From Arthrobacter sp. efr-133-TYG-118 (lineage in GTDB: Bacteria; Actinomycetota; Actinomycetes; Actinomycetales; Micrococcaceae), in contig NZ_JARVRH010000004.1 in the NCBI RefSeq assembly GCF_030209755.1, positions 372,001-436,000 of the forward strand: a stretch of DNA of 64,000 bases, given 5' to 3'. The notes under the pieces were generated by a model. The model did not search any database. It was not told the DNA's origin and was given only the letters and a program-made list of their open reading frames with translations. Within the stretch, counting starts at the first letter, position 1, and each line of letters starts with the position of its first letter. A program made the translations under genes and the position numbers. Below are positions 1-64,000 of the stretch, in pieces.

Positions 1-602
1 CAGTCAGCGGACCCGCGCTGGATAGCCGCGATTGCGGTTGCCCCGGCGCCGACGGCGATCGTGTGGTAGTCGGTCTTGGCGAGGCCTGCCTTCGCAGCGA
101 CGAACTGGGTGAGCTCATCGGTTCCCGATCCGAGGTCGGTGACGCCGACGGTCTTGCCCTTGAGGTCAGCGCCCGTTTTCACGTTCGCCTTGGGGCTGCA
201 CATGATGCGTTCTCCCGGGGCGCCCGAAAGCTGCACGAGGTTGATGACGTTCTTGCCCTTGGACTGGAAGTCGACGGTGTGGACATACCACGCACCGGCC
301 ATGTCAACTTGCCCGGATGCCATGGCGTCTTCGGCGCCCACGCCACCCTGGGACTCGGTGGAAAGCTCCATCTTGACGCCGTACTTCTGGTAGAAGCCGA
401 GCTGCTCTGCGAGCTGGTACGGCAGGTAGATCTGCTTGTCGATACCGCCGACCATAAGCTTTACGGTGGGCATCGAGGCGGTGTCCGCGGCAGCGCTGCC
501 GCTTGCCGTGCCGTTGCTGCTTGCAGTGCTGGTGCCGCAGGCCGCGAGGCTCAGGGCGATCACTCCGGCAGCGCCGACGGCGTAGATCTTGTTCTTCATC
601 AT
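1..602 (-). CDS. ABC transporter substrate-binding lipoprotein, NMT1/SsuA type (3' end outside window)
   Basis: This gene reads leftward from an ATG at 602 and runs off the window edge, so about 200 N-terminal residues are visible. The N-terminus has two Lys, a hydrophobic segment and an LAAC lipobox, so the protein is a lipid-anchored solute receptor. After a Ser/Ala/Thr-rich linker comes a periplasmic-binding fold with a LPYQLAEQLGFY segment and a DLKGKTVGV segment. These are typical of the NMT1/THI5/SsuA families, which bind sulfonates, nitrate, thiamine precursors or similar small molecules. An AGAAGGA site precedes the start (ATGATG; either ATG is possible). It is the last gene after the ATPase and permease and is probably co-transcribed with them. 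The substrate cannot be decided from this sequence. Confidence 0.85.
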   Translation of the reverse strand, partial: MMKNKIYAVGAAGVIALSLAACGTSTASSNGTASGSAAADTASMPTVKLMVGGIDKQIYLPYQLAEQLGFYQKYGVKMELSTESQGGVGAEDAMASGQVDMAGAWYVHTVDFQSKGKNVINLVQLSGAPGERIMCSPKANVKTGADLKGKTVGVTDLGSGTDELTQFVAAKAGLAKTDYHTIAVGAGATAIAAIQRGSAD

Positions 603-670
603 GGTTGTGCTTTTCCTTCTATTGTGAGGATTCGAGCGTTGGGTAAGTGTGGATCGAGGGACGGCGGGCG

Positions 671-1561
671 TCAGATCGCCTGGGCTTCGGAACGGTTTGG
701 TGGCCGCCATTTGAGCAGCTTGTGTTCGAGCAAGGTGATGAGGGCTTCGGCGCCGAGCGTGATGACGGAGATGATCACCATGCAGGCGAAGACCGTGTTG
801 GGATCGAAGGTTCCCTGTGCCTGGCTGATGATCAAGCCGATTCCCTGCTGTGCGCCGAGCACTTCAGCGACAAGTGCGCCGATGATTGCGAAGCCGAACG
901 CCGTGTGCAGGCTCGCGATGATCCAGGTCATTGCCGAGGGAATGGTCACGTGGATCGCTACCTGAAGCGGAGATGCACCCAAGACGCGCACGTTTCCGAC
1001 CAGGTTCTGGTCCACTTCACGGACGCCTTGGAAGGCGTTGAAGAAGACGACGAAGAAGACCAGGACTGCTGCGAGCAGCACCTTCGGGAAGGTGCCCAGG
1101 CCGAACGCGACGATGAAGATCGATCCCAGCACGATTCTTGGAATCGAGTTCACGATCCGGATGTACGGTCCGACGACGGCCGAGAGGTACTTGTTCGAGC
1201 CTAGGAGCAGGCCCAGGACGACACCTACAAGCGTTCCGAGCGCGAAGCCCATGAACGCTTCCTGCATGGTGACCCCGAGGTTCTCCCAGATGGTGCCGAA
1301 TGCCGTGCCCTCGGTGAAGAGCTTGACCAGGCTGTTCCAGATTTCGGTCGGCTGGCCGAAGAAGAACTTGTCCACCCAGCCCTCCGTCGTGAACCACTGC
1401 CAGCCACCGATCACGATGACCGCGAGGATGGCACGGCCGCCCCAGACCGAGATGGTGCGGCGGTTCATGGAACGCCGGGCCGAAGCCTTAAGCTCACTCG
1501 CTTGCGCTTGCGCTTGCGTTTGCTCTTGCACGGGAGCACCTCTACTGATTGTGGTTGTCAT
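671..1561 (-). CDS. ABC transporter permease, SsuC/TauC-like
   Basis: A 296-residue integral membrane protein. A Gln/Ala-rich cytoplasmic N-terminus is followed by about six hydrophobic segments and the binding-protein-dependent transport signature around residues 190-220 (FNAFQGVREVDQNLV, then VRVLGASPLQ, the EAA loop). This loop docks on the ATPase. The family imports sulfonates, nitrate, thiamine precursors and related solutes together with an NMT1-type receptor, which lies just downstream. Its ATG overlaps the end of the ATPase gene by 4 nt (ATGA), so the two are translationally coupled. The substrate is not determined. Confidence 0.88.
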   Translation of the reverse strand: MTTTISRGAPVQEQTQAQAQASELKASARRSMNRRTISVWGGRAILAVIVIGGWQWFTTEGWVDKFFFGQPTEIWNSLVKLFTEGTAFGTIWENLGVTMQEAFMGFALGTLVGVVLGLLLGSNKYLSAVVGPYIRIVNSIPRIVLGSIFIVAFGLGTFPKVLLAAVLVFFVVFFNAFQGVREVDQNLVGNVRVLGASPLQVAIHVTIPSAMTWIIASLHTAFGFAIIGALVAEVLGAQQGIGLIISQAQGTFDPNTVFACMVIISVITLGAEALITLLEHKLLKWRPPNRSEAQAI

Positions 1562-2415
1562 GCTGCTACACCCGCCGACTGCTTGTAGGCACGGGTGACT
1601 TCGTCCTTCAAGGACTCCCAGATCTGGCCCTGCAGCTCCAGGAACCGCTCCTCGTGCCGGATCTTCTGGACATCTCCACGCGGCCTGGGCAGATCGATGT
1701 CAAAGACATCCTTGATCGTGCCCGGGCTGCTGGTCATGATGACCACCTTGTCCGCCAGCGCCACTGCCTCGTCGAGGTCGTGCGTGATGAACAGGACAGA
1801 GGGGCGCAGTTCCTCCCAGAGCTGCAGCAGCTCGTTCTGCATGATGGCCTTGGTCTGCACGTCGAGTGCGCCGAAGGGCTCATCCATCAACAGGATCCGC
1901 GGGTTGTTGATCAGCGCCGCCGCCATGGCGACGCGCTTGCGCATACCGCCGGACAACTGGTGCGGATACCGGTCCTCGAAGCCGGCCAGGCCCACGCGGC
2001 GCAACCAGTCCCTTGCGAGCAAGGTGGCTTCCTTCTTGGGCGTCCCAAGCAGGACCGGGCCGATCAAGACGTTCCCGAGAACGGTCTTCCACGGGAAGAG
2101 CGCATCTGCTTGGAACATGTAGCTGACGCCGTTGGTGATGCCGTCAACGAGCTGGTCGTGGACTTTCACCGAGCCGGCGCTTGGCCGCTCCAGGCCGGAA
2201 ACCTGGGCCAGGGTGGTCGACTTGCCGCAGCCCGTCGGTCCGACGATCGCGCAGAACTCTCCGGGTTCGACCCTCAGCGTTACATCGCGGATGGCAGTGA
2301 ATGTCTCGTGCTTGGGGGTGAGGTAGCGCTTGGTCAACCCGACAATGTCGATGCCTGCGGCGACCTCGGCCCTCTCGGGGGCCCCGGGCGGCCGGTTGGG
2401 ATGGATAGCATTCAT
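1558..2415 (-). CDS. ABC transporter ATP-binding protein, SsuB/TauB-like
   Basis: A 285-residue nucleotide-binding subunit that energises the adjacent permease. Visible motifs in order are Walker A GPTGCGKST (about residue 59), Q-loop region MFQADALFPW, ABC signature LSGGMRKR, Walker B ILLMDEPFGALD, and switch His in FITHDLDEA. It is the first gene of the leftward three-gene importer operon, with a GAGAGGT site 9 nt before its ATG. The 265-bp region to the divergent response regulator carries a GTGA-N6-TCAC dyad that could serve this promoter. Length and motifs are normal for the SsuB/TauB group. Confidence 0.9.
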   Translation of the reverse strand: MNAIHPNRPPGAPERAEVAAGIDIVGLTKRYLTPKHETFTAIRDVTLRVEPGEFCAIVGPTGCGKSTTLAQVSGLERPSAGSVKVHDQLVDGITNGVSYMFQADALFPWKTVLGNVLIGPVLLGTPKKEATLLARDWLRRVGLAGFEDRYPHQLSGGMRKRVAMAAALINNPRILLMDEPFGALDVQTKAIMQNELLQLWEELRPSVLFITHDLDEAVALADKVVIMTSSPGTIKDVFDIDLPRPRGDVQKIRHEERFLELQGQIWESLKDEVTRAYKQSAGVAA

Positions 2416-2505
2416 AACGCTAAGACCTCTCTGTCTTTAAGTTCGTTTTTCCAGCGGAAGCTTGCGCCGTCACCCGGATCCCTTCATTGGGAGTCCGACG
2501 AATTC

Positions 2506-2519
2506 GTGATGTGGATCAC
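2506..2519. promoter_or_regulatory. Candidate Crp/GlxR-type operator (GTGA-N6-TCAC)
   Basis: The sequence GTGATGTGGATCAC is an inverted repeat matching the core of Crp/GlxR sites (TGTGA-N6-TCACA). It lies 91 bp from the importer ATPase start and 161 bp from the response regulator start, between two divergent units. Binding by a Crp-family protein is inferred only from the match. Confidence 0.4.
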
Positions 2520-2679
2520 TGGAACTGTGTAAAGCTTAGGAAGGGTTCATCCGGGCCAGAAGTCTTCAGTAAGTTGTGCGCCTTAGCCGCAAAAGTGCAC
2601 GTTTTGTGCGTTTTCTGCCGTCGCTTCAACTACCCGGGAAATGCCCGCACCATTGCGGACAAGGAAAGGAGCGCGGACG

Positions 2680-3348
2680 TTGATTAAGACATTGGTGGTT
2701 GACGACGATTTCCGGGTCGCCGGAATCCACGCTGCCCGCGTGGCCAGGGTTGACGGTTTCGAATGCGTCGGTCAGGTGTACAGCGCCGCAGCCGCGCGGG
2801 AGGCGATCGAGCGCCTCAACCCGGACTTGCTCTTGCTGGATGTACACCTTCCGGACGAGGACGGGATCTCAATGCTGCGGTCCCTGCAGGCTTCCGGAAC
2901 CGACGTTGATTGCATCATCATCACCGCTGCCCAGGACTTGGCCACCGTCAAGTCAGCAATGACGAGCGGCGCGGTCTATTACCTCGTCAAGCCCTTCAGC
3001 TTTGACCGGCTCCGCACGCAGCTCGAGGCGTACCGGATCTGGCGGCAGGAGCTGGATTCCGCTTCAACTGCCGACCAAGCCACTATTGACGGCCTCTACA
3101 ACGCGCGCTCGGCGGGGGTAAGGACCGTCGCCCCGGCGCCGCGCCTGCAGCCCACCATGCAGAAAGCGCTCGACGCCGTCCGCGCCGCCGGGGGTCCCAT
3201 CAGCGCCGCTGAGATCGCCGAGCAGCTCGGTGTCAGCCGCCCGACGGCCCAGCGCTACCTCAGCGTTCTGGAGCGCAAGGGTCTTCTCACACTGGATCTT
3301 ACGTATGGCAGCACCGGCCGCCCGCTCAACTCCTACACCGTGAGTTGA
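2680..3348 (+). CDS. Response regulator, CitB/DcuR family (orphan)
   Basis: A 222-residue two-component regulator. The N-terminal receiver domain has the acidic pair in VVDDDF, the phosphoacceptor Asp in LLLLDVHLPD (about residue 53), Thr/Ala in IITAA and Lys in YLVKPF. The C-terminal helix-turn-helix (about 170-215, AAEIAEQLGVSRPTAQRYL) is that of the CitB/DpiA group, which controls uptake of citrate, C4-dicarboxylates and similar acids. I place the start at TTG 2680 because AAGGAG lies 8 nt before it. The ATG at 2641 would add 13 residues not needed for the receiver fold. No sensor kinase is nearby; the divergent neighbour is an ABC importer, a possible target. Confidence 0.85.
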   Translation: MIKTLVVDDDFRVAGIHAARVARVDGFECVGQVYSAAAAREAIERLNPDLLLLDVHLPDEDGISMLRSLQASGTDVDCIIITAAQDLATVKSAMTSGAVYYLVKPFSFDRLRTQLEAYRIWRQELDSASTADQATIDGLYNARSAGVRTVAPAPRLQPTMQKALDAVRAAGGPISAAEIAEQLGVSRPTAQRYLSVLERKGLLTLDLTYGSTGRPLNSYTVS

Positions 3349-3375
3349 GTCGGGAGTGGCCGGGCTTCTTCTTGA

Positions 3376-3936
3376 TTACTCGGCTGCGGGTTCGCCTTGC
3401 TTCACGAGGGCAGCCTCGAGGTTGATCTTCACTTTGTCGCTCACCAGGAAACCGCCAGTCTCCAAAGCTGCGTTCCACGTCAGTCCGAAGTCCTTCCGAC
3501 TGATCTCGGTTTCGGCTGAGAACCCGGCGCGGGTCGCGCCGAAAGGATCAACCGCGACGCCGGTGAACTCGACTTCCAGCTCCACCGGCTTGGTGATCCC
3601 CCGGATGGTGAGGTCGCCCGTGAGAGTGTAGTCCTCGCCGTCGCCCTCTACGCTGGTGGCCCGGAAGGTCATCTCCGGGAACTTCTCGACGTCGAAAAAG
3701 TCGGCGCCGCGGACGTGGCCGTCACGGTTGGCGTCGCCGGAGTCGAAGCTCGCGGTCTTGACGGTTGCGTGGAGGGACGCGTCGGCCAGGGACTCGCGCA
3801 CGCGGGCCTCGGCGCTTGCTTCCGTGAAGCGGCCGCGGACCTTGCTGATGCCGGCGTGCCGGACACTGAAGCCAATCTCGCTGTGGGACATGTCCAGCAG
3901 CCAGGTGCCTGAAGTCAAACCTGCGGGAAGAGTCAT
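3376..3936 (-). CDS. YceI family protein
   Basis: A 186-residue protein of the YceI family, a lipocalin-like barrel that binds polyisoprenoid or similar amphiphilic ligands. Family hallmarks seen are the N-terminal WLLDMSHSEIGFSVRH, the central GHVRGADFFDVEKFPEMTF, LTGDLTIRGITKPVEL, and the C-terminal ISRKDFGLTWN. There is no signal peptide, as in many actinobacterial cytoplasmic members. AGGAG lies before the ATG. It converges on the response regulator and follows the flavodoxin gene by 102 nt on the same strand, so the two could share a transcript. The exact ligand is unknown. Confidence 0.92.
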   Translation of the reverse strand: MTLPAGLTSGTWLLDMSHSEIGFSVRHAGISKVRGRFTEASAEARVRESLADASLHATVKTASFDSGDANRDGHVRGADFFDVEKFPEMTFRATSVEGDGEDYTLTGDLTIRGITKPVELEVEFTGVAVDPFGATRAGFSAETEISRKDFGLTWNAALETGGFLVSDKVKINLEAALVKQGEPAAE

Positions 3937-4038
3937 TTTGGATCTCCTGTTTCGAAAGAACTTCGCGTGGATCGATCCCTTCCACCCTTGTTGAGCCGGA
4001 ACTTGAAGTCAAGGACTCCAGGGCGACCCAGCCCTTGC

Positions 4039-4578
4039 CTAAGCCGCGGGGGTAGCCAATCCAGCCAGGAAGTCCTCGGTAAACCGCCTCACCCCGTCCC
4101 ATTCGGTGTAGACGTAGTCGCGCGAGGTATCCGTGTCCAGGCTGCCCCTGTCGCGGGCGATCTTCTTCATTATTGCGCGTTTGAGGAAACCGTAATGGGT
4201 GTAGAGGAGGGCGCCGCTGAAGAGCCCCACGTGGGCCGGACGCCACCCCGTCTCAGCCTCGAACTTCTCCACATAACCCTCGGCGTTCTCCTCATCACCC
4301 TGGGCAGCAAGGCTGACTGAGAAGAACGCGGAGGGGAGTCGCTGAAGCGCGGCGGTGTTTTTCCGTACAAAGTCCCGGACATAGCCTTCGTGCTTGCCCA
4401 CATGGACGGATGCACCCACCACGACGGCGTCGTAACCGTCCGGCAGGGCATCCCCGGTTTTCTTGATGTCCGCCGTCTGCGCCTCGTGGCCGTGGCCCCG
4501 AGCGACGTCGGCAATATACTCAGCGATCTGGGCCGTCTGTCCTTCAACGGTCCCGTAAGCAACGTAGATTTTGGCCAT
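4039..4578 (-). CDS. Flavodoxin-domain protein, HemG-like
   Basis: A 179-residue flavodoxin-fold protein. The N-terminus IYVAYGTVEGQTAQIAEYIA contains the FMN phosphate loop. The middle DAVVVGASVHVGKHEGYVRDF and FFSVSLAA resemble the menaquinone-dependent protoporphyrinogen dehydrogenase (HemG) subgroup. Actinobacteria normally make haem through coproporphyrin, so a HemG role is doubtful and a general FMN electron carrier is as likely. An upstream extension in the same frame lacks family similarity, so the ATG at 4578 is chosen although its ribosome site is weak. It is divergent from the DUF2254 gene. Confidence 0.8.
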   Translation of the reverse strand: MAKIYVAYGTVEGQTAQIAEYIADVARGHGHEAQTADIKKTGDALPDGYDAVVVGASVHVGKHEGYVRDFVRKNTAALQRLPSAFFSVSLAAQGDEENAEGYVEKFEAETGWRPAHVGLFSGALLYTHYGFLKRAIMKKIARDRGSLDTDTSRDYVYTEWDGVRRFTEDFLAGLATPAA

Positions 4579-4684
4579 ATGCCAGTGTGTCCCGCTCCGT
4601 GCGGCCGTTATAGGGTCCAAGGTCCTCCGGGAATTCACAAGCCTCCCCTTGACTGGCGGGCACCCTCGGTCGAGAGTGACACTT

Positions 4685-6019
4685 GTGAGGCGTGAGGCCG
4701 TTCGGGAGTATCTGGCGAGTGCCCTGTGGGCGATGCCGACCTGCGCCGTCATCCTCGCGATCATCGCGGGCGCGGGCCTTTCCGCGGTGCAGCTCGACGC
4801 TACGTCACCCTTCGCCGTCCTCCTCTTCCAAGGGACATCCGACGACGCGCGGAACCTGCTCATCGGGATCGCGAGCACCATGGTGACTGTCATCGCCGTC
4901 GTCCTCGGACTGACCGTCGTGGCACTGCAGCTCGCGTCGACGCAGTTCAGCCCCCGGCTGCTGCGGAACTTCCTGCGCGACATTCCCAACCAGGTAACGC
5001 TCAGCGCCTTCGTGGCCACGTTCGCATACAGCACGGCCGGCCTCTACACGGTCGGCATCGCCGCCGGACAGCGCACCCAGGACTACCCTCGCCTCGCGGT
5101 GAGCGGCGCACTCCTGCTGCTGTTCGTGAGCATGGTCATGCTCGTCTTCTTCGCCCACCATCTGTCCCATTCGATCCAGGTGGACCAAGTCATGAAGGGC
5201 GTCGAGAAAGCCACCCTCAAGGTGATCGAGCGGTCATTCGTCCCCGGTGATCCCGGAATCCGCATGCCAAACCCTCCGCCCGGCGCCACCGCTTTGCTGG
5301 TGCCGCAGTCGGGATATGTCCAAGCCTTCCATGTCGAGGCGTTCGTCGGGGTGCTCGCGAGCCGGGGCCTCACTGCCCGGATGGTGCCCATGATCGGCCG
5401 ACACGTCGTCGCGGGATCCCCGCTCGCCTGGGTGTGGGAGACCACCGGCGACGGCGCGCGTCCTCTTGCCCCCGACGGCGGCGCTGAACTCCGCCGGGCG
5501 CTCGCCGAGAGCGTGCGGATCGGTTACGAGCGGACCCTTGAGCAGGACGTCGCCTTCGGGATCCGGCAACTCGCCGACGTCGCGTCCAAAGCGCTCTCGC
5601 CCGCGATCAACGACCCCTACACTGCGAACCAAGCGGTGGACCATCTCGCCTCGATCCTCGCGGCCCTCTCGCTCCGGCAGCACGGGCCGCAGGCCGTTGC
5701 GGACGCGCAAGGCACCGTAAGACTTTACGTACCGGCCCGCGATTTCGCCTATCTCGTGGATCTGGCCCTCGGACAGGTGCGACGCTACGGCGCGAACGAG
5801 CCTCGCGTCGTCAGGGCCCTGTTGCGCGCGTGCCGTGAGCTTGTGTGGTTCGGCGACGCAGCCCACCACGCCGTCGTGCGGCATTACGTCGAGACCCTCA
5901 TGAGCGATGTGGCCCGGCTTGTGGCCCAGCCAGCCGATCGCGAACCCCTCCTCGCGGAGGGCGCGGCGCTGTTCGACGCCTTCGACGACGCCGACGGCGC
6001 GAGCGACGCCGCAAACTAA
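4685..6019 (+). CDS. DUF2254 membrane protein
   Basis: A 444-residue predicted membrane protein of the DUF2254 family. The N-terminal third has four hydrophobic segments (about residues 15-35, 60-85, 110-130, 145-165). Between the second and third is the conserved VVALQLASTQFSPRLLRNFLRD. The C-terminal two thirds are soluble and hold the conserved DVASKALSPAINDPYTA. The GTG at 4685 is chosen because it opens directly into the family N-terminus; an earlier ATG adds unrelated residues that overlap the divergent flavodoxin. No biochemical function is established for the family. It converges on the APC permease with a 12-nt gap. Confidence 0.88.
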   Translation: MRREAVREYLASALWAMPTCAVILAIIAGAGLSAVQLDATSPFAVLLFQGTSDDARNLLIGIASTMVTVIAVVLGLTVVALQLASTQFSPRLLRNFLRDIPNQVTLSAFVATFAYSTAGLYTVGIAAGQRTQDYPRLAVSGALLLLFVSMVMLVFFAHHLSHSIQVDQVMKGVEKATLKVIERSFVPGDPGIRMPNPPPGATALLVPQSGYVQAFHVEAFVGVLASRGLTARMVPMIGRHVVAGSPLAWVWETTGDGARPLAPDGGAELRRALAESVRIGYERTLEQDVAFGIRQLADVASKALSPAINDPYTANQAVDHLASILAALSLRQHGPQAVADAQGTVRLYVPARDFAYLVDLALGQVRRYGANEPRVVRALLRACRELVWFGDAAHHAVVRHYVETLMSDVARLVAQPADREPLLAEGAALFDAFDDADGASDAAN

Positions 6020-6031
6020 GGTTTGCGTGCG

Positions 6032-7423
6032 TCATTCGATTTCTGCTTCGGCGGCCACGTTGCGGATGCCGCGGGGGCGTCCTGCTTTGGTCCAGGCCCG
6101 GTAGAGGAGGCCCGCGACGGCGACGGCGGCGGCGAGGCTGACGATGGGGAACCCGCGGGAGAGATTGGCAACGAGGGTGAAGGCCACGACGAGGGCTCCG
6201 ACAGTATTGAGGATGAAGACTCCCGGCTGGCGTTCCTTGCGGGCCAAGAGCGCCATGGAGACCAGACCGCCGAGGAAGCTGAGGAAGACCGCGACTGCGT
6301 AGAACAGGACAAGCTCCTGGTCGTTGCCGCCGGCGATGGCTGTCACGGCACCGGCCAGGACGATGAACACCGCCACACCCCAATAGGGCGTGTGGTGGTG
6401 GTTGGTACGGCCCAGGGAGAGAGGAAGGACGCCGACGGTCTCACCGTTGGGGTTGATGTGGCGCGCGAGGGCTTTGAGCAGGCCCGGCCCAGCCTGGAAG
6501 CCCGAGGAAGCCGCCGAGAGCAGCAGCAAGGTAGTGACGAGCTGGAACGCGGCGAACACGGGCGCCGGGGCAGCGAGGCGGGCGAGCTCGGCGATCTGCG
6601 TGCTGTCTTTTGGAGGGATGCCGACGTGCAGCTGCGCGGCCTCGAGGGCGAGACCCAGCGTGATAGTGCCGACGATGGCGAGAGTCAGCCAGAGGGTGAG
6701 CTGCCCGAAACGGCGCTTCCCGTCATTGCCGAGCTGACCGAGCTGGGCGACCGCCGAGGTCGCCGCTTCCACACCGGTGGCCATGGCCATGGCGACGGGG
6801 AACGCAAGCACCACGGCAAGGACTGGTGGATGCCCGGGAGCGCCGACGATCGTGCCGAGCGGTTGAGGTGCAGCGCCCAGACCGTAGGCAAGGACGACAA
6901 CGGAAACGACGATAAAGGCCATGGTCATCGCTGCGAAAACCAACCTGCCAAGGTGACCGAACCAGGTCGCGGCGCCGACAAGGACCACCAACCCCAGCCC
7001 GAGCAGCAAACGCCAGGGAGCAAGAGCAGGAAAATAGGCGATCACCGCCGAGGACCCCGCCGAGACGCTGATCGCGATAGTGAGCAGGAAGTCCACTACC
7101 AGCGCACCAATCGGGATGAAGGACCAGCCATCTCCGAAGGCCTCACCCACCGCAGCCGGTGCCCCGCCGCCTCTCGGGTAGCGCGCGACGAGCTGCCGGT
7201 AGTTCACGATGACCAAGGCGACGATGGCCACCACCACGACCATCGCCGGGACCAGCAACGCCAAATCACCATTCAGGGCGCGCAGGGCCGCTTCAATGGC
7301 GTAGGCGACAGAGGAGACAGGGTCGGCCATGACCGCGAAGGCAAACGCCAGCAGCAGTGCGGTGCGGGAGCGCAAGCCTCTTCCCAGGCCACCTCCGGTG
7401 GACGCTCCGCTCGGAATTTTCAC
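6032..7423 (-). CDS. APC superfamily amino acid/polyamine-type permease
   Basis: A 463-residue permease with about 12 membrane segments. TM1 carries DPVSSVAYAIEA, followed by YRQLVARYPRGGGAPAAVGEAFG, both typical of the APC superfamily subgroup that includes YdaO-like transporters. Later loops include FPVAMAMATGVEAATSAVAQLGQ. It starts at GTG 7423 with CGGAG 8 nt upstream. The protein should import amino acids or related cations by proton or sodium symport, but the substrate is unknown. It stands alone between DUF2254 (tail to tail) and the SnoaL-like gene. Confidence 0.82.
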   Translation of the reverse strand: MKIPSGASTGGGLGRGLRSRTALLLAFAFAVMADPVSSVAYAIEAALRALNGDLALLVPAMVVVVAIVALVIVNYRQLVARYPRGGGAPAAVGEAFGDGWSFIPIGALVVDFLLTIAISVSAGSSAVIAYFPALAPWRLLLGLGLVVLVGAATWFGHLGRLVFAAMTMAFIVVSVVVLAYGLGAAPQPLGTIVGAPGHPPVLAVVLAFPVAMAMATGVEAATSAVAQLGQLGNDGKRRFGQLTLWLTLAIVGTITLGLALEAAQLHVGIPPKDSTQIAELARLAAPAPVFAAFQLVTTLLLLSAASSGFQAGPGLLKALARHINPNGETVGVLPLSLGRTNHHHTPYWGVAVFIVLAGAVTAIAGGNDQELVLFYAVAVFLSFLGGLVSMALLARKERQPGVFILNTVGALVVAFTLVANLSRGFPIVSLAAAVAVAGLLYRAWTKAGRPRGIRNVAAEAEIE

Positions 7424-7540
7424 GGGGATCTCCGGTTCCAGGACAGACTTATCGACCTGCCGACCAGACTTCCCGGCTCACCTCCGAATGCCTCCCGCCC
7501 GCAGCTAGGAGCACGGGCGGGAGACGCTATTGCGGACTCG

Positions 7541-7954
7541 CTACTGGGGTACGACGCCGATCTGCTGCATGAGGCTCAGGTTGTTCGTGGTTCCCCAGTG
7601 CTCAGCCACTTTGCCGTCCTCGACGCGAATAATGTCAGTACTGTCGAATTCGACGCTGTTGCCCGATGCTGGAACGCCCGCCATGTCTCCGCGGTGCGTA
7701 CCCGTCATAACCACGTGGCACGCCTCCAGGTTTCCGTCAGCCAGCGCCGGCTCGATCGTCTTGACCTTGATGTCCGGGAACGCCGTCCGGATGGCGTTGA
7801 CGAAGAACCGGGCGCCCTCCTTGCCGGGCGGTTGCCCTGGAAGGGCCTGTTCGTGATCGATCAAGTTATCCGTAGCCAGTTCATCAATGAGATCGAGATT
7901 TCCACCCTCGAGGATCTCTTTGTAAAAGCGCTCGATCAGTTTGCTGCCAGCCAT
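7541..7954 (-). CDS. SnoaL-like/ester cyclase family protein
   Basis: A 137-residue single-domain protein of the SnoaL-like (NTF2-like cone) superfamily. It has the family pattern LIERFYKEILEGGNLDLIDELATDNLIDHEQ, then AFPDIKVKTIEPALADGNL, and the ending DIIRVEDGKVAEHWGT with its conserved W. Members are often annotated as ester cyclases or polyketide cyclases, but most are uncharacterised. The ATG at 7954 has a perfect AAGGAG 6 nt upstream, so the longer frame from 7999 is rejected. It is the nearest gene downstream of the DUF1326/DUF2182 pair on the same strand. Confidence 0.87.
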   Translation of the reverse strand: MAGSKLIERFYKEILEGGNLDLIDELATDNLIDHEQALPGQPPGKEGARFFVNAIRTAFPDIKVKTIEPALADGNLEACHVVMTGTHRGDMAGVPASGNSVEFDSTDIIRVEDGKVAEHWGTTNNLSLMQQIGVVPQ

Positions 7955-7999
7955 TTCCGACTCCTTCTTGAATGAAACCGTCCCATTTTTCCCCCGCAC

Positions 8000-8830
8000 C
8001 TACATCCCGGCTCCAGACGCCATCCCCGGCGCAAAGGCGATGGCGGCTGCGATCAGGGCCAGCGCCACCGCGACCGATCGCTTAGCGAGCCGCCTCCACG
8101 GGAGCATTTTCTCCAAGGCGATGAATGCCCCCACCACAGCCATCCAGCCGACGCTCATCACGCCTAGCGCGAAGAGCGCCACCATCAGCGCCCAGCAGCA
8201 AGCAACGCACCACGCGCCGTGCTCGAGTCCAAGGCGTAGCGCGCCAAAGGTCCCGTAGCGGATACGGCGCAGGATGAAGTCCATAGGCGTCCGGCATTTC
8301 ATCAGAGAGACGTTCTTGGCCGGCGTGAGCTGGTAGACGGCCGCGACAAAAATCACTCCAGCTGCCAGGTACCGACCGCCCGGATCGGAGGCAAACAAAC
8401 CGGGGATGAGGGACGCGACTATTGCGTAGACCGCGTACGCGGCGAGGCCGAAGATCGTCCACGAGATCAGGTAGCCGGCAACGAACACTGCCGTGGAACC
8501 CGGAGGGGCGTAGCGCCCGGTCTCGCGGCGGTGGTGGGTGATCCGGGCGTAAGCGACAACCATGGGCGCCACCGACGGAAACATCATCGCCGCGAGCATC
8601 ACCACCCAGGTGGTGAGAAAGAAGCCAAGCGGTCCCGGATCTGTCCAACGCCCCATGTCCATCCCGGACGTTTGCACGGCAGAAACGATCCAGCTCACGG
8701 CCGCTAGGACAAGGAGCATAGCGACCAGACCGGCCTCGCGCAGGTCGATCCTGAGAGCTGCGGCGCGCGGCGTACCGCCCGCCACAGCTCCACGGATCAA
8801 CTTTCTACGAGGCAGGTGCCCGGCAGTCAT
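8000..8830 (-). CDS. DUF2182 membrane protein, probable metal (copper) handling
   Basis: A 276-residue protein with about six or seven membrane segments. Conserved DUF2182 features are VVMLAAMMFPSVAPM, the LMKCRTPMDF loop, and a Cys/His segment (EHGAWCVACCWALM) near residue 215 within a membrane span. The family is described as predicted metal-binding membrane proteins, and a relative has been reported as a copper chaperone for a polyphenol oxidase; transfer of that role here is inference. The start overlaps the end of the DUF1326 gene by 4 nt (ATGA), so the two proteins are coupled and probably act together. Confidence 0.85.
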   Translation of the reverse strand: MTAGHLPRRKLIRGAVAGGTPRAAALRIDLREAGLVAMLLVLAAVSWIVSAVQTSGMDMGRWTDPGPLGFFLTTWVVMLAAMMFPSVAPMVVAYARITHHRRETGRYAPPGSTAVFVAGYLISWTIFGLAAYAVYAIVASLIPGLFASDPGGRYLAAGVIFVAAVYQLTPAKNVSLMKCRTPMDFILRRIRYGTFGALRLGLEHGAWCVACCWALMVALFALGVMSVGWMAVVGAFIALEKMLPWRRLAKRSVAVALALIAAAIAFAPGMASGAGM

Positions 8831-9444
8831 GCCCTACCCTTGGGAGCGCCTTCAGCCATTTCACTTGCATAGGCGAACTCCCCGCTCTCGCCATAGATCC
8901 CGTCGAAGTCCAGGCCGAAGAGATCCGAGTGCCCGGGTGCCTTTCCGATCATGTAGTCGGCAGCGAAGGCGTACATCGCGTTCTTGACGGTGGTGACGCC
9001 GCCACCCGGTCCGGGCAGCGTTTCCAACGTGTAGTTCACGCTGTCTCCCACCGCGCCGGACGGGTTATCGCCATCCGAGAACGTGACGTTTGCCCTCTGA
9101 ACGCCCAACCATTCGCCGTATAGGGCAGCTAGATCCCCGAACGGTCCGCCGACCTCGCCGTGCAGGATGCTTTCAAGGGCGGTCGTCTGGCCGTCCGAAG
9201 CGCCTTCATCGACCACGACGCCGATCTTCCAACCGCCCGCTGTGAGGTTTGACGGGAAGAAATTGACGAAGGCGAAGTCGACACCCGAAAGGTCGGTGTC
9301 ATCGAGCTTCCCATCCGCAACATGGAACACGGCGACACCGCGGCACTCGCCGTTCGTACTGTTAGGCCTGCCGTCCACCGGGCACGGACAGATCAACGCG
9401 CAACTGCAATTGGCAACATATTTTCCGGACATTTCCCAAGACAT
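8827..9444 (-). CDS. DUF1326 domain protein
   Basis: A 205-residue protein of the DUF1326 family. The N-terminus holds a dense Cys motif, NCSCALICPCPVDG (about residues 13-26), followed by a second Cys in GECRG, a pattern that could bind a thiophilic metal. The rest is a predicted beta-rich domain with no signal peptide. It is the first gene of a two-gene unit with DUF2182, a pairing that recurs widely in bacteria, so a shared role in metal delivery is plausible but unproven. A GGAG site lies about 10 nt before the ATG. Confidence 0.85.
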   Translation of the reverse strand: MSWEMSGKYVANCSCALICPCPVDGRPNSTNGECRGVAVFHVADGKLDDTDLSGVDFAFVNFFPSNLTAGGWKIGVVVDEGASDGQTTALESILHGEVGGPFGDLAALYGEWLGVQRANVTFSDGDNPSGAVGDSVNYTLETLPGPGGGVTTVKNAMYAFAADYMIGKAPGHSDLFGLDFDGIYGESGEFAYASEMAEGAPKGRA

Positions 9445-9667
9445 TGAGGACTCTCCTCGCTAGTTCATTCGACTAGCGGAGCTCCCCCAGAGGCAGCGCC
9501 GAAAACACTCAAACCGAGACCACGAACCTCGTAAGGCCGAGAGTATTCCCGCCAAATGGGGGTGTCAACAAGCTCTGCTAACCCAAAGGGTCGGCCCCCC
9601 GAAGAAGCACTTCAGGGCGTCCGGCTGTTCACTAAATCCGCAGGCCAGGGCCGGGATGCCCCCGGTG
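9445..9667. other. Intergenic region, nothing recognised
   Basis: A stretch of 223 bp between the DUF1326 promoter side and the end of the next gene. It holds the upstream region of DUF1326, but I see no convincing coding frame, RNA gene or strong dyad. Confidence 0.5.
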
Positions 9668-10207
9668 TCAGTTCCCCGTGGCCGGGACCACGTCTCCCGT
9701 TTCGAGACGGACCGGGCAGCCGAGCCGCGCTTCGTAGGCGGCGGCCAGGGCACTGTTGTCTGCGCCCTCCGAAACCGTGACCACCACATGGGACCCATCG
9801 TTGGCCATCCCTACGACCCGGACTCTTGGATCTTCTGTCAAAAGGGTTCCCGCCCGGTCCATGACAGTTCCCGGAACGCACGCTGCCGAACGGATCGAGA
9901 TGTCAACGCCCGGGAGTTGGTCGCGCAAGCGTGAGATCCGGTCGCTCTCGGGCCCGTGCCACATAATGACCAGCTTCCCCTGTTCAAGGGCGACTGACCC
10001 GAAGTCGGGGTCGCCGCTTAACTCTTTGGTAATGAAGCTTGCAGCTGACGCCAGCGCCCCGTCTTGCGGCGCCGCCTCGGTAATCTGGACCGGATCGGTA
10101 ACCCTTACCGGGCCGGTGGGATGGTGGACGTTTCCGTCGCAGGCAGTCAATGCGGCTCCCGAGAAGAGCATCGCAAAGACCGGGCCGACAGTGCTTCTCC
10201 AACGCAC
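9668..10207 (-). CDS. Putative lipoprotein of unknown function
   Basis: A 179-residue protein beginning at GTG 10207, preceded by a GGGGG site. Its N-terminus has Arg residues, a hydrophobic stretch and the lipobox LTAC, so it is probably exported and lipid-anchored. The mature part has no motif that I recognise; it is acidic and has two further Cys that could form a disulfide. A longer frame from 10282 exists but would overlap the upstream gene and bury the signal peptide. It is third in a leftward row of three unknown genes (10.8, 10.2, 9.7 kb). Confidence 0.65.
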   Translation of the reverse strand: MRWRSTVGPVFAMLFSGAALTACDGNVHHPTGPVRVTDPVQITEAAPQDGALASAASFITKELSGDPDFGSVALEQGKLVIMWHGPESDRISRLRDQLPGVDISIRSAACVPGTVMDRAGTLLTEDPRVRVVGMANDGSHVVVTVSEGADNSALAAAYEARLGCPVRLETGDVVPATGN

Positions 10208-10221
10208 AGCAACCCCCAAAG

Positions 10222-10812
10222 CTACAGCGCCCTCACGAACGATCGAACAAGGAGGTCGTCGGAACTGTAGCTGCCTGCCCACGATGCGAAACTTTCGTTG
10301 ATGGCCAGCATGTACAGGCTGACGCGGAATGTACCTTCGTAAGTGCCGTTGAGTCCGGACGAAATATGGGGATAGAAGTCCTTGTGCTCTTCAAAGCTGG
10401 CAAAGATTCCTTCCAGAAGCGCCTTGCGGTCGGGACTAAGGAACCACTCCGACGGCTCATCGGGCTTCGACTCTGCGTATCTTGGGTCCGCCTCCTCCCA
10501 AGAGTCGAGCCATTCCGCAGGGGCATCGAGTACAGCTTCAACTTCGATGCTCATCCCCCTTAAAGTGCCACGAATTGTGTGCCACGAGCCCGGTTCGCCA
10601 GTTTCAAGGCCCGTGACCCTGATTCTGACTGTTGTTGTGTCCAATTGAGCTTGCTCGTGCAGACCGATACGCGGTTCATCCGGGTGCATTCTCGGCCGTA
10701 CATAGGCATGTCCGTCGGCCCCCGTGAACAGCCGACCGCGCGCTTCGACCAAACTTCCGTCTTGGACAGGAAGTAACAGCTGACCGCTGTTTGTGGCTCT
10801 ATTTCTGTTCAT
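10222..10812 (-). CDS. Hypothetical protein
   Basis: A 196-residue soluble protein without signal peptide or membrane segment. The N-terminal half reads as beta strands (TVRIRVTGLETG, IRGTLRGMSIEVEAVL). The C-terminal half is rich in Trp, Tyr and acidic residues and ends in an LLVRSFVRAL helix. I do not recognise a family. The gene ends 15 nt before the downstream lipoprotein start and begins 16 nt after the small secreted protein gene, so the three are probably one operon. Base composition is less GC-rich than in the flanking core genes, which suggests acquired DNA. Confidence 0.6.
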   Translation of the reverse strand: MNRNRATNSGQLLLPVQDGSLVEARGRLFTGADGHAYVRPRMHPDEPRIGLHEQAQLDTTTVRIRVTGLETGEPGSWHTIRGTLRGMSIEVEAVLDAPAEWLDSWEEADPRYAESKPDEPSEWFLSPDRKALLEGIFASFEEHKDFYPHISSGLNGTYEGTFRVSLYMLAINESFASWAGSYSSDDLLVRSFVRAL

Positions 10813-10827
10813 AGCACGGAGCGACCT

Positions 10828-11160
10828 CTACTTCGGAGGATGTACGGAGTCAGGAACGTAAACCCAGAGCGACCAGCGACCGGAATTGAAGGAACCATAA
10901 GGGTTCTGGCGACACTTGTAGCCACGGATATAACCGTGCGTGCTAAGGATTGTGAAAGAGGCATTGATGCAGGTTGCCTCAAAGTAGAAGTTATCCTGCC
11001 AGACGAGCCAAACAAGAGCAACCTGCGGCTCCATGGTTGCATCCACCGCGCCAGCAACGCCCGCAGTCGGAGCAGCGGTGGCGATGCCGGCACTGGTTCC
11101 CGAAAAAGCCAATACTGAAGAAAGCGCGATTGAGCCAAAAGTCTTAAGGAAATTAAGCAT
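10828..11160 (-). CDS. Small secreted protein of unknown function
   Basis: A 110-residue protein with a Sec-type signal peptide: a short basic start, the hydrophobic core FGSIALSSVLAFSGTSAGIA, and a likely AxA cleavage site near residue 30. The roughly 75-residue mature part has two Cys and many Trp/Tyr residues (LVWLVWQDNFYF, GRWSLWVYVPD), as in compact beta-rich extracellular proteins. No family is recognised. It is the first gene of the three-gene leftward unit of unknown proteins, and its codons are less GC-biased than those of neighbouring core genes. Confidence 0.6.
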   Translation of the reverse strand: MLNFLKTFGSIALSSVLAFSGTSAGIATAAPTAGVAGAVDATMEPQVALVWLVWQDNFYFEATCINASFTILSTHGYIRGYKCRQNPYGSFNSGRWSLWVYVPDSVHPPK

Positions 11161-11295
11161 GCCGGATCCCCCAAAGATAAGTCGAAAACATGTTCGTCAA
11201 CAATATTTGCGATCAATATAAAAATCAATAGCTGGCGGAGGCTTTAATCTTAAGGTCAATAACCAGAATTGATTGATGCATCCACGCAAGGCCTC

Positions 11296-11380
11296 GATAC
11301 TACTCAATTCCGACATTTGCACCACTCATTTTGTGGTCTATGCATACTCAATTTCGAGAATGCACCACTCACAGGCGTCC
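11296..11380 (-). repeat. Left cluster of 22-bp-periodic repeats (four copies)
   Basis: On the minus strand the core TGAGT occurs four times. The plus-strand ACTC cores begin at 11302, 11324, 11346 and 11367, spacings of 22, 22 and 21 bp. The consensus is close to AAWTGAGTRGTGCAT. The outermost copy ends in ATCGAGG, which matches the outer end of the right cluster. The innermost copy lies directly after the stop codon of the LuxR-type gene. Confidence 0.75.
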
Positions 11381-11382
11381 CG

Positions 11383-13944
11383 TTATCCGCCATCTGTTTG
11401 AGAGTTTCGAGCGTGCTCATAAAGGGACTGGCGCGTGGCGGTTCCGGTCTTGGCAAGGGCTCTGGAGATGTGGTTTTCCACGGTCCGGGGGCTGATCCCC
11501 AGGAGGGCCGCGATTTCGGGGGTGCGTTGGCTGCCCGCCAGGATGGCGATTTCCCTCTCCCGAGAAGTCAGACCCTGGGAATGCCCTCCCGTGTCGAGGG
11601 TCAGTTGTGCCCCTTCTGGCGGGAAGCGGTCTTCGAAAGTTGAGATGATTTGATGAAAAGTCTTGGCCAACCCCCGGTGGCGTTTGAGGAGGTGACCCTT
11701 CACCACGCCTTCCAAGAGCCTGGTGATCGCGGGAAGGTCGGAGTCGGCTTCGTATTGGTCCAATAGGATTTTTAGCCGTTGGTGGTCGCGGTCACGAATG
11801 GCACCGGCGATGGCGAGGAACTGGGCATGGGTGCTCACGCCGTTTTCCTGCAATAGCTGTTGCGTGGTCTCCAGGATTTTGTGTCCGGGGTAAAGGGACA
11901 GCATGAACAATGAGGCATACACGGCTTCGGTGATGTAACCGCGGTCCAGTTGTTGTTCCAGAAGGTCCGCAGCCTTTTCGTCAAAGTCGGATGGGTCGGC
12001 GTATTTCCGGGTCACGAGCTCATAGACTGCTTTCCCGGTTCCAGGCAGGGGGCCGATGTCGGCGACGTTTTTGCGTGCCTGTATCCCGAGGGAGGCGGCA
12101 TTCTTGCCGTTGCCGGCCAGGGTGCGAAGGCCGGCGATTCTGAGCATCGCGTCGTGGAGGAAGCTCACGAGGAAGCCGGGCCGGCCGAGCGCGAAGACGC
12201 CAGTCATTACACAGTCAGCTTCCTTGCTGAGTCCTTGTTGTGTCATGGCCAGTACCGCAACGTAGCTGCTCGCGACGAAGCCGAACTGGTCAAGGCGGCG
12301 CCGCGCCGCGGCACGTTGACTGAGGGAGAAGATCACTGCTTCTTCGCCGCGGCCGGCAATATGGAGCGCGAGTCCGCGGACGAAGGGTTCCATGCCTGCG
12401 GCAAGGTCGAAGCCGTCTGCTGAATCAAGGGCCCGGAGGGCAGCCTGGGCGTCGAAGCGGTAGAGCTCCAGGATGCCCCGGATGACTGGCAAAACGCCGC
12501 TCTCGGGGTGGCGGCTGCGGAGCCTGTCCAGGGTTTCGTCGAGGTTCACAGGCATTCGGTCAAAGGACGCCTCGAGGTAGAGCGCGAACGCTTGGGCTTC
12601 TGCCTTCCAATCAGGGTGCGCTTGGCCGATCGCCTGGAGTATGTCCATCGCGATAGATGAATCCCCGCCGCTGACGATGGCCCACAGCGCCCGGGTCATG
12701 GCGAAGAAGAAGTGATCCCCAGAATCAGCTCCTACCGCCTCAGTTTCGCTGAAGACTTGTTCGATGCGTGAGGGATCGATCGGACCGCCCCAGTAGAACT
12801 TGAGGAACGCTGCTGCGTTGGACATGGTCTTTTCGGACTCCCAGACGCTGAATTGTGATTCCTCCAGTTCCCGGAGCTGTTCTTGGAAGTGCCGCGTCGC
12901 AGCCGTGCCGCCGCGGGCTTCACTCCGCAGGTCTCTGATCAGTTCGGCCAGAAGCTCAGGCGAGGAACTCGTTATGGGCCGGTCATGGGAATCGATCTCC
13001 CGGCTCATCCGATCCGCCAGCACCCTGAGGGAGGACCGCACCTGAGGGTCACGGAAGTGGTCGATAACAATGTGGGGACTGACGCTTACCCACATGGCTC
13101 CAGAGCTGTCTTCGCTGAGCGCAACCAGCCCGCGCACTTCGAGCCTGTCCAGGATGCCTGCCTCAACTATTTGCATTAGGGACCCCAGCGGCCGGGCTCC
13201 CACCGCAGACAGCGTGTGCAGTCCCTTCCATTCATCGGCGCTCAGTCCGTGAAGGAGAGCCTGGACGGTGCTCTGGATGTATTCGTTCCAGAGTGTGTGC
13301 CCACTCATGCTCCACTGTCCGTCATGGAGGACAACCTGCTTGCTCAGCTCCGCGCTTTGGGCGATTCTGACCGCGAGTCGCGGGTTGCCTCCAGATTTCA
13401 TGAGCACGGCGGCGGTCAAATCCACGTCCGGCGGCGACCCGAGCGTCTGGGCCAGGAGTTTATTGACTTGATCGTAGTGAAGTGGACAGAGTCGTATCGT
13501 TGTCTCCGGCCATCGGGCAGGCATGAACACAGAGCCCCCTGAGTACAGTGGGGGATCGTCCATCGTCACCACCAGCGGCCGTTGGGTCCGCCCCTGAACC
13601 ATGTCAATGACTGCCGCTGATTCCCTGTCGAGCTCATCGATATCATCAACAACTATTACCCGGGCGCCTCGCTGCGCCAACTGTTCGGCGAGCAGGTTCG
13701 CGACTCCTAGCGGCCCATTCTCTTGTCCGCGCCCTTCCAGCCCGAGTGCGCCAATCCCTGCGAACGGCGTTTCATTCAGGAGCCGCGAACCCGAGAGGCT
13801 GTAGACCGTGAACCCGGCCTTTTCGAGGCCAGCAGCGATCGACTGCAGGACCGTTGACTTTCCGCTTCCGGGGCCGCCGACGATCCGAACACTGACACCG
13901 CGAGCCACGTAGTCAAGTGCCCGTCGGACTTCCTCTTCGAACAC
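11383..13944 (-). CDS. Large ATPase-type LuxR family transcriptional regulator
   Basis: An 853-residue regulator of the LAL-like kind. At the N-terminus is a P-loop ATPase with Walker A GGPGSGKST (residues 23-31) and Walker B VIVVDDIDEL (about 97-106). A long helical, repeat-like middle region follows. The C-terminus has a LuxR helix-turn-helix (about 790-845) with LTSREREIAILA and TPEIAALLGISPRTVENHISR. Such proteins are usually activators that sense a small molecule or protein through the ATPase and middle region. The gene stands alone, enclosed by inverted repeat clusters, and no obvious target or ligand gene is adjacent. Confidence 0.88.
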   Translation of the reverse strand: MFEEEVRRALDYVARGVSVRIVGGPGSGKSTVLQSIAAGLEKAGFTVYSLSGSRLLNETPFAGIGALGLEGRGQENGPLGVANLLAEQLAQRGARVIVVDDIDELDRESAAVIDMVQGRTQRPLVVTMDDPPLYSGGSVFMPARWPETTIRLCPLHYDQVNKLLAQTLGSPPDVDLTAAVLMKSGGNPRLAVRIAQSAELSKQVVLHDGQWSMSGHTLWNEYIQSTVQALLHGLSADEWKGLHTLSAVGARPLGSLMQIVEAGILDRLEVRGLVALSEDSSGAMWVSVSPHIVIDHFRDPQVRSSLRVLADRMSREIDSHDRPITSSSPELLAELIRDLRSEARGGTAATRHFQEQLRELEESQFSVWESEKTMSNAAAFLKFYWGGPIDPSRIEQVFSETEAVGADSGDHFFFAMTRALWAIVSGGDSSIAMDILQAIGQAHPDWKAEAQAFALYLEASFDRMPVNLDETLDRLRSRHPESGVLPVIRGILELYRFDAQAALRALDSADGFDLAAGMEPFVRGLALHIAGRGEEAVIFSLSQRAAARRRLDQFGFVASSYVAVLAMTQQGLSKEADCVMTGVFALGRPGFLVSFLHDAMLRIAGLRTLAGNGKNAASLGIQARKNVADIGPLPGTGKAVYELVTRKYADPSDFDEKAADLLEQQLDRGYITEAVYASLFMLSLYPGHKILETTQQLLQENGVSTHAQFLAIAGAIRDRDHQRLKILLDQYEADSDLPAITRLLEGVVKGHLLKRHRGLAKTFHQIISTFEDRFPPEGAQLTLDTGGHSQGLTSREREIAILAGSQRTPEIAALLGISPRTVENHISRALAKTGTATRQSLYEHARNSQTDGG

Positions 13945-14065
13945 TTCCCAACTCCTAAGGCAGACACCCCAGCTTTGAAATGTGAGCCTAGTGGCCTTCC
14001 AAATCTGAGGAGAGCGCCCCAGAGCCCTTAGCCTGACAATCTATCCAACGCTACGGTCGAAAATG

Positions 14066-14130
14066 ATCACTGAGTATGCATTGCACAGAAATTGAGTGGG
14101 CATCGCACGGAAAATGAGTGGTCGAGGTGC
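14066..14130 (+). repeat. Right cluster of 22-bp-periodic repeats (three copies)
   Basis: On the plus strand TGAGT cores have GAGT at 14072, 14094 and 14116, exactly 22 bp apart. Copies read TGAGTATGCATTGCAC, TGAGTGGGCATCGCAC and TGAGTGGTCGAGG, so they share sequence with the left cluster but face the other way. The region also holds the upstream sequence of the LuxR-type gene and the sequence after the stop of the MFS gene at 14192. Confidence 0.75.
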
Positions 14131-14191
14131 CTCGGAGTAGGTATAGGGGTTTGTCGACCCGCAGCGGGGTTTCGGAGTCGCGCGATTGGAC

Positions 14192-15559
14192 CTAACCCAC
14201 AACCCCCGGCTTCCGCCAAGCCAGCGCCAACACAAACACCACCGCGCTCAGCCCCAGCATTACCAACACCATGAGTCCCCAGTTTGCCTGGTTGACCCCA
14301 GGCCCGTACAGCACGCCGATGAGGACCGTCGCCGTGATGGCCCCGAGGTATCTGCACGTCTGGAAAATCCCGGCTGCCACTCCCCTGTCCTCGGGCCGCG
14401 CGGACACATACAAACCCTGGTTCGACGCCGTGCTGACCACGCCATACGGAACACCCATCAACGCTGTTAGCCCGAGAACCAGCGGCGGCCAGAAGGACAG
14501 CGTCAGCACCCCGAGCCCGCCGGAAGCCAGCGCCAAAAGCACGACGCCGACGATCATCACGGACCGCACGCCGAACCGCTCAATGAACCGCACCGTCACC
14601 GGCGTCATGAAAACCGACATGGCAGCAAGGGGAAGCATCAGCAGGCCGACCACGCCGGCGTCGTACTTTCCCGCCTGCTGCAGCAACTGCGGAAGGCCGA
14701 AGAAGGCAAAATAATAGACCGCGCTGAACACCGCGAAACCCAAGTACAGCAGCAGGAGCGGCCGGTTCCGGCCGAGCAGCCGCAAGTCCAGGAACGGCGG
14801 ACTGAACCGGAACTCGCGCCATGCGAATAGCCCGGCCAGGACCACAGCGACGGCGATGAACCACCAGCGGTAGGCCGGCATCACGTTGAGCAGCGCCATC
14901 ATCGCCAGCGTCAAGGAAGCGATGAACGCCAGGATGCCAGGAATGTCGGAATCGCGCACGAGGGCCGAGAGCTTGCCGCTTTCGCGTCCGACGTCCGGCG
15001 GTGCCACCCGCTGCACCACAATCAGGGCCAGGAGCGAGATCGGCACGTTGATCGCGAACAGCGCCTGCCAGCCGACCAGGCTCACCAAAAGGCCGCCGAC
15101 GACGGGTCCCACCGCGGCGGCCGAGGTGTTCGCCATCTGGATGCGCCCCAGGGGTCGGGTGGAACTGATGTTCGCCTGCCGGCTGAGCGTCGAAACCATG
15201 ACGACGGCGCACGGGTACGCCGTCGCGGTCCCCACCGCCATGAGCGCGCGGGCCACGCAGACCAGTGCGAAGTTCGGCGAGAATGGCGCCAGCGCGCAGG
15301 CAATTGCGACCACCGCCATGCCGAAGGTGAACAACCTTCGCGGACCGAATCGGTCCGCCAGCCGGCCCATGAGGGGCTGGCCAGCCGCAGAGGCGAGATA
15401 GAAGGACGTGATCACCCAGGTGACCGTGGCGACGTCGAGCGCAAAGTCCTGGCGCAGAACCACGAGCGCGACCGCGATCATCGACGAGTTCAGCGGATTC
15501 AGCGCCGTCCCGAGACTAAGTGCAGCGATCGCCAGGCCGGGGCGGGGTTTGTTGGTCAC
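14192..15559 (-). CDS. MFS transporter, DHA2-like drug efflux type
   Basis: A 455-residue major facilitator carrier with 12 or more predicted helices. TM1 holds LGTALNPLNSSMIAVAL, the motif C-like start of the EmrB/QacA (DHA2) group. The TM2-3 loop MGRLADRFGPRRLF is MFS motif A. It should export drugs or toxic metabolites in exchange for protons. The start is GTG 15559. It has no adjacent regulator of its own on this strand. It ends 60 bp from the outer edge of the right repeat cluster and 248 bp upstream of the LuxR-type regulator start. Confidence 0.87.
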   Translation of the reverse strand: MTNKPRPGLAIAALSLGTALNPLNSSMIAVALVVLRQDFALDVATVTWVITSFYLASAAGQPLMGRLADRFGPRRLFTFGMAVVAIACALAPFSPNFALVCVARALMAVGTATAYPCAVVMVSTLSRQANISSTRPLGRIQMANTSAAAVGPVVGGLLVSLVGWQALFAINVPISLLALIVVQRVAPPDVGRESGKLSALVRDSDIPGILAFIASLTLAMMALLNVMPAYRWWFIAVAVVLAGLFAWREFRFSPPFLDLRLLGRNRPLLLLYLGFAVFSAVYYFAFFGLPQLLQQAGKYDAGVVGLLMLPLAAMSVFMTPVTVRFIERFGVRSVMIVGVVLLALASGGLGVLTLSFWPPLVLGLTALMGVPYGVVSTASNQGLYVSARPEDRGVAAGIFQTCRYLGAITATVLIGVLYGPGVNQANWGLMVLVMLGLSAVVFVLALAWRKPGVVG

Positions 15560-15628
15560 GTCCCTAAGTCTGGTCCATCGTTGCCTGAGGTCACGAAACG
15601 ACGCGTCACGAACCTCGGCTGGGAGCCG

Positions 15629-16543
15629 TCAGCTCTGCGGTATCGACTGCACCGGCTTCCGCTTCCCGGTGGCGTCTGTAGTCAGCGTTGGGACCGGGGG
15701 CTTCGGCGGGGCCACTACCGGAGCAGGTGCCGGTGGTGGTGGCGGTGCGGGCGGAAGGCAGGAGTAGTTGTAGTCGAAGTCTGTGGTGAATTGGGTGAGT
15801 ACAACCACACCGCCGGCTGTCAGGGGCGGGGCCGAGCACAGTTCCACTGCGGTCTCCGGTGACGTTGCTCCGGCAAGCCAACTCTTAAGTCCGTTCAGAT
15901 TGCTGTCGGGATGAAGCCGACCGGCGATAAGTCCGAACTGGTACGAGGTGGAATAGATGCCAACCTGGGCGCCGATGCTTTGCAGAAACGCGGCCATGCC
16001 TTCAATGTCGGCGGCGTTGGCCACGGTGTCCCAAGACCATGCATTCCCGGTCTCCACGTCCAGCCACCACATGCGCTTGGCGGGATCGGGCACCCCATAC
16101 CGAGTGACGGCGTCGAAGGCCATTCCGTAACCGTAGAGGTAGGCGCACGCCGCCGAAGCAGTCCCGTTGCAGCTACCATACGGGTTGGGACCGCGAAGGC
16201 CCACCTCAGCATCGGATCCGGGCCACCACCCGCCATATCCCGCGGGATTGGCGGTGTTGACGTACACCGCGGCTGCGGGTTGGCTGGTCCCGCCCGCCGA
16301 GCCGCTGGCCCAGCCCAGCTGCTCGGCGAAACAGGGATTCGCGGTGCCCGGACGGCCGCCGTTCACGCCGACGATCCCGAACGCCTGGCCGGAAGGAAGT
16401 CCGCCACCACATTGTGGCCAAGAAATGTCGCTGCCCAAGACAATGCCCGAAGCCTCCATGGGTGCGGCGTTCGCCGGGGAGGTTGGTGTGGCTGTCCAAG
16501 CAAGCAAAAGGCAAGCGACGGCCATGATTTTTGCAGTTTTCAT
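15629..16543 (-). CDS. Secreted glycoside-hydrolase-like protein (GH25/DUF1906-like fold)
   Basis: A 304-residue exported protein. It has a signal peptide of about 28 residues ending near NAA, then a barrel-like domain starting VLGSDISWPQCG. Acidic residues stand in WWLDVETGNAW and in VVLTQFTTDFDYNY, features of the lysozyme-like GH25/DUF1906 superfamily common in actinobacteria. The C-terminus is a Pro/Ala-rich tail that may sit in the cell wall. The start is ATG 16543, because an AAGGA site lies 9 nt upstream and inside the longer frame from 16561. Cell-wall hydrolysis is plausible, but the subgroup is uncharacterised and some members lack activity. Confidence 0.8.
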   Translation of the reverse strand: MKTAKIMAVACLLLAWTATPTSPANAAPMEASGIVLGSDISWPQCGGGLPSGQAFGIVGVNGGRPGTANPCFAEQLGWASGSAGGTSQPAAAVYVNTANPAGYGGWWPGSDAEVGLRGPNPYGSCNGTASAACAYLYGYGMAFDAVTRYGVPDPAKRMWWLDVETGNAWSWDTVANAADIEGMAAFLQSIGAQVGIYSTSYQFGLIAGRLHPDSNLNGLKSWLAGATSPETAVELCSAPPLTAGGVVVLTQFTTDFDYNYSCLPPAPPPPPAPAPVVAPPKPPVPTLTTDATGKRKPVQSIPQS

Positions 16544-16790
16544 GATGTGCGTCCTTGGCATGGTTCAGGGCCCTGCCGGGGGTTGGTACTGCCGCACATT
16601 GCATCCCAAAAGCAATGGCAGTGAGCCATCTTCGGCTCACTACGGATCCTACGGACGGGCTTCTGGGCAGCCTTGAGTGATCCCTACTGGACTTGGTTAA
16701 CGAATTTGCGAGTAAGTGGCGTTGTGCACTTGGAGTACAGCTCAGATGCTGGGGTACTCAGGGCCGCGCCGGTGCCGATCGTGTCCCAAC

Positions 16791-17789
16791 TTATGGTCGG
16801 GCCTGGAAGGAGTCGGTCTTCGCAGGATCGCGTTCGATCAAAGGATCAAGGATGTCGTCGATCTGTTTCATCAGGGCGTCCTCAAGCTTCCGGCCGGCAG
16901 CTGTGGCATTGGCCGTGATCTGTTCGGGCCGCGAGGCCCCGACAATCGCCGCCGATACGTTCGGGTTCTGAAGGACCCAGGCCAATGCCATCGTGCCCAA
17001 GCTCATTCCGGTATCAGCAGCAATCGGCTGTAGTTGCTGCACTTTGGTGAGGACCTCATCGCCCAGCCATCGGGCCACCGTGTCCTTGCCGCCCTTCTGA
17101 TCGGTGGCACGGGAGCCGGTTGGGGCCTCTTTGCCTGGGAGATATTTGCCGGTGAGCACGCCTTGGGCAAGCGGGGACCAGACGATCTGGCTGATTCCCA
17201 GCTCCTCACAGGCCGGCACGATTTCCTTGTCGATAACCCTCCACAACATGTTGTACTGGGGTTGGTTGGACACGAGTTGGATGTTCAGTTCCTTGGCCAG
17301 AGCGGCCCCGGAACGGATTTCTTCAGCCGTCCATTCGGAAACGCCAATGTAGTGGGCCTTGCCGTCACGTACGACGTCGGCGAAGGCCTGCATCGTCTCC
17401 TCCAGCGGCGTCTCATAGTCGAAACGATGTGCCTGGTAGAGGTCGACGTAGTCCGTCTTAAGTCTGCGGAGGCTGGCGTTGATCGACTCCCGGATGTGCT
17501 TGCGCGAAAGGCCCCGGTCGTTACGCCCCTCTCCCGTGGGGAAATAACCTTGGTCAGAATCTCCACGCTTTCGCGCCGCACCCCATTCAGCGCGTCGCCC
17601 AAAGCACTTTCCGCGCGCGTGTCAGCGTAAGCGTCGGCGGTGTCGAAGGTGGTGATGCCGACGTCTAGAGCTGCATGGACGCATGCGGCGGCCGTATCCT
17701 GCTCTATTTGAGACCCGTGCGTCATCCAGTTACCCGTAGGCAATTTCGCTGACATACATGCCGCTTCGGCCCAGTTTCCTGTATTCCAT
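16791..17789 (-). pseudogene. Aldo/keto reductase gene with two frameshifts
   Basis: The full family sequence can be read leftward only by changing frame twice. The start is ATG 17789 (AGGAG 7 nt upstream), giving MEYRKLGRSGMYVSEIAYG. A stop follows at once because of one extra base in the run at 17733-17735. The next frame continues NWMTHGSQIEQ up to EILTKV. At the run 17538-17544 one base is missing, after which the conserved PTGEGRNDRGLSRKHI resumes and leads on to the normal C-terminus. The encoded enzyme belongs to the Kv-beta/YghZ-like aldo/keto reductases. Both lesions are in short homopolymer runs, so sequencing error is possible. It lies next to a truncated GH31 gene. Confidence 0.82.
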
Positions 17790-17809
17790 GAATAATCTCC
17801 TGCGTCGGT

Positions 17810-19213
17810 TCAGCGGCGGATTGCGAAGATGCCCTTCACGCGGTCCCAAGCGTCTGCGCGGACAAATACGGGGATGCGGTTGAGCGGAGCGGGCACATCT
17901 ACTGTTTGTTTTCCTGCGTAGCTGTCCCCCGTCCATGCGTCGATCCAGTCGCCGGAAGGAAGGTAGATTGTCCAGGACCTGGTCCCCTCCTGGGTTACCG
18001 GCGCAACCAGCAGGTCATCGCCGAGCGTCCATTGCAGCGGGTGGTCCCAGACCTCCTGGTCTTCGGGATAGTCGAAGTAGAGGGGCCGCATGAGTGGGGC
18101 GCCGGTGGCTATGGTCTTTCGGGCTTGCTCTGACAAATACGGGATGAGGCGTTCGCGAAGCTCCGTCAGTTCGCGGAATATCGGAATCACGGTTTCGTCG
18201 CCGCTTCTTTCCTGGATATTCCATGGCGTGCGGTCACGCGATGGCGTGCGGTGATGGTTGAATTCGGAGTGGTACTGCATGATGGGGACGAACACTGCCG
18301 CCGCCGCCGAGCGCAGATACAGTTCGGCAGTCGGCACGTCACCGGAGAACCCCGCAAAGTCCCAGCCCCAGTACACGACGCCACTCGCGGCGGCCGATAG
18401 GCCGGCAAACATTGACCAGCGGAATGCATCCCAGGTGGAGTCCTCGTCACCAGCCCAAAAGGCTCCATGGGCCTGGGAGCCAGTGAAACCGGCCCGGCTG
18501 AAAGTGACCGGCGCCTTGCCGGCAGACTCAAGCAGATCGCCATAGGCTTTGGCGTACGCAACCGGGAACAAGTTGTTCCCTTCGTCTCCCCTCATCCCAT
18601 TGAGGTAGTGAAGATCCTCGCCCCAGGCGTGCTCCCCTCCGTCAGTTTTGAATCCGTCGATGCCAAGTTCGTCGACCAAATATCGCCGTTTCTCAGTCCA
18701 CCAGCGTGCCGCCTCCGGATCGGTCAGGTCCGGCATAAGTCCAAGTGGGAACCACCATCCACGGTTCCGGTATGGCCGCAGACTGCCATCCGGGGCCTCC
18801 TCACGAATGAGCCTGCCTTCACGGATTGCGGCCTGGGCGTCGTTCCGTGCCTGACCGTGGGGGTGCGGTCGCATCTTGATGAGCGGGATCTGCCACAGGA
18901 CCACGCGAATGTCCCGACCGTGGAGCTCGTCGACCATCGCTTTCGGATCCGGCCAGGCCCCCGCTTCGGGGAAAGTGAAGTCATTAAGCCGGAGAGGGCC
19001 GCCATCGGGACTGGGGTCATAGACGGCGTCACGGAACGCAGTGAAGGTTGCCTCGTCACTCCACGCCTCAATGACCACGGATCCCACCGGGATTCCAGTT
19101 TCACGGTGCAGATCCATCTGCCGCATGAGCGAGGGTGACAGACGCACCACAAGTGAGCGAGCGAGCGCGAAAAATGCCCCATAAGTGAGCGCGGGTCGCC
19201 CAAAGCGCTCCAA
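17810..19213 (-). pseudogene. GH31 alpha-glycosidase, 5'-truncated (probable gene remnant)
   Basis: A 467-codon frame encoding the catalytic barrel and C-terminal beta domains of a family 31 glycosidase. It has the nucleophile region GFKTDGGEHAWGED, the acid/base region AFWAGDEDSTWDAF, and a C-terminus with LLVAPVTQEG and IPVFVR. Family 31 enzymes are usually 650-750 residues with an N-terminal beta-sandwich, which is missing here. The first 30 residues do not read like the family until MDLHRETGIPVGSVVIEAW, so there may also be a frameshift near 19150. An in-frame stop lies at 19253-19255 and the TetR gene ends at 19263. The frame may still be expressed from TTG 19213, but probably as a non-functional enzyme. 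Confidence 0.7.
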
Positions 19214-19262
19214 GAGGGCAGGAGGATCGGGGAGCGTCCCCGAACGCGCTCCCTAAATCGCG

Positions 19263-19811
19263 TCAGGAGGCGATAAGTCCGTCAGCGACGACCGCGAGCA
19301 TCGATGCTGCTGCATCGGAGGGAAGTTCGCTGCTGTCCACGACTACAGCCACGCCGCCGACGAGCCGGCTGATCTGCATTGCATCGACTCCAGGGCGCAA
19401 GGCCGAGTCCAACGCTTCGATCACGCGCTGATTGGCCCCCAGATAGGTCTGGCACTTTGCTGCAAAGGGGGAACCGGGGTCGCCGAGCGCGGCGGTAATC
19501 CGTGCGGCGGCGCCCTTGTGTTCTGTCAGCATCGACGCATAGTCGGTCAGCCAACTCAACAACCGCTCCCGCGCAGGGGCGTCGAGGGTAAGTGCCTGGC
19601 TGACTGCGGCGTTGACCTTCTCTGCCCACGCCTCGAGGACCGCGTCGTACAGCGACTCTTTGGTCGGGAAGTGCCGGTAGAGCGTGCCGGGTCCAACCTC
19701 GGCCGCTTTGGCGACTTCGTCCATCGAAACAGCCTCGAAGCCTTTGACCCGGAAGAGTGCACGTGCAACCTCCACGATCCGGTCGCGGTTGCGTTGAGCG
19801 TCAGCGCGCAC
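19263..19811 (-). CDS. TetR family repressor of the divergent MFS gene
   Basis: A 182-residue TetR-type protein. The N-terminal helix-turn-helix (about 20-55) reads FRVKGFEAVSMDEVAKAAEVGPGTLYRHFPTK; the rest is a helical ligand-binding and dimer domain. I take GTG 19811 as start because AAAGG lies 7 nt before it; TTG 19826 would add five residues. It is divergent from the DHA2 carrier at 19927. Two near-identical dyads between them (19843-19856 and 19869-19882) are its likely operators, so it should repress both the carrier and itself until an efflux substrate binds. Confidence 0.88.
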   Translation of the reverse strand: MRADAQRNRDRIVEVARALFRVKGFEAVSMDEVAKAAEVGPGTLYRHFPTKESLYDAVLEAWAEKVNAAVSQALTLDAPARERLLSWLTDYASMLTEHKGAAARITAALGDPGSPFAAKCQTYLGANQRVIEALDSALRPGVDAMQISRLVGGVAVVVDSSELPSDAAASMLAVVADGLIAS

Positions 19812-19833
19812 AGAAACACCTTTCAATACACCA

Positions 19834-19862
19834 TTGCAAAACGGAGAGTGTCTCCGTATAGT
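19834..19862 (+). promoter_or_regulatory. Promoter of the MFS gene with a TetR operator inside
   Basis: TTGCAA at 19834-19839 and TATAGT at 19857-19862 are separated by 17 bp, a good sigma-70-type pair pointing to the MFS gene. The dyad GGAGAGTGTCTCCG at 19843-19856 fills the spacer, so a bound repressor would block RNA polymerase. Confidence 0.6.
19843..19856. promoter_or_regulatory. TetR operator 1 (GGAGAGTGTCTCCG)
   Basis: With the preceding C this forms a perfect inverted repeat, CGGAGA-GTG-TCTCCG, in the spacer of the divergent promoter. Its 14 bases match operator 2, read on the other strand, at 12 positions. Confidence 0.65.
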
Positions 19863-19868
19863 TCTAAG

Positions 19869-19882
19869 CGGAGCAACTCTCC
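19869..19882. promoter_or_regulatory. TetR operator 2 (GGAGAGTTGCTCCG on the minus strand)
   Basis: A second copy of the operator sequence, 12 bp after the first and just past the predicted transcription start of the MFS gene. A pair like this suggests cooperative or dual repression. Confidence 0.6.
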
Positions 19883-19926
19883 TCTTAGTGTACGTCAGCC
19901 CCTTCGGCTAGAACAGGACACCTCCC

Positions 19927-21348
19927 ATGACACCCACAATTGCCACAGGCGCACCCGCCGGGATCACCCGGACAAGCGGAAATCCGCGCGGCCGCGCCGG
20001 CAGCATTGGCCTCTGGCTGGTCATGCTGGCCCAACTCATGCTTGTCCTTGACGCGACCGTCGTGAACGTCGCGCTCCCCCACATCGCCACCGACCTCCAC
20101 TTCGACCGGGCCGAGCTCAGCTGGGTCCTGAACGGCTACGCCGTCGCCTTCGGCGGCCTCCTGCTGCTGGGTGGACGGATCGGTGACGTCCTCGGCCGTC
20201 GTCGCACCTTCCTGGTGGGCGTCGCAGCCTTCACGCTCTTCTCACTGCTTGGCGGCTTGGCCACCTCGCCCCTCCTCCTCGTCATCGCACGCGCGCTCCA
20301 GGGCCTCGGCGCGGCATTCGCCGCCCCGAGCGTGCTCGCACTGATCACCACCAGCGCAAAGGACGACGGCGCGCGGAACCGGGCGCTCGCCCTGTTCTCC
20401 GCCATTGCCTCAATGGGCGGCGCGCTCGGACTCATCCTCGGCGGACTGCTCACCGACACCACCAGCTGGCGGTGGACCCTCTTCATCAACGTGCCGATCG
20501 GCGTCGTGGTCCTCATTGCGGTGCCGCGCCTGATCGCGGAAACTCCCCGGCGGCCCGGCCGCTTCGACATCCTCGGAGCGGTGACCGCGACGGGCGGCGC
20601 CGTCGCCATCGTGTGGGGTCTTATTCAAGCGGGCGACGTCGGCTGGTCCAGTCCGCGCACGATCGGCGGCCTGCTTGTCGGGGCAGCACTGATCGCAGTT
20701 CTCGCCGTCACCGAACGGAGGGTGGCCCACCCGCTGCTCCGTCCGCAACTGCTGCGCAGCCCGAGCCGCCTGGCTGCGCTGGCCGCGATGGCGGCCACCT
20801 ACGGCGGGATGTTGGCGATGTTCTTCCTGATGGTCCAGTACCTCGAAGACGATCTGCACCTCTCGCCAATGGTGACCGGCCTGGCGTTCCTGCCGATGCC
20901 GCTTAGCATCTTCGCGATGTCGCGGATCGTCCCGCGGCTACTCGAGCGTTTCGGGGCCGTCCGGCTGGTCATCTTCGGCACCGCCCTTCGCGTCGTCGCC
21001 TTCTTGCCGCTGACGCAACTGAACACGGACACCCCGTTCGCCCTCGTTTTGCTTGCACTTCTGGGCACTGGAATCTCCGCCGGCATGACGTTCATGCCGC
21101 TCACGACTCTCGCGCTACGCAACGTCGAACCCGAGCATGCAGGGTCCGCGTCGGGGCTTTTCCAGACAATGCAGCAGCTAGGCGGCGCGGTCGGGCTGGC
21201 CATCGTGGCTTCGATTTACGCAGCCTTCGCTATCCCCGGCGACTTCCTGACCGGCGGACGGGCCGGGTTCTGGTCGGCAACCATCCTCTCCGCGCTCGCG
21301 CTGGCAGCAGTCCTGGGGTTGGTCTTCAAACCCCGGAACGCGGTATGA
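19927..21348 (+). CDS. MFS drug efflux transporter, DHA2/EmrB type
   Basis: A 473-residue carrier with about 14 predicted helices. TM1 has LMLVLDATVVNVALPHIA, the conserved DHA2 motif with Asp. LSWVLNGYAVAFGGLLLLGGRIGDVLGRRR carries motif A, and GLGAAFAAPSVLALI is motif C-like. The protein should pump structurally diverse toxic compounds out of the cell using the proton gradient. The divergent TetR gene and two operators indicate substrate-induced expression. It is followed by the convergent DinB-like gene after 11 nt. Only the substrate is unknown. Confidence 0.92.
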   Translation: MTPTIATGAPAGITRTSGNPRGRAGSIGLWLVMLAQLMLVLDATVVNVALPHIATDLHFDRAELSWVLNGYAVAFGGLLLLGGRIGDVLGRRRTFLVGVAAFTLFSLLGGLATSPLLLVIARALQGLGAAFAAPSVLALITTSAKDDGARNRALALFSAIASMGGALGLILGGLLTDTTSWRWTLFINVPIGVVVLIAVPRLIAETPRRPGRFDILGAVTATGGAVAIVWGLIQAGDVGWSSPRTIGGLLVGAALIAVLAVTERRVAHPLLRPQLLRSPSRLAALAAMAATYGGMLAMFFLMVQYLEDDLHLSPMVTGLAFLPMPLSIFAMSRIVPRLLERFGAVRLVIFGTALRVVAFLPLTQLNTDTPFALVLLALLGTGISAGMTFMPLTTLALRNVEPEHAGSASGLFQTMQQLGGAVGLAIVASIYAAFAIPGDFLTGGRAGFWSATILSALALAAVLGLVFKPRNAV

Positions 21349-21359
21349 GGTGTGCGTTT

Positions 21360-21863
21360 TTACAGGCCGCCTAGGCCCTTGGCATAGGCGGCCTGCCCCA
21401 CGTGCTGAAGGCAATCGGCAATAGTGCTGACCAACCGCACGCCTAGGGTGACGGGCGGATCCCAGCGGGTGTCGACGATACGATCAAGGTCCTCGTCGCC
21501 GAGAGTTTTCAGGAACGCTACGGTCTGCCGGTGGACGGCGTCGTAATATTCGAACAACAGCTCCGGCGGGGCCTGAACCGCGTCGACTTTATCGCTCGAG
21601 TGGCCGTAGCCGGTGTCCCGTTCGGGCAGCGGCAGGTTGAAGCGGCCGGCAAAGTTCTGCGAAGTCCACACCTGCTCGACGCCGGCGACGGAGGCGAGCT
21701 GCAGGTCTTCCACTCGGCTGAGATGCCAGATCAACCACGCAATCGAGTTTCCGTTCCCTTCGGGCCGCCGGACCAGGGACTCGTCGTCGACCCCCTCGAG
21801 AGTGGCGGCCACGGTGTCACGGATCCGGCCAAAAGCATCCAGCAGCAGTTCGTTGGATTTCAT
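21360..21863 (-). CDS. DinB/DUF664-family protein (putative thiol-dependent transferase)
   Basis: A 167-residue four-helix-bundle protein of the DinB/YfiT superfamily. The N-terminal SNELLLDAFGRIRDTV and NSIAWLIWHLSRVEDL give the first metal-ligand His (about residue 47), and CLQHVGQAAY near the C-terminus gives another. Actinobacterial relatives use mycothiol, for example in maleylpyruvate isomerisation or detoxification, which is only inferred here. It lies 9 nt downstream of the TfoX-like gene on the same strand, so the pair is probably co-transcribed. Confidence 0.87.
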   Translation of the reverse strand: MKSNELLLDAFGRIRDTVAATLEGVDDESLVRRPEGNGNSIAWLIWHLSRVEDLQLASVAGVEQVWTSQNFAGRFNLPLPERDTGYGHSSDKVDAVQAPPELLFEYYDAVHRQTVAFLKTLGDEDLDRIVDTRWDPPVTLGVRLVSTIADCLQHVGQAAYAKGLGGL

Positions 21864-21872
21864 CGCGTCCCT

Positions 21873-22211
21873 TCACTGAGTTCCTCGCTGGGACCTCACG
21901 AAGTCCCAGGCCTCATGTGCCAGGGCCAGCCATGACTCTTCATCGTCGGCAATGACGGTGAGCCACTCCCTCATTGCACGGCCCTTTCCGGCGTCAAACG
22001 GCGCACCAACTCCGGTTCCGATCAACGTCTCGACCCGCTGGTGCGGCAGCTTCACAACAAGCCTGTCTCCGGAAATCATCGCAAAAATCGAGCCGTGGAC
22101 CTTCAGCGCGTTCGAACCGAATCCGCGCTGACCCGGTTCTCCCGGCACGCTCACGCCCGGGCTGGCCCTGAATTCATCGACCAGTACGTTGAAACGCTCC
22201 TCCGGCAGCAT
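21873..22211 (-). CDS. TfoX N-terminal domain-like protein
   Basis: A 112-residue protein resembling the TfoX/Sxy N-terminal domain: an RFNVLVDEF start, FGSNALKVHGSIFAMI, LVVKLPHQRVETLI and a C-terminal WLTVIADDEESWLALAHEAWDF helix. TfoX regulates competence in proteobacteria, but stand-alone actinobacterial copies have no proven role, and many look like small enzyme- or sensor-like proteins. It is upstream of the DinB-like gene by 9 nt. The ATG at 22211 follows a GGGAAG element. Confidence 0.75.
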   Translation of the reverse strand: MLPEERFNVLVDEFRASPGVSVPGEPGQRGFGSNALKVHGSIFAMISGDRLVVKLPHQRVETLIGTGVGAPFDAGKGRAMREWLTVIADDEESWLALAHEAWDFVRSQRGTQ

Positions 22212-22264
22212 GGGAACATCTTCCCGCCCCGGGCGTCGAGGAACAACCGGTAACCGTCAGCGAA

Positions 22265-22298
22265 GTCGCCGGTCGCCGGTCGCCGGTCGCCGGTCGCC
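22265..22298. repeat. 7-bp tandem repeat (GTCGCCG), about 4.9 copies
   Basis: Five head-to-tail units of GTCGCCG, the last lacking one base, between the TfoX-like gene and the zinc-ribbon-like gene. The array ends 67 bp before the latter's ATG, within its promoter region. Copy number could vary by slippage. Confidence 0.85.
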
Positions 22299-22365
22299 AA
22301 ACATTATGCGGATCGGCAGGCATAAACTACAAGCAGAACGTCTCTTCCGACGCCGGGGAGCTCAA

Positions 22366-22686
22366 ATGGACACCGAATTCGCTGATGTCATCGGTCATGA
22401 TGTCACGACGATCATTTGCCTGTGCGGAAACACCGTCAGCAAAGAGGGATTGATTCAGGCCAACTCTCAGGGGGTCCCTGTTTACGCGGGAGCAAACACA
22501 ACGGTCCCCACCGGACTAGCCGCGTGGCCCGACGATGAGGACCTCTACACCTTGTGTCCGTCATGCGGCCGCGTTTACCACGACACCGTCATTGAAGAGA
22601 CAGGGACCGCGCCCGTTGCCTTCCAGATCGATGTCACCGGCCCGATCGCCGAGGCGATCCGGGTTCATTGGGAACTCAACACCTGA
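22366..22686 (+). CDS. Small protein with zinc-ribbon-like cysteines, function unknown
   Basis: A 106-residue soluble protein. Cys pairs in IICLCGNTVS (about residues 17-22) and LCPSCGRVYHD (about 66-76) suggest a zinc ribbon. The C-terminal FQIDVTGPIAEAIRVHWELN has no family I recognise. The start is ATG 22366 with GGGGAG 5 nt upstream; an upstream extension of the frame reads through a tandem repeat and is rejected. The gene is isolated between the TfoX-like gene and the HNH gene. Confidence 0.65.
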   Translation: MDTEFADVIGHDVTTIICLCGNTVSKEGLIQANSQGVPVYAGANTTVPTGLAAWPDDEDLYTLCPSCGRVYHDTVIEETGTAPVAFQIDVTGPIAEAIRVHWELNT

Positions 22687-22779
22687 TTTTTGAGACGTGT
22701 TTTCCTTGTTTCGCTTTTCACGGCGTCGATTGGCAGCGCAGGGGCCTTAAATGTCAGACCCCCGTGACAGGGTTTATTC

Positions 22780-24477
22780 ATGGAAGGCATCGGTCAACTC
22801 GTGGCACGTCGGGCAGCCCCACCCGACGTCGGGATCGCGGCGTTGGGACGTCTGTCCCGCCGCCTGACGCCCGTTCCTGCCTGGCATGCCGGGCAGCAAA
22901 GCCCGGCCGCCGTGCCGTCGCGGGCCGCGCTGCCGCCGGGAACAGCCCTTGATCAGGCCCTGGCGGCGATGGATGCGCTGCGTTCAACGGCCGTCTCCGA
23001 GGCCCGCGTGTTCGGTTTCCGTGATGCCGCTGATTTCGCCGGCACGGTCGAAGAGATCTCCCGCACGGTGGAGTTTTTGCAGCTCGTCGCAGCCGGGGCC
23101 GTGGAACGGACCCGGAGCGAAGCCCATGCGGCACGGCAGTCATCGTCCGTGCCGGGGTGGCGGACCGGCTGGACGGAGTCCACGTCCGCGGAAGCCGATA
23201 CTGCAACCGCCGCGGACGCGAGAACTGAAGCCGATACGGCAGTCGCCGGCCCGGAAGGCTCTGCCGCCGCATCCAGCCTCACGGCAGCAGCCGGTGTTGC
23301 GGCAGCAGCCGAAGCGGTCGACGACGGGTACCGGAACGCGGCCGAATTCCTGCACGCCAGGCTGCGGATCGGCATCGGCGAGGCGAGACGCCGGCTCACC
23401 CTGGCCGCCGGCGTGCTCCCGCAGACCGGGATCGCCGGGCAGGACGTCCCCGCCCGGCACCAGGTGCTCGCCGCGGCCCTGTCCTCGGCCAACGTGCCGT
23501 CCCGTTCGGCCACTCTGATCAGCGTGGCCCTGGACCAGGTACGGCACCTCGCCGACACGGAAACCGCCCGGCAGATGGAACACTCCCTGACCCACACCGC
23601 GGCCCGGAGCGACCCCGATTTCGTCTCCCGGATGGCCAAACGCTGGGTCGATGCCATCGACCAGGACGGAACCGAACCCGGCGAGGAAGAACTGCGCCAA
23701 CGCCAGGGAGCGTTCATCCGCAAACCCCGCCACGGCCTGCACCACCTGGAAATCTTCGCCACCGCCGAACAATTCGAAACCCTCGCCACCGCCATGAACA
23801 CCGCCGCCAACCCGCGCCTCCAACCCAACACCAACGCCCCCGGCACCGGCACCAGCACCGGCGCCGACCTGGACCGCCGCTCCCGGGCCCAGAAACTCCT
23901 CGACGGGCTCACCGGCGCCTGCGCCGCGGCCCTGGCCACCGGCGGGCTGCCCGCGAACGGCGGCCTCCGGCCCCAGGTGATGGTCACCATCGACTACCAA
24001 GACCTCCTCGAACGCGTCGACCGCGAACCGCCCACCGGCTCCCGCCCGGGCACGGGCGCGTCCACGTTCCAGGGCCCGATCCACCCCTCGGTCATCCGTA
24101 AGATCGCCTGCGACGCGGACATCATCCCGGTCCTGCTCGGCAGCGAGGGCCGCGTCCTGGACATCGGCCGGGCCTCCAGGATCTTCCCGCCCCACATCCG
24201 CAAAGCCATCATCGCCCGCGACCAAGGCTGCGCCTTCCCCGACTGCACCATCCCCGCACCCTGGTGCGAAGCCCACCACATCAGCTACTGGTCCGGCGGC
24301 GGCACCACCGGAACCGACAACGGCACGATCCTGTGCAGCCACCACCACCACGTCATCCACAAAGAACACTGGACCATCACCACAGACTCCGGCGTGCCAT
24401 GGTTCACACCCCCGCCCCACGTCGACCCCCGCCAAACACCCAGACGCAACCACCACTTCAGACCCGCCAGGACATAA
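22780..24477 (+). CDS. DUF222/HNH endonuclease domain protein (13E12 repeat family)
   Basis: A 565-residue protein. The N-terminal two thirds are the DUF222 region, with an Ala/Glu-rich low-complexity insert around residues 125-180. The C-terminus has an HNH nuclease motif (about 484-535): CAFPDC, WCEAHHISYWSGGGTT, NGTILCSHHHHVIHKEHW. Paired Cys and the His residues would bind zinc and the catalytic metal. Such genes are numerous in Arthrobacter and mycobacterial genomes, often in several near-copies, and may be mobile. Their biological role is unknown. Very high GC at codon third positions makes long false frames on the other strand. Confidence 0.9.
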   Translation: MEGIGQLVARRAAPPDVGIAALGRLSRRLTPVPAWHAGQQSPAAVPSRAALPPGTALDQALAAMDALRSTAVSEARVFGFRDAADFAGTVEEISRTVEFLQLVAAGAVERTRSEAHAARQSSSVPGWRTGWTESTSAEADTATAADARTEADTAVAGPEGSAAASSLTAAAGVAAAAEAVDDGYRNAAEFLHARLRIGIGEARRRLTLAAGVLPQTGIAGQDVPARHQVLAAALSSANVPSRSATLISVALDQVRHLADTETARQMEHSLTHTAARSDPDFVSRMAKRWVDAIDQDGTEPGEEELRQRQGAFIRKPRHGLHHLEIFATAEQFETLATAMNTAANPRLQPNTNAPGTGTSTGADLDRRSRAQKLLDGLTGACAAALATGGLPANGGLRPQVMVTIDYQDLLERVDREPPTGSRPGTGASTFQGPIHPSVIRKIACDADIIPVLLGSEGRVLDIGRASRIFPPHIRKAIIARDQGCAFPDCTIPAPWCEAHHISYWSGGGTTGTDNGTILCSHHHHVIHKEHWTITTDSGVPWFTPPPHVDPRQTPRRNHHFRPART

Positions 24478-24508
24478 ACCCACCCAGGATGAAGTCCGTC
24501 CAAACCCG

Positions 24509-24538
24509 TTGACATGTGACCAAATGGTCACCTATTCT
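24509..24538 (+). promoter_or_regulatory. Leaderless promoter with enclosed operator of the ArsR-type gene
   Basis: TTGACA at 24509-24514 and TATTCT at 24533-24538 flank a 16-bp dyad GTGACCAAATGGTCAC (24516-24531; 7-bp perfect arms). The ATG lies 6 nt after the -10 box, so transcription should start at or next to it and the mRNA would lack a leader. The dyad fits an autoregulatory site for the ArsR-like product. Confidence 0.7.
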
Positions 24539-24544
24539 GAATCC

Positions 24545-25300
24545 ATGGACGCCGTCTTCAAGGCACTCTCCGACCCCACCCGCAGGGATCTGCTCGATGA
24601 GCTCTTCCGCGAGGACGGGCAGACGCTGAGCGCGCTTGAAGCACGGTTCGACATGACCCGTTTCGGGATCATGAAGCACCTCAAGATCCTTGAGGAAGCC
24701 GGCCTGGTTGTGACCCGCCGTCGTGGTCGCGAAAAGCTCCATTACCTGAATCCGGTACCCATCAGGCTCGTCCACGACCGCTGGGTGAGCAAATATGCAG
24801 AACCATGGGCCGCTGCGTTGAGCGACCTCAAAACCAGATTGGAAAGTCCCGTGGAAAAGATCTTCGAAATCTATATCAAGACCACGCCGGAGCGGCTTTG
24901 GGAAGCCATCACGGACAGCGACACCCGCAGCAAGTACCAGTTCGGCAACACCCACACTGCCGACTGGACACCGGGTGGGCACTACGAGATGCACAACCCC
25001 AAAGCCAACGGAATGGTCCTCGGCGAGGGCGAAAACGTGGAGGTCGATCCCCCGCGCCGGCTCGTCCAGACCATGCGCGCACTCTGGGGCGAGGACGTCA
25101 AGGCCGAAGGCACATCACGTGTCACCTGGGAGATCGAACCCGTCGGCGACTCCTGCCACCTGACCGTCACCCACAGCGATCTTCGCGAAGGTGGCAACGA
25201 CCAGATCTACGGCGGTTGGCCGATGATCCTCTCCGGCCTCAAGACCTGGCTGGAGACGGGCGAGGTACTCACGACCCCGGGTTCATTGATGTATTTGTAA
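24545..25300 (+). CDS. ArsR-type HTH fused to SRPBCC (AHSA1) domain, putative autoregulator
   Basis: A 251-residue two-domain protein. Residues 1-90 are an ArsR winged helix (VFKALSDPTRRDLLDELF, TLSALEARFDMTRFGIMKHLKILEEAGLV). Residues about 100-245 are an AHSA1/SRPBCC ligand-binding cavity domain (EIYIKTTPERLWEAITD, GGHYEMHNP, LTVTHSDL). There are no metal-binding Cys, so it is not a metal sensor. A small hydrophobic ligand in the SRPBCC cavity is a reasonable guess. The start lies right after its own -10 box, so no ribosome site is expected. Confidence 0.88.
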   Translation: MDAVFKALSDPTRRDLLDELFREDGQTLSALEARFDMTRFGIMKHLKILEEAGLVVTRRRGREKLHYLNPVPIRLVHDRWVSKYAEPWAAALSDLKTRLESPVEKIFEIYIKTTPERLWEAITDSDTRSKYQFGNTHTADWTPGGHYEMHNPKANGMVLGEGENVEVDPPRRLVQTMRALWGEDVKAEGTSRVTWEIEPVGDSCHLTVTHSDLREGGNDQIYGGWPMILSGLKTWLETGEVLTTPGSLMYL

Positions 25301-25328
25301 GGCTCGACGGCGGCGCCGTCCGCCGCTT

Positions 25329-25682
25329 TCAGGCCCGGGCGGCCGGAGCGAGGGCTGCGTTGAGGTACTCCAGGTGCGTCAGCGTCGGGGCGGTCGCGTT
25401 CGCAGCGTATTCCGGGTGCTTGGTGAGGAACTTCTTGATGAAAGGGCACACCGGCACGATCCCGAGTCCCTCGCTCACAGTCTCGTCCAAGGCAACTTCG
25501 GCGAGCCTGCCCGCCAGCCCTTGTCCGCCGTACTCCTCGTTGATCACGGTGTGGTAGAAAATCCGCTGCGGGGACCCGCCGTCGTCGTACGCTTTGTACG
25601 CGGCCTTCCCGATCACGTGGCCATCAGCGAGCACCTCGAAGCGCTCTCGGTCAACGTTGTGGCGGAAGGTGGCATCGGTCAT
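25329..25682 (-). CDS. GNAT family acetyltransferase, small YjdJ-like type
   Basis: A 117-residue protein of the short GCN5-related N-acetyltransferase subgroup (COG2388). Family features are FEVLADGHVIGKAAY, IFYHTVINEEYGGQGLAGRLAEVAL with the acetyl-CoA pyrophosphate loop (GGQGLAGRL), GLGIVPVCPFIKKFLTKHPEY, and the short helical C-terminus. It lacks the N-terminal strands of longer GNATs, as expected for this group. The natural substrate is unknown. It stands alone; a strong hairpin separates it from the next upstream gene on the same strand. Confidence 0.88.
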   Translation of the reverse strand: MTDATFRHNVDRERFEVLADGHVIGKAAYKAYDDGGSPQRIFYHTVINEEYGGQGLAGRLAEVALDETVSEGLGIVPVCPFIKKFLTKHPEYAANATAPTLTHLEYLNAALAPAARA

Positions 25683-25740
25683 CGCTAGCTCCTCGATTAG
25701 GTCCTGTTGACCTACCCTAACCTCGGAGCCGGTGCGCTTT

Positions 25741-25786
25741 GTTCCCAGGTTTCCTCAAAGTCCAAACTTGGAGGAAACCTGGGAAC
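25741..25786 (-). terminator. Hairpin with perfect 16-bp stem
   Basis: Arms GTTCCCAGGTTTCCTC (25741-25756) and its exact complement (25771-25786) enclose a 14-nt loop, 7 nt past the stop of the winged-helix/X25 gene. There is no T-run, as is common for actinobacterial terminators. Confidence 0.7.
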
Positions 25787-25792
25787 TGCGGC

Positions 25793-26599
25793 TCAAGCCG
25801 TGACGATGTCGCGCGTGGCGTGGTCGTACGTGAAGGTGACCTTGCCGCCGTCGTGCTGTAGCTCATGGTTGGCACCGTCGCGCGCGCCGAACGCGCCGTA
25901 GTTCTCGTCCCACGAGCGGTTGAGCGCGATCTTGTAGGTGTAGAAACCAGCAGGCAGCGTGGCGGCGAGGGTCCACACCTTACGACGGGAATTGAACTTC
26001 ATCTGCACTTCGTCGTACTGCGGAGCCCAGTCCTCCGGCGCGCCGAGAATCGTGTTGAAGTCACCAGCGATCGCGACGGCGGCCGGCTGCTCGAGCTTCT
26101 CGACGGCGGCAGTCGCTTTGGGTGCGGCAGCCTTCTTAGGCGCGGCCTTGGCGGCGGCCTTCGCGGCAGGTGCCTTTTCGGCAGCGGGAGCCTTCTTTGC
26201 CGCGGGCTTCCTCGCGGCGGCCTTCTTGACGGGGGCCGTCGGAAGCGGGGTATCTTCCGGGACGGGGGTGCCCTCGGCCAGTGCCGTGACGAACTCATCC
26301 GGCTTGGCGAAGGCGACCGTGGCACGAAGCCCGTCGTCGGTGATGGTCCAGCCCGAACGGCCCTTGACCAGCCAGCCGGCCTTCACAAGCTTCGCGGTCT
26401 CGGTGGTCAGGCTCTTGTGGCCGCGTGGAATGCCTCCACTGAGCAGCTCGCTTTCGCGCTCATCCAGCGGGACACGGACAATCGCCTCTGCCAGGATCTC
26501 GCCGGCATTCAACGACTTCTCGGACCACGTTCCCTCAGCCAAGACGTCCAGGACGGTCTTGAGGCGGGCACTGCTTTTTTCGACGGTGGACTTGGCCAC
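25793..26599 (-). CDS. Winged-helix-like / Ala-Lys-Pro linker / pullulanase X25-type domain fusion
   Basis: A 268-residue protein with three parts. Residues 1-105 are helical and resemble a winged helix (LKTVLDVLAEGTWSEKSLNAGEI, SLTTETAKLVKAGWL, WTITDDGLRATVAF). Residues about 115-170 are an Ala/Lys/Pro-rich tail like histone H1 or HU-type nucleoid proteins. Residues about 180-268 resemble the X25 carbohydrate-associated domain of pullulanases (IAGDFNTILGAPEDWAP, GFYTYKIALNRSWDENYG). I start at GTG 26599 because GAAGGAG lies 5 nt before it. The combination is unusual, and I cannot say whether it binds DNA, glycogen or both. Confidence 0.75.
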   Translation of the reverse strand: MAKSTVEKSSARLKTVLDVLAEGTWSEKSLNAGEILAEAIVRVPLDERESELLSGGIPRGHKSLTTETAKLVKAGWLVKGRSGWTITDDGLRATVAFAKPDEFVTALAEGTPVPEDTPLPTAPVKKAAARKPAAKKAPAAEKAPAAKAAAKAAPKKAAAPKATAAVEKLEQPAAVAIAGDFNTILGAPEDWAPQYDEVQMKFNSRRKVWTLAATLPAGFYTYKIALNRSWDENYGAFGARDGANHELQHDGGKVTFTYDHATRDIVTA

Positions 26600-26922
26600 T
26601 GGGTCTCCTTCAACGGCGAACATTCCTTCAGCAGTCTGCCAATGTTCTGTAAATTCTGGCGACTGTTCTTGGTAAACACCGTGTGTCGTGACCCACTATT
26701 ACGCCCAAACGGTTGGCAAGTGATGGAGGGGTCTCGGATACCGGTCAGTAGCTCGCGGTTGGGGTACTCTCAGGAGCCCTAAATCAAGATGTGCCGTTGA
26801 TGACGGTGCGGCTGGAGCTCCGCCCGTTGGGAAGGTTCAGGAAGCCGGTGACGGTCCGGGGGCGGGAACGCTAAGATTCGCCTACTACTCCAGATGCCTC
26901 AATGAGTCAGAAGGTGGGATCA

Positions 26923-27345
26923 ATGCAACTTGACGAGGTCATTGACCAGTTTCATCAGGCGCTAAATCAGTTTGCTAAAGGCGACCCGGAACCCGCCAAG
27001 GCCATTTTCTCCCACGGTGGAGATGTCTCCCTTGCGAATCCCTGGGGCCCTCCGGCCGTAGGCTGGGAGCGGGTATCAGCAGCCCTCGATTCAGCCGCGG
27101 CACGGTTCAAAGATGGACAGGTCACCGGTGTTGACACGCTCACAACGCACGTCACTCCAGATCTTGCCAGCTTTCTGGACATAGAACACTGGCAGGCAAA
27201 GGTCGGAGGGGGAGACGAAACATCGCCCTTTGATCTGCGGGTAACGAGCATTTACCGCCCCGAAGGCGACACTTGGGCACTCGTGCATCGCCATGCAGAC
27301 CCGATCACCACACCGCAGCCGCCGGACGCCGTGCTGCCAAAGTAG
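26923..27345 (+). CDS. SnoaL/DUF4440-like (NTF2 fold) protein
   Basis: A 140-residue single-domain protein of the NTF2-like superfamily. It has the opening helices LDEVIDQFHQALNQFAKGDPEPAKAIF, the conserved SLANPWGPPAVGWERV, and strands near the end (RVTSIYRPEGDTWALVHRHADP). Members are small enzymes or ligand binders of mostly unknown function. ATG 26923 has AAGGTGG 5 nt upstream; ATG 26902 lacks a ribosome site and would add seven residues. It is monocistronic and converges on the adenine deaminase gene. Confidence 0.82.
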   Translation: MQLDEVIDQFHQALNQFAKGDPEPAKAIFSHGGDVSLANPWGPPAVGWERVSAALDSAAARFKDGQVTGVDTLTTHVTPDLASFLDIEHWQAKVGGGDETSPFDLRVTSIYRPEGDTWALVHRHADPITTPQPPDAVLPK

Positions 27346-27412
27346 CACTTGGTGGGATTCACGGGCGCCCGTTCCACGCTGCGCCTAGGACTCACGAGGT
27401 GCCCAGGAATGA

Positions 27413-28438
27413 CTAATTGACTGCGGCCTTCTCCCATTCCGAAACCTCGGCCAACAGCTCAGCCTTCCGGGCCTCCTCCGCGAACGATGAACGCACCGAG
27501 TTCGCGGCCAGGCGTGCCCGGTCCCCGACAGACAACCCGTGCACAGCGACGAGCTGCCCGAAGTTGTCGTCCACGTAGCCGCCAAAGTACGCGGGGTCGT
27601 CCGAGTTCACGCTGACATTCAGACCCGCGGCCAACATTGCGGGCAAAGGGTGATCGGCAAGGGTATCCACGGCACGAAGCCGGACATTGGACAGCGGACA
27701 CACGGTCAGCGGAACCTGTTCGGCCACTAGCCGCTCCACAAGTGCCGTATCTTCCATGCAGCGGATGCCGTGGTCGATCCTCTCCGCGCCGAGCAGGTCA
27801 AGGGCCTCGTAAATATACGAAGCTGGGCCTTCCTCGCCCGCGTGCGCGATCCGTCGCAGTCCGGCCTCCGCAGCGCGGCGGTACAGTCGTTCGAACTTCG
27901 ACGGCGGATTGCCCACCTCGGCCGAATCCAGGCCGATCCCAGCAATCGGCGCCTTCATGGCGAGAAGCTGTTCCAGAACCTCCAGTGCAGATTCCTCGGA
28001 CAGGTCCCTCAGGAACGCGGCAATCAGGAGCGTCGAGACGCCGAACTCCGCCACCGACGTCGCGAGTGCGGACGCCACACCGTTCACGCACGTCTCCAAC
28101 GCCACCCCGCGCGAGATGTGCGCCTGCGGATCCATCATGATCTCCACGTGCCGCACGCCACCGGCTGCGGCGCGTGCCAAATAAGCCCTGGTCATGTCCG
28201 CAAAATCCTGCTCGGTGCGCAAGACGGCCATGTTGGCGTAGTAGAGATCCAGGAACGACTGCAGGTCCGTGAACTCGTACCGCGCGCGCAGCTCGTCCAA
28301 ATCCGCGTACGGAAGCTCAATCCCGTTCCGTTCCGCGAGCGCGAAAATCAGCTCGGGCTGAAGCGTCCCCTCGATGTGCAGGTGCAGTTCGGCAACCGGG
28401 GGTGCCGCCGTCGTCGTTGATTCGTCAAAAGTTTCCAC
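27413..28438 (-). CDS. Adenosine/adenine deaminase family protein (adenine deaminase likely)
   Basis: A 341-residue metal-dependent deaminase. The N-terminal HLHIEGT gives two zinc-ligand His, IAHAGEEGP supplies the catalytic Glu and His region, DHGIRC supplies another, and SVNSDDPAYFGG holds the Asp that ligates zinc and binds the base. GTLQPELIFALAERNGIELPY and the short DLQSFLDLYYANM match the adenine deaminase subgroup (fungal Aah1-like) better than true adenosine deaminases. It would make hypoxanthine from adenine for salvage. The GTG at 28438 opens just before the conserved barrel; the frame extends to 28489 without support. Confidence 0.85.
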   Translation of the reverse strand: METFDESTTTAAPPVAELHLHIEGTLQPELIFALAERNGIELPYADLDELRARYEFTDLQSFLDLYYANMAVLRTEQDFADMTRAYLARAAAGGVRHVEIMMDPQAHISRGVALETCVNGVASALATSVAEFGVSTLLIAAFLRDLSEESALEVLEQLLAMKAPIAGIGLDSAEVGNPPSKFERLYRRAAEAGLRRIAHAGEEGPASYIYEALDLLGAERIDHGIRCMEDTALVERLVAEQVPLTVCPLSNVRLRAVDTLADHPLPAMLAAGLNVSVNSDDPAYFGGYVDDNFGQLVAVHGLSVGDRARLAANSVRSSFAEEARKAELLAEVSEWEKAAVN

Positions 28439-28580
28439 CCGACAAGAGTAGGACGAATACCCAACGATCCCCGTCTGAAAGCTCCGCAAGGCGGGAGTTC
28501 AGGGCCCCGGTAGCACGAGCGAGGGGAAGACCACACCGCCTCAACTTGGATCTACGCCGTTCGGCCCCCAAACTGAAAGG

Positions 28581-29486
28581 ATGCAGACCTTCCTCCCGTT
28601 CCCCGATTTCAAGCAAAGTGCTGCCGTCTTGGACACCGCAAGGCTTGGCAAGCAGCGTGTCGAAGCACTGCAGATCCTTCGCGCACTCGTGATCCCCGAG
28701 TTCGGCCGGCCCTCCCACCCCGCTATCCGCATGTGGATGGGCTATGTTCCCGCACTCACTCTCTACGGCCTGGCCATGGTGGACGAATGGGTCGCCCGCG
28801 GCAATCCGGACAACACCCGCGCCAGCATCACCGAGTTCGCACCCCAGGCAGCCCACCCGGACTATGCCTCCAAGATTCCGATGCCGCCGTGGCTGGGCGA
28901 CGCCGATTTCCACCTGAGCCACCGCTCCAAGCTGCTCCAGAAAGAGCCCCGCTTCTACGCAGAGCTCTTCCCGGACACTCCGAAGGACCTCGAGTACCTT
29001 TGGCCCGAGCCTCGGCACGAATTCATTCCCGAAGACCCCTTCGACGACTTCATCTGGGTGCTTCGCGCCCCGGTGAGCGACGTTGAACCCGAAAAGATCG
29101 ACAAAGTAGGGATGCCGGCTGCGGGCAAGGCCAAGGCCGCCAACAGCGACGGCGACGGCTACCAGTTCGTCTACGAGTCGGAGAAATCCCGCCGGCCGGG
29201 CAAGACTGCCCGCAAGGCCCCGAAGCAGCTGGTGAAGAAGCCCACCCGCAACCGCCAGCGCCAAGACGAGGCCTTCCGGACGCTCCCCGGCAACACGCCT
29301 GTCCTCGTCCCCGTCGAGGGCGGCGCCAAGTTTGCCCTGGGCAAGATCCTCGGCCGGCCGATCACCCTGGAAGACGGCCGTTTCGGTCGCAACTTCGAGG
29401 TCACCAAGATCATCGACCGCACGGACTTCGACTACCCGGCCTTGTTGCAGGATCCGCGGGCGTTCTTCCCGATCCCGGCACCGTAG
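28581..29486 (+). CDS. MSMEG_6728 family protein, pyrimidine-dimer glycosylase-like N-terminus
   Basis: A 301-residue protein. The N-terminal MQTFLPFPDFKQSAAVLDTARLGKQRVEALQIL and HPAIRMWMGYVPAL match the MSMEG_6728 family, related to T4 endonuclease V-type pyrimidine dimer DNA glycosylases. Such enzymes use an N-terminal amine for base excision, and the conserved Thr/Arg/Lys-rich start agrees with this. The middle (about 165-225) is a Lys-rich linker and the C-terminus a small beta domain (VLVPVEGGAKFALGKILG). Repair of UV damage is inferred. It has no partner gene; a strong hairpin follows at 29505. Confidence 0.82.
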   Translation: MQTFLPFPDFKQSAAVLDTARLGKQRVEALQILRALVIPEFGRPSHPAIRMWMGYVPALTLYGLAMVDEWVARGNPDNTRASITEFAPQAAHPDYASKIPMPPWLGDADFHLSHRSKLLQKEPRFYAELFPDTPKDLEYLWPEPRHEFIPEDPFDDFIWVLRAPVSDVEPEKIDKVGMPAAGKAKAANSDGDGYQFVYESEKSRRPGKTARKAPKQLVKKPTRNRQRQDEAFRTLPGNTPVLVPVEGGAKFALGKILGRPITLEDGRFGRNFEVTKIIDRTDFDYPALLQDPRAFFPIPAP

Positions 29487-29782
29487 CGGATCGAGTTAGA
29501 CGCGAACGACGGCGGCGCTCCGGTTCCTGACGAAAGGAACCCGGGTGCCGCCGCCGTTTAAGGGCTGCTGCCCCTGGAGCATAGGCCGGAATGGGTGCCC
29601 GCCGCCAGGGGTGGGTCGGAGCATTCTCCCCATCTTTGAGGCTGCGAAGCCCCAAAAGGAGGCGACTTCTTCCCCGAAGCGCTTTGCTCGAAATCGCGGG
29701 TGTGGGACCTTCGCCGCGTTCCAGAACGCAGCTGTCGGCCCGCACCCACGAGTGGCTAACAGGTATCGGCAAAAGAGCGCGG
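29487..29782. other. Intergenic region between convergent genes, hairpin only
   Basis: This 296-bp stretch holds the hairpin at 29505-29559. I saw no coding frame or RNA gene in the remaining 220 bp towards the Tex stop codon. Confidence 0.5.
29505..29559 (+). terminator. Hairpin terminator after the MSMEG_6728-family gene
   Basis: A GC-rich stem formed by GGCGGCG...GGTTCCT and AGGAACC...CGCCGCC around the loop GACGAA, ending in TTT. It lies 19 nt after the stop codon. The sequence resembles the hairpins at 49251 and 50456. Confidence 0.7.
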
Positions 29783-32215
29783 CTACTTCCCCAGCCCGGC
29801 GCGGCGCAGCGCTTCCGCCATGGCCGTGTTGACCGGCGCCTGGGGAGCCGCCTTCGCGGGTACCGCCTTGCGACCGGCCTGTCCAGCCTGCGGGGCCGGG
29901 CGCATCTGGCCACGATCGCCTCGCTCGCCCCGGCTGTGCCGCTCGCCGCGCTCAGGCTCGCTGCCGCGCGAGCCGCGGTCACGCCCGCCGCCCCGCGAAC
30001 CGGACCCGCCCGCGCTGCCGGGTTCGTCGTCGAGCCTCAAGGTCAGGGAAATCCGCTTCCGCTCCGGATCCGCCTCCAGGACCTTCACGCGCACGACCTG
30101 TCCGGATTTCACGATCTCGCGGGGATCGGACACGAACTTGTTGGCAAGCGCGGAGACGTGGACCAAGCCGTCCTGGTGCACTCCGACATCAACGAAAGCC
30201 CCGAACGCCGCCACGTTGGTGACAGTGCCTTCCAGGATCATGCCGGGCTTGAGGTCGGAGATCTTCTCGATGCCTTCGGAGAACGTCGCTGCGGCGAATG
30301 CCGGACGGGGGTCGCGGCCTGGCTTCTCAAGCTCGGACATGATGTCACGCACGGTGGGCAGGCCGAACGTCCCGTCGACGAACGCCTGTGGGTCGAGGGA
30401 AGACACGGCAGCTCCACGGGCAGCAGCGACGATCTTTCGAGCCACCGAGTACGCTTCCGGGTGGACGCTGGACGCGTCGAGTGGTTCCGCTCCCCCGGTG
30501 ATCCGCAGGAAGCCCGCGCACTGCTCAAACGCCTTGGCACCCAGCCGCGGAACCTTCTTGAGGTCGGCTCGCTTGGCGAACGGGCCGTTCTCATTGCGGT
30601 ACGCCACAATGTTCTCGCTCAGGAGCGGCCCGACGCCGGCCACCCGCGCCAGGAGCGCGGGCGACGCCGTGTTCACGTCCACGCCCACCGCATTCACACA
30701 GTCCTCGACGACGGCGTCCAGCGAACGGTCGAGCTTCGCCGCCGTGACATCGTGCTGGTACTGCCCCACACCGATCGACTTCGGTTCGATCTTCACCAAT
30801 TCGGCCAGCGGGTCCTGCAAACGTCGGGCGATGGAAACAGCTCCGCGCAAGGACACGTCCATGCCCGGCAGTTCCGCGGCCGCGAGCGCAGACGCCGAGT
30901 ACACGGAAGCGCCGGCCTCGGACACTACGAGTTTCTGCAACGTGGGACCGCCGGACGCTGCCAGGGACTTGATGAGCTGAACGGCAAGCTTGTCCGTCTC
31001 GCGCGACGCCGTGCCGTTGCCGATCGCCACGAGCTCGACGCCGTGCTGCCGCGCCAAACGCTCCAGCGTCACCAAGGCCTCGTCCCACTTCTTTGCCGGG
31101 GCGTGGGGATAGACGGTGTCGGTGGCTACGACTTTGCCGGTGCCATCGACCACGGCCACTTTCACGCCCGTCCGCAGTCCCGGGTCCAGGCCCAGGGTGG
31201 CACGGTTTCCGGCCGGGGCGGCGAGGAGCACGTCGCGGAGGTTGGCGGCGAAGACCCGGACGGCTTCGTCCTCGGCCTGCGCGAACATGCGGCCGCGCAG
31301 ATCATTGCTCAGCCGGTCCAGGATGCGCGAGCGCCAGGCGATCTGTGCGGTCTGCACAAGCCACGAATCGGCGGGCCGGCCACGCTCGGCGACCCCGAGG
31401 CACTTGGCCACGGCGTTCTCGTACCGGCCGCGTGCGGCGGCCAGGGCGTCGTCGTCGGCTGGTTCCGCCTCGGCGAGATCAAGCTCAAGGACGCCGTCGT
31501 TCTCGCCGCGCAAGAGCGCGAGCACGCGGTGGCCGGGCATGCCGGAAGGCACTTGGGAGAACTCGAAGTAGTCCTTGAACTTCTGCCCCTCGGTTTCCTG
31601 GCCCTTTTTCACTCGCGAAACCATCCGACCCTGCGTCCACAACCGCTCCCGCAGCGTCTCGGCGAGATCGGGGTCCTGCGATACCCGTTCCACGAGGATC
31701 GAGCGGGCGCCGGCGAGCGCCGCGGAGGCATCATCAATGGAGTGCTCGGCGTTCAGGTATTTGGCGGCCTCACCCTCAGGATCGAGCTGGGGGTTCGCGA
31801 GCAGCGCGTCGGCGAGCGGTTCGAGGCCGGCTTCGCGGGCGATCTGCGCTTTGGTGCGGCGCTTGGACTTGAAGGGCAGGTAGATGTCTTCCAGCCGGGA
31901 CTTGGTATCGGCCCCGACGACGGCGGCCTCCAGTTCCGGAGTCAGCTTTCCTTGAGCGGCAATCGCCTCAAGGACCGTTCGACGGCGGTCCTCCAAGTCC
32001 CGCAGGTACCGGAGCCGTTCCTCGAGCTCGCGCAACTGGGTGTCATCGAGCGTCCCGGTGACTTCCTTGCGGTACCGGGCGATAAACGGGACGGTGGATC
32101 CGGCGTCAAGCAAGTCAACCGCGGCCTTGACCTGCCAGGACTTCACACCAAGTTCTTCGGCGATCAGGGCGTAGATGGCGGCGTCTGCTGACTGGTGCTG
32201 GGGAAGATGAGTCAC
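29783..32215 (-). CDS. tex: Tex family RNA-binding/transcription accessory protein
   Basis: An 810-residue Tex protein. The N-terminal Tex helical domain starts AIYALIAEELGVKSWQVKAAVDLLDAG and STVPFIARYRKEVTG. An YqgF-like RNase H fold is at about 330-450 (TLGLDPGLRTGVKVAVVDGTG). A helix-hairpin-helix is near 510-550 (GVDVNTASPALLARVAGVG). The S1 domain is at about 655-727 (GTVTNVAAFGAFVDVGVHQDGLVHVS). The last 80 residues are Gly/Arg-rich, as in RNA-binding tails. Tex binds nucleic acids and is linked to transcription and mRNA handling; its exact role in actinobacteria is not fixed. It starts at ATG 32215, just after which the conserved domain begins. Confidence 0.95.
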   Translation of the reverse strand: MTHLPQHQSADAAIYALIAEELGVKSWQVKAAVDLLDAGSTVPFIARYRKEVTGTLDDTQLRELEERLRYLRDLEDRRRTVLEAIAAQGKLTPELEAAVVGADTKSRLEDIYLPFKSKRRTKAQIAREAGLEPLADALLANPQLDPEGEAAKYLNAEHSIDDASAALAGARSILVERVSQDPDLAETLRERLWTQGRMVSRVKKGQETEGQKFKDYFEFSQVPSGMPGHRVLALLRGENDGVLELDLAEAEPADDDALAAARGRYENAVAKCLGVAERGRPADSWLVQTAQIAWRSRILDRLSNDLRGRMFAQAEDEAVRVFAANLRDVLLAAPAGNRATLGLDPGLRTGVKVAVVDGTGKVVATDTVYPHAPAKKWDEALVTLERLARQHGVELVAIGNGTASRETDKLAVQLIKSLAASGGPTLQKLVVSEAGASVYSASALAAAELPGMDVSLRGAVSIARRLQDPLAELVKIEPKSIGVGQYQHDVTAAKLDRSLDAVVEDCVNAVGVDVNTASPALLARVAGVGPLLSENIVAYRNENGPFAKRADLKKVPRLGAKAFEQCAGFLRITGGAEPLDASSVHPEAYSVARKIVAAARGAAVSSLDPQAFVDGTFGLPTVRDIMSELEKPGRDPRPAFAAATFSEGIEKISDLKPGMILEGTVTNVAAFGAFVDVGVHQDGLVHVSALANKFVSDPREIVKSGQVVRVKVLEADPERKRISLTLRLDDEPGSAGGSGSRGGGRDRGSRGSEPERGERHSRGERGDRGQMRPAPQAGQAGRKAVPAKAAPQAPVNTAMAEALRRAGLGK

Positions 32216-32313
32216 CCTGACATTTTGCCCTACCTAAAGACGGCGCGGAGTGCTGTAGTGGAAAGAGCCGCCGTTGATCCGGTCAGGAATGCTACTCAAG
32301 GAAGAGGCGCATC

Positions 32314-32610
32314 ATGCAAGAACTGCTCATCATCCTGCAGGACGGCTTTGACGCAGATGACGTAGAAGTCACCGTCAACCACAAAGAGGCCCATCACGAG
32401 CGCGACGTATCGACCAGGGAGATGCTGGGAATGGCGGCGGAGATCTCGGTGGAGTTGCCCGCGAAGGGATCCACCGTGGGCGTCGAGGTCACCAGCCGTC
32501 AGTTGAGCGCAAGCAAGAAACTGCATGGAAAAGCAAAGAGCCTGTTGGTTTCCATCGAGGACGGGGAACTGGTGATGCGGGAAGGCACCGGGCGGGAAGC
32601 GTTTCTCTAG
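32314..32610 (+). CDS. Hypothetical small protein
   Basis: A 98-residue soluble protein with no signal or membrane segment. Its pattern is beta-rich at first (DDVEVTVNHKEAHHERDV), then an amphipathic helix, then strands (STVGVEVTSRQL, SLLVSIEDGELVM). I do not recognise a family. A GAGG site lies 6 nt before the ATG and a strong hairpin follows, both consistent with a real gene. It is divergent from tex (98 bp) and convergent with the CBS gene. Confidence 0.65.
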   Translation: MQELLIILQDGFDADDVEVTVNHKEAHHERDVSTREMLGMAAEISVELPAKGSTVGVEVTSRQLSASKKLHGKAKSLLVSIEDGELVMREGTGREAFL

Positions 32611-32629
32611 CTTCTTGACCCCGATACGG

Positions 32630-32659
32630 AAGCGCCACGGCCGGAGGGCCGTGGCGCTT
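32630..32659. terminator. Bidirectional hairpin between convergent genes
   Basis: AAGCGCCACGGCC, loop GGAG, and the exact complement GGCCGTGGCGCTT form a perfect 13-bp stem centred between the stops of the hypothetical gene (32610) and the CBS gene (32680). It ends in TT on both strands. Confidence 0.8.
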
Positions 32660-32679
32660 GATGGATGCGAAAGTTGCGG

Positions 32680-33117
32680 TTAGCCCAGTTGCGCCATGGG
32701 GGTCTTGGCGGAGATGTGCTCCACCAATTCGCCTACGCGCTCCTCGGTGTAGTTGCGGGCGATGTCGCCCTGGCTGATGATGCCCACCAACTTGTGGTCG
32801 GTGATGACCGGAAGGCGCCGGATCTGGTGCTTTTCCATCAGGTCGATGGCGGCGTCGATGCTGGCATCGGCATCGATCCAGATCGGCGTGCCCTGGGCGA
32901 GATCCGCCGCGGTCAGCCGGTCAGCATCCAATCCCTCAGCAACGCATTTGACCACGATGTCGCGGTCAGTGATGAATCCTTTGAGTTTTCCATCGCTGCC
33001 GCAGATCGGCAGGGACCCGACGTCCAGATCGCGCATCAGGACAGCCGCGTCACGCAGCGACTGGTCTTCCTTGACGCACTGGGCGTTGGTGGTCATGAAT
33101 TCGCGCACAACACTCAT
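32680..33117 (-). CDS. CBS-domain pair protein
   Basis: A 145-residue stand-alone pair of CBS domains. The first covers about 5-65 (MTTNAQCVKEDQSLRDAAVLM, VGSLPICGSDGKLKGFITDRDIV) and the second about 73-130 (DADASIDAAIDLMEKHQIRRLPVI, LVGIISQGDIA). Such pairs bind adenine nucleotides and act as sensor modules. Mycobacterial relatives are induced under low oxygen or stress; that link is only by analogy. A strong AAGGAGG site precedes the ATG. It is a single-gene unit. Confidence 0.9.
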   Translation of the reverse strand: MSVVREFMTTNAQCVKEDQSLRDAAVLMRDLDVGSLPICGSDGKLKGFITDRDIVVKCVAEGLDADRLTAADLAQGTPIWIDADASIDAAIDLMEKHQIRRLPVITDHKLVGIISQGDIARNYTEERVGELVEHISAKTPMAQLG

Positions 33118-33251
33118 GAGTCCTCCTTGATCGATTGGGTATCGACGCGGACCCCCGGCACCGACGCCGATGCTGTCAGCCTACGCTTGGGGTTTGGCTG
33201 TGGCCAGATGCTGTGTGCTCCGCCCGCTTACTCCGTTGCCTCCCGCCGGAC

Positions 33252-33710
33252 TTACTCGGCGATGTCCTCGGCCCACAGTTCCGGATTCTCTGCCTGGAAG
33301 GTGCGCATCATGTCCACGCACCGCTGGTCATCGAGGACCACAACCTCTACGCCCCGGGACCGCAACAGCTCGAATTCGCCCCCGAACGTGCGGGCCTCCC
33401 CCACCACCACGCGCGGGATCTTGAACTGGATGATGGTGCCCGTGCACATGGCGCACGGCGCGAGGGTCGTGTAAAGGGTGGTGTCCCGGTAGCTCTTCTG
33501 CCGGCCGGCGGCGCGGAGAGCCGACATTTCCCCGTGCGCGATGGGATCGCCGTTTTGGACGCGCTCGTTGTGCCCGCTCGCGATCACCACGCCACCACGG
33601 GCGAGCGCCGCGCCGATGGGAATGCCGCCTTCGTGAAGGCTCTTTTGGGCTGCCCCGTACGCGGCTTCGAAGGCGGCGTCTTGGGAGGTTGGGGCGTCAG
33701 ACTGGGTCAT
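33252..33710 (-). CDS. Cytosine deaminase-like nucleoside/base deaminase (fungal FCY1-type)
   Basis: A 152-residue zinc deaminase. Ligands and catalytic Glu are in HGEMSAL (His and Glu) and PCAMC (two Cys). GGIPIGAAL, NERVQNGDPIAHGE, DTTLYTTLAPCAMCTG, IPRVVVGEARTF and the ending ELWAEDIAE follow the pattern of yeast-type cytosine deaminase very closely, more than TadA or guanine deaminase. The likely reaction is cytosine to uracil in base salvage; other small bases are possible. It is divergent from the YtrA-type regulator pair. Confidence 0.83.
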   Translation of the reverse strand: MTQSDAPTSQDAAFEAAYGAAQKSLHEGGIPIGAALARGGVVIASGHNERVQNGDPIAHGEMSALRAAGRQKSYRDTTLYTTLAPCAMCTGTIIQFKIPRVVVGEARTFGGEFELLRSRGVEVVVLDDQRCVDMMRTFQAENPELWAEDIAE

Positions 33711-33764
33711 TCGGAGCCTGCTTTCCGGGAGATGGGGATCTTCCGCTACTTGTTCTATAACTTA

Positions 33765-33782
33765 TATAATAAAGACGGAGGT
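33765..33782 (+). promoter_or_regulatory. -10 box and ribosome site of the YtrA-type gene
   Basis: A perfect TATAAT (33765-33770) sits in a strikingly AT-rich island (about 33750-33772) that includes the palindrome TTATATAA. GGAGGT follows at 33777-33782, so the transcript leader is very short and the start at ATG 33790 is well supported. The AT-rich dyad may be the regulator's own operator. Confidence 0.6.
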
Positions 33783-33789
33783 GTGAGTG

Positions 33790-34182
33790 ATGATCCTCAA
33801 CGTAGACCTGGCCAGCGACATACCGATCTACCAGCAGCTGCGGGACCAGATCGTGGAGGCGATCGCCGACGGCGTGCTGGCCGAGGGCAGCTCGTTGCCG
33901 GCCACAAGGACCCTCGCCGCGGACTTCGGGATCAATTTCCACACCGTGAACAAAGCCTATGACCTGTTGCGCCAGCAGGGCCTGATCCAGCTCAACCGCA
34001 AGACCGGCGCGGTGGTGACCCCGACAGTCGCGGACCCGCCGTTCGGCGCGGACTGGACCGCTAGGGCACGGACCCTGCTGGCCGAGGCCGTCGCCAGGGG
34101 GCTATCGGCCGACGAAGTTCTCATGAACTGCCGGACGATACTCGATTCATTTGGAAGCACGCAGCCAGAGGAAACACCATGA
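33790..34182 (+). CDS. GntR family regulator, YtrA subfamily
   Basis: A 130-residue regulator. The N-terminal GntR winged helix (about 10-75) has SDIPIYQQLRDQIVEAIADGVLAEGSSLPATRTLAADFGINFHTVNKAYDLLRQQGLI. A short helical tail of about 50 residues is typical of the YtrA subfamily. YtrA regulators usually control a downstream membrane transporter or DUF1648-type protein from the same operon, and that is the arrangement here, with a 4-nt overlap (ATGA). GGAGGT lies 7 nt before the ATG. Confidence 0.9.
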   Translation: MILNVDLASDIPIYQQLRDQIVEAIADGVLAEGSSLPATRTLAADFGINFHTVNKAYDLLRQQGLIQLNRKTGAVVTPTVADPPFGADWTARARTLLAEAVARGLSADEVLMNCRTILDSFGSTQPEETP

Positions 34183-35264
34183 CCGTTGCCATTGTCCTGA
34201 GCTCCGCGTTGGCGGCACTGGTGCTCGCCATCGCGCTGGTCCTGCCCTCGATCAACAGCCCGACCGTGCCTTTCGGGGTCCGGGTACCGGCCCAGCGTGC
34301 CGAGGACCCGGCTGTGGTCAGGCAGACCCGCATCTACCGATGGAGGATTCTCCTCAGCGGGATCGTCGCCACCGGGGTCTGCCTTGCGATTTACGGAATG
34401 ACGGGCGAAACGTTGCTGTTGCCGCTGTCGGTGCTGGTGCTCGTCGGCTTCTGGTACGGCTGCTTCTTCCTGGCCAACCACGAGATCCGGACCGCCAAGG
34501 CCGCCGGAGGTTGGTACGAGGGCGGGCGCCAAGTCATCGCGGTGGATACCGAACTGCGGACCGATCCCCCGCGGTTTCCCTGGCTCTGGCTGGCGCCGGC
34601 GTTGATCATCACTATCGCCACTGCGGTGATCGGCGTGATCAGCTACCCGTCGATGCCCGACGTGCTCGCGGTGCACTACGCTGCGAAGGGCATACCCAAC
34701 CGATTGGCGGCCAAATCGATCGGCACCGCCTTTTCACTGGTATTCGTGCAGATCGGAGTGTCCGCCCTGCTCGTGGGTATCGCGGCGGCGATCCTCTTCC
34801 GCAGCCGGCCCGACATCGACCCGGCGCACCCGGCAGGCTCCGCGCACTGGCACCGCCGGTACATGCTACTGGGTGCCAAGGCACTCCTTGGATTGCTCGC
34901 CATGATCGACCTGGCGATGCTGGGATCATCGTTGCTGATGTGGACCGGCACGGTCACGCCATGGGCGCCACTGGTGGTCGTGCTCCCGATCCTGGCCGCC
35001 GTCGCGGTGGCCGTCGTTGTCTTCGCCCGGAACAACCGCGAGCGGGACGAGGGCGAGGCGGACACCGGCCTAACCCACCGGGAAGACGACAAATACTGGC
35101 GGAGCGGTTTGTTCTACGTCAACCGCGAAGACCACGCGCTGATGGTTCCGCGGCGCTTCGGCCTGGGATGGACCCTCAACTTCGGCAATCCCAGGGCAGC
35201 CATGCTCCTGGCCGGCGTAGTCGCACTGATCGGCCTGGTGATCACCCTCCGTTTCGCCGGCTGA
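34179..35264 (+). CDS. DUF1648/DUF5808 membrane protein
   Basis: A 361-residue membrane protein with about eight hydrophobic segments. The DUF1648 signature lies near residues 155-190 (SMPDVLAVHYAAKGIPNRLAAKS). The C-terminal DUF5808 motif is DDKYWRSGLFYVNREDHALMVPRRFGLGWTLNFGNPRA, which precedes the last span. SdpI-type relatives give immunity to a secreted toxin, so a cell-envelope stress or immunity role is conceivable, but this is by distant analogy. It is translationally coupled to the YtrA-type regulator. Confidence 0.85.
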   Translation: MTVAIVLSSALAALVLAIALVLPSINSPTVPFGVRVPAQRAEDPAVVRQTRIYRWRILLSGIVATGVCLAIYGMTGETLLLPLSVLVLVGFWYGCFFLANHEIRTAKAAGGWYEGGRQVIAVDTELRTDPPRFPWLWLAPALIITIATAVIGVISYPSMPDVLAVHYAAKGIPNRLAAKSIGTAFSLVFVQIGVSALLVGIAAAILFRSRPDIDPAHPAGSAHWHRRYMLLGAKALLGLLAMIDLAMLGSSLLMWTGTVTPWAPLVVVLPILAAVAVAVVVFARNNRERDEGEADTGLTHREDDKYWRSGLFYVNREDHALMVPRRFGLGWTLNFGNPRAAMLLAGVVALIGLVITLRFAG

Positions 35265-35366
35265 CCCTGCGCTGACCCCTCCGCGCTGATCCCAACCGTC
35301 TGGGCTGCCTTACTGTCGGACCGCACTGATAGCTTGGCTTCATCAGCTCAACGGTCTGGGGGCACG

Positions 35367-38300
35367 GTGTTTTTTCTCGATTCTGAAGTTGCAGGGTACG
35401 AGCAGGATCTGGTGTTTTCCGCCAGCGACCTCGTCACGGCCTCCACTTGCGAGTACCAGTTGCTGCGCAAGTTGGATGAGAAGTTGGGCCTCTCCCAGAA
35501 GCCGGCGTTCGACGTCGACGAAATGCTGGAGCGGACCGCCGTGCTGGGCGACGTTCACGAGCACAGGGTGCTGGACCGTTTCGTGGCCGAGTTCGGCATC
35601 TGGGATCCGCTTGCGCACAGGGGCGTGTTCGACGTCGTTCCCGCCGAAGCGATGGACCGCGCCACCCTGCAAGCCAAGCATGCGGAATCCATCGAGGCGT
35701 TGCGATCCGGCGCGGACGTGGTCTTCCAAGCGGCATTCTTCGACGGCCAGTTTCACGGACGGTCCGATTTCCTCGTCAAACAGCCGGACGGCAGCTACGC
35801 GGTGTACGACACCAAGCTCGCCCGCCACGCCAAGGTCACTGCGCTGTTGCAGCTGGCTGCCTACGGAGAGCAGCTGCTCAAGGCGGGAATCACTCCGGCC
35901 CCGGATCTGACCCTTGTCCTCGGGGCCACCATCCAGCGCGACGCTGGCGTGCCGGACGGCCGGGCCGGCTTCGACTACGTGCATAGCAACCACCGGCTCG
36001 CCGATGTCCTGCCGGTATTCCGTGAACGCCGGGACCGCTTCCTTGCACTGACGGGCCCACACCGATCGCGGCTGGAGCCTATCCAATGGGGCGCGCCCGG
36101 GGTCACCGCATGCGGTCGCTGCGACTACTGCAAAGAGCAGGTGCGCCTCCACCGGGATCTGCTCATGGTGGCGGGCATGAGAATCACCCGGCGCAAGAAG
36201 CTCATGGAAAGCGGCATTTTCACCATCGACGCCCTTGCTGAGATGCCCGACGCCGCGGATGCCGCCACACGGCGCCTGCAGGAACAAGCCCGACTGCAAA
36301 CTGGAACAGCCACAGCCGATGGCACCGTGAATTACACCGACAAGGCGGGCACCGCGAAGAGCATCAGCTATTCCGTTCTGGAGCCCAACTCCTTGGCCCG
36401 GCTCCCCCGGCCAGACGCAGGAGACATCTTCTTCGACTTCGAGGGAGACCCCCTGTGGCAAGACCCGGTAACCGGCCGTTGGGGACTGGAGTACTTGTTC
36501 GGGGTCATCGAAAATCCGACGGAGCCGGGCGGATCTCCGGTGTTCAAGCCGTTCTGGGCACATTCCCGGGCTGAAGAACGGCAGGCGTTCATCGAGTTCC
36601 TCGACTACGTGGAAGAACGCCGCATGAAGTATCCGGACATGCGGATCTACCACTATGCGGCCTACGAGAAAACCGCGCTGCGGAACCTGTCGGTCATCCA
36701 CACTGTGGGCGAAGCCGCGGTAGACAATCTTCTCCGCGAAGGCGTGCTGGTGGACCTCTACGACACCGTTCGGCACAGCATCCGCATCTCCGAAGACTCC
36801 TACAGCATCAAGAAACTCGAGCCCTTGTATATGGGCAAGCATTTGCGTTCGGGCGACGTGACCGACGCCGGAGCCTCAGTAGTTGCCTACGCCAACTACT
36901 GCACGGCCCGGGACGCGAACCGCGAAGATGAAGCGGCAACGATCCTCGCGGGCATTTCCGACTACAACGAATACGACTGCCTCTCCACCCTGGAACTGCG
37001 GAATTGGCTGCTGGGCCTGGCAGCGGAACGCTCCATTGAACCCGGTTTTCCGGCCACTTCGGGACCCGAACTGCCCGCGGAGACCGAGCCGGACAAGTAC
37101 GAGGCCGCGCCCGAGGAAACAGCCCTCCTCGACTACCTTGCGGATGTGCCGGACGATTCCCTCCGCTCCGACGACAACCGGGCGGTGGCCATGGTGGCGG
37201 CCGCAGTCGGCTTTCACCGGCGTGAGGACAAGCAATTCTGGTGGGGACACTTCGACCGCCTGGACCGGCCAGTCTCCGAATGGGAAGACACGAGGGACTG
37301 CTTCATCGTGGAAGGCGGCGAAGTGCTGCAGGACTGGGCAAAGCCAACTCCCCGTAGCAATCCGGCACGGAAGGTACGGCTGTTCGGACGCGCCGCCGAC
37401 GGCTCCGGTTTCGCGCCCGGTAAGAAGTACTTCCGGATGTACGGGCCGCCACTCCCCGAGGCCTTCCTCGGCAAGAACGAAAGCGCTCTCGGCAGATCGG
37501 GAATGTCCGGCACGGAGGTGATCGAGGTCGGCGATCCCGACGACCTCGATGACCGCAGCACGCTTTCGGGGCCCGACGACGGCGCCTCGGATGTCGTGAC
37601 CATTTCGGAGCGACTGCCCAAGGGTGCCGACGAATACTCGCAGCTTCCCATGGCCTTGATGCCCGACGCTCCAGTCAACACGGACGGGCAGAGGAAGGCC
37701 TTGAGCGAACTTGCCATCAAGGTTCGTTCCAGCCTGCCGTTCTGGCCGAAGGATCCGGCCCTGGACTTGTTGCGCCGGATCCCCCCGAGACTGGCCACGC
37801 TTCCGGAACTGCCCGCCGTCGGATCCGGCGACGATGCATACGTGGACGCCATCACCGCCGCTGTGTCGGATCTGGACCAGTCCTACCTAGCCGTGCAGGG
37901 GCCTCCCGGCACAGGCAAGACTTACGTTGGCTCGCACGTTGTCGCGCGGTTGGTGCGTGCGGGGTGGAAAGTAGGGGTTGTTGCACAGTCCCATGCGGTG
38001 GTGGAAAACATGCTCCATGCCGCGGTGAGGGCAGGGGTCGATACGGATGCCATCGCCAAGGAAATGAAGCACGACGACCCCGTTCCCTGGAGCCAGCACG
38101 CCAAGGACGACATTGAGCGGCTGCTTGGATCGCCGGGAGGCTGCTTGATCGGCGGCACGGCCTGGACCATGACCGGGCGGACCGTTTCCGCCGGTTCCCT
38201 GGACTTGCTGGTGATCGACGAAGCCGGTCAGTTCTCGCTCGCCAACACCCTCGCGGTGAGCCGGGCAACGAAGCGACTGCTGCTCCTCGGCGACCCGCAG

Positions 38301-39020
38301 CAACTTCCCCAAGTCACCCAGGGCAAGCACCCCGAACCGGTCGATGAGTCTGCCCTCGGCTGGCTGGCCCACGGCCTGCACACGCTGCCCGCGGAGCTCG
38401 GCTACTTCCTCGCGACATCGTGGCGCATGCACCCGGATCTGTGCGCTGCGGTGTCGGAGCTGTCCTACGATGGTCGCCTGCATTCAGCACCAGCTGCTTC
38501 CACGCGGCGGCTGTCCCGTGTCCCGGCCGGCGTCGAGTGTGTCTACGTCCCGCACAGCGGCAATTCCACGCAGTCTCCCGAAGAAGCTGCGGAGGTAGTC
38601 CGCCAAGTCAGGGCGCACCTTGGCCTGGCTTGGCTGGACCCACGGGAATCTGCCGAGGAGCGGCCGCTGCTTGAAAAGGACATCCTCGTGGTGGCTGCCT
38701 ATAACGCCCAAGTGCAGCTCATCCAGCACGAACTGAGGGCGGCTGGACTCCGCGGCGTGCGGGTCGGGACCGTGGACAAGTTCCAGGGCCAGGAAGCCCC
38801 CGTGGTGATCGAGTCCATGGCTGCGTCTGCTGCCGCCGAGGTTCCGCGCGGCATGGAGTTCCTGCTCTCGCGCAACCGGATCAATGTGGCGGTGTCGCGC
38901 GGCCAGTGGCGGGCCGTCGTCGTGCGCTCACCGGAGCTGACCAACTATCTGCCGACACAGCCGGAAGGGCTAGAGCACCTGGGCGGTTTTGTGGGACTGT
39001 GCCAGCGCGGCCCCAACTGA
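35367..39020 (+). CDS. TM0106-type RecB-like nuclease fused to a UPF1/DNA2-like helicase
   Basis: A 1217-residue protein. The N-terminal part has a RecB-like nuclease core (ASTCEYQLLRKLDEKLG, then the SDFLVKQPDGSYAVYDTKLARHAK active-site strand-helix). A Cys cluster CGRCDYC lies near residue 248. An RNase H-like segment FFDFEGDPLW is near 356 with HYAAYEKTALRNL. The C-terminal third is a superfamily 1 helicase: GPPGTGKT (about 846), LLVIDEAGQFS (about 948), LGDPQQLPQV, TVDKFQGQE (about 1139), and NVAVSRG. It probably unwinds and cuts DNA or RNA, perhaps in repair or defence. GTG 35367 follows GGGGG; a TTG 33 nt earlier lacks support. It is a single-gene unit. Confidence 0.88.
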   Translation: MFFLDSEVAGYEQDLVFSASDLVTASTCEYQLLRKLDEKLGLSQKPAFDVDEMLERTAVLGDVHEHRVLDRFVAEFGIWDPLAHRGVFDVVPAEAMDRATLQAKHAESIEALRSGADVVFQAAFFDGQFHGRSDFLVKQPDGSYAVYDTKLARHAKVTALLQLAAYGEQLLKAGITPAPDLTLVLGATIQRDAGVPDGRAGFDYVHSNHRLADVLPVFRERRDRFLALTGPHRSRLEPIQWGAPGVTACGRCDYCKEQVRLHRDLLMVAGMRITRRKKLMESGIFTIDALAEMPDAADAATRRLQEQARLQTGTATADGTVNYTDKAGTAKSISYSVLEPNSLARLPRPDAGDIFFDFEGDPLWQDPVTGRWGLEYLFGVIENPTEPGGSPVFKPFWAHSRAEERQAFIEFLDYVEERRMKYPDMRIYHYAAYEKTALRNLSVIHTVGEAAVDNLLREGVLVDLYDTVRHSIRISEDSYSIKKLEPLYMGKHLRSGDVTDAGASVVAYANYCTARDANREDEAATILAGISDYNEYDCLSTLELRNWLLGLAAERSIEPGFPATSGPELPAETEPDKYEAAPEETALLDYLADVPDDSLRSDDNRAVAMVAAAVGFHRREDKQFWWGHFDRLDRPVSEWEDTRDCFIVEGGEVLQDWAKPTPRSNPARKVRLFGRAADGSGFAPGKKYFRMYGPPLPEAFLGKNESALGRSGMSGTEVIEVGDPDDLDDRSTLSGPDDGASDVVTISERLPKGADEYSQLPMALMPDAPVNTDGQRKALSELAIKVRSSLPFWPKDPALDLLRRIPPRLATLPELPAVGSGDDAYVDAITAAVSDLDQSYLAVQGPPGTGKTYVGSHVVARLVRAGWKVGVVAQSHAVVENMLHAAVRAGVDTDAIAKEMKHDDPVPWSQHAKDDIERLLGSPGGCLIGGTAWTMTGRTVSAGSLDLLVIDEAGQFSLANTLAVSRATKRLLLLGDPQQLPQVTQGKHPEPVDESALGWLAHGLHTLPAELGYFLATSWRMHPDLCAAVSELSYDGRLHSAPAASTRRLSRVPAGVECVYVPHSGNSTQSPEEAAEVVRQVRAHLGLAWLDPRESAEERPLLEKDILVVAAYNAQVQLIQHELRAAGLRGVRVGTVDKFQGQEAPVVIESMAASAAAEVPRGMEFLLSRNRINVAVSRGQWRAVVVRSPELTNYLPTQPEGLEHLGGFVGLCQRGPN

Positions 39021-39068
39021 CTCGCATTAGTTGTCGTTATGACGGCTCAAAACGACAATAACTGCGAG
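39021..39068. terminator. Bidirectional hairpin between helicase and TPI-like genes
   Basis: CTCGCA and TTGTCGTT pair with AACGACAA and TGCGAG around a 12-nt loop, with a small internal mismatch. It lies exactly between the two stop codons. Confidence 0.65.
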
Positions 39069-39812
39069 CTAGTTGGGCAAGCCCAGCGCCTCGTCCAAGA
39101 CCACCCCGAAGTTCGCGGCGTCGTGGGCGAAGCGGCCTAGGAAAAGTCCGGACACACCCCGCAATTCCGGCAGGAGCCCCGGTTTGGCGGAGCCACCGTA
39201 AATGATCGGCAGCCCCGCGAGGCCATGCTCGGCGAGCGATTCGCGGAGGTGAGCGACGACGTCGGACACGTAAGCCGCGCCGGCCGGCTCGGCAGCGCCG
39301 ATGGCCCACACCGGTTCGTACGCAATAACCAAGCGGGCCGCCGCCGCCCAGTCCTCCCGGACGGCGGCAGAGATCTGCCGAAACACGAACGACGCCGACA
39401 CCGCCGGATCGGCGACGGCTTCCTCGCCGACACACAGCAGCGGGGTCAACCCTGCTTCCACCGCGGCCCGGACCTTCAATGCGACTACGGCGTCGTCTTC
39501 GCCGAAGTGCCGGCGTCGTTCCGCGTGTCCGATCTCCACGAGGCGCACACCGAGCTCCGCCAGCAGCGACGGTGACACTTCACCCGTCCAAGGACCCTGA
39601 GCCCAGCCACAGTTCTGCGCACCCAGGAGTAGGGGAGAGCCCTCGAGTATCCGGGCAGCCTCGGGCAACACGGGGAACGACGGGATCACAAACGGGACCA
39701 CCCGCCCGGCCACCAGGGCCGGACGGGCGTCCACTTCACCTCGCAGGTGCTCCAGCCAGGACAGGCTGTGCCGGTAGCCCATGTACATCTTGGTGCTGAC
39801 CCCGATGTACAA
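39069..39812 (-). CDS. Triose-phosphate isomerase-family sugar phosphate isomerase (tetrulose-phosphate isomerase candidate)
   Basis: A 247-residue TIM-barrel isomerase. Catalytic residues are conserved: Lys8 in STKMY, His96 in EIGHAERR, Glu166 in AYEPVWAIG, and the phosphate loops YGGSAKPG and LFLGRFAHD. The N-terminus GVSTKMYMGYRHS differs from glycolytic TPI (GNWKMN). Such paralogues act in tetritol catabolism, for example EryH in Brucella, where they isomerise tetrulose phosphates. It is the last gene of a seven-gene operon with kinase, dehydrogenases and two more isomerases. I take TTG 39812 as start, 4 nt after the stop of the MFS gene; the frame is open further up. Confidence 0.82.
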   Translation of the reverse strand: MYIGVSTKMYMGYRHSLSWLEHLRGEVDARPALVAGRVVPFVIPSFPVLPEAARILEGSPLLLGAQNCGWAQGPWTGEVSPSLLAELGVRLVEIGHAERRRHFGEDDAVVALKVRAAVEAGLTPLLCVGEEAVADPAVSASFVFRQISAAVREDWAAAARLVIAYEPVWAIGAAEPAGAAYVSDVVAHLRESLAEHGLAGLPIIYGGSAKPGLLPELRGVSGLFLGRFAHDAANFGVVLDEALGLPN

Positions 39813-39816
39813 CGGT

Positions 39817-41166
39817 CTACTTGCCCAGGAGGTCGTCGGCCTTGTTCCTGAATGCCCGGGTGCCATACATCATGGCGGCCGCGAGGAAGGGCAGGATTCC
39901 GAGCGCATAGACCCCGGCAGATCCGGTGGGGTCTGCCGCGGCACTGTTGACCGCGGTCCGCAGAATCGGAGCCACGAAACCGCCCAGGTTGCCCAGCGAG
40001 TTGATCAGGCCGATGCCGGCCGCGGCTGCGGAACCGGCAAGGAATGCCGTGGGGTACGCCCAGACGACGGGCCCGACAGCGAGGAAGCTGCACACCGCTA
40101 GCGTGATGAAGATCAGTCCGAGCACCGGCTGGTGGTTGGTCCCGGCCCACGCCGAACCCAGGATGCACAGACCCGTCGAGACGAACAGCACCGTGCCGAA
40201 CATGCGGCGCTTGGCGACAGTGTTGGCTGCCCGGCCGATCAGGTAGCAGGAGAAGATGCCGAAGAACCACGGAACCGCAATCAGGAGGCCGACGGCGAGG
40301 CCCACCTTCTGGCCTGTCAGCGAGGAAACCTGCTGCGGGAGGAAGAAGGTGACGCCGTAAACGGCGATCTGCAGGCAGAAGTAGATGAGGGTGAAGTACC
40401 AGACGCGACCGTTGCGCATCGCCGCAAACACGCCCCGCGGCCCGGTTTCATCCTTGACGGTGTCCTCCTGAGTCATGATCTCCTTGAGCGCGAACTTCTC
40501 GTCGACGTTGAGGAACTTGGCCTTCTCCGGGCCGTTGATCAGGAAGAAGAACGCCGCCACGCCAGCGAGCACGGCCAGGATGCCCTCGGTGAAGAACATG
40601 ACCTGCCAGCCACGGACGCCCGGAAGCTGGTCGCCGATGTTGATGAGCCAACCCGAGAGCGGATTGCCGATCATCTGCGAGAACGGCTGGGCGAGGTAGA
40701 AGATCGCGAACATCTGCACGCGCACTTTGTTCGGGAACCACTCGGCCAGGTACATGATGACGCCCGGAAACAGGCCCGCCTCGGTCACGCCGAGAAGGAA
40801 CCGCAGGATCACGAAGGACGTCTCACCCTGCACGAACGCAAAACAGGCCGAGACGATGCCCCACGTGATCGCGATACGGGCAAGCCAGATCTTCGCGCCG
40901 ACCTTCTTGAGCAGCAGGTTGCTGGGGATTTCGAAGATCGCGTACCCGATGAAGAAAATACCGGCACCGAGCGCGAACGCCCCGGCCGAAACACCTTTGT
41001 CAGCGCCGAGGGCGGCTTCGGCGAAACCGACATTGGTGCGGTCGAGGAAGGAGACAACATAGAGGATGACCAGCATCGGCATGAGCCGGGTGGCAGCCTT
41101 GCGGATCGCCGATTTCAGGACCGGCGAATCCAGCATCTCCTTCGTGGATGAAGTGGCAAGGGACAT
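39817..41166 (-). CDS. MFS transporter, anion:cation symporter (ACS) family
   Basis: A 449-residue carrier with 12 predicted helices. The family pattern includes LPMLVILYVVSFLDRTNVGFAEAAL in TM1, FFIGYAIFEIPSNLLLKKVGAKIWLARI (motif A), and LLGVTEAGLFPGVIMYLAEWFP. ACS-family carriers usually import organic acids such as sugar acids, tartrate or phthalate; here the neighbours suggest a four-carbon sugar, polyol or sugar acid. ATG 41166 is chosen for its GAGGAG 5 nt upstream; a longer frame reaches 41250. It is gene six of the catabolic operon. Confidence 0.9.
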   Translation of the reverse strand: MSLATSSTKEMLDSPVLKSAIRKAATRLMPMLVILYVVSFLDRTNVGFAEAALGADKGVSAGAFALGAGIFFIGYAIFEIPSNLLLKKVGAKIWLARIAITWGIVSACFAFVQGETSFVILRFLLGVTEAGLFPGVIMYLAEWFPNKVRVQMFAIFYLAQPFSQMIGNPLSGWLINIGDQLPGVRGWQVMFFTEGILAVLAGVAAFFFLINGPEKAKFLNVDEKFALKEIMTQEDTVKDETGPRGVFAAMRNGRVWYFTLIYFCLQIAVYGVTFFLPQQVSSLTGQKVGLAVGLLIAVPWFFGIFSCYLIGRAANTVAKRRMFGTVLFVSTGLCILGSAWAGTNHQPVLGLIFITLAVCSFLAVGPVVWAYPTAFLAGSAAAAGIGLINSLGNLGGFVAPILRTAVNSAAADPTGSAGVYALGILPFLAAAMMYGTRAFRNKADDLLGK

Positions 41167-41221
41167 CGAAACTCCTCGTTGAGTAATGACAGATGAGTAG
41201 TCAGGTTTCAGGCATTCGGGA

Positions 41222-41989
41222 TTAGTGCATGTACAAGCCGCCGTCGACATTCAGCGTCTGGCCCGAGATGTAGCCGGAGTCTTCGCTGATGAGGAAGGCG
41301 ATGGCGGCGGCGATGTCCCGGGTGGAGCCCACACGGTTCACCACGAGGTCCTTGGTGAGTTCGTCCTTGCGTTCCTGGCTGAGGGTGCCGCCCATGATGT
41401 CGGTGTCGATCGGGCCGGGAGAAATGGCGTTGACGGTGATGTCGTACTCCCCCAGTTCGCGGGCGGTGGCACGGGTCAGGCCGATGACTCCGGCTTTGGC
41501 CACCGAGTACGGGGTTTTGGAGAACGTCCCGCCGCCGCGCTGCGCGGAAACCGAGGAGATGTTCACGATGCGTCCGATGCGGTTCTTGACCATGGATTCG
41601 GCCACGCGGCGGGTGGCGTAGTGGACGCCGTTGAGGTTGATGTTCAGGACGCGGTTCCATTCGGCTGGCTCGAGTTCCAGATACGGGATCGGTGAGCTGA
41701 CGCCGGCGACATTGGCGAGGGCTACGATCTGCGGCAACTCGGCTTCGAGGGTGTCGATCGCCGCGCGCACGGATGCTTCATCGGCCACGTTGGCACCGAC
41801 GCCGTAGGCCTGTACGCCGTATTCGGCGGCGATTTCCTTGGCGGTGCTCTTGCAGAGGGCGTCGTCGAGGTCGATGATGCCGATGTTCCAGCCCTGCGCC
41901 GCCAAGTAGTTGACGGTTGCCCGGCCGATGCCGCGCTCGGAAACGGCGCCGGTGACAATCGCGGTGCGTTCTGCGGGGAAGGTGCTCAT
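41222..41989 (-). CDS. SDR family oxidoreductase (polyol/ketose dehydrogenase candidate)
   Basis: A 255-residue classical short-chain dehydrogenase. Cofactor motif TGAVSERGIG (about 13-22) and LANVAG (about 91-96); catalytic Ser in ISSVSAQ (145-148), Tyr161 and Lys165 in YSVAK; C-terminal SGQTLNVDGG. IIDLDD after strand 2 points to NAD(H). In the operon it would oxidise the imported polyol to the ketose or act on the reverse reaction; the exact substrate is inferred from context. The ATG at 41989 has AGGAG 7 nt upstream, and the frame before it is not supported. Confidence 0.88.
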   Translation of the reverse strand: MSTFPAERTAIVTGAVSERGIGRATVNYLAAQGWNIGIIDLDDALCKSTAKEIAAEYGVQAYGVGANVADEASVRAAIDTLEAELPQIVALANVAGVSSPIPYLELEPAEWNRVLNINLNGVHYATRRVAESMVKNRIGRIVNISSVSAQRGGGTFSKTPYSVAKAGVIGLTRATARELGEYDITVNAISPGPIDTDIMGGTLSQERKDELTKDLVVNRVGSTRDIAAAIAFLISEDSGYISGQTLNVDGGLYMH

Positions 41990-42014
41990 GGGTATTCTCC
42001 TGTGAATGTCGGGA

Positions 42015-42992
42015 CTAGTTGATGGGTGCCGGGCCGAGCTCATCAATGAGCTTCTGCATGGCCACGTAGGCCTTGTTCCGGTAAGCGATGAGTTCGGGCG
42101 TGCGTTCCGCGGGGACGTTGAGGAACCCTGCCCCGGTCTTGGTCCCGAGCTTTCCTGCCTCCACGAGGTCGCTCAGGATCTTCGGGGTGGCGAAGCGTTC
42201 CGGGAATCCGGTCTGCAGGGATTTGTAGCAGAAGTCGTAGACGTCCAGTCCGGCCATGTCTGCGATGGCGAACGGACCAAAGAACGGCAAGCGGAAGCCG
42301 AACGTCGTACGGACCAGGGTGTCGACGTCGTCGGCTGTTGCGATCCCCTGCTCCACCAGCTGCGCGGCCTCGTGGAAAAGCGCGTATTGCAGCCGGTTGA
42401 GCACGAAACCGGTGACGTCCTTGACGACGGCGGTTTGTTTTCCGGCCGCGTGGACCAGTTCACGGGACGCGGCAACGGTCTCCGGCGTGGTGCCGGCGTG
42501 GGGAATGATCTCGACGCCGGGAATGAACGGCGACGGGTTGGAGAAGTGCACGCCCAGGAACCGCTCCGGACGCGCGACGGCCTCGGCGAGATCGGCGATG
42601 GAGATGGTGGAGGTGTTGGAGCCGATCAAGGCGTCAGGACGGGCGGCGGCGCTGATGCGGGCCAGGGTCTTGTGCTTGATGTCGAGGACCTCTGGGACGG
42701 CTTCTTCGATGAAGTCGGCGTCCGCCACGGCCTCTTCGATGTCCTTGGCCGCCCACAGATTGGCCTTCAGGATTGCCGTGGACCCTTCAGGAAAGAGGCC
42801 CGCGGCCACGAATTCGTCCGACTCCACGAGCAGGCGGTCGTAGTTCTTCTGCGCGATTTCCGCGGACACATCCGCCAATGCCACGCGTGCCCCGCCGAGG
42901 GCCAGGACCTGCGCGATCCCGCCGCCCATGTACCCGGAGCCGACGACGGCGATCTTCCGGGCCGCCGTCGTGGTGCTTGTTGATTCAGTCAT
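42015..42992 (-). CDS. 3-hydroxyacyl-CoA dehydrogenase family protein, sugar-pathway member
   Basis: A 325-residue NAD-dependent dehydrogenase of the 3HCDH/L-gulonate dehydrogenase superfamily. The Rossmann motif IAVVGSGYMGGGIAQVLAL is at about 14-32. Catalytic-type residues are in GSNTSTIS, VHFSNPSPFIPGVEII and VTGFVLNRLQ. The C-terminal dimer domain has GPFAIADMAGLDVYDF. Fatty acid enzymes are the best-known members, but sugar acid and carnitine dehydrogenases share the fold. The operon has no acyl-CoA genes, so a hydroxy-acid or polyol-phosphate substrate is more likely here. It begins 1 nt after the RpiB-like stop codon. Confidence 0.83.
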   Translation of the reverse strand: MTESTSTTTAARKIAVVGSGYMGGGIAQVLALGGARVALADVSAEIAQKNYDRLLVESDEFVAAGLFPEGSTAILKANLWAAKDIEEAVADADFIEEAVPEVLDIKHKTLARISAAARPDALIGSNTSTISIADLAEAVARPERFLGVHFSNPSPFIPGVEIIPHAGTTPETVAASRELVHAAGKQTAVVKDVTGFVLNRLQYALFHEAAQLVEQGIATADDVDTLVRTTFGFRLPFFGPFAIADMAGLDVYDFCYKSLQTGFPERFATPKILSDLVEAGKLGTKTGAGFLNVPAERTPELIAYRNKAYVAMQKLIDELGPAPIN

Positions 42993-42993
42993 G

Positions 42994-43476
42994 TCACACT
43001 GCCTTTGTGTAATCGGGCTCGTAGGAGCAAATGGCGTCCACCTTGGCGGCGGAAGATGATGTTTCGTCGAAGTGGTGGCCCAGCCATTCGTCCACCAGTT
43101 TCTTGGCCAGTTCCAAGCCAATCACCCGCTGTCCCATGGTCAGGACCTGGGCGTTGTTGCTCAGGACCGAGCGCTCAACGGAGTAGCTGTCGTGCGCGGT
43201 GACGGCACGGATTCCGGGAACTTTATTGGCCGCGATGGCCACGCCAAGGCCCGTGCCGCAGATCAAGAGGGCACGGTCTGCTTCGCCCTCGGCAACTTTG
43301 CGCGCCGCGTCCACGGCAACGTGCGGGTAGGCGGTGGAGTCGTTGACGCCGACGCCAACATCCTGAACGGACGCCACCCGGGGATCGGCCTCGAGCAGCG
43401 CCATGAGCGCCTGCTTGTATTCCACGCCGGCTTCGTCATTGCCGACGACAATCCGCCAGCCCTCTGAGGTGGTCAT
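42994..43476 (-). CDS. RpiB/LacAB-family sugar phosphate isomerase
   Basis: A 160-residue isomerase of the ribose-5-phosphate isomerase B family. Key segments are the N-terminal [15 protein letters not shown] (phosphate and catalytic Asp region), [42 protein letters not shown] with active-site Cys73, and [27 protein letters not shown]. EryI-type RpiB homologues convert D-erythrulose 4-phosphate into D-erythrose 4-phosphate, and that would be the exit to central metabolism here. It overlaps the kinase gene by 4 nt (ATGA). Confidence 0.87.
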
Positions 43477-45227
43477 GCTTGAACTCCGTTTCCTGCCGGG
43501 AGCGCCGGCTGTGAACCGCCCAGCTGCGCATCGATATGTTGTGAGATCCTTGCCGTGATCAGCCCGAAGGAGACCGCGCCAGGATCAGGGTGGCCCAGGC
43601 TCTTCTCGGCGAGCGGACGCGCCCGGCCCTTGAGCGGACGCAAACGAGCCGTCTCAGCTGCCGCGGACTCGGCCGCCGCAGCAGCAGCCGCAAGGGCCCG
43701 GTCAACCGGGGCTCCGGCGTCGAACTCTGTGAGGAACGCGTCCCGGTACGGCAGCAGCGCGTCCACCATGGTCTTGTCGCCAGGTTCGGCTTTGCCGAGC
43801 TCCGTGATCGCGTCCACAAAGCCCGTGACGGCGGCCGCCGCGTCTTCGCCCGAGTAACCCGCCTTGTTGCCGAGCGCCTGCCCGGCCGCAATGATCGCTG
43901 AGCCCCACAGGGCGCCCGAGGTACCGCCGGCGCGTTCGCTCCAGGCCTCCCCCGCTGCCGTCAGGATCCGCCCGACCGAGGCCCCGATTGCCGTCTCGGC
44001 TGCGGTGAAAGCCGCCTCCACGCCGCGTCGCATGCCGATGCCGTGGTCGCCGTCGCCGGCAATCGCGTCCAGCTTGCCGAGTTCTCCTTCATGCTCGACG
44101 ACGACGTCCCGCACCTGGGCGAGCACGGCCACGGCCTGCCGCCCGAGTTCGGCAGCAGCTTCGGTGGGCTGCTCGACGTCGGACTCGTCCACCGCGGTGA
44201 CGCTCGCTTGGTTGCGGGGCGGGCGGGGCGCGAGGTTGCCCTTGCGGAAGGCGGGGGTGTCCGCGGGTGCAGCCCAATACTGCTCGAGCTCCTCGTCCAG
44301 CCACAGCAGCGTCAGCGAAAGACCGGACATGTCCAGGCTTGTCACGAGCTCGCCGCACCCGGGTTCCACCACCGTGAGTCCTGCTTTGCCGAGGAGCTTG
44401 TCGATCTTGCCGAAGAGCAGAAAGAGTTCGTCGTACTTGACCGTGCCGAGGCCGTTGACGATGGCCACCACGCGGTTTCCGGCGTCGTCGGGCTTGTCGT
44501 TGAGGAGCTTGGAGACGAGAAGTTCGGCGAGCTCGGACGCCGTGGGCATTTTGTGCTCGGAAATGCCCGGCTCGCCGTGGATGCCCAGGCCGAGGGACAT
44601 CTGGCCGGCCGGAACGTGGAACAGCGGGTCCGAGGCGCCCGGAAGGGTGCAACCGTCGAAGGCCACGCCCAGCGAGCGTGTGCGGTAGTTCGTTTTGATC
44701 GCCAAGCGCTCGACGGCGTCGAGGTCCAGTCCCGCTTCGGCCGCGGCGCCGGCGATCTTGAAGACCGTGAGGTCGCCCGCGATTCCCCGCCGCTTTTCGA
44801 TCTGGTCCAACGGAGCGCTGGCGATGTCGTCGGTAACAGTCACGGTGCGGGTCTCGATGCCTTCGGCGTTGAGCCGCAACTGGGCTTGGCCGAAGTGCAG
44901 CACGTCTCCTGCGTAGTTGCCGTAGCTGAGCAGGACTCCGCCCCCGGCGTTGGCTGCTTTGGCGACCCGATATACCTGGCCCGCCGCCGGGGAAGCAAAC
45001 ATGTTGCCGCACGCCGAGGCGGTTGCCAGGCCTGGTCCGACCAGTCCTGCGAAAGCGGGGTAGTGCCCGGAGCCGCCGCCCACCACCAAGGCGACCTGCC
45101 CGGTTGGGACTTCGGTGGACCGGACCACTCCGCCGTCCACCCGGGCAACATAGCCGCGGTTGGCGGCGACGAATCCGTCCAGCGCATCGTCCGCAAAGTC
45201 TGCGGGATTGTCGAAGATCCTTGTCAT
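43473..45227 (-). CDS. DhaK-DhaL fused ketose kinase (dihydroxyacetone/erythrulose kinase type)
   Basis: A 584-residue ATP-dependent kinase with both domains in one chain. The DhaK part (1-330) has [20 protein letters not shown] and GNMFASP. The covalent substrate His is about residue 217, in [11 protein letters not shown]. The DhaL part (about 370-570) binds ATP-Mg through the Asp cluster in [12 protein letters not shown] (about 394) and [12 protein letters not shown] Pro/Arg linker joins them. Single-chain enzymes of this kind phosphorylate dihydroxyacetone, glyceraldehyde or erythrulose. The neighbours (three isomerases) favour an erythrulose. The gene starts 4 nt after the stop of the upstream sugar isomerase. 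Confidence 0.9.
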
Positions 45228-45231
45228 GGTT

Positions 45232-46269
45232 CTAGACGCCAGCCAGTTGGGAGGCTACTGGTTGGGTGGACCCGGACTCGGTCCGACCGGAAGGCTGCTG
45301 CCGGCCCTGGGCGACCTGGCTCTGGCCGAGGACGTAGTTCTCGGTCTTCGGAAGGACCTGGCGCCGGAGGTATTCCTGGTTGCTCGCCGTGACGCTGAGC
45401 CCGTCGCCGCCATAGTGCTCGGTGCACAGGATGCCCTGGAAGCCCACCGAGAGCGCGAGCTTGAAGGCTTCGCGGTAGTTGATAAGGCCGCTCTCCATGG
45501 GCGCAGGCATGGTGATGTAGCTGTCGCGGGCCACGTCTTCGTCGCGGATGTAGTTCTTCATGTGCCAGTAGTTGGAGTACGGCAAGGTCTTGGCCACCAT
45601 CTCGCGCCAGTCCTCGATGGGACGGTGGAGGCGGATCAGGTTGCCGAGGTCCGGGTTGAGGCCTACGTTGGCGAGCCCGATGTCCTGGACCAGCTGGACC
45701 GAGGAATCGGCAGTGCCGAGGTAGGTGTCCTCGTACATTTCGAGGGATAGGAGGATGCCGGCTTCCGCGGCGTGCTCACCGAGTTCCCGCAAGCGTGTGA
45801 CCGCGTTGCCCCAGGCGTCCTTGTCCCCGACCGGATCCTTGTAGCCCTCCACCGTCCAGAACCACAGCTGCTTTTGCTGCTCGGCGGTGATGGCCTGGTG
45901 GAGTCCGAAGGAAACAACCTCGCAGCCTAGTTCGGCTGCGGCGTCGATGGTTCGGTGGCTGTACGCCAGGTTCTCGGCCCAGTCGCGGGCGTGGATGACG
46001 CTGCGGCGGATGGCCGAGATGACCGGGATGCCAATGCCAACGTGCTCTGCGGTCTGTTTGAACTCGGCGAGGCGTTCCTTACTGAGGTCCCCCGGGCGGA
46101 CCCAGCTGTCCGTGAGGTCTGCGTTGGCGAAACCTGCGTCCTTGACTTCCTGCAGAACCTCGGCCCAAGAGGATGCGTCGGCGTCGTTGATGTGCTGTCC
46201 CGTGGCGTCAGTGCCGGGGAACTGGAGCAGGGCCGCGGTGATGGGCCAGGTTTCGGCGGTGTAAGCCAT
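45232..46269 (-). CDS. Xylose isomerase-like TIM barrel (EryC-like sugar phosphate epimerase/isomerase)
   Basis: A 345-residue AP-endonuclease/xylose-isomerase-type barrel. Metal-ligand Glu and His candidates stand in ILLSLEMYEDTYLG, VGLNPDLGNLIRLHRP, YWHMKNYIRDED and GILCTEHYGG. A Gln/Ser-rich tail of about 30 residues ends the protein. Relatives such as EryC act on tetrulose or tetrose phosphates; others are inositol or hydroxypyruvate isomerases. It is the first gene of the leftward operon. ATG 46269 has GAAGGAG 8 nt upstream. A TCCTATAGGA palindrome lies 29 bp before the start. Confidence 0.82.
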   Translation of the reverse strand: MAYTAETWPITAALLQFPGTDATGQHINDADASSWAEVLQEVKDAGFANADLTDSWVRPGDLSKERLAEFKQTAEHVGIGIPVISAIRRSVIHARDWAENLAYSHRTIDAAAELGCEVVSFGLHQAITAEQQKQLWFWTVEGYKDPVGDKDAWGNAVTRLRELGEHAAEAGILLSLEMYEDTYLGTADSSVQLVQDIGLANVGLNPDLGNLIRLHRPIEDWREMVAKTLPYSNYWHMKNYIRDEDVARDSYITMPAPMESGLINYREAFKLALSVGFQGILCTEHYGGDGLSVTASNQEYLRRQVLPKTENYVLGQSQVAQGRQQPSGRTESGSTQPVASQLAGV

Positions 46270-46297
46270 AGTTTTCACTCCTTCGTGGAATCCTGTT

Positions 46298-46307
46298 TCC
46301 TATAGGA
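46298..46307. promoter_or_regulatory. Operator palindrome TCCTATAGGA of the catabolic operon
   Basis: A perfect 10-bp palindrome 28 bp upstream of the first operon gene. The identical sequence is present at 49025-49034 in front of the GntR gene, so it is the likely site of that regulator. Confidence 0.75.
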
Positions 46308-46403
46308 TTTACTATCTAAGCAAGACTGTCAACATATTTATTTGGACTTCCGCGGGCTGGCCCCGACCTTCCCGCCCCCGCGCCGCGCGTCATCGAAGAT
46401 CCT

Positions 46404-46418
46404 ATATGTCTTACATAT
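46404..46418. promoter_or_regulatory. Second dyad (ATATGT-CTT-ACATAT) upstream of the catabolic operon
   Basis: A perfect 6-bp inverted repeat with a 3-bp spacer, 43 bp after the end of the MFS gene at 46461. It is preceded by TCCTATAT, which resembles half of the operon operator. It may be an additional regulator site or a weak terminator of the MFS transcript. Confidence 0.45.
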
Positions 46419-46460
46419 GTTTGTGAAGAGGGTCAGCGCTCCAGCGCACGTTTGAGTGGC

Positions 46461-48170
46461 CTAGGAAAGCGACTTGCCGCCGCGCAGGGCCGAGGCAAAG
46501 GCGGCCACCAGGCACGCGGCAATGGCAAAGGCGAACGCCACGGCCAGTCCTTCGGCGAACGGGCCGGAAATCAGGCTCGGGAAGAAGGAGCGGCCGGTCA
46601 GGAAGGCCGCGTCCTTGGCCGGGAGGGCGCTCAGCACTTTCGGTCCGAGGAGTGTCTGCACGGGGTTGTAGCCCAGCAAGGAGGAGAACAGCACAGACAC
46701 CGGCGGCAATTGGGCGACCTTTGCGGCGTCGGCGGCAGCCACCCCGTGTGCCGTCAGCCCTGAGGTCAGAGTCTGCGGCAGCGTCCTCGCCAGCCCGGTG
46801 ATCATGAGCCAAAAGAAAATACCGATGGAGAGCACCATGGCCGAGTTTTGGAACGTTGTGCTCATGCCTGCGCCCACGCCGCGGCGGTTGGGCGGCAGCG
46901 CGTTCATGATGCCGGCCCGGTTGGGCGCGGCGAACAATCCCATGCCCAGGCCGTTGACCAACAATGCCAGCGAGAAGGGCAAGTAGGTGAAGTTCACAGG
47001 CAGCACCAGCAACCACAGGAAGCTGGCCGCTGCCACCACCATGCCCAAAGTGGCCAGCAACCTGGCCCCGTGTCGGTCGGATAGCCAGCCGGAGACCGGG
47101 CCAGCGATCAGGAACCCCGCGGTAAGGGGCAGCATGTAGATCCCGGCCCAGAGCGGCGTGGTTTCAAAGCTGTAACCGTGCTGGGGCAGCCAGATCCCTT
47201 GCAACCATATGATCAGGATGAACATCAGGCCGCCCCGGCCGATCCCGGACATCAGGGAGGCCAGGTTTCCGGCGGTGAAGGCACGGATACGGAACAGTGC
47301 CAGATGGAACATCGGCTCTTCAATCCTCATCTCCACCCAGCAGAACACTGCCAGCACCGCGGCGCCTCCTATCAGCTCTGCGAGCACCCATGGGTTGGTC
47401 CAGCCCATGGTGTTCCCGCCGTACGGCTGGATGCCGTAAGTGATGCCTACCAGCACGGCGACCAGACCCACCGCGAACGTTGCGTTGCCCCACCAGTCCA
47501 GTTTCGCGGGCTGCCTGATCCCCGTGTCATGCAGGCTCAGGTAGGCCCAGACGGTGCCCGCCAGCCCCACCGGCACGGAGACAAGGAACACCAACCTCCA
47601 GTCCAGCGGACCCAGCAGCCCGCCGATGATCAGGCCCAGGAAAGACCCTGCGATGCCGGCCACCTGGTTCAGGCCCAATGCCAGACCGCGCTGGTCGATC
47701 TCGAAGACGTCGGTGATGATGGCCGTGGAATTGGCCATCAACATGGCGCCGCCGACGCCCTGCAGGACCCGCATGATGATCAGCCAGAGAACGCCCGCGG
47801 TGCCGGAAAGCCAGGTGAGGGACAACAGTATGGAGAACACGGTGAAGATGCCGAAGCCGGCGTTGTACATTTTCACCCTGCCGTGCATATCGCCGAGCCG
47901 GCCAAAGGTCACCACCAACACCGCCGTGACCACCATGTAGCCCATGACCAGCCACAACAGCATGCTCGTGTTGCCCGGGGCCAACGGTTCGACCTGGATG
48001 CCACGGAATATGTCAGGCAGGGCGATCAGCATGATGGAGGAATTGATGGTCGCCATCAGCACGCCCAGCGTGGCGTTGATCAGGACTATCCACTTGTAGT
48101 GCGGGCTGGCAATCGCGCGCTCCATGCGGGCCTGGCGTTTGCCCCTGGCGATTTGGGTCTTTGTTGCCAT
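46461..48170 (-). CDS. MFS transporter, DHA2 family
   Basis: A 569-residue carrier with about 14 predicted helices. It has LINATLGVLMATINSSIMLIALPDIF in TM1, FGRLGDMHGRVKMY (motif A), and IIMRVLQGVGGAMLMANSTAII (motif C-like). Helix 13-14 are separated by a roughly 60-residue extracellular loop. DHA2 carriers export drugs or metabolites; some carry sugars or siderophores. It lies between the GntR gene and the catabolic operon on the same strand, so export of a pathway intermediate or toxic analogue is possible. ATG 48170 follows GAAGGGG by 8 nt. Confidence 0.87.
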   Translation of the reverse strand: MATKTQIARGKRQARMERAIASPHYKWIVLINATLGVLMATINSSIMLIALPDIFRGIQVEPLAPGNTSMLLWLVMGYMVVTAVLVVTFGRLGDMHGRVKMYNAGFGIFTVFSILLSLTWLSGTAGVLWLIIMRVLQGVGGAMLMANSTAIITDVFEIDQRGLALGLNQVAGIAGSFLGLIIGGLLGPLDWRLVFLVSVPVGLAGTVWAYLSLHDTGIRQPAKLDWWGNATFAVGLVAVLVGITYGIQPYGGNTMGWTNPWVLAELIGGAAVLAVFCWVEMRIEEPMFHLALFRIRAFTAGNLASLMSGIGRGGLMFILIIWLQGIWLPQHGYSFETTPLWAGIYMLPLTAGFLIAGPVSGWLSDRHGARLLATLGMVVAAASFLWLLVLPVNFTYLPFSLALLVNGLGMGLFAAPNRAGIMNALPPNRRGVGAGMSTTFQNSAMVLSIGIFFWLMITGLARTLPQTLTSGLTAHGVAAADAAKVAQLPPVSVLFSSLLGYNPVQTLLGPKVLSALPAKDAAFLTGRSFFPSLISGPFAEGLAVAFAFAIAACLVAAFASALRGGKSLS

Positions 48171-48318
48171 CACAACCACCCCTTCCGGCCCGGGGCCGCT
48201 TCGGGATTGTTACTTCACTAAAAACCCTAAACCCGGGGGTGGCACGGGGAACCTCCCGGTGGCGACAACTTTGCCCGTGGTTCTGTTCCTCCCGGGCCGC
48301 CGGGTGCCAGACGGCAGC

Positions 48319-49017
48319 TTAGTCAGCGGGCGCGTCGGCAATAGCCCGGGCCCGGACCTTGTGCACATGGTCTGCCATGGCTGCTGCGGCCTGTTCCGGG
48401 TCGCCGCTCGCTAGCGCCTCGAGCACGGCTTGGTGTTCCGCAATGGCCTGTTCTGCATCCGTGATACCTACTCCCCCGAACAGCCGGAACCGCTGGACCT
48501 GGCCCCCCAGCGCGGTGTAGGCGGCAAGCATGAATTGGTTGCCGGACTGCTCGGCGATCAGCTTATGGAAGCGCTCATCAGCCTCGAGATAGTCCCGGAA
48601 TTCCATGAAAGAAGGGCCCCGGGGAGCCGTCTCCAGGTCCTTCACGGCCCCTCGCAAGTCCGCCAAACCCTCTGGGGTGATCCGACTGCACGCCAGCCGG
48701 GCATTCACTGGCTCAATCGCGAGCCGGGCCTCCATGAGCTCCGCAAAATCTTCGCGCGTGAAGACCGGGGCCACCCTGTAACCCTTAAGGGCAACTCGGC
48801 GGACCATGCCTGTGTGCTCCAGCCTCGCCAGCGCCTCACGCACAGGAGTCGGGGAAACGTCCAATTCCCGTGCCGTGCCGTCGATGCTGACCGCGGCTCC
48901 CGGTTCGAGCCGGCCGTCCATGAGCCAGGCGAGAAGTTCCTCGTAGACGTGGTCGGCGAGAACCTGGCGGCTGACGGGTCGGCCGGGGGCGCGGTCCCGT
49001 GAGGAAGCGAGTTTCAT
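48319..49017 (-). CDS. GntR family regulator, FadR/FCD subfamily
   Basis: A 232-residue regulator. The N-terminal winged helix (about 22-75) has LADHVYEELLAWLMDGRLEPGAAVS and ARELDVSPTPVREALARLEHTGMVRR. The C-terminal FCD domain (about 85-215) binds small acids or sugar phosphates through a metal site with Asp/His in FRDYLEADERFHKLIA and MADHVHK. The ATG at 49017 is chosen; its ribosome site AGGA is part of the TCCTATAGGA palindrome at 49025-49034. Bound regulator would therefore cover its own ribosome site and promoter. It probably controls the tetrulose-type operon. Confidence 0.9.
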   Translation of the reverse strand: MKLASSRDRAPGRPVSRQVLADHVYEELLAWLMDGRLEPGAAVSIDGTARELDVSPTPVREALARLEHTGMVRRVALKGYRVAPVFTREDFAELMEARLAIEPVNARLACSRITPEGLADLRGAVKDLETAPRGPSFMEFRDYLEADERFHKLIAEQSGNQFMLAAYTALGGQVQRFRLFGGVGITDAEQAIAEHQAVLEALASGDPEQAAAAMADHVHKVRARAIADAPAD

Positions 49018-49024
49018 AGACAAA

Positions 49025-49034
49025 TCCTATAGGA
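49025..49034. promoter_or_regulatory. Autoregulatory operator palindrome TCCTATAGGA of the GntR gene
   Basis: It is identical to the palindrome at 46298-46307. It lies 7 bp upstream of the GntR ATG and contains the ribosome site. The flanks (AAATCCTATAGGAATGG) extend the AT-rich half-sites. Confidence 0.75.
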
Positions 49035-49106
49035 ATGGTCCTTGTGTGGCGGCTTCGGACGCTCTGGTCCGGCCCGGAAGCCTCTCCCGCACGATCGGCG
49101 CGTCGC

Positions 49107-49195
49107 ATTCTGCTGGATCATTCCCCGAGCATGAGGAGAATTCCCCGTGATTCCGGGGTCTCCGGAACGTGCCACCTCGAATGATCCAGCAGAAT
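49107..49195. repeat. 89-bp palindromic element with 17-bp perfect terminal inverted repeats
   Basis: ATTCTGCTGGATCATTC (49107-49123) and its exact complement (49179-49195) flank 55 bp that contain a second dyad (CCCCG...CGGGG around 49143-49157). It is noncoding and lies between the Old Yellow Enzyme gene terminator and the GntR promoter. The form suggests a REP- or MITE-like interspersed element or a structured RNA. Confidence 0.65.
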
Positions 49196-49250
49196 CCGTC
49201 GCCGTGGCACGGAAATCGGGAAGACGAGAGCCGCAAGAGCCTTAAACCGC

Positions 49251-49281
49251 GACGGCGGCACCTTTCGCAGGTGCCGCCGTC
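49251..49281 (-). terminator. Hairpin terminator after the OYE gene
   Basis: GACGGCGGCACCT, loop TTCGC, and AGGTGCCGCCGTC form a perfect 13-bp stem, 15 nt past the stop codon of the gene at 49297. On the minus strand it is followed by a short T-rich stretch. Confidence 0.82.
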
Positions 49282-49296
49282 GGGGTTTCGGGGGTT

Positions 49297-50367
49297 CTAG
49301 TTGGCGTAGAACGGGTAGTCGGTGTACCCCTTGGCGCCTTCACCATAGAACGTGGACGGATCCGGCTCGTTGAGCGGAAGCCCGTCACGCCACCTGCGCG
49401 CGAGGTCCGGGTTGGCGATGGCGGGGCGGCCGACTACGACGGCGTCGGCGTGACCGTCGGCCACAAGTGCCACGGCTTCATCCAGTGTGGTCACTTCACC
49501 GAAGCCGGTGTTCACCAGGAACGTGCCGTTGAAACGCTCGCGCAGGTCCTGGACAAGCTCGCCCTTGGGCTCATGGTGGAGGATGCTGAGGTAGGCGAGG
49601 TTGAGCGAGGCGATGGTGTCCACCAGGACTTCATAGGTGGCGCGGACATCGGCGGGGTCGGTCTCGGCGATCCCCTGGACCGAGTGCTCCGGGGAAATCC
49701 GGATGCCGACCCTGTTGGCGCCCAAGGCTTCAACCACCGCGTTGACGGTCTCGATCACGAAGCGTGCACGGTTTTCCGGGGAGCCGCCGTAGCTGTCCGT
49801 GCGGATGTTGGTGTTGGGTGCCAGGAATTCGTGCAGCAGGTAGCCATTCGCAGAGTGCAGCTCAACGCCGTCGAATCCGGCCTCGACGGCGTTCCGGGAT
49901 GCCGTGACGATTTCCTGGATTACCGAGGGAAGCTCATCGGTGCTCAGTTCGCGCGGCACCGGGTACGGCTTCTTGCCGTTAGGCGTGCGGACTTCGCCGT
50001 CGATGGCCACGGCACTGGGTGCCACGATCTCGTGACCACCGGTGATGTCCGCGTGGGAAACGCGGCCACCGTGCATGACCTGGGCGAAAATCCGGCCGCC
50101 CTCGGCATGGACAGCGTCGGTCACCTTCTTCCAGCCCGCGAGCTGTTCCTCCGTGACGAGGCCGGGCTGCCCCGGGTAGGACTGGCCTGCCGGCGTGGGG
50201 TAGGTGCCCTCGCTGACGATCAGCCCGAGGGAAGCACGCTGCCGGTAGTGTTCCGCAACCAGCGGGCCGGGAACACCCTCGATGCCCGAACGGAGGCGGG
50301 TCAGCGGCGCCATGACCAAGCGGTTGGGAAGTTCAATCTCGCCGAGAGTCAAAGGGGAAAACAACAT
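49297..50367 (-). CDS. Old Yellow Enzyme family NAD(P)H alkene reductase (NemA-like)
   Basis: A 356-residue FMN-binding TIM-barrel. It has LFSPLTLGEIELPNRLVMAPLTRLR at the N-terminus, QVMHGGRVSHADITGG, FDGVELHSANGYLLHEFLAP with the substrate-binding His-Ser-Ala-Asn, TDSYGGSPENRARF, and phosphate binding by FGEVTTLDEA and VVVGRPAIANPDLARR. The enzyme reduces activated C=C bonds of enones, maleimides and nitro compounds. It is the only gene between two hairpins. Downstream regulation is unknown. Confidence 0.92.
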   Translation of the reverse strand: MLFSPLTLGEIELPNRLVMAPLTRLRSGIEGVPGPLVAEHYRQRASLGLIVSEGTYPTPAGQSYPGQPGLVTEEQLAGWKKVTDAVHAEGGRIFAQVMHGGRVSHADITGGHEIVAPSAVAIDGEVRTPNGKKPYPVPRELSTDELPSVIQEIVTASRNAVEAGFDGVELHSANGYLLHEFLAPNTNIRTDSYGGSPENRARFVIETVNAVVEALGANRVGIRISPEHSVQGIAETDPADVRATYEVLVDTIASLNLAYLSILHHEPKGELVQDLRERFNGTFLVNTGFGEVTTLDEAVALVADGHADAVVVGRPAIANPDLARRWRDGLPLNEPDPSTFYGEGAKGYTDYPFYAN

Positions 50368-50455
50368 GGGCAGTGCCTTTCAAACGGGAACAGGTCCACT
50401 GGCGGCAACTGCCGCGCGCCTGCAACTATTCCTGTTGAGACGGGGATCACACGAC

Positions 50456-50500
50456 GACGGCGGCGCCCCACCTTCCGCAGAAAGGCCGGGTGCCGCCGTC
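50456..50500 (-). terminator. Hairpin terminator after the BDH-type dehydrogenase gene
   Basis: GACGGCGGCGCCC and GGGTGCCGCCGTC pair with an inner CCTT/AAGG step around loop CCGCAGA. It is located 37 nt past the stop codon at 50537. Sequence is similar to the hairpins at 29505 and 49251. Confidence 0.75.
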
Positions 50501-50536
50501 GAACGCTGCGTGTTTTGCCGCAGAAGGAAGCGGAAA

Positions 50537-51592
50537 CTAGGGGTGCACGATGATCTTCACAGCGGTGTCGTTGTGGTTGATCAGGGTATCGAAGCCCTTG
50601 TCCACCAGGTCTTCCAGCGCGATGCGACCCGTGATGAACGGTTTGAGGTCCACTTTGCCCTCCTGCACAAGTTGGATCGCAGCGGCATGATCTCCGCGAT
50701 ACGCAATGGTTCCCCTGAGGTCGATCTCCTTGAGCACGATCTTCTGCATATCCACAGTGGCCGGACTGCCCCAGATGGACACGTTGACCACCACCCCGGC
50801 AGGCCTCACGACATCCAGCATCGTGTCCAGGACGGCGTTCACGCCCGCACATTCGAAGGCAGCGTCCGCACCGGCCCCGTCAGTCAATTCCAGTACCCGC
50901 GCTTTGACGTCCTCTTCGCTCGGATCAACAAGATAGTCCGCAACGCCCGAGGACAGCGCTTTGTCCTTCCGGGCTGCGGAGAGCTCCGTGACGATCGTGG
51001 TGACGCCGAGTCCCTTCAGCACCGCCGCGGTCAGAAGCCCGATGGGTCCGGCACCCCCGACGACGGCGACCGCACGCGCCGTCAGGTCCGCCCGCGAGAC
51101 GGCGTGATAGGCCACCGACAAAGGTTCAATGAGTGCGGCTTCGTCCAGCGGGATGTCGCCCACTGGGTGGACCCAGCGTGCGTCCACGACGATCTTCTCG
51201 CTGAGACCACCGCCGCCTCCTGCGAGGCCGATGAATCCCATACGGGTGCACAGGTTGTAGTTCCCGGCTTTGCACGGGCCACACTCATCGCACACGAAGT
51301 AGGGCTCCACCACCACACCGTCCCCCACCGCGAAGCCGACAACACCGTCGCCCAACTCCTCGACCGTGCCGGAGAACTCGTGCCCCATCGTCACGGGCAA
51401 GTCCTCGCCTGCCAGCGGGTGCGGGTGGCCGGCATGCGGAATGAAGATGGGACCTTCCAGGAATTCGTGCAGGTCTGTTCCGCAGATCCCGCACCAGGCA
51501 ATGCCAATCTTTACGGCGCCGGGCCCGAGCGTGGTTTCGGGAATGTCCTCCACCCGCAGGTCGTTTCGGCCGTGGAATCGTGCAGCTTTCAT
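50537..51592 (-). CDS. 2,3-butanediol dehydrogenase-like zinc alcohol dehydrogenase
   Basis: A 351-residue medium-chain zinc dehydrogenase. Catalytic zinc ligands are Cys in WCGICGTDLHEF and His-Glu in MGHEFSGTV; structural zinc Cys are in CDECGPCKAGNYNLC. The Rossmann motif is VGGAGPIGLLTAAVL. Similarity is highest to the BdhA/sorbitol dehydrogenase group, so acetoin or another vicinal diol/ketone is likely. The ATG at 51592 is chosen; an upstream frame to 51862 lies inside the monooxygenase gene. It follows that gene by 13 nt and shares its transcript. Confidence 0.88.
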   Translation of the reverse strand: MKAARFHGRNDLRVEDIPETTLGPGAVKIGIAWCGICGTDLHEFLEGPIFIPHAGHPHPLAGEDLPVTMGHEFSGTVEELGDGVVGFAVGDGVVVEPYFVCDECGPCKAGNYNLCTRMGFIGLAGGGGGLSEKIVVDARWVHPVGDIPLDEAALIEPLSVAYHAVSRADLTARAVAVVGGAGPIGLLTAAVLKGLGVTTIVTELSAARKDKALSSGVADYLVDPSEEDVKARVLELTDGAGADAAFECAGVNAVLDTMLDVVRPAGVVVNVSIWGSPATVDMQKIVLKEIDLRGTIAYRGDHAAAIQLVQEGKVDLKPFITGRIALEDLVDKGFDTLINHNDTAVKIIVHP

Positions 51593-51605
51593 GGAATTCC
51601 GCCTT

Positions 51606-53396
51606 TCAGCGCGTGTGGTGCGATGGCTGGAGCTCGTACACCGGGGTCGGCAAGCCTTCAGCCCTGGCCTTGAGCTGCAGTGCCAGGTAGGTGGAGTAGT
51701 GCCGGCTTTGGTGCAGGTTTCCGCCGTGGATCCAGAGGTTCTGCACGTTGGTGGGCTTCCACATGTTGCGAAGTTCCCCTTCCCAGGGGCCCGGGTCCTT
51801 GGGTGTGTCGGAACCGAATCCCCAGCATTTCCCGACGGCGTCCGCCACCTCGGTCGAGACAAGATCGGCGAGCCAGCCGTTCATGGATCCGTAGCCCGTG
51901 GCGTAGATGATGACGTCGGCCTCGAGCTCGGTGCCGTCGTCCATCACGACGGCGTTGCCGGTGATCTTGCAGACCTGCCCGTTCGCGAGTTTCACGTGTC
52001 CGTCGATGATCAGCTGGGATGCGCCGACATCGATGTAGTAGCCGGAGCCGCGCCGCAAGTACTTCAGGAACAGGCCAGAGCCGTCCACTCCAAAGTCGAG
52101 GTCGAATCCCGCCGCCTCGAGCTGGGAGTAGAACTCGGCGTCCCGCTCTGCCATCTGCTGGTAGACCGGGATCTGGGCCTCCGGCAGGATCCGGTACGGC
52201 AAGGAAGCGAAGAGGAGGTCGGCTTTCTCGGTGGTGACTCCGTTGGCGAGTGCCTTTTCCGAGTAGAGATCGCCGAGGGCAAGGTCCATCAGGGACTCAC
52301 TCCGGGCGATGTGTGTGGACGAGCGCTGGACCATGGTGACCTCGGCGCCGTGTTCCCAGAGGTCCGCGCAGATATCGTGGGCCGAGTTGTTCGAGCCAAT
52401 CACTACGGCCTTCTTGCCCGTCCAGTCTCCGCCGCCGGGGTGCTTGGAGGAATGGTATTGCTGCCCGAGGAAGCTCTCAGCGCCGTCAAACACGGGGACG
52501 TTCGGGTAGCCGGAGACGCCCAAGGCGAACACCAACTGCTTCGGACGCAAGGTGACTGGTTCGCCGTCGCGCATAACGCTGACTTCCCACTCGCCGCGAT
52601 CCGCGTCCCAACGGGCGTTGGTGCACTCGGTCTTGGACCAGTAGTTCAGTTCCATGATGCGGGTATAGTGCTCCAGCCAATCGCCGATCTTGTCCTTGGC
52701 GGCGAAGACGGGCCAGTCGTCCGGGAACTTTATGTAGGGCAGGTGGTCGTACCAGACAGGGTCGTGCAAGTGCAGCGACTTGTAGCGGTTGCGCCAAGAG
52801 TCGCCCGGGCGTTCGTTCTTCTCAACGATGATGGTAGACACTCCTAGCCTGCGCAGCCGCGCTCCGAGGCCGATCCCGCCCTGGCCGCCGCCGATGATGA
52901 CAGTGTTGGGCTGCTCCTCGTAGCCCAGCTTTGCTTCCCGCTCTTCCTTGAGTTCGAGCCAGGATTTGCGGCCCTTGCTGATGTGGTGGGCCACACCTTG
53001 CTCGCGGTTGGGTCCCTTCTTTTCCTCGAAACCCTTAAGTTCCTGCATCGTCGTGAGCAGGGTCCAGCACTTGCCGTTCCGCAGCCGAAGGTGCGCGTGG
53101 CCACGAGCCTGCCCAGTTTCAAAGTCGAGCCAGGCTTCGGTGTTGTCTGCGTCGCCGGTGGCATCTTCGGCAAGTTTCCAGTTCCTTGGCTGCACGTGCG
53201 GGAGCGTGGCGTCCAGCATGCGCTTGATCTCTGGCTTGCCCTCGAGGGTCTTCAAGTTCCAGGTGAAGGAAACGAAATCGCGCCAATACGATTCGTCCTC
53301 GAACAGTCCCAGTGCAGCCTCGGTGTTGTTGCTGCGCAGCGCCTCATCGAACTGCGCCAGCCAAGCCTCGGCTATGCCGTTTGCGGTCTCAGGCAT
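51606..53396 (-). CDS. Flavin-containing monooxygenase-type oxidoreductase with NTF2-like N-terminus
   Basis: A 596-residue protein. Residues about 1-130 are an NTF2/SnoaL-like domain (AWLAQFDEALRSNNTEAALGLFED, WRDFVSFTWNLKTLEG). Residues about 160-590 are an FMO-type oxidoreductase with FAD motif VIIGGGQGGIGLGARL, the second-site VVIGSNNSAHDICADL for NADP, and the ATGYGSMNG C-terminal signature. It could be an N-hydroxylating or Baeyer-Villiger-like monooxygenase; the substrate is unknown. The start at ATG 53396 has GAGGAG only 2-3 nt upstream, so ATG 53411 is an alternative. It is operonic with the BDH-type dehydrogenase. Confidence 0.83.
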   Translation of the reverse strand: MPETANGIAEAWLAQFDEALRSNNTEAALGLFEDESYWRDFVSFTWNLKTLEGKPEIKRMLDATLPHVQPRNWKLAEDATGDADNTEAWLDFETGQARGHAHLRLRNGKCWTLLTTMQELKGFEEKKGPNREQGVAHHISKGRKSWLELKEEREAKLGYEEQPNTVIIGGGQGGIGLGARLRRLGVSTIIVEKNERPGDSWRNRYKSLHLHDPVWYDHLPYIKFPDDWPVFAAKDKIGDWLEHYTRIMELNYWSKTECTNARWDADRGEWEVSVMRDGEPVTLRPKQLVFALGVSGYPNVPVFDGAESFLGQQYHSSKHPGGGDWTGKKAVVIGSNNSAHDICADLWEHGAEVTMVQRSSTHIARSESLMDLALGDLYSEKALANGVTTEKADLLFASLPYRILPEAQIPVYQQMAERDAEFYSQLEAAGFDLDFGVDGSGLFLKYLRRGSGYYIDVGASQLIIDGHVKLANGQVCKITGNAVVMDDGTELEADVIIYATGYGSMNGWLADLVSTEVADAVGKCWGFGSDTPKDPGPWEGELRNMWKPTNVQNLWIHGGNLHQSRHYSTYLALQLKARAEGLPTPVYELQPSHHTR

Positions 53397-53578
53397 TTCT
53401 CCTCTTTCCATCGCTGACGATGAGCCAACTCCCGGCTCCATCGCAATCCGGAGAGTGACTCGCATCACAAGTAGATGCCGCGGGGGGTTACAATCGGGTG
53501 ACACGGGCTCCTCCCCTGTTCCCATGCGGGTTTGGGCCGTTCGATCCAGCGATTCAATGGCGAGTTGGGAGTTTGCGC

Positions 53579-54895
53579 ATGCGTCACGGCCCGAACGCGC
53601 TGATCCCGGATCCGGGGCTGCGTTTCTCCTCGCCGCTGGAGTACGCAAAGACGCTCCGCACCGCCCACGAAGCTGCGTTGTCCGGCACCCCGCATCCCCT
53701 CCTGCCTGCGTCCCTCGTGGAGTCTTGGCAGCGGTCCATCGCACTGGGCATCAACCCCGATCGGCACAGCCCGGCCCATCGCCACGAAGTTGCTGAAGCC
53801 CGTTCGCTCGGGGCAGGACACCGCCTGGCCGGCGTGGTTCCGGCTCTTTCACAGTTGCTTGCCGATGAGTCCGCCGCGGGCCGGCACTTGCTGATCGTCA
53901 CCGACCATTTCGGCGAGGTGCTCTGGAGAATCGGCAGTGGTTCCGCGCTGCGGCAAGCCGATTCCCTCGAATTCGTGGAGGGCGCCGATTGGTCCGAGGC
54001 GGGAGTCGGCACCAACGCCATCAGCGAAGCCCTCATCTCCGGGAACCCCGCCCAACTTTTCTCCGCCGAGCACCTCGTCCGGACCCACCACGATTGGGCG
54101 TGCACGGCAGCGCCCATCCGCGACCCCTTCACCGGGGACATTGTCGGGATCCTGGATGTTTCGGGGCCGATCGATTCGGTGACACCGGACAGCCTCCGGA
54201 TGGTGCGTTGCGGCGTCCGGCTTGCGGAGGAACTCTTGCGTTCGGAAGGCCCGCCGGCAGACCCGAGTCGGCTCGCCGCCGTCGGGCTCCCCCGTGCCGG
54301 TTCCGCTTCAACGCTCTTCTTGCGGCTGCTGGGCGACAAGCCGACAGCAGAGCTCGACGGCGGCCGCCCGCTTCCGGTGACGCTGCGCCGTGCGGAAATC
54401 CTGGCGTTGCTCGCTTCCAGGACGCAGGGGTGGAGCGCCGACGAGCTCGCATACCAGCTGCATGGCGAAGATGGTGCCGCCACCGCCATCCGGACGGAGA
54501 TGCACCGGATCCGGGCGTTGCTCGGCAATGTGGTGGAAGCGAATCCGTACCGTTTTTCCCCTGGCGTGACAGTGGGGACCGATGCCATGCTGGTTGCCGA
54601 GCATTTGCGGGCCGGGCGGGTGCACGATGCCGTGGTCGCGTACTCCGGGCGCATCCTGAACCGTTCAGCGACCATGGCCATAGAGCTGATGCGCGACGAG
54701 CTGGACCAGGCCGTCGCCGCGTCGGTTCGGGCAAGCGGCGACGCGGAGCTGATCAGCCGTTGGTGTTCCACGGACATGGGCTCGGACGATTCCAAAGCCG
54801 CGATGACCTTGGCGAGGCTCATGACTCCGGGTGATTCACGGTTCCAGCTAGTGCGGGCACAAATGGACCGGATCGACAGGGAACTTCGGACGTAG
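53579..54895 (+). CDS. GAF-domain transcriptional regulator with winged-helix C-terminus
   Basis: A 438-residue regulator. The N-terminal part follows AcoR-type regulators (LVESWQRSIALGINPDRHSP, then a GAF domain with LLIVTDHFGEVLWRIGS and WSEAGVGTNAISEALIS). The typical sigma-54 AAA domain and Fis helix-turn-helix are missing. Instead, residues about 285-365 read like an OmpR/SARP winged helix (LPVTLRRAEILALLASRTQGWSADELAYQL). ATG 53579 has GGGAG 7 nt upstream; the longer frame from 53498 is unsupported. It is divergent from the monooxygenase/BDH genes and probably activates them when its ligand is present. Confidence 0.85.
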   Translation: MRHGPNALIPDPGLRFSSPLEYAKTLRTAHEAALSGTPHPLLPASLVESWQRSIALGINPDRHSPAHRHEVAEARSLGAGHRLAGVVPALSQLLADESAAGRHLLIVTDHFGEVLWRIGSGSALRQADSLEFVEGADWSEAGVGTNAISEALISGNPAQLFSAEHLVRTHHDWACTAAPIRDPFTGDIVGILDVSGPIDSVTPDSLRMVRCGVRLAEELLRSEGPPADPSRLAAVGLPRAGSASTLFLRLLGDKPTAELDGGRPLPVTLRRAEILALLASRTQGWSADELAYQLHGEDGAATAIRTEMHRIRALLGNVVEANPYRFSPGVTVGTDAMLVAEHLRAGRVHDAVVAYSGRILNRSATMAIELMRDELDQAVAASVRASGDAELISRWCSTDMGSDDSKAAMTLARLMTPGDSRFQLVRAQMDRIDRELRT

Positions 54896-54905
54896 GCACT
54901 TCGCG

Positions 54906-55817
54906 TTAGGGGACGCCCGGGCAGCCCTCGCCACGCGGGTTCACGATGCAGTTGTCGGCGTAGTTGCGCGTGATCGACCTCCAGACGCTGACCTTTTGTG
55001 GCGGCGACGCGAAGTGTCCTGTGCCGGGAATCGGCATGTTCGGGCCACCATTCACGGAGTAGGTGCCGCGGAAGGTGGTGGTCAACGCAACCCAGTAGTC
55101 ATCTGTCCCGGTGTAAGCATGGCTAGTGCGCGTCTTTTCGCCCCATCTTTCTTCCGGAAGTGGACCACCCATAGTTGGCCCGGGCCCGAATGTTGCACCG
55201 TCACCATAATCCCATTTGTATTCGACCGGTTCGGCCTTTATGACCACTTTCTGCCCTAGCATGTCTACAGTAAAAGTCTGTGCCGAGGCCTCAGCGTAGA
55301 AGTTGGTTTCGGCCCCCTTTAGCGTATGTGGAAATGGCTGTATGCCAGATGCGGCGGGAGAGATCGGAAGTTGCTCAAATTTCGACTGTATCTGGGCAGC
55401 AATTTTCTCCAGGACGTCTGTAGGCTTTTCTGAATAGAGGCAACGATCCGGCCGTATGGCAGTCCATGCCGGTGGATCGAAGGCCTTGAGCGACTCGAAC
55501 CAGCGGACTGGCTTCCCGTTCTCTCCCTCCTTGCATTCCACTGCCCCCGCGAGACACGCTTTGTCAAAATTGTTCTGGCCGCTGTCGAGGCAAAGCAACT
55601 CGAACTTGTACTGCTTAGGATCCGCAACTCCACCCGCTGGCAAATCCACCCACGACCCGCTGCCAGAGTCATATCTCCAAACACCGATCCCGCGTTGACC
55701 CCACGAAATATCTGAATCGCCCTGTTCAGCACGTGCAGGCGAGGCGACGAACACGCCCACCGCAACAAGGCACGAGCTGATCAGACTCCGGGTTGCACCC
55801 CAGATCAAGGTAGCCAC
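54906..55817 (-). CDS. Exported protein with PKD-like domain, function unknown
   Basis: A 303-residue secreted protein. The signal peptide (LISSCLVAVGVFVASPARA) is cleaved near residue 30. The middle has paired Cys, and the C-terminal domain has a PKD-like motif, EYKWDYGDGATFGPGP and SHAYTGTDDYWVALTTTFRGTYSVNGG. PKD domains mediate extracellular contacts. The start is a GTG that overlaps the stop codon of the upstream DUF6318 lipoprotein by one base, so the two are co-translated. The region is less GC-rich than its neighbours. Function is unknown. Confidence 0.75.
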   Translation of the reverse strand: MATLIWGATRSLISSCLVAVGVFVASPARAEQGDSDISWGQRGIGVWRYDSGSGSWVDLPAGGVADPKQYKFELLCLDSGQNNFDKACLAGAVECKEGENGKPVRWFESLKAFDPPAWTAIRPDRCLYSEKPTDVLEKIAAQIQSKFEQLPISPAASGIQPFPHTLKGAETNFYAEASAQTFTVDMLGQKVVIKAEPVEYKWDYGDGATFGPGPTMGGPLPEERWGEKTRTSHAYTGTDDYWVALTTTFRGTYSVNGGPNMPIPGTGHFASPPQKVSVWRSITRNYADNCIVNPRGEGCPGVP

Positions 55818-56458
55818 TAGCTACCCAATCGGTCGACGTTCGAAGCGAACCATTTTCCATCAACGTATTTAGCGATAACCAGATCACCGAGAACGCCGGA
55901 TTCCGCAACATTCTGCCCGACGGTCCCGTCGGAATTGTGCAGGATTCCGGCCGATTGCCGGGACTGTACCGTCACTTGGTACTCCCCGCTAACCGTGGCC
56001 GCGAACTTCGACGTGACGGCCTGAACCTGGATTTTGCTTCCAACAATCCATCGACCTTCGGAGCTCCATTTCTCGATCCCTGGAAAGACCTTGCTGCACA
56101 TCGCACAGGTCGAGCTTGTTACTTCTTTGATGGGTCCCAATCGGCCGGTCTCAAAGCCGTAATTGAGCAGGTCATACCAGTACCTAGCAAACGCCTCCAC
56201 GCCTTCTTTGCTATTCGCCTTCGCGGCCTCCGGCAGCACCGGAACGGGCACGTTCTCGGCCTTGCCCTTGGCGTCGGCGGGTTTGTACGCAGGCGTCGGA
56301 GAGGGCGAAACAGTGGCACTTGCAGAACCCGTAGATGACGCAGATTGTCCGGCCTGCGGCTCGGGAGTGTTCCCACAGGCAGTGAGGGTCAGTGCCGCTG
56401 CAAAGGTGGCAATGACGAAAAGGCGGGTGCGGGCAGAAAACGAAGTGCGTGGAGTCAT
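55817..56458 (-). CDS. DUF6318 family lipoprotein
   Basis: A 213-residue protein. A signal peptide with the lipobox LTAC (about residues 24-27) is followed by a Ser/Thr/Pro-rich spacer and the DUF6318 domain: ANSKEGVEAFARYWYDLLNYGFETGRLGPIKEV, SSTCAMC, and a C-terminal DLVIAKYVDGKWFASNV. The two Cys in CAMC may form a redox-active disulfide. It is the first gene in a two-gene unit with the PKD-type protein. The family occurs in Micrococcales; no function is established. Confidence 0.85.
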   Translation of the reverse strand: MTPRTSFSARTRLFVIATFAAALTLTACGNTPEPQAGQSASSTGSASATVSPSPTPAYKPADAKGKAENVPVPVLPEAAKANSKEGVEAFARYWYDLLNYGFETGRLGPIKEVTSSTCAMCSKVFPGIEKWSSEGRWIVGSKIQVQAVTSKFAATVSGEYQVTVQSRQSAGILHNSDGTVGQNVAESGVLGDLVIAKYVDGKWFASNVDRLGS

Positions 56459-56617
56459 GGTTTGCTATCCCCAAATAGTTTTCAAGACTAAACGTTTCCC
56501 AAAATGGTAGCTTACTTCCCCATCTTGGCGGGAAAGTTATCCACAGGCTCCGCTTCACTACCCCGCATCGCTTCACCAGCGCGGCGCAGCACGCTAAGCA
56601 CAACAAGCACAAACCAA

Positions 56618-56668
56618 AGGCCTCGACGACGGGACCGCGGCCAGGCCGCCCATCCGTCGTCGAGGCCT
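56618..56668. terminator. Hairpin after the NCS1 permease gene
   Basis: AGGCCTCGACGACGG (56618-56632) and its exact complement (56654-56668) form a 15-bp stem with a 21-nt loop, 22 nt after the stop codon of the gene at 56690. Confidence 0.7.
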
Positions 56669-56689
56669 ATGGAGCCTCTACCTTCGCGC

Positions 56690-58441
56690 CTACCTCTGGG
56701 CCGGCAGGACCAACTCCCCCGATTTGTCCGTCGACAAGGCGAGCGAAGAGATGAACTGCGGCTCGCCGTCGGGCCCATCCTGGGCTGACCGGACCATGTC
56801 GGGACGCTCGAACTCCAGGCCCGTCACGTGGCACAAAAGCCTGGCGTCGCTCGGGTTGCCGTCGGCGTCGAACATGGGCAGATCGATTCCGTCGTCGGAA
56901 CGGCGCAGGTAGTACTTCCCGCGGGTCAACATGGCCAGCGCCGACGGCAGCACAAGCGCCAGCCCGACGGCGAAAATCGGCGAGTATGGCTGGACAGCCG
57001 AACCAAAAGCACCGAAGAACACGGCAATCGATACAGTGGCCGAAACCAGCATCGAGATAAAGCCGACCGGGTTGACTGCGTAAAGCATGCCGCGGCGGAA
57101 CTCGGGAACCTTCGGCGAAATCTTGAGCAAGTATTTGTTGATGGCAATATCGGACGCCACCGTAACCACCCACGCCATGGCGCAATTCGCGTAGAAACCA
57201 AGGATGGTATTGAGGAATTCGAACATGTTGGCTTCCATCAGCACTAGCGCGATCACCAGGTTGACCACCACAAACACCATCCGCCCCGGGTAGCTCTTGG
57301 TGATACGCGTGAAGCTGTTGGTCCACGCGAGCGAGCCGGAGTAGGCGTTGGTCACGTTGATCTTGATTTGCGAAATGACCACGAGCACCACGGCCAAGGT
57401 CATGGCCAGCCAGGCCGGCATCATTTCCTGGTAGACGCCAAGGAATTGGTGCACGGGCTCGTTCGCGTGGACGGAGGCGGCCGGATCCAGGGTGGCGATC
57501 AGGTATATGGCAATGAACATGCCCACGATCTGCTTGATCGCGCCGAAGATCACCCAACCCGGACCGGCCAGGATCACGGCTCGCCACCACGCGACCCTAT
57601 TCTCCGCGGTCTTGGGCGGCATGAACCGCAAGTAATCAATCTGTTCCGCGATCTGCGCCATGAGCGACAGGCAGACGCCTGCGGCCAGCATCACGGAGGC
57701 CAGGTTGGTGCCTTCAGCCCCGGATTTGCCCGTGAACGCAAAGAATTCCCCGATGCTGTCCGGGTGCGAAATCACCAAATACCCCACGGGAACCACCATG
57801 AGCAGGAGCCACAACGGGGTGGTCCACACCTGCAATTTGGACAAGGCTTTCATCCCGTAAATCACCAAGGGAATGACAATAAGCGTGGACGCCGCATAGC
57901 CGAGCCACTGCGGGATGCCCAGCCCAAGTTCCAGGCCTTGCGCCATGATGGATCCCTCGAGCGCGAAGAAGATGAACGTGAAGGTCGCGAAAATAACGTT
58001 GGTGACAACCGAGCCGTAATAGCCGAATCCGGATCCTCGTGTGATGAGGTCAAGGTCGATGTTGTAGCGCGCCGCGTAGTATGCCAAGGGAAATCCGGTG
58101 GCGAAAATGACGACGGCCGCCACCACAATTCCGAAAATAGCATTCACGGTGCCATAAGAAATACCGATATTCGCGCCGATAGAGAAATCCGCCAAATAGG
58201 CGATTCCACCGAGCGCACTCGTCGCGACCACGCCCGCACCCCACTTGCGGTAGGACCGTGGTGCGAACCTGAGGGTGTAGTCCTCCAGGCTCTCCTTCGC
58301 TGCACTCATCGCATCGGCATTACCCGTCGTGCGGCTCCCGGCGCCTAGCGTCTCGGAAGGTTCGACGACGGCGAGCCCCTCCGGTGAGCGGCCCGCCGTC
58401 GGGGGTTCAAGCACTTGCGTTGTCTTCGAATCGTCAGTCAT
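56690..58441 (-). CDS. NCS1 (purine-cytosine permease) family transporter
   Basis: A 583-residue membrane protein with about 12 helices, and a soluble N-terminus of about 65 residues and C-terminus of about 80 residues. Family features are ESLEDYTLRFAPRSYRKWGAGVVATSALGGIAYLADF, FIFFALEGSIMAQGLELGL, and INVTNAYSGSLAWTNSFTRI in helix 8. NCS1 carriers import nucleobases, hydantoins, allantoin, thiamine or pyridoxine with a proton or sodium. It is divergent from the biotin operon (234 bp between starts). A link with biotin or its precursors is not shown by the sequence. Confidence 0.87.
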   Translation of the reverse strand: MTDDSKTTQVLEPPTAGRSPEGLAVVEPSETLGAGSRTTGNADAMSAAKESLEDYTLRFAPRSYRKWGAGVVATSALGGIAYLADFSIGANIGISYGTVNAIFGIVVAAVVIFATGFPLAYYAARYNIDLDLITRGSGFGYYGSVVTNVIFATFTFIFFALEGSIMAQGLELGLGIPQWLGYAASTLIVIPLVIYGMKALSKLQVWTTPLWLLLMVVPVGYLVISHPDSIGEFFAFTGKSGAEGTNLASVMLAAGVCLSLMAQIAEQIDYLRFMPPKTAENRVAWWRAVILAGPGWVIFGAIKQIVGMFIAIYLIATLDPAASVHANEPVHQFLGVYQEMMPAWLAMTLAVVLVVISQIKINVTNAYSGSLAWTNSFTRITKSYPGRMVFVVVNLVIALVLMEANMFEFLNTILGFYANCAMAWVVTVASDIAINKYLLKISPKVPEFRRGMLYAVNPVGFISMLVSATVSIAVFFGAFGSAVQPYSPIFAVGLALVLPSALAMLTRGKYYLRRSDDGIDLPMFDADGNPSDARLLCHVTGLEFERPDMVRSAQDGPDGEPQFISSLALSTDKSGELVLPAQR

Positions 58442-58675
58442 CCCCGCAACTTTCTTTCTCTGGACATGTTTCCCCTCTGAACATGGCCTTGACGCTATCG
58501 GCGGGATGAAACCACCGAGTCTCCACGATGTTTCCGCGCTGTAACTTATCCAGCGAGTCGGCCGCCAAGATTGCAGCTCCGGGTTTGTGGACGTCCAACA
58601 AAATCACGACCCCACAGGCCCACTACCGTCATGAAGGAATGCACTATCCCCCGCAAGTAACGGCCGAGGAGCACC
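58442..58675. promoter_or_regulatory. Divergent promoter region of the NCS1 gene and the biotin operon
   Basis: A 234-bp noncoding stretch that must hold the promoters of both units. A dyad CATGTT-N9-AACATG is at 58465-58485, 24 bp from the NCS1 start. I saw no match to a BirA site or to a known riboswitch, so regulation of the biotin genes remains open. Confidence 0.45.
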
Positions 58676-59704
58676 ATGACCACCCAGCCAAACCCAAGGC
58701 GTACGTCCACCTATCCGATTCTGGAAACAGCCCGCGAGCAAGTCCTCGCGAACGGCGAAGGCCTCAGCGAATCCCAGCTGCTCGAGATCCTGGAACTTCC
58801 GGACGAGGCCATCCCCGAAGCCCTCCAGCTTGCCCACGAAGTCCGCCTCGAGCACTGCGGCGAGGATGTGGAAGTAGAGGGAATCATCTCCATCAAGACC
58901 GGAGGATGTCCTGAGGACTGCCACTTCTGCAGCCAATCGGGCCTGTTCGACAGCCCGGTCCGAGGCGTCTGGCTCGACATTCCCGAGCTCGTGAAGGCCG
59001 CCAAGGAAACCGCTGCTACCGGGGCCACCGAGTTCTGCATCGTTGCTGCCGTCCGCGGCCCCGACATCAAGCTCATGAACCAGATCAAGTTCGCGATCGA
59101 CCGCATCAACGCGGAAGTGGACATCAACATCGCCTGTTCTTTGGGCATGCTCACCCAGCGCCAAGTGGACCAACTCGCCGAGTGGGGCGTCCACCGCTAC
59201 AACCACAACCTCGAAACCGCGCGGAGCTACTTCCCCGAAGTCGTCACTACCCACAGCTACGAGGAGCGCCTCGACACCTGCAACATGGTCAAGGCGGCCG
59301 GGATGGAACTTTGCTGCGGAGCCCTGATCGGCATGGGCGAAACTACCGCCCAGCGAGCCGAACTCGCCAGCCAGCTCGCTGCCCTCGAACCCCATGAAGT
59401 CCCGCTGAACTTCCTCAATCCGCGCCCCGGGACGCCCCTCGAAAACCAGGGAATCATGGACGGCAAAGACGCTCTTCGCGCGATCGCGGCGTTCCGCCTC
59501 GCCATGCCCCGGACTGTGCTGCGTTACGCCGGCGGGCGCGAACTCACCCTGGGCGACCTCGGCACCCGCGAAGGCCTCATGGGCGGCATCAACGCGGTCA
59601 TCGTCGGCAATTACCTCACCACTCTGGGCCGTCCTGCCGACGCGGACCTCAACCTCCTCGTCGAGCTGAACATGCCCATCAAGGAACTCCAGAAGTCGCT
59701 GTGA
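58676..59704 (+). CDS. bioB: Biotin synthase
   Basis: A 342-residue radical SAM enzyme that inserts sulfur into dethiobiotin. The cluster motif is C78, C82, C85 in [14 protein letters not shown]. Other family segments are [69 protein letters not shown] and [14 protein letters not shown], the last around the [2Fe-2S] site. GAGGAG lies 4 nt before the ATG. It opens a six-gene biotin operon and overlaps the next gene by 4 nt (GTGA). Confidence 0.97.
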
Positions 59705-59946
59705 GCACGACCGTTCCAAACACCGACACTGCAAGCTTCTGCGGGCACTGCGGCGAGCCCGCCCGGCAAGGCGGACCGGCAACCCAAGGCGAGCGCCCGA
59801 CGTCGGACGCTCACCAGAGCTGCCAGCAGCGCCTCGCGATGGAACCTCCCCGCTATTGCGCCCAATGCCGTCGCCGCATGAAAGTACAGGTCACGCCGCT
59901 CGGCTGGACCGCTGAATGCTCGCGCCACGGCCGGGTCACGCCATGA
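59701..59946 (+). CDS. bsaP: Biotin synthase auxiliary protein (BsaP-like)
   Basis: An 81-residue Cys-rich protein starting at GTG 59701, overlapping the end of bioB. Cys and His residues stand in [31 protein letters not shown] and ECSRHG, enough for a metal centre. Small proteins of this pattern are found after bioB in actinobacteria, and the BsaP protein of mycobacteria is reported as an auxiliary factor needed by biotin synthase. The role here rests on sequence pattern and position. It overlaps bioA by 4 nt. Confidence 0.85.
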
Positions 59947-61253
59947 GCGTCATCCAGCGCGACCGGGCAAGCCTTTGGCATCCGTACGCTCCGGCGTCGG
60001 GGACGCTGCCGTTGTGGGAAGTTGAAGACGCCGACGGCGTGACCCTGCGGCTCCGCGACGAAACCGGCCGACGCCATGAGGTGCTCGATGCCATGTCCTC
60101 CTGGTGGGCAGTCATCCACGGCTACCGGAATCCTGTCCTGGACGCCGCGGCGAAGCGCCAACTAGACACATTCAGCCATGTGATGTTCGGCGGCCTCACC
60201 CATGAACCCGCTGTCGAACTGGCCGAACGGCTGGTTGCCATGGCCCCTTCCGCGGCGGATCGGCCACGGTTGGAGCGGGTTTTCCTGGCGGATTCGGGAT
60301 CGGTGTCCGTGGAGGTGGCGCTCAAGCTGGCAGTGCAGTTCCAAACCGCTTCGGGGTTCCCCAAGAGGCAACGGTTCCTGAGCATCCGCGGCGGTTACCA
60401 CGGCGATACCTTCGCGGCAATGGGCGTCTGCGACCCCGTGGACGGCATGCATTCGGCATTCCCCGGCCTGCTGGCTGCCAATGTGTTTGCCGCGAGACCG
60501 CCCGCCGTGGGCGCGCCACCCCGGGAAATCGCGGAATGGCAGGCGCACGTCGAGGACCTGGCGGCGGAACATGCGAATGAACTGGCCGCGATCATCGTGG
60601 AGCCGGTGCTTCAAGGCGCCGGCGGCATGTTCATCTACGCCGCCGAGTGCCTGCGCATCCTCCGCGACATCGCCGATCGGCACGGGATCCTTTTGATCCT
60701 CGACGAGATCGCCACGGGCTTCGGCCGCACTGGTGAGCTGTTCGCCGCGGGGCATGCCGGCGTGGTTCCGGACATCATGTGCGTCGGCAAAGCCCTCACA
60801 GGCGGTTACCTTACGCTCGCCGCGATGCTCTGCACGGGCGAGGTGGCGGCCCGCGTTTCGAGCGGCGGTGCGGGTGCCTTGCTGCACGGGCCCACGTTCA
60901 TGGGGAATCCGCTTGCGTGTTCGGTGGCCAATGCGAGCTTGGGCATTCTCGACGACGGTGCCTGGCGCAGCGATGTGGCCCGGATCGGCTCGGGCCTCGC
61001 GGCCGGCCTCGAAGCCGCCAATGCGTTCGACGCCGTCAAAGAGGTCCGCACGATCGGCGCCGTCGGCGTCCTCGAGTTGAACACGGAAGTGGACGTCGCC
61101 GCGGTGACGAGTGCCGCCGTCGGGCACGGAGTGTGGGTGCGGCCGTTCCGGAACCTTGTCTACGCGATGCCGCCATACATCAGTTCCGCCGAGGAGATCC
61201 GCCGGATGGCCGAAGGTATGGTGGCGGCCCTGGCCGAGGTTCACGGCCCATGA
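59943..61253 (+). CDS. bioA: Adenosylmethionine-8-amino-7-oxononanoate aminotransferase
   Basis: A 436-residue class III PLP aminotransferase that forms 7,8-diaminopelargonate. Visible segments are [115 protein letters not shown] and the PLP lysine in [17 protein letters not shown] (about residue 282). ATG 59943 overlaps the BsaP stop (ATGA); an upstream frame is rejected. The gene is followed by bioF with the same 4-nt overlap. Confidence 0.97.
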
Positions 61254-62452
61254 GCAGGTCCATGACCGCGTGGTTGGAACAGCAGGCCGCGGTCCGCGAG
61301 CGCCGGGGCCTTGCCCGCACGCCCACGACGCGCCTCGGTGGGGACCCGGAGGTGGATCTGGCCAGCAACGACTATCTTGGCCTCGCGACAGACCCGAGGT
61401 TGGCAGAGGCTGCCCGGGAAGCGATCGGCCGTTGGGGAACCGGTGCCACGTCCTCGCGGCTGGTTGCCGGAACCACTGCGCTGCACCTGGAGCTCGAGTC
61501 CGGGCTCGCGGACCTGACAGGCATGGAATCAGCGTTGGTCTTCTCGTCCGGTTACTTGGCCAATCTGGGCGTCACGACGGCGCTCGGCGGCCCCGGGACC
61601 CTCATCGTTGCCGACGAACATTGCCACGCTTCGCTGATTGACGGTTTCCGGCTGAGCCGTTCGAGGGTGGAAACGGTTCCGCACAACGACCCCGGCGCAA
61701 CCGGGCACCAGCTGCGCACCCGCACTGAACCCCGGGCCTTGATCGCGGTCGAGTCCATCTACAGCGTCTTCGGCGACGCCGCCCCGCTCCCCCAGCTGCT
61801 GGCATTGGCCGAAGAGCATGACGCGATGCTCCTCGTGGACGAGGCCCACAGCCTCGGTGTTGCGGGCTGCGGCGCGTTTCAGGGTCACGGCTCGGTGGCT
61901 GGAACGGATCTTTCCGCCCACCCCAACGTGGTGTTGACGGCAACGCTTTCCAAGTCGTTAGGCAGCCAGGGAGGTGCCGTCCTGGGCAGTGCCCTGCTCC
62001 GCGAACACCTCGTCAACAGGGCCCGCAGTTTCATTTTCGACACCGGGCTTGCCCCAGCGTCGACCGCGGCTGCGCTGGCCGCCGTCGGAATCATCCGCGC
62101 GGAACCGTGGCGTGCGGCGGCTGTCCATCGGAACTCTGCCAGCCTCACGGCGGGACTGGCGCCAGCGCTACACGCGCCAACCCTACAGCGGCGCGGCGCC
62201 GCCGTCGGGCCGGACGGCTCACCGATTCAGACGGCTGGTGCCGTGCAATCCATCCCCATGCCCTCCGCCGCTGCCGCACTTGCGGCGAGCCAGGCGGCCC
62301 ACCGGGCGGGTGTCCGAATCGGCTGCTTCCGCCCGCCATCGGTTCCCGACGGCGTCTCGCGCCTCCGGCTGACGGCACGCGCCACCCTGACTCCCCACGA
62401 CATCGATTACGCGTGCGCAACGTTGCGCCGCATCCTGGAGGAAACGCCATGA
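61250..62452 (+). CDS. bioF: 8-amino-7-oxononanoate synthase
   Basis: A 400-residue PLP enzyme of the alpha-oxoamine synthase family that joins pimeloyl thioester and alanine. It has LASNDYLGLATDPRL, GTGATSSRLVAGTTALHLELE, IVADEHCHASLIDG, LLVDEAHSLGVAG, and the PLP lysine in ATLSKSLGSQGG (about 233). The C-terminus with IGCFRPPSVPDGVSRLRLTARATLT is typical. ATG 61250 overlaps the bioA stop. The product feeds bioA; gene order is not that of the pathway, but all steps are co-translated. Confidence 0.95.
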   Translation: MSRSMTAWLEQQAAVRERRGLARTPTTRLGGDPEVDLASNDYLGLATDPRLAEAAREAIGRWGTGATSSRLVAGTTALHLELESGLADLTGMESALVFSSGYLANLGVTTALGGPGTLIVADEHCHASLIDGFRLSRSRVETVPHNDPGATGHQLRTRTEPRALIAVESIYSVFGDAAPLPQLLALAEEHDAMLLVDEAHSLGVAGCGAFQGHGSVAGTDLSAHPNVVLTATLSKSLGSQGGAVLGSALLREHLVNRARSFIFDTGLAPASTAAALAAVGIIRAEPWRAAAVHRNSASLTAGLAPALHAPTLQRRGAAVGPDGSPIQTAGAVQSIPMPSAAAALAASQAAHRAGVRIGCFRPPSVPDGVSRLRLTARATLTPHDIDYACATLRRILEETP

Positions 62453-63147
62453 AACTGCCACCAATAGTGTTGGTCACCGGAACGGACACCGGCGTCGGCA
62501 AGACGGTCGCGACGGCGGCACTTGCGTCCGCGCTGCAGGCTGGGGGCCGGTCTGTAGCCGTGTATAAGCCTTGCCAGAGCGGCGACGTGGCGGGCGACTC
62601 CGACTGCGCCGAAATCACCCGCTTGGCCGGACCACTCACGGCCGAGGCCGGCGTCGTGCTTCAAGAACCCCTTGCCCCGGTGCCCGCAGCAGCCCTTGAC
62701 GGGGTCACGCTGCCCTCGCTGGCGGACCACGCCGCACGCGTCCGGGAACTGGCCAGCATGCATGACCATGTCCTGGTGGAGGGTTCCGGCGGTCTCCTCG
62801 TGGAGCTAGACCCCGACGGCGGCACGCTGGCAGATCTGGGCAGTCACCTTGGGATTGATGCGACTTTTGTGGTGGTTGCCCGCCCCGCCTTGGGAACCCT
62901 GAACCATACGGCACTGACGCTCGAGGCCCTGGAACGCAGGGACCTGGGCATCCATGGCGTGATTCTGGGAACCTGGCCGGACGACCCTGGCGTGCTGGAG
63001 CACGGCAACCGGGCGACGCTCGGTGCGTTGGGGCCGCTCCTTGGAGTGCTCCCGGAACGCGCTGCGGACCTCCCACCGGTGACGTTCAGGGCGGCGAGTG
63101 TGGACTGGTTTAGCGGTTTGGACTGCTTGAACGGAGCCTGGTCATGA
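62449..63147 (+). CDS. bioD: Dethiobiotin synthetase
   Basis: A 232-residue ATP-dependent carboxylase/cyclase forming dethiobiotin. The P-loop is GTDTGVGKT (residues 11-19); the substrate Lys is in VAVYKPCQSG; a conserved Glu-Gly stretch, HDHVLVEGSGGLLVELDP, follows; and a ribose-binding loop lies near the end (VVVARPALGTLNHTALTLEALE). ATG 62449 overlaps the bioF stop and its stop overlaps the P450 start, each by 4 nt. It completes bioA-bioF-bioD-bioB within the operon. Confidence 0.95.
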   Translation: MKLPPIVLVTGTDTGVGKTVATAALASALQAGGRSVAVYKPCQSGDVAGDSDCAEITRLAGPLTAEAGVVLQEPLAPVPAAALDGVTLPSLADHAARVRELASMHDHVLVEGSGGLLVELDPDGGTLADLGSHLGIDATFVVVARPALGTLNHTALTLEALERRDLGIHGVILGTWPDDPGVLEHGNRATLGALGPLLGVLPERAADLPPVTFRAASVDWFSGLDCLNGAWS

Positions 63148-64000
63148 GCGCCTCTTCTGCCAGCGGCCAGACGTGCCCGTATATCGTGCTGCGGGAGCCC
63201 GCGGCAGTGCGGCAGGTCCTGCACCGGCCGGATGACTTCGGTCCGGCGAACGCCCTTATCGCTGTGACACCGTTGTCCGGACCGTCCTTGCGCGTCCTGC
63301 AGCGTGCCCGCTTCGCCTTGCCGCCCGTGCTGGCCAGCAACCACAGCGATTCCCATGCAGGCATCCGCAAGGTGGTGGCCGGATTCTTTACCCCGGCAAC
63401 GGTTGGCGCTTTCGAACCACGTATTCGCGGGATCGCGCGGGATGCGGCTGCGACGGCGGCCGGGCTGCTGAAGGTGGACGGGCAGGTGGACCTGGTGCAG
63501 GCCGTGGCCGCGAACCCGCCGGCGATCGTGATGTTGGAGCTTCTGGGTCTCCCGGTGCGCGACCTTCCGGAGCTAAAAGCGTGGAGCCTGGACTCCCTGG
63601 AACTCTTCTGGGGCTGGCCGGATCCCGAGCGGCAACTGGAACTGTCACACAGCGCGGCAGCGTTCTACGGCTGGCTGCGGGAACTCGTCCTCGAGGCAGT
63701 GGCGTCGCCGGGGCGGAATCTCTTCGGCTCCTTGGCGGAACACGGTCTCAGCACTCCCGAGATCTGTTCACTCGGCTACTTCCTGCTTATCGCGGGGCAG
63801 GAAACCACCACTCAGCTCATCAGCACGGCACTATTTAGGCTTGCCGAGGGATCAGTCGGCTTTGCCTGGAAGGACGCCCCTTCCGGCACCACGGCCCGGG
63901 ATCTCATCCGGCATGTTTTGGCCACGGAATCTTCCGTTCCTACATGGCGTCGGGTTGCGGCAGAGGACACGGTCCTCGACGACGAACATGTACCCGCCGG
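63144..64000 (+). CDS. Cytochrome P450 in the biotin operon (3' end outside window)
   Basis: A 285-codon fragment of a cytochrome P450. The I-helix oxygen-binding motif is LLIAGQETTTQLI (about residue 218). Before it stand RFALPPVLASNHSDSHAGIRKVVAGFFTPATVGAFEPRIRGIA, the helix C region, with the family's H-x-x-x-R pattern. The haem-ligand Cys lies beyond the window. It starts at ATG 63144, overlapping bioD by 4 nt. In Bacillus the P450 BioI makes pimeloyl-ACP by cleaving fatty acyl chains, so a role in pimelate supply is likely here, inferred from position and family. Confidence 0.87.
   Translation, partial: MSASSASGQTCPYIVLREPAAVRQVLHRPDDFGPANALIAVTPLSGPSLRVLQRARFALPPVLASNHSDSHAGIRKVVAGFFTPATVGAFEPRIRGIARDAAATAAGLLKVDGQVDLVQAVAANPPAIVMLELLGLPVRDLPELKAWSLDSLELFWGWPDPERQLELSHSAAAFYGWLRELVLEAVASPGRNLFGSLAEHGLSTPEICSLGYFLLIAGQETTTQLISTALFRLAEGSVGFAWKDAPSGTTARDLIRHVLATESSVPTWRRVAAEDTVLDDEHVPA

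Follow-up and report, generated by a model that had tools for sequence, protein, structure and literature searches.

Which carbon compound is consumed by an operon that combines a kinase of the dihydroxyacetone type, homologues of three isomerase families, two dehydrogenases and a carrier of the acid type? Such an operon lies in a 64,000-nucleotide stretch of the genome of Arthrobacter sp. efr-133-TYG-118, called the window here. An earlier note on this DNA had described seven tightly packed genes, and they are confirmed at exact coordinates, in order and on one strand (39069-46269, minus strand). The gaps, read from the barrel gene to the TPI gene, are 4, -4, 1, 25, 55 and -50 nt, and all seven Pfam assignments exceed the curated cut-offs. 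The features are as follows.

45232-46269, minus strand: xylose-isomerase-like TIM barrel (Pfam AP_endonuc_2), relative of M. smegmatis PDB 5tnv by PDB search
43473-45227, minus strand: DhaK-DhaL fusion kinase (DhaKL), ATP-dependent, proposed erythrulose kinase of the LerK type (Pfam Dak1+Dak2)
42994-43476, minus strand: RpiB homologue (Pfam LacAB_rpiB)
42015-42992, minus strand: 3HCDH-type dehydrogenase, proposed aldonate 3-dehydrogenase (Pfam 3HCDH_N+3HCDH)
41222-41989, minus strand: short-chain dehydrogenase, SDR (Pfam adh_short_C2)
39817-41166, minus strand: MFS carrier of the anion:cation symporter (ACS) kind (Pfam MFS_1)
39069-39866, minus strand: TPI homologue (Pfam TIM)
46298-46307: palindrome TCCTATAGGA, resembling an operator, 28 bp upstream of the ATG of the barrel gene
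46461-48179: DHA2 MFS gene, between the barrel and GntR genes
48319-49023, minus strand: GntR/FCD regulator, proposed regulator of the operon (Pfam, conserved position, palindromes)
49025-49034: further palindrome, immediately upstream of the GntR gene

The GntR/FCD regulator, which the earlier note had missed, is part of the unit. The order GntR-barrel-DhaKL-RpiB-3HCDH-SDR-ACS-TPI is intact in 51 of the 80 named barrel loci (the best 80 of 442 relatives), which are not independent because most come from Arthrobacter and close genera. In these 51 the GntR orthologue stands directly upstream of the barrel gene; in the window the DHA2 MFS gene intervenes.

The kinase and its two isomerases

What does the lower half of the operon handle? 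The kinase matches NF011049 with 755.9 bits (cut-off 492) and misses the cut-off of the glycerone kinase model TIGR02361 (353.3 bits, cut-off 575). The best PDB matches of the TPI homologue are 3s6d (139.0 bits) and then 11ef, entitled L-erythrulose-1-phosphate isomerase (138.3 bits). The RpiB homologue stays below the cut-off of NF051858, DerI(Rhiz) (160.2 bits, cut-off 240), and passes TIGR02133 (201.2 bits, cut-off 168.2), whose name is ribose-5-phosphate isomerase, a result that we count against the pentonate reading given below; a LerK or LerI model is absent among the matches of the window genes to named models. Together the three resemble a module for a four-carbon ketose whose end point is D-erythrose 4-phosphate. 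The tetritol pathways of M. smegmatis (Huang et al., 2015), as they appear in passages of PMC10733421 and PMC12780249, likewise have a Dha-type erythrulose kinase, TPI-type and RpiB-type isomerases (LerK, LerI and DerI, with EltD or DthD) and D-erythrose 4-phosphate as the end product. Thus, to judge from homology, the set matches the known module from L-erythrulose to D-erythrose 4-phosphate, and activity on erythrulose and its phosphates is predicted. The trio is complete in the window, and also in loci L173 and L009.

The earlier note had pointed to a Dha-type kinase in place of EryA. Indeed Dak1 and Dak2 are found and an FGGY kinase is not, among the ten genes scanned at 39069-50367, but this is hardly new, because such erythrulose kinases are known: LerK is named in a passage of PMC10733421, and, according to part of PMC5992420, dihydroxyacetone kinase occurs in genomes without eryA and eryB. 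The same genome carries five DhaKL+RpiB modules with differing partners, RpiB adjoining every one of the five kinases, and RpiB is found in 26 of 40 3HCDH stretches and 71 of 80 barrel stretches (best 80 of 442 relatives). The lower module also stands under other upper modules, with Zn-alcohol dehydrogenases in L173 and an ApnL-like/PGDH_C/barrel cluster in L009. If our reading is true, the five modules of one soil genome would be explained as various upper modules on a single lower trunk. It would also offer enzymes for erythrulose-phosphate engineering, a field in which, as one passage of PMC10733421 puts it, better EryC, LerI and DerI enzymes may be sought among tetritol users.

A barrel unlike EryC, and its partner dehydrogenase

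The earlier note had equated the three isomerase homologues with EryC, EryI and EryH of Brucella. The Brucella/Rhizobium erythritol pathway (EryA, EryB, EryC, TpiB/EryH, RpiB/EryI) does share with the window the TPI and RpiB isomerases and an AP_endonuc_2 TIM barrel in the locus. It differs in its FGGY kinase EryA and its glycerol-3-phosphate-dehydrogenase-like EryB, both present in the reference locus L172 and neither found among the ten scanned genes. A counterpart of EryC is not supported: BLASTP shows no similarity between the barrel and the EryC of L172, named from its position there (E 0.28), and hhalign gives 5.7% (E 0.0068) against an EryC profile of three sequences only, compared with 96.4% (E 1.2e-9, 212 columns) against the barrel type of the D-apionate-type cluster L009. 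The latter, presumably OiaC, is still a distant relation, and all three barrels belong to AP_endonuc_2.

Then what may the barrel do? It matches 5tnv with 310.7 bits, and its presumed metal-site residues are E176, D206, H235 and E283, of which H235 is replaced by Q in 3 of 17 alignment rows. With its structure model (mean pLDDT 79, four stretches below 50), a fold search again returned 5tnv first (Z 35.1, rmsd 2.7, 301 aligned), followed at Z 21-25 by SCO6571, Art22, 2-hydroxy-3-keto-glucal hydratase and ketose 3-epimerases, including an L-ketose 3-epimerase solved with L-erythrulose. The modelled fold would suit both a decarboxylase and an epimerase and does not separate them; we propose that the barrel is a beta-keto-acid decarboxylase or an erythrulose 3-epimerase.

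The steadiest partner of the barrel is the 3HCDH enzyme. Of 40 3HCDH loci examined, 35 hold the barrel, on the same strand in all and within 3.7 kb in 33, and 75 of the 80 barrel loci (best 80 of 442 relatives) hold 3HCDH, which speaks for a single pathway; frequently the pair is joined by the SDR and an acid-type carrier. It is to be counted against the pentonate reading that L155 is a full-length barrel locus without 3HCDH and that 3HCDH occurs without the barrel in five loci; among their genomes, G059 retains DhaKL, RpiB and a 50% identical TPI. The enzyme itself is nearest in the PDB to 4om8 (176.5 bits), and matches lambda-crystallin, which we take to be L-gulonate 3-dehydrogenase, with 119.5 bits (3ado). 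Fold and family catalytic segments are present, HFSNP, GVEII, NTSTISI and VLNRLQ aligning with 3HCDH enzymes and presumably holding the residues with catalytic roles. We propose from these likenesses that it is an aldonate 3-dehydrogenase, predicted to oxidise free aldonates at the C3 hydroxyl. Elsewhere its slot beside the same barrel and kinase is taken by a PdxA-like enzyme, with a tripartite tricarboxylate transporter (TTT), or by a HIBADH-like one (L169), a point in favour of acid chemistry. The best named model of the carrier is the D-galactonate transporter TIGR00893 (269.9 bits, missing the cut-off of 395).

Is it possible that the SDR, and not the 3HCDH enzyme, opens the pathway? As in M. 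smegmatis, it would oxidise erythritol or threitol to erythrulose, or erythrulose would enter free, for the kinase, TPI and RpiB, and the 3HCDH enzyme and barrel would be side activities. The resemblance of DhaKL, RpiB and TPI to the LerK/DerI/LerI set (part of PMC10733421) and the second-best PDB match of TPI speak for this, but the SDR is found in only 23 of the 40 loci, which were selected by 3HCDH, while the steady core is the barrel-3HCDH pair. Its nearest PDB relatives are FabG-type reductases, giving no substrate hint, and in the window an EltD- or GolD/DthD-type tetritol dehydrogenase was not found (the SDR has 151.3 bits with the GolD/DthD model, cut-off 286) nor, among the scanned genes, a Zn-alcohol dehydrogenase. 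Separate tetritol-type operons exist, with alcohol dehydrogenases (L173) or an SDR of the GolD/DthD family above the cut-off (L010, 325.7 bits); unlike the window, their listed genes include neither 3HCDH nor a barrel of the 5tnv type. The M. smegmatis pathways moreover start with a polyol dehydrogenase and an ABC transporter, while the carriers here are of the acid type. A polyol or free tetrulose as the substrate is therefore unlikely, and the upper half fits better with C3 oxidation and decarboxylation of an acid, though the pentonate reading leaves the role of the SDR unexplained. The earlier idea of a distinct route, marked by the 3HCDH enzyme and the acid-type carrier, is thus borne out in its difference from the erythritol pathway.

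Which acid would give erythrulose?

For this acid we lean, on balance, towards a pentonate, in a scheme predicted from gene content. A sugar acid, most likely the pentonate of D-xylose or L-arabinose, would be imported by the MFS carrier and oxidised at its C3 hydroxyl by the 3HCDH enzyme; the 3-oxo acid would lose CO2, spontaneously or in the barrel, to give erythrulose; DhaKL would phosphorylate this, and TPI and RpiB would shift the carbonyl to reach D-erythrose 4-phosphate. L-Arabinonate would yield L-erythrulose directly, and the barrel would be best read as a decarboxylase. D-Xylonate would yield D-erythrulose, and the barrel would become a 3-epimerase of D/L-erythrulose or its 1-phosphate. 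A precedent may be the proposed mammalian pathway (part of PMC6201911), in which L-gulonate 3-dehydrogenase, a 3HCDH-family protein, leads from D-xylonate to D-erythrulose, a tetrulose, by the same two steps of oxidation at C3 and loss of CO2; there, as far as that part goes, the product is reduced to D-threitol and a dedicated operon of kinase and isomerases is not involved.

The neighbourhoods in other loci point to a pentose-derived acid, through GntP permeases near the barrel-3HCDH pair and xylosidase/arabinosidase-like genes. GH3 genes in L052, L055, L160 and L169 score 982-1034 bits for beta-xylosidase/alpha-L-arabinosidase, just below the curated cut-off of 1050, the one in L055 abutting the barrel gene; L075 has a GH39 nearest to beta-xylosidases, and in L056 an SGL lactonase follows 3HCDH. 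Against the pentonate reading, the window operon has no glycosidase or lactonase gene, and L126 hints at other sugars, with ThuA and a gene resembling levoglucosan dehydrogenase (363 bits, cut-off 650). A single pathway is favoured, on the other side, by four Kushneria genomes in which barrel and 3HCDH stand alone as a pair: each has DhaKL, RpiB and a TPI of 47-48% identity at another place, with a transketolase beside these three in both loci read (L174, L175). Against it, in G200 and G047, barrel, 3HCDH, DhaKL and RpiB are accompanied only by a housekeeping-like TPI (34-37%); therefore L-erythrulose 1-phosphate would not be the route everywhere.

Can the acid have four carbons, as the earlier note had offered? 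PdxA-type enzymes act on tetronate phosphates, and the 3HCDH enzyme might oxidise a tetronate at C3, decarboxylation giving dihydroxyacetone, which DhaK folds bind; DhaKL would form DHAP, and TPI complete the path. Tetronate genes do adjoin some operons, namely L-threonate-dehydrogenase-like genes below the cut-off (L049, L169), a DUF1537-type kinase (L049, L149) and a D-erythronate dehydrogenase above the cut-off (L154), so four-carbon acids keep some probability. The L-threonate/D-erythronate pathways (LtnD, DenD, OtnI, OtnK, OtnC, PdxA2) share sugar-acid oxidation and C1 loss with the window; in them, according to part of PMC12540250, the acid itself is the target of the DUF1537 kinase, and DHAP is formed. 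DUF1537 kinase, OtnC aldolase and PdxA2 are not among the scanned window genes, being neighbours only in some other genomes. RpiB speaks against a tetronate: dihydroxyacetone does not need it and would leave so constant a companion of the kinase without a role, yet erythrulose from a pentonate needs it. Besides, the kinase falls short as a glycerone kinase (353 vs 575 bits), and the TPI belongs to a divergent kind whose matches include L-erythrulose-1-phosphate isomerase. A tetronate is thus quite unlikely, and of the earlier proposal the four-carbon ketose module to D-erythrose 4-phosphate stands, while its tetronic acid or polyol start would give way to a pentonate. For the L-threonate-type neighbours we also considered ascorbate breakdown, which gives products of the L-xylonate and L-lyxonate types (part of PMC6225978), and set these lower since, by our own reasoning, they have at C3 the configuration opposite to L-gulonate and D-xylonate.

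A branched or modified acid related to apionate was weighed as well. Carter and colleagues are said to have described in 2018 a route from D-apionate to L-erythrulose with ApnO and OiaC, a work cited in PMC6302742. Such a route, for which L009 of this genome holds candidates (ApnL match 181 bits, cut-off 750), shares with the window an acid carrier, oxidation, a barrel thought to decarboxylate, and a lower module identical in kind; the apionate-type barrel profile is also the closer of the two that were compared. However, it has a PGDH_C-family dehydrogenase (ApnO) in place of 3HCDH, and this and the ApnL lactonase are absent from the window operon. C3 of D-apionate is a tertiary alcohol, which a 3HCDH enzyme could not oxidise, the genome already has its apionate-type cluster in L009, and the linked glycosidases are xylosidase/arabinosidase-like. 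A parallel to the ApnO/OiaC-type route is therefore very unlikely.

Described bacterial non-phosphorylative pentose routes, according to part of PMC6336799, run through 2-keto-3-deoxypentonate. More tentatively, with somewhat less than even confidence, we suggest that a further such route exists for plant pentoses, bypassing this intermediate: a pentonate would be oxidised at C3 by a 3HCDH-family enzyme, or a PdxA-like or HIBADH-like one in other lineages, decarboxylated to erythrulose by a new barrel family, and enter as D-erythrose 4-phosphate; the dehydrogenase family would track the configuration of the acid at C3, with barrel and kinase unchanged. For the PdxA-like enzyme of the Sinorhizobium meliloti pSymB cluster this would mean the opposite C3 epimer. 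Among the titles and listings of a limited collection, we found no bacterial pentonate-to-erythrulose route, and in its listings nothing relevant on a PdxA/TTT/DhaK combination. If true, bacteria would have a further means of using pentoses from plants, its carbon map being distinct (C5 to C4 plus CO2, the pentonate being trimmed to a tetrulose that feeds erythrose 4-phosphate), and 5tnv, whose title names no function, would receive one.

A shared palindrome

How would the two halves be held under one control? Palindromes precede both the barrel gene and the GntR gene, and a conserved TTGACA lies at 46327-46332, upstream of the TCCTATAGGA site; a consensus promoter scan gave nothing convincing. 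Seventeen genomes have barrel-3HCDH and kinase in separate units. The exact palindrome precedes both halves in eight (L050, L051, L058, L060 with one shared site, L061, L069, L071, and G251, that is L048 with L176) and neither in seven, which we count against; the remaining two are discordant, L166 having it only before the kinase and L049 exactly before the barrel with one mismatch before the kinase. From the eight and the seven we infer that the halves form one regulon, in which GntR would act through TCCTATAGGA and control the unit.

In the 5.28-Mb genome the 11-mer ATCCTATAGGA has two sites, both at the operon. A third TCCTATAGGA site, on contig C47, was rejected as an operator; it lies between genes unrelated by eye and is taken as chance, because the reversed control likewise yields one site. 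The extended operator ATCCTATAGGA-N-AGGAT has one site apiece in 10 of the 39 relatives searched.

The seven-gene operon and its conservation

An earlier note had placed seven genes at 39069-46269 of the window and assigned each to a family; the coordinates were confirmed, all genes being on the minus strand, and every family is borne out at Pfam level.

Features of the operon and its regulator (gaps are to the next gene listed)
45232-46269, minus strand: xylose-isomerase-like TIM barrel (AP_endonuc_2), the barrel; gap 4 nt
43473-45227, minus strand: DhaK-DhaL fusion kinase, DhaKL; gap -4 nt
42994-43476, minus strand: RpiB; gap 1 nt
42015-42992, minus strand: 3HCDH dehydrogenase; gap 25 nt
41222-41989, minus strand: SDR; gap 55 nt
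39817-41166, minus strand: MFS/ACS carrier; gap -50 nt
39069-39866, minus strand: TPI
48319-49023: GntR/FCD regulator
46298-46307 and 49025-49034: palindromes, before the barrel and GntR genes

The order GntR-barrel-DhaKL-RpiB-3HCDH-SDR-ACS-TPI is conserved in 51 of 80 named loci from the barrel search, the best 80 of 442 relatives, which are not independent because they come chiefly from Arthrobacter, Paenarthrobacter and Pseudarthrobacter. Rather than a relic, an artefact or the erythritol pathway, the operon is a conserved upper module, equipped with a regulator gene and operator-like sites of its own, on the known erythrulose trunk, that is, DhaKL, RpiB and TPI, which would lead from erythrulose to D-erythrose 4-phosphate.

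Some peculiarities of single loci are to be added. In the window, a DHA2-family MFS gene (46461-48179) separates the GntR gene from its operon, and none of the 80 related loci has a homologue of it at E <= 1e-40. Convergent with the operon lies a gene for a 1228-aa protein (35334-39020) with, as judged by eye, a nuclease/helicase look. In Arthrobacter sp. Hiyo8 (L140:9001-16235) the operon appears split into shorter frames, by either sequencing error or decay.

The barrel-3HCDH pair and the erythrulose trunk

How tightly are these genes associated? Among 297 genomes from the order to which the organism belongs, 68 have a 3HCDH match at E <= 1e-60. At 40 such places read, the barrel is present at 35, on the same strand and in 33 cases within 3.7 kb, and the stretch holds DhaKL at 31, RpiB at 26 and TPI at 24. 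Seen from the barrel, 3HCDH is present in 75 of the 80 loci (again the best 80 of 442 relatives); the stretches of four of the remaining five (L093, L094, L143 and L156) end near the match, and L155 lacks it. The barrel is seldom seen beyond the order: among 296 genomes of the phylum, four matched it at E <= 1e-30, and one of these four lies outside the order.

Trunk genes were also sought in 14 genomes or records, including four of Kushneria that carry a lone barrel-3HCDH pair. In each of the four, the trunk lies elsewhere in the genome (DhaKL at 54-55%, RpiB at 48-52% and TPI at 47-48%), one of the DhaKL genes carrying an in-frame TAG. Among the three genomes with a 3HCDH homologue in a stretch without the barrel, G059 has all three trunk genes, and G255 and G170 gave neither an RpiB match nor a full-length DhaKL match. 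Taken as a whole, the sequence evidence argues strongly that the barrel-3HCDH pair and the trunk would act in one pathway.

The organism's own genome (5.28 Mb in 50 contigs) has six Dak1 genes, five of which encode DhaK-DhaL fusions, and an RpiB gene adjoins every one of the five (the window and loci L008 to L011). Their other partners differ. In L009 they comprise TPI, a carrier resembling ACS, a second barrel, a dehydrogenase of the PGDH_C family and a gene akin to D-apionate lactonase, and the locus presumably belongs to the ApnO/OiaC route. L010 and L011 have an SDR, which in L010 scores above the cut-off of the GolD/DthD model, and ABC-transporter-like genes; in L008 there is an SDR, and the barrel there shows no similarity to that of the window. 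The pattern is that of one trunk, from erythrulose to erythrose 4-phosphate, into which different heads feed. PMC10733421 gives the reactions of LerK, LerI, DerI, EltD and EryC.

L010 and L011 resemble each other in having SDR, RpiB, DhaKL, ABC-type transporter genes and a sugar-binding-domain regulator, and the SDR of the DhaKL-RpiB cluster at L008:8214-12117 is 44% identical to that of the window. The annotation of an Arthrobacter plasmid (L173) lists a kinase, RpiB, TPI and two alcohol dehydrogenases, with neither barrel nor 3HCDH among the annotated genes. Transketolase genes adjoin erythrulose-phosphate-type modules in L174, L175, L010, L165 and L171, in line with erythrose 4-phosphate as the output. 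A Pararhizobium cluster (L186:202-8602) with TRAP transporter, split transketolase, SDR, small barrel and DhaK kinase is apparently another ketose-like route.

A palindrome before separate halves

Upstream of the barrel, TTGACA is found in 18 and the palindrome TCCTATAGGA in 17 of the 19 sequences compared. The 11-mer ATCCTATAGGA has only two sites in the own genome, upstream of the barrel and of the GntR gene, and the 10-mer palindrome has a third, apparently by chance. With at most one mismatch, five matches were observed in the window versus 0.13 expected, four of them being the two palindromes read on both strands and the fifth lying elsewhere.

Seventeen genomes with the barrel-3HCDH unit apart from the kinase unit were compared. 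The exact palindrome stands before both halves in eight (L050, L051, L058, L060, L061, L069, L071 and G251): L060 has one palindrome common to its two divergent halves, and in G251 the halves (L048 and L176) are on separate contigs. It stands before neither half in seven (L053, L154, G200, G047, G007 and two Kushneria), and two are discordant, L166 having it on the kinase side only and L049 with one mismatch on that side. In the seven genomes with separate sites, the distance to the start is 14 to 103 bp, the starts being extrapolated. Thus, the palindrome before both split halves ties the 3HCDH enzyme and the barrel to the erythrulose trunk independently of one operon. It is to be noted that the palindrome is not universal: it is absent from 98 of 188 loci, many of which are short or differ in kind, including Kushneria and rhizobial loci.

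The barrel reaction and the candidate substrate

The barrel had been equated with EryC. The rhizobial erythritol locus L172 supplied an EryC for comparison, named by position as the TIM barrel between an EryB-like dehydrogenase and TPI. We rejected the equation, since BLASTP shows no similarity of the window barrel to this EryC (E 0.28) and the profile match is poor (5.7%, E 0.0068). Profile comparison with the L009-type barrel gives a match of 96.4% over 212 columns (E 1.2e-9). All 17 rows share E176, D206 and E283 of the presumed metal site, and its H235 is replaced by Q in L076, L078 and L080. The nearest structure, 5tnv of M. smegmatis, is titled only as a xylose isomerase-like barrel. The sequence bears only weakly on what the window barrel would catalyse.

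Within the window, the carrier is the sole pointer to an acid substrate. On plasmids of rhizobia, Shinella and Paracoccus, the genes around the barrel (50-56% identical) include those for a DhaK-family kinase, a tripartite tricarboxylate transporter and a PdxA-like dehydrogenase; the stretches tested (L163, L164 and L170 among them) gave no 3HCDH match. On a Streptomyces plasmid (L169) the barrel accompanies DhaKL, RpiB, GntP and a HIBADH-like dehydrogenase, whose closest named model, below its cut-off, is L-threonate dehydrogenase, an enzyme acting at C2; 3HCDH was sought in this stretch and not found. PdxA, HIBADH/6-phosphogluconate dehydrogenase and 3HCDH are distinct families whose usual reaction is the oxidation of beta-hydroxy acids. 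A GntP permease gene follows the 3HCDH gene in L058, L154, L159 and L166, and the TPI gene in L052 and L153. Loss of C1 from a beta-keto aldonate would leave a ketose shorter by one carbon, that is, dihydroxyacetone from a tetronate or erythrulose from a pentonate, and RpiB is needed only for erythrulose, not for dihydroxyacetone. The alphaproteobacterial PdxA-like/transporter/barrel/DhaK kinase/GntR cluster also occurs in L167 and L168, and S. meliloti pSymB is among the replicons that carry it; the cluster is well suited to genetic study of the barrel.

Pentose-related genes accompany several operons. A GH3 gene is near the operon in L052, L055, L160 and L169, with the beta-xylosidase/alpha-L-arabinosidase model NF052329 as best model in all four (982 to 1034 bits, below the cut-off of 1050); in L055 the GH3 gene is immediately next to the barrel gene, and both lie on one strand. 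L075 has, all on one strand, GH39 (beta-xylosidases nearest), aldo/keto reductase, ABC transporter genes, SDR, 3HCDH, barrel, kinase, RpiB and TPI. In L056 a lactonase gene follows 3HCDH. The window 3HCDH matches lambda-crystallin, the 3HCDH-family protein that we take to be mammalian L-gulonate 3-dehydrogenase. By our own reasoning, the C3 configuration of L-gulonate is common to D-xylonate, L-arabinonate, D-lyxonate and L-ribonate. PMC6201911 reports L-gulonate 3-dehydrogenase activity from pig kidney and places the enzyme, with D-xylonate to D-erythrulose, within a proposed mammalian pathway. These gene neighbours and family likenesses point, with moderate force, to a pentonate.

If the pentonate were D-xylonate, the barrel or another enzyme would be needed to reach the L series used by TPI, or else the kinase would yield D-erythrulose 4-phosphate, with which G200 and G047, both without a LerI-like TPI, fit. 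If it were L-arabinonate, TPI would be used directly. The SDR may produce the acid from the sugar, or may have its role elsewhere. Tetronate genes adjoin some operons and L126 has a levoglucosan-dehydrogenase-like gene, so the substrate may differ by lineage.
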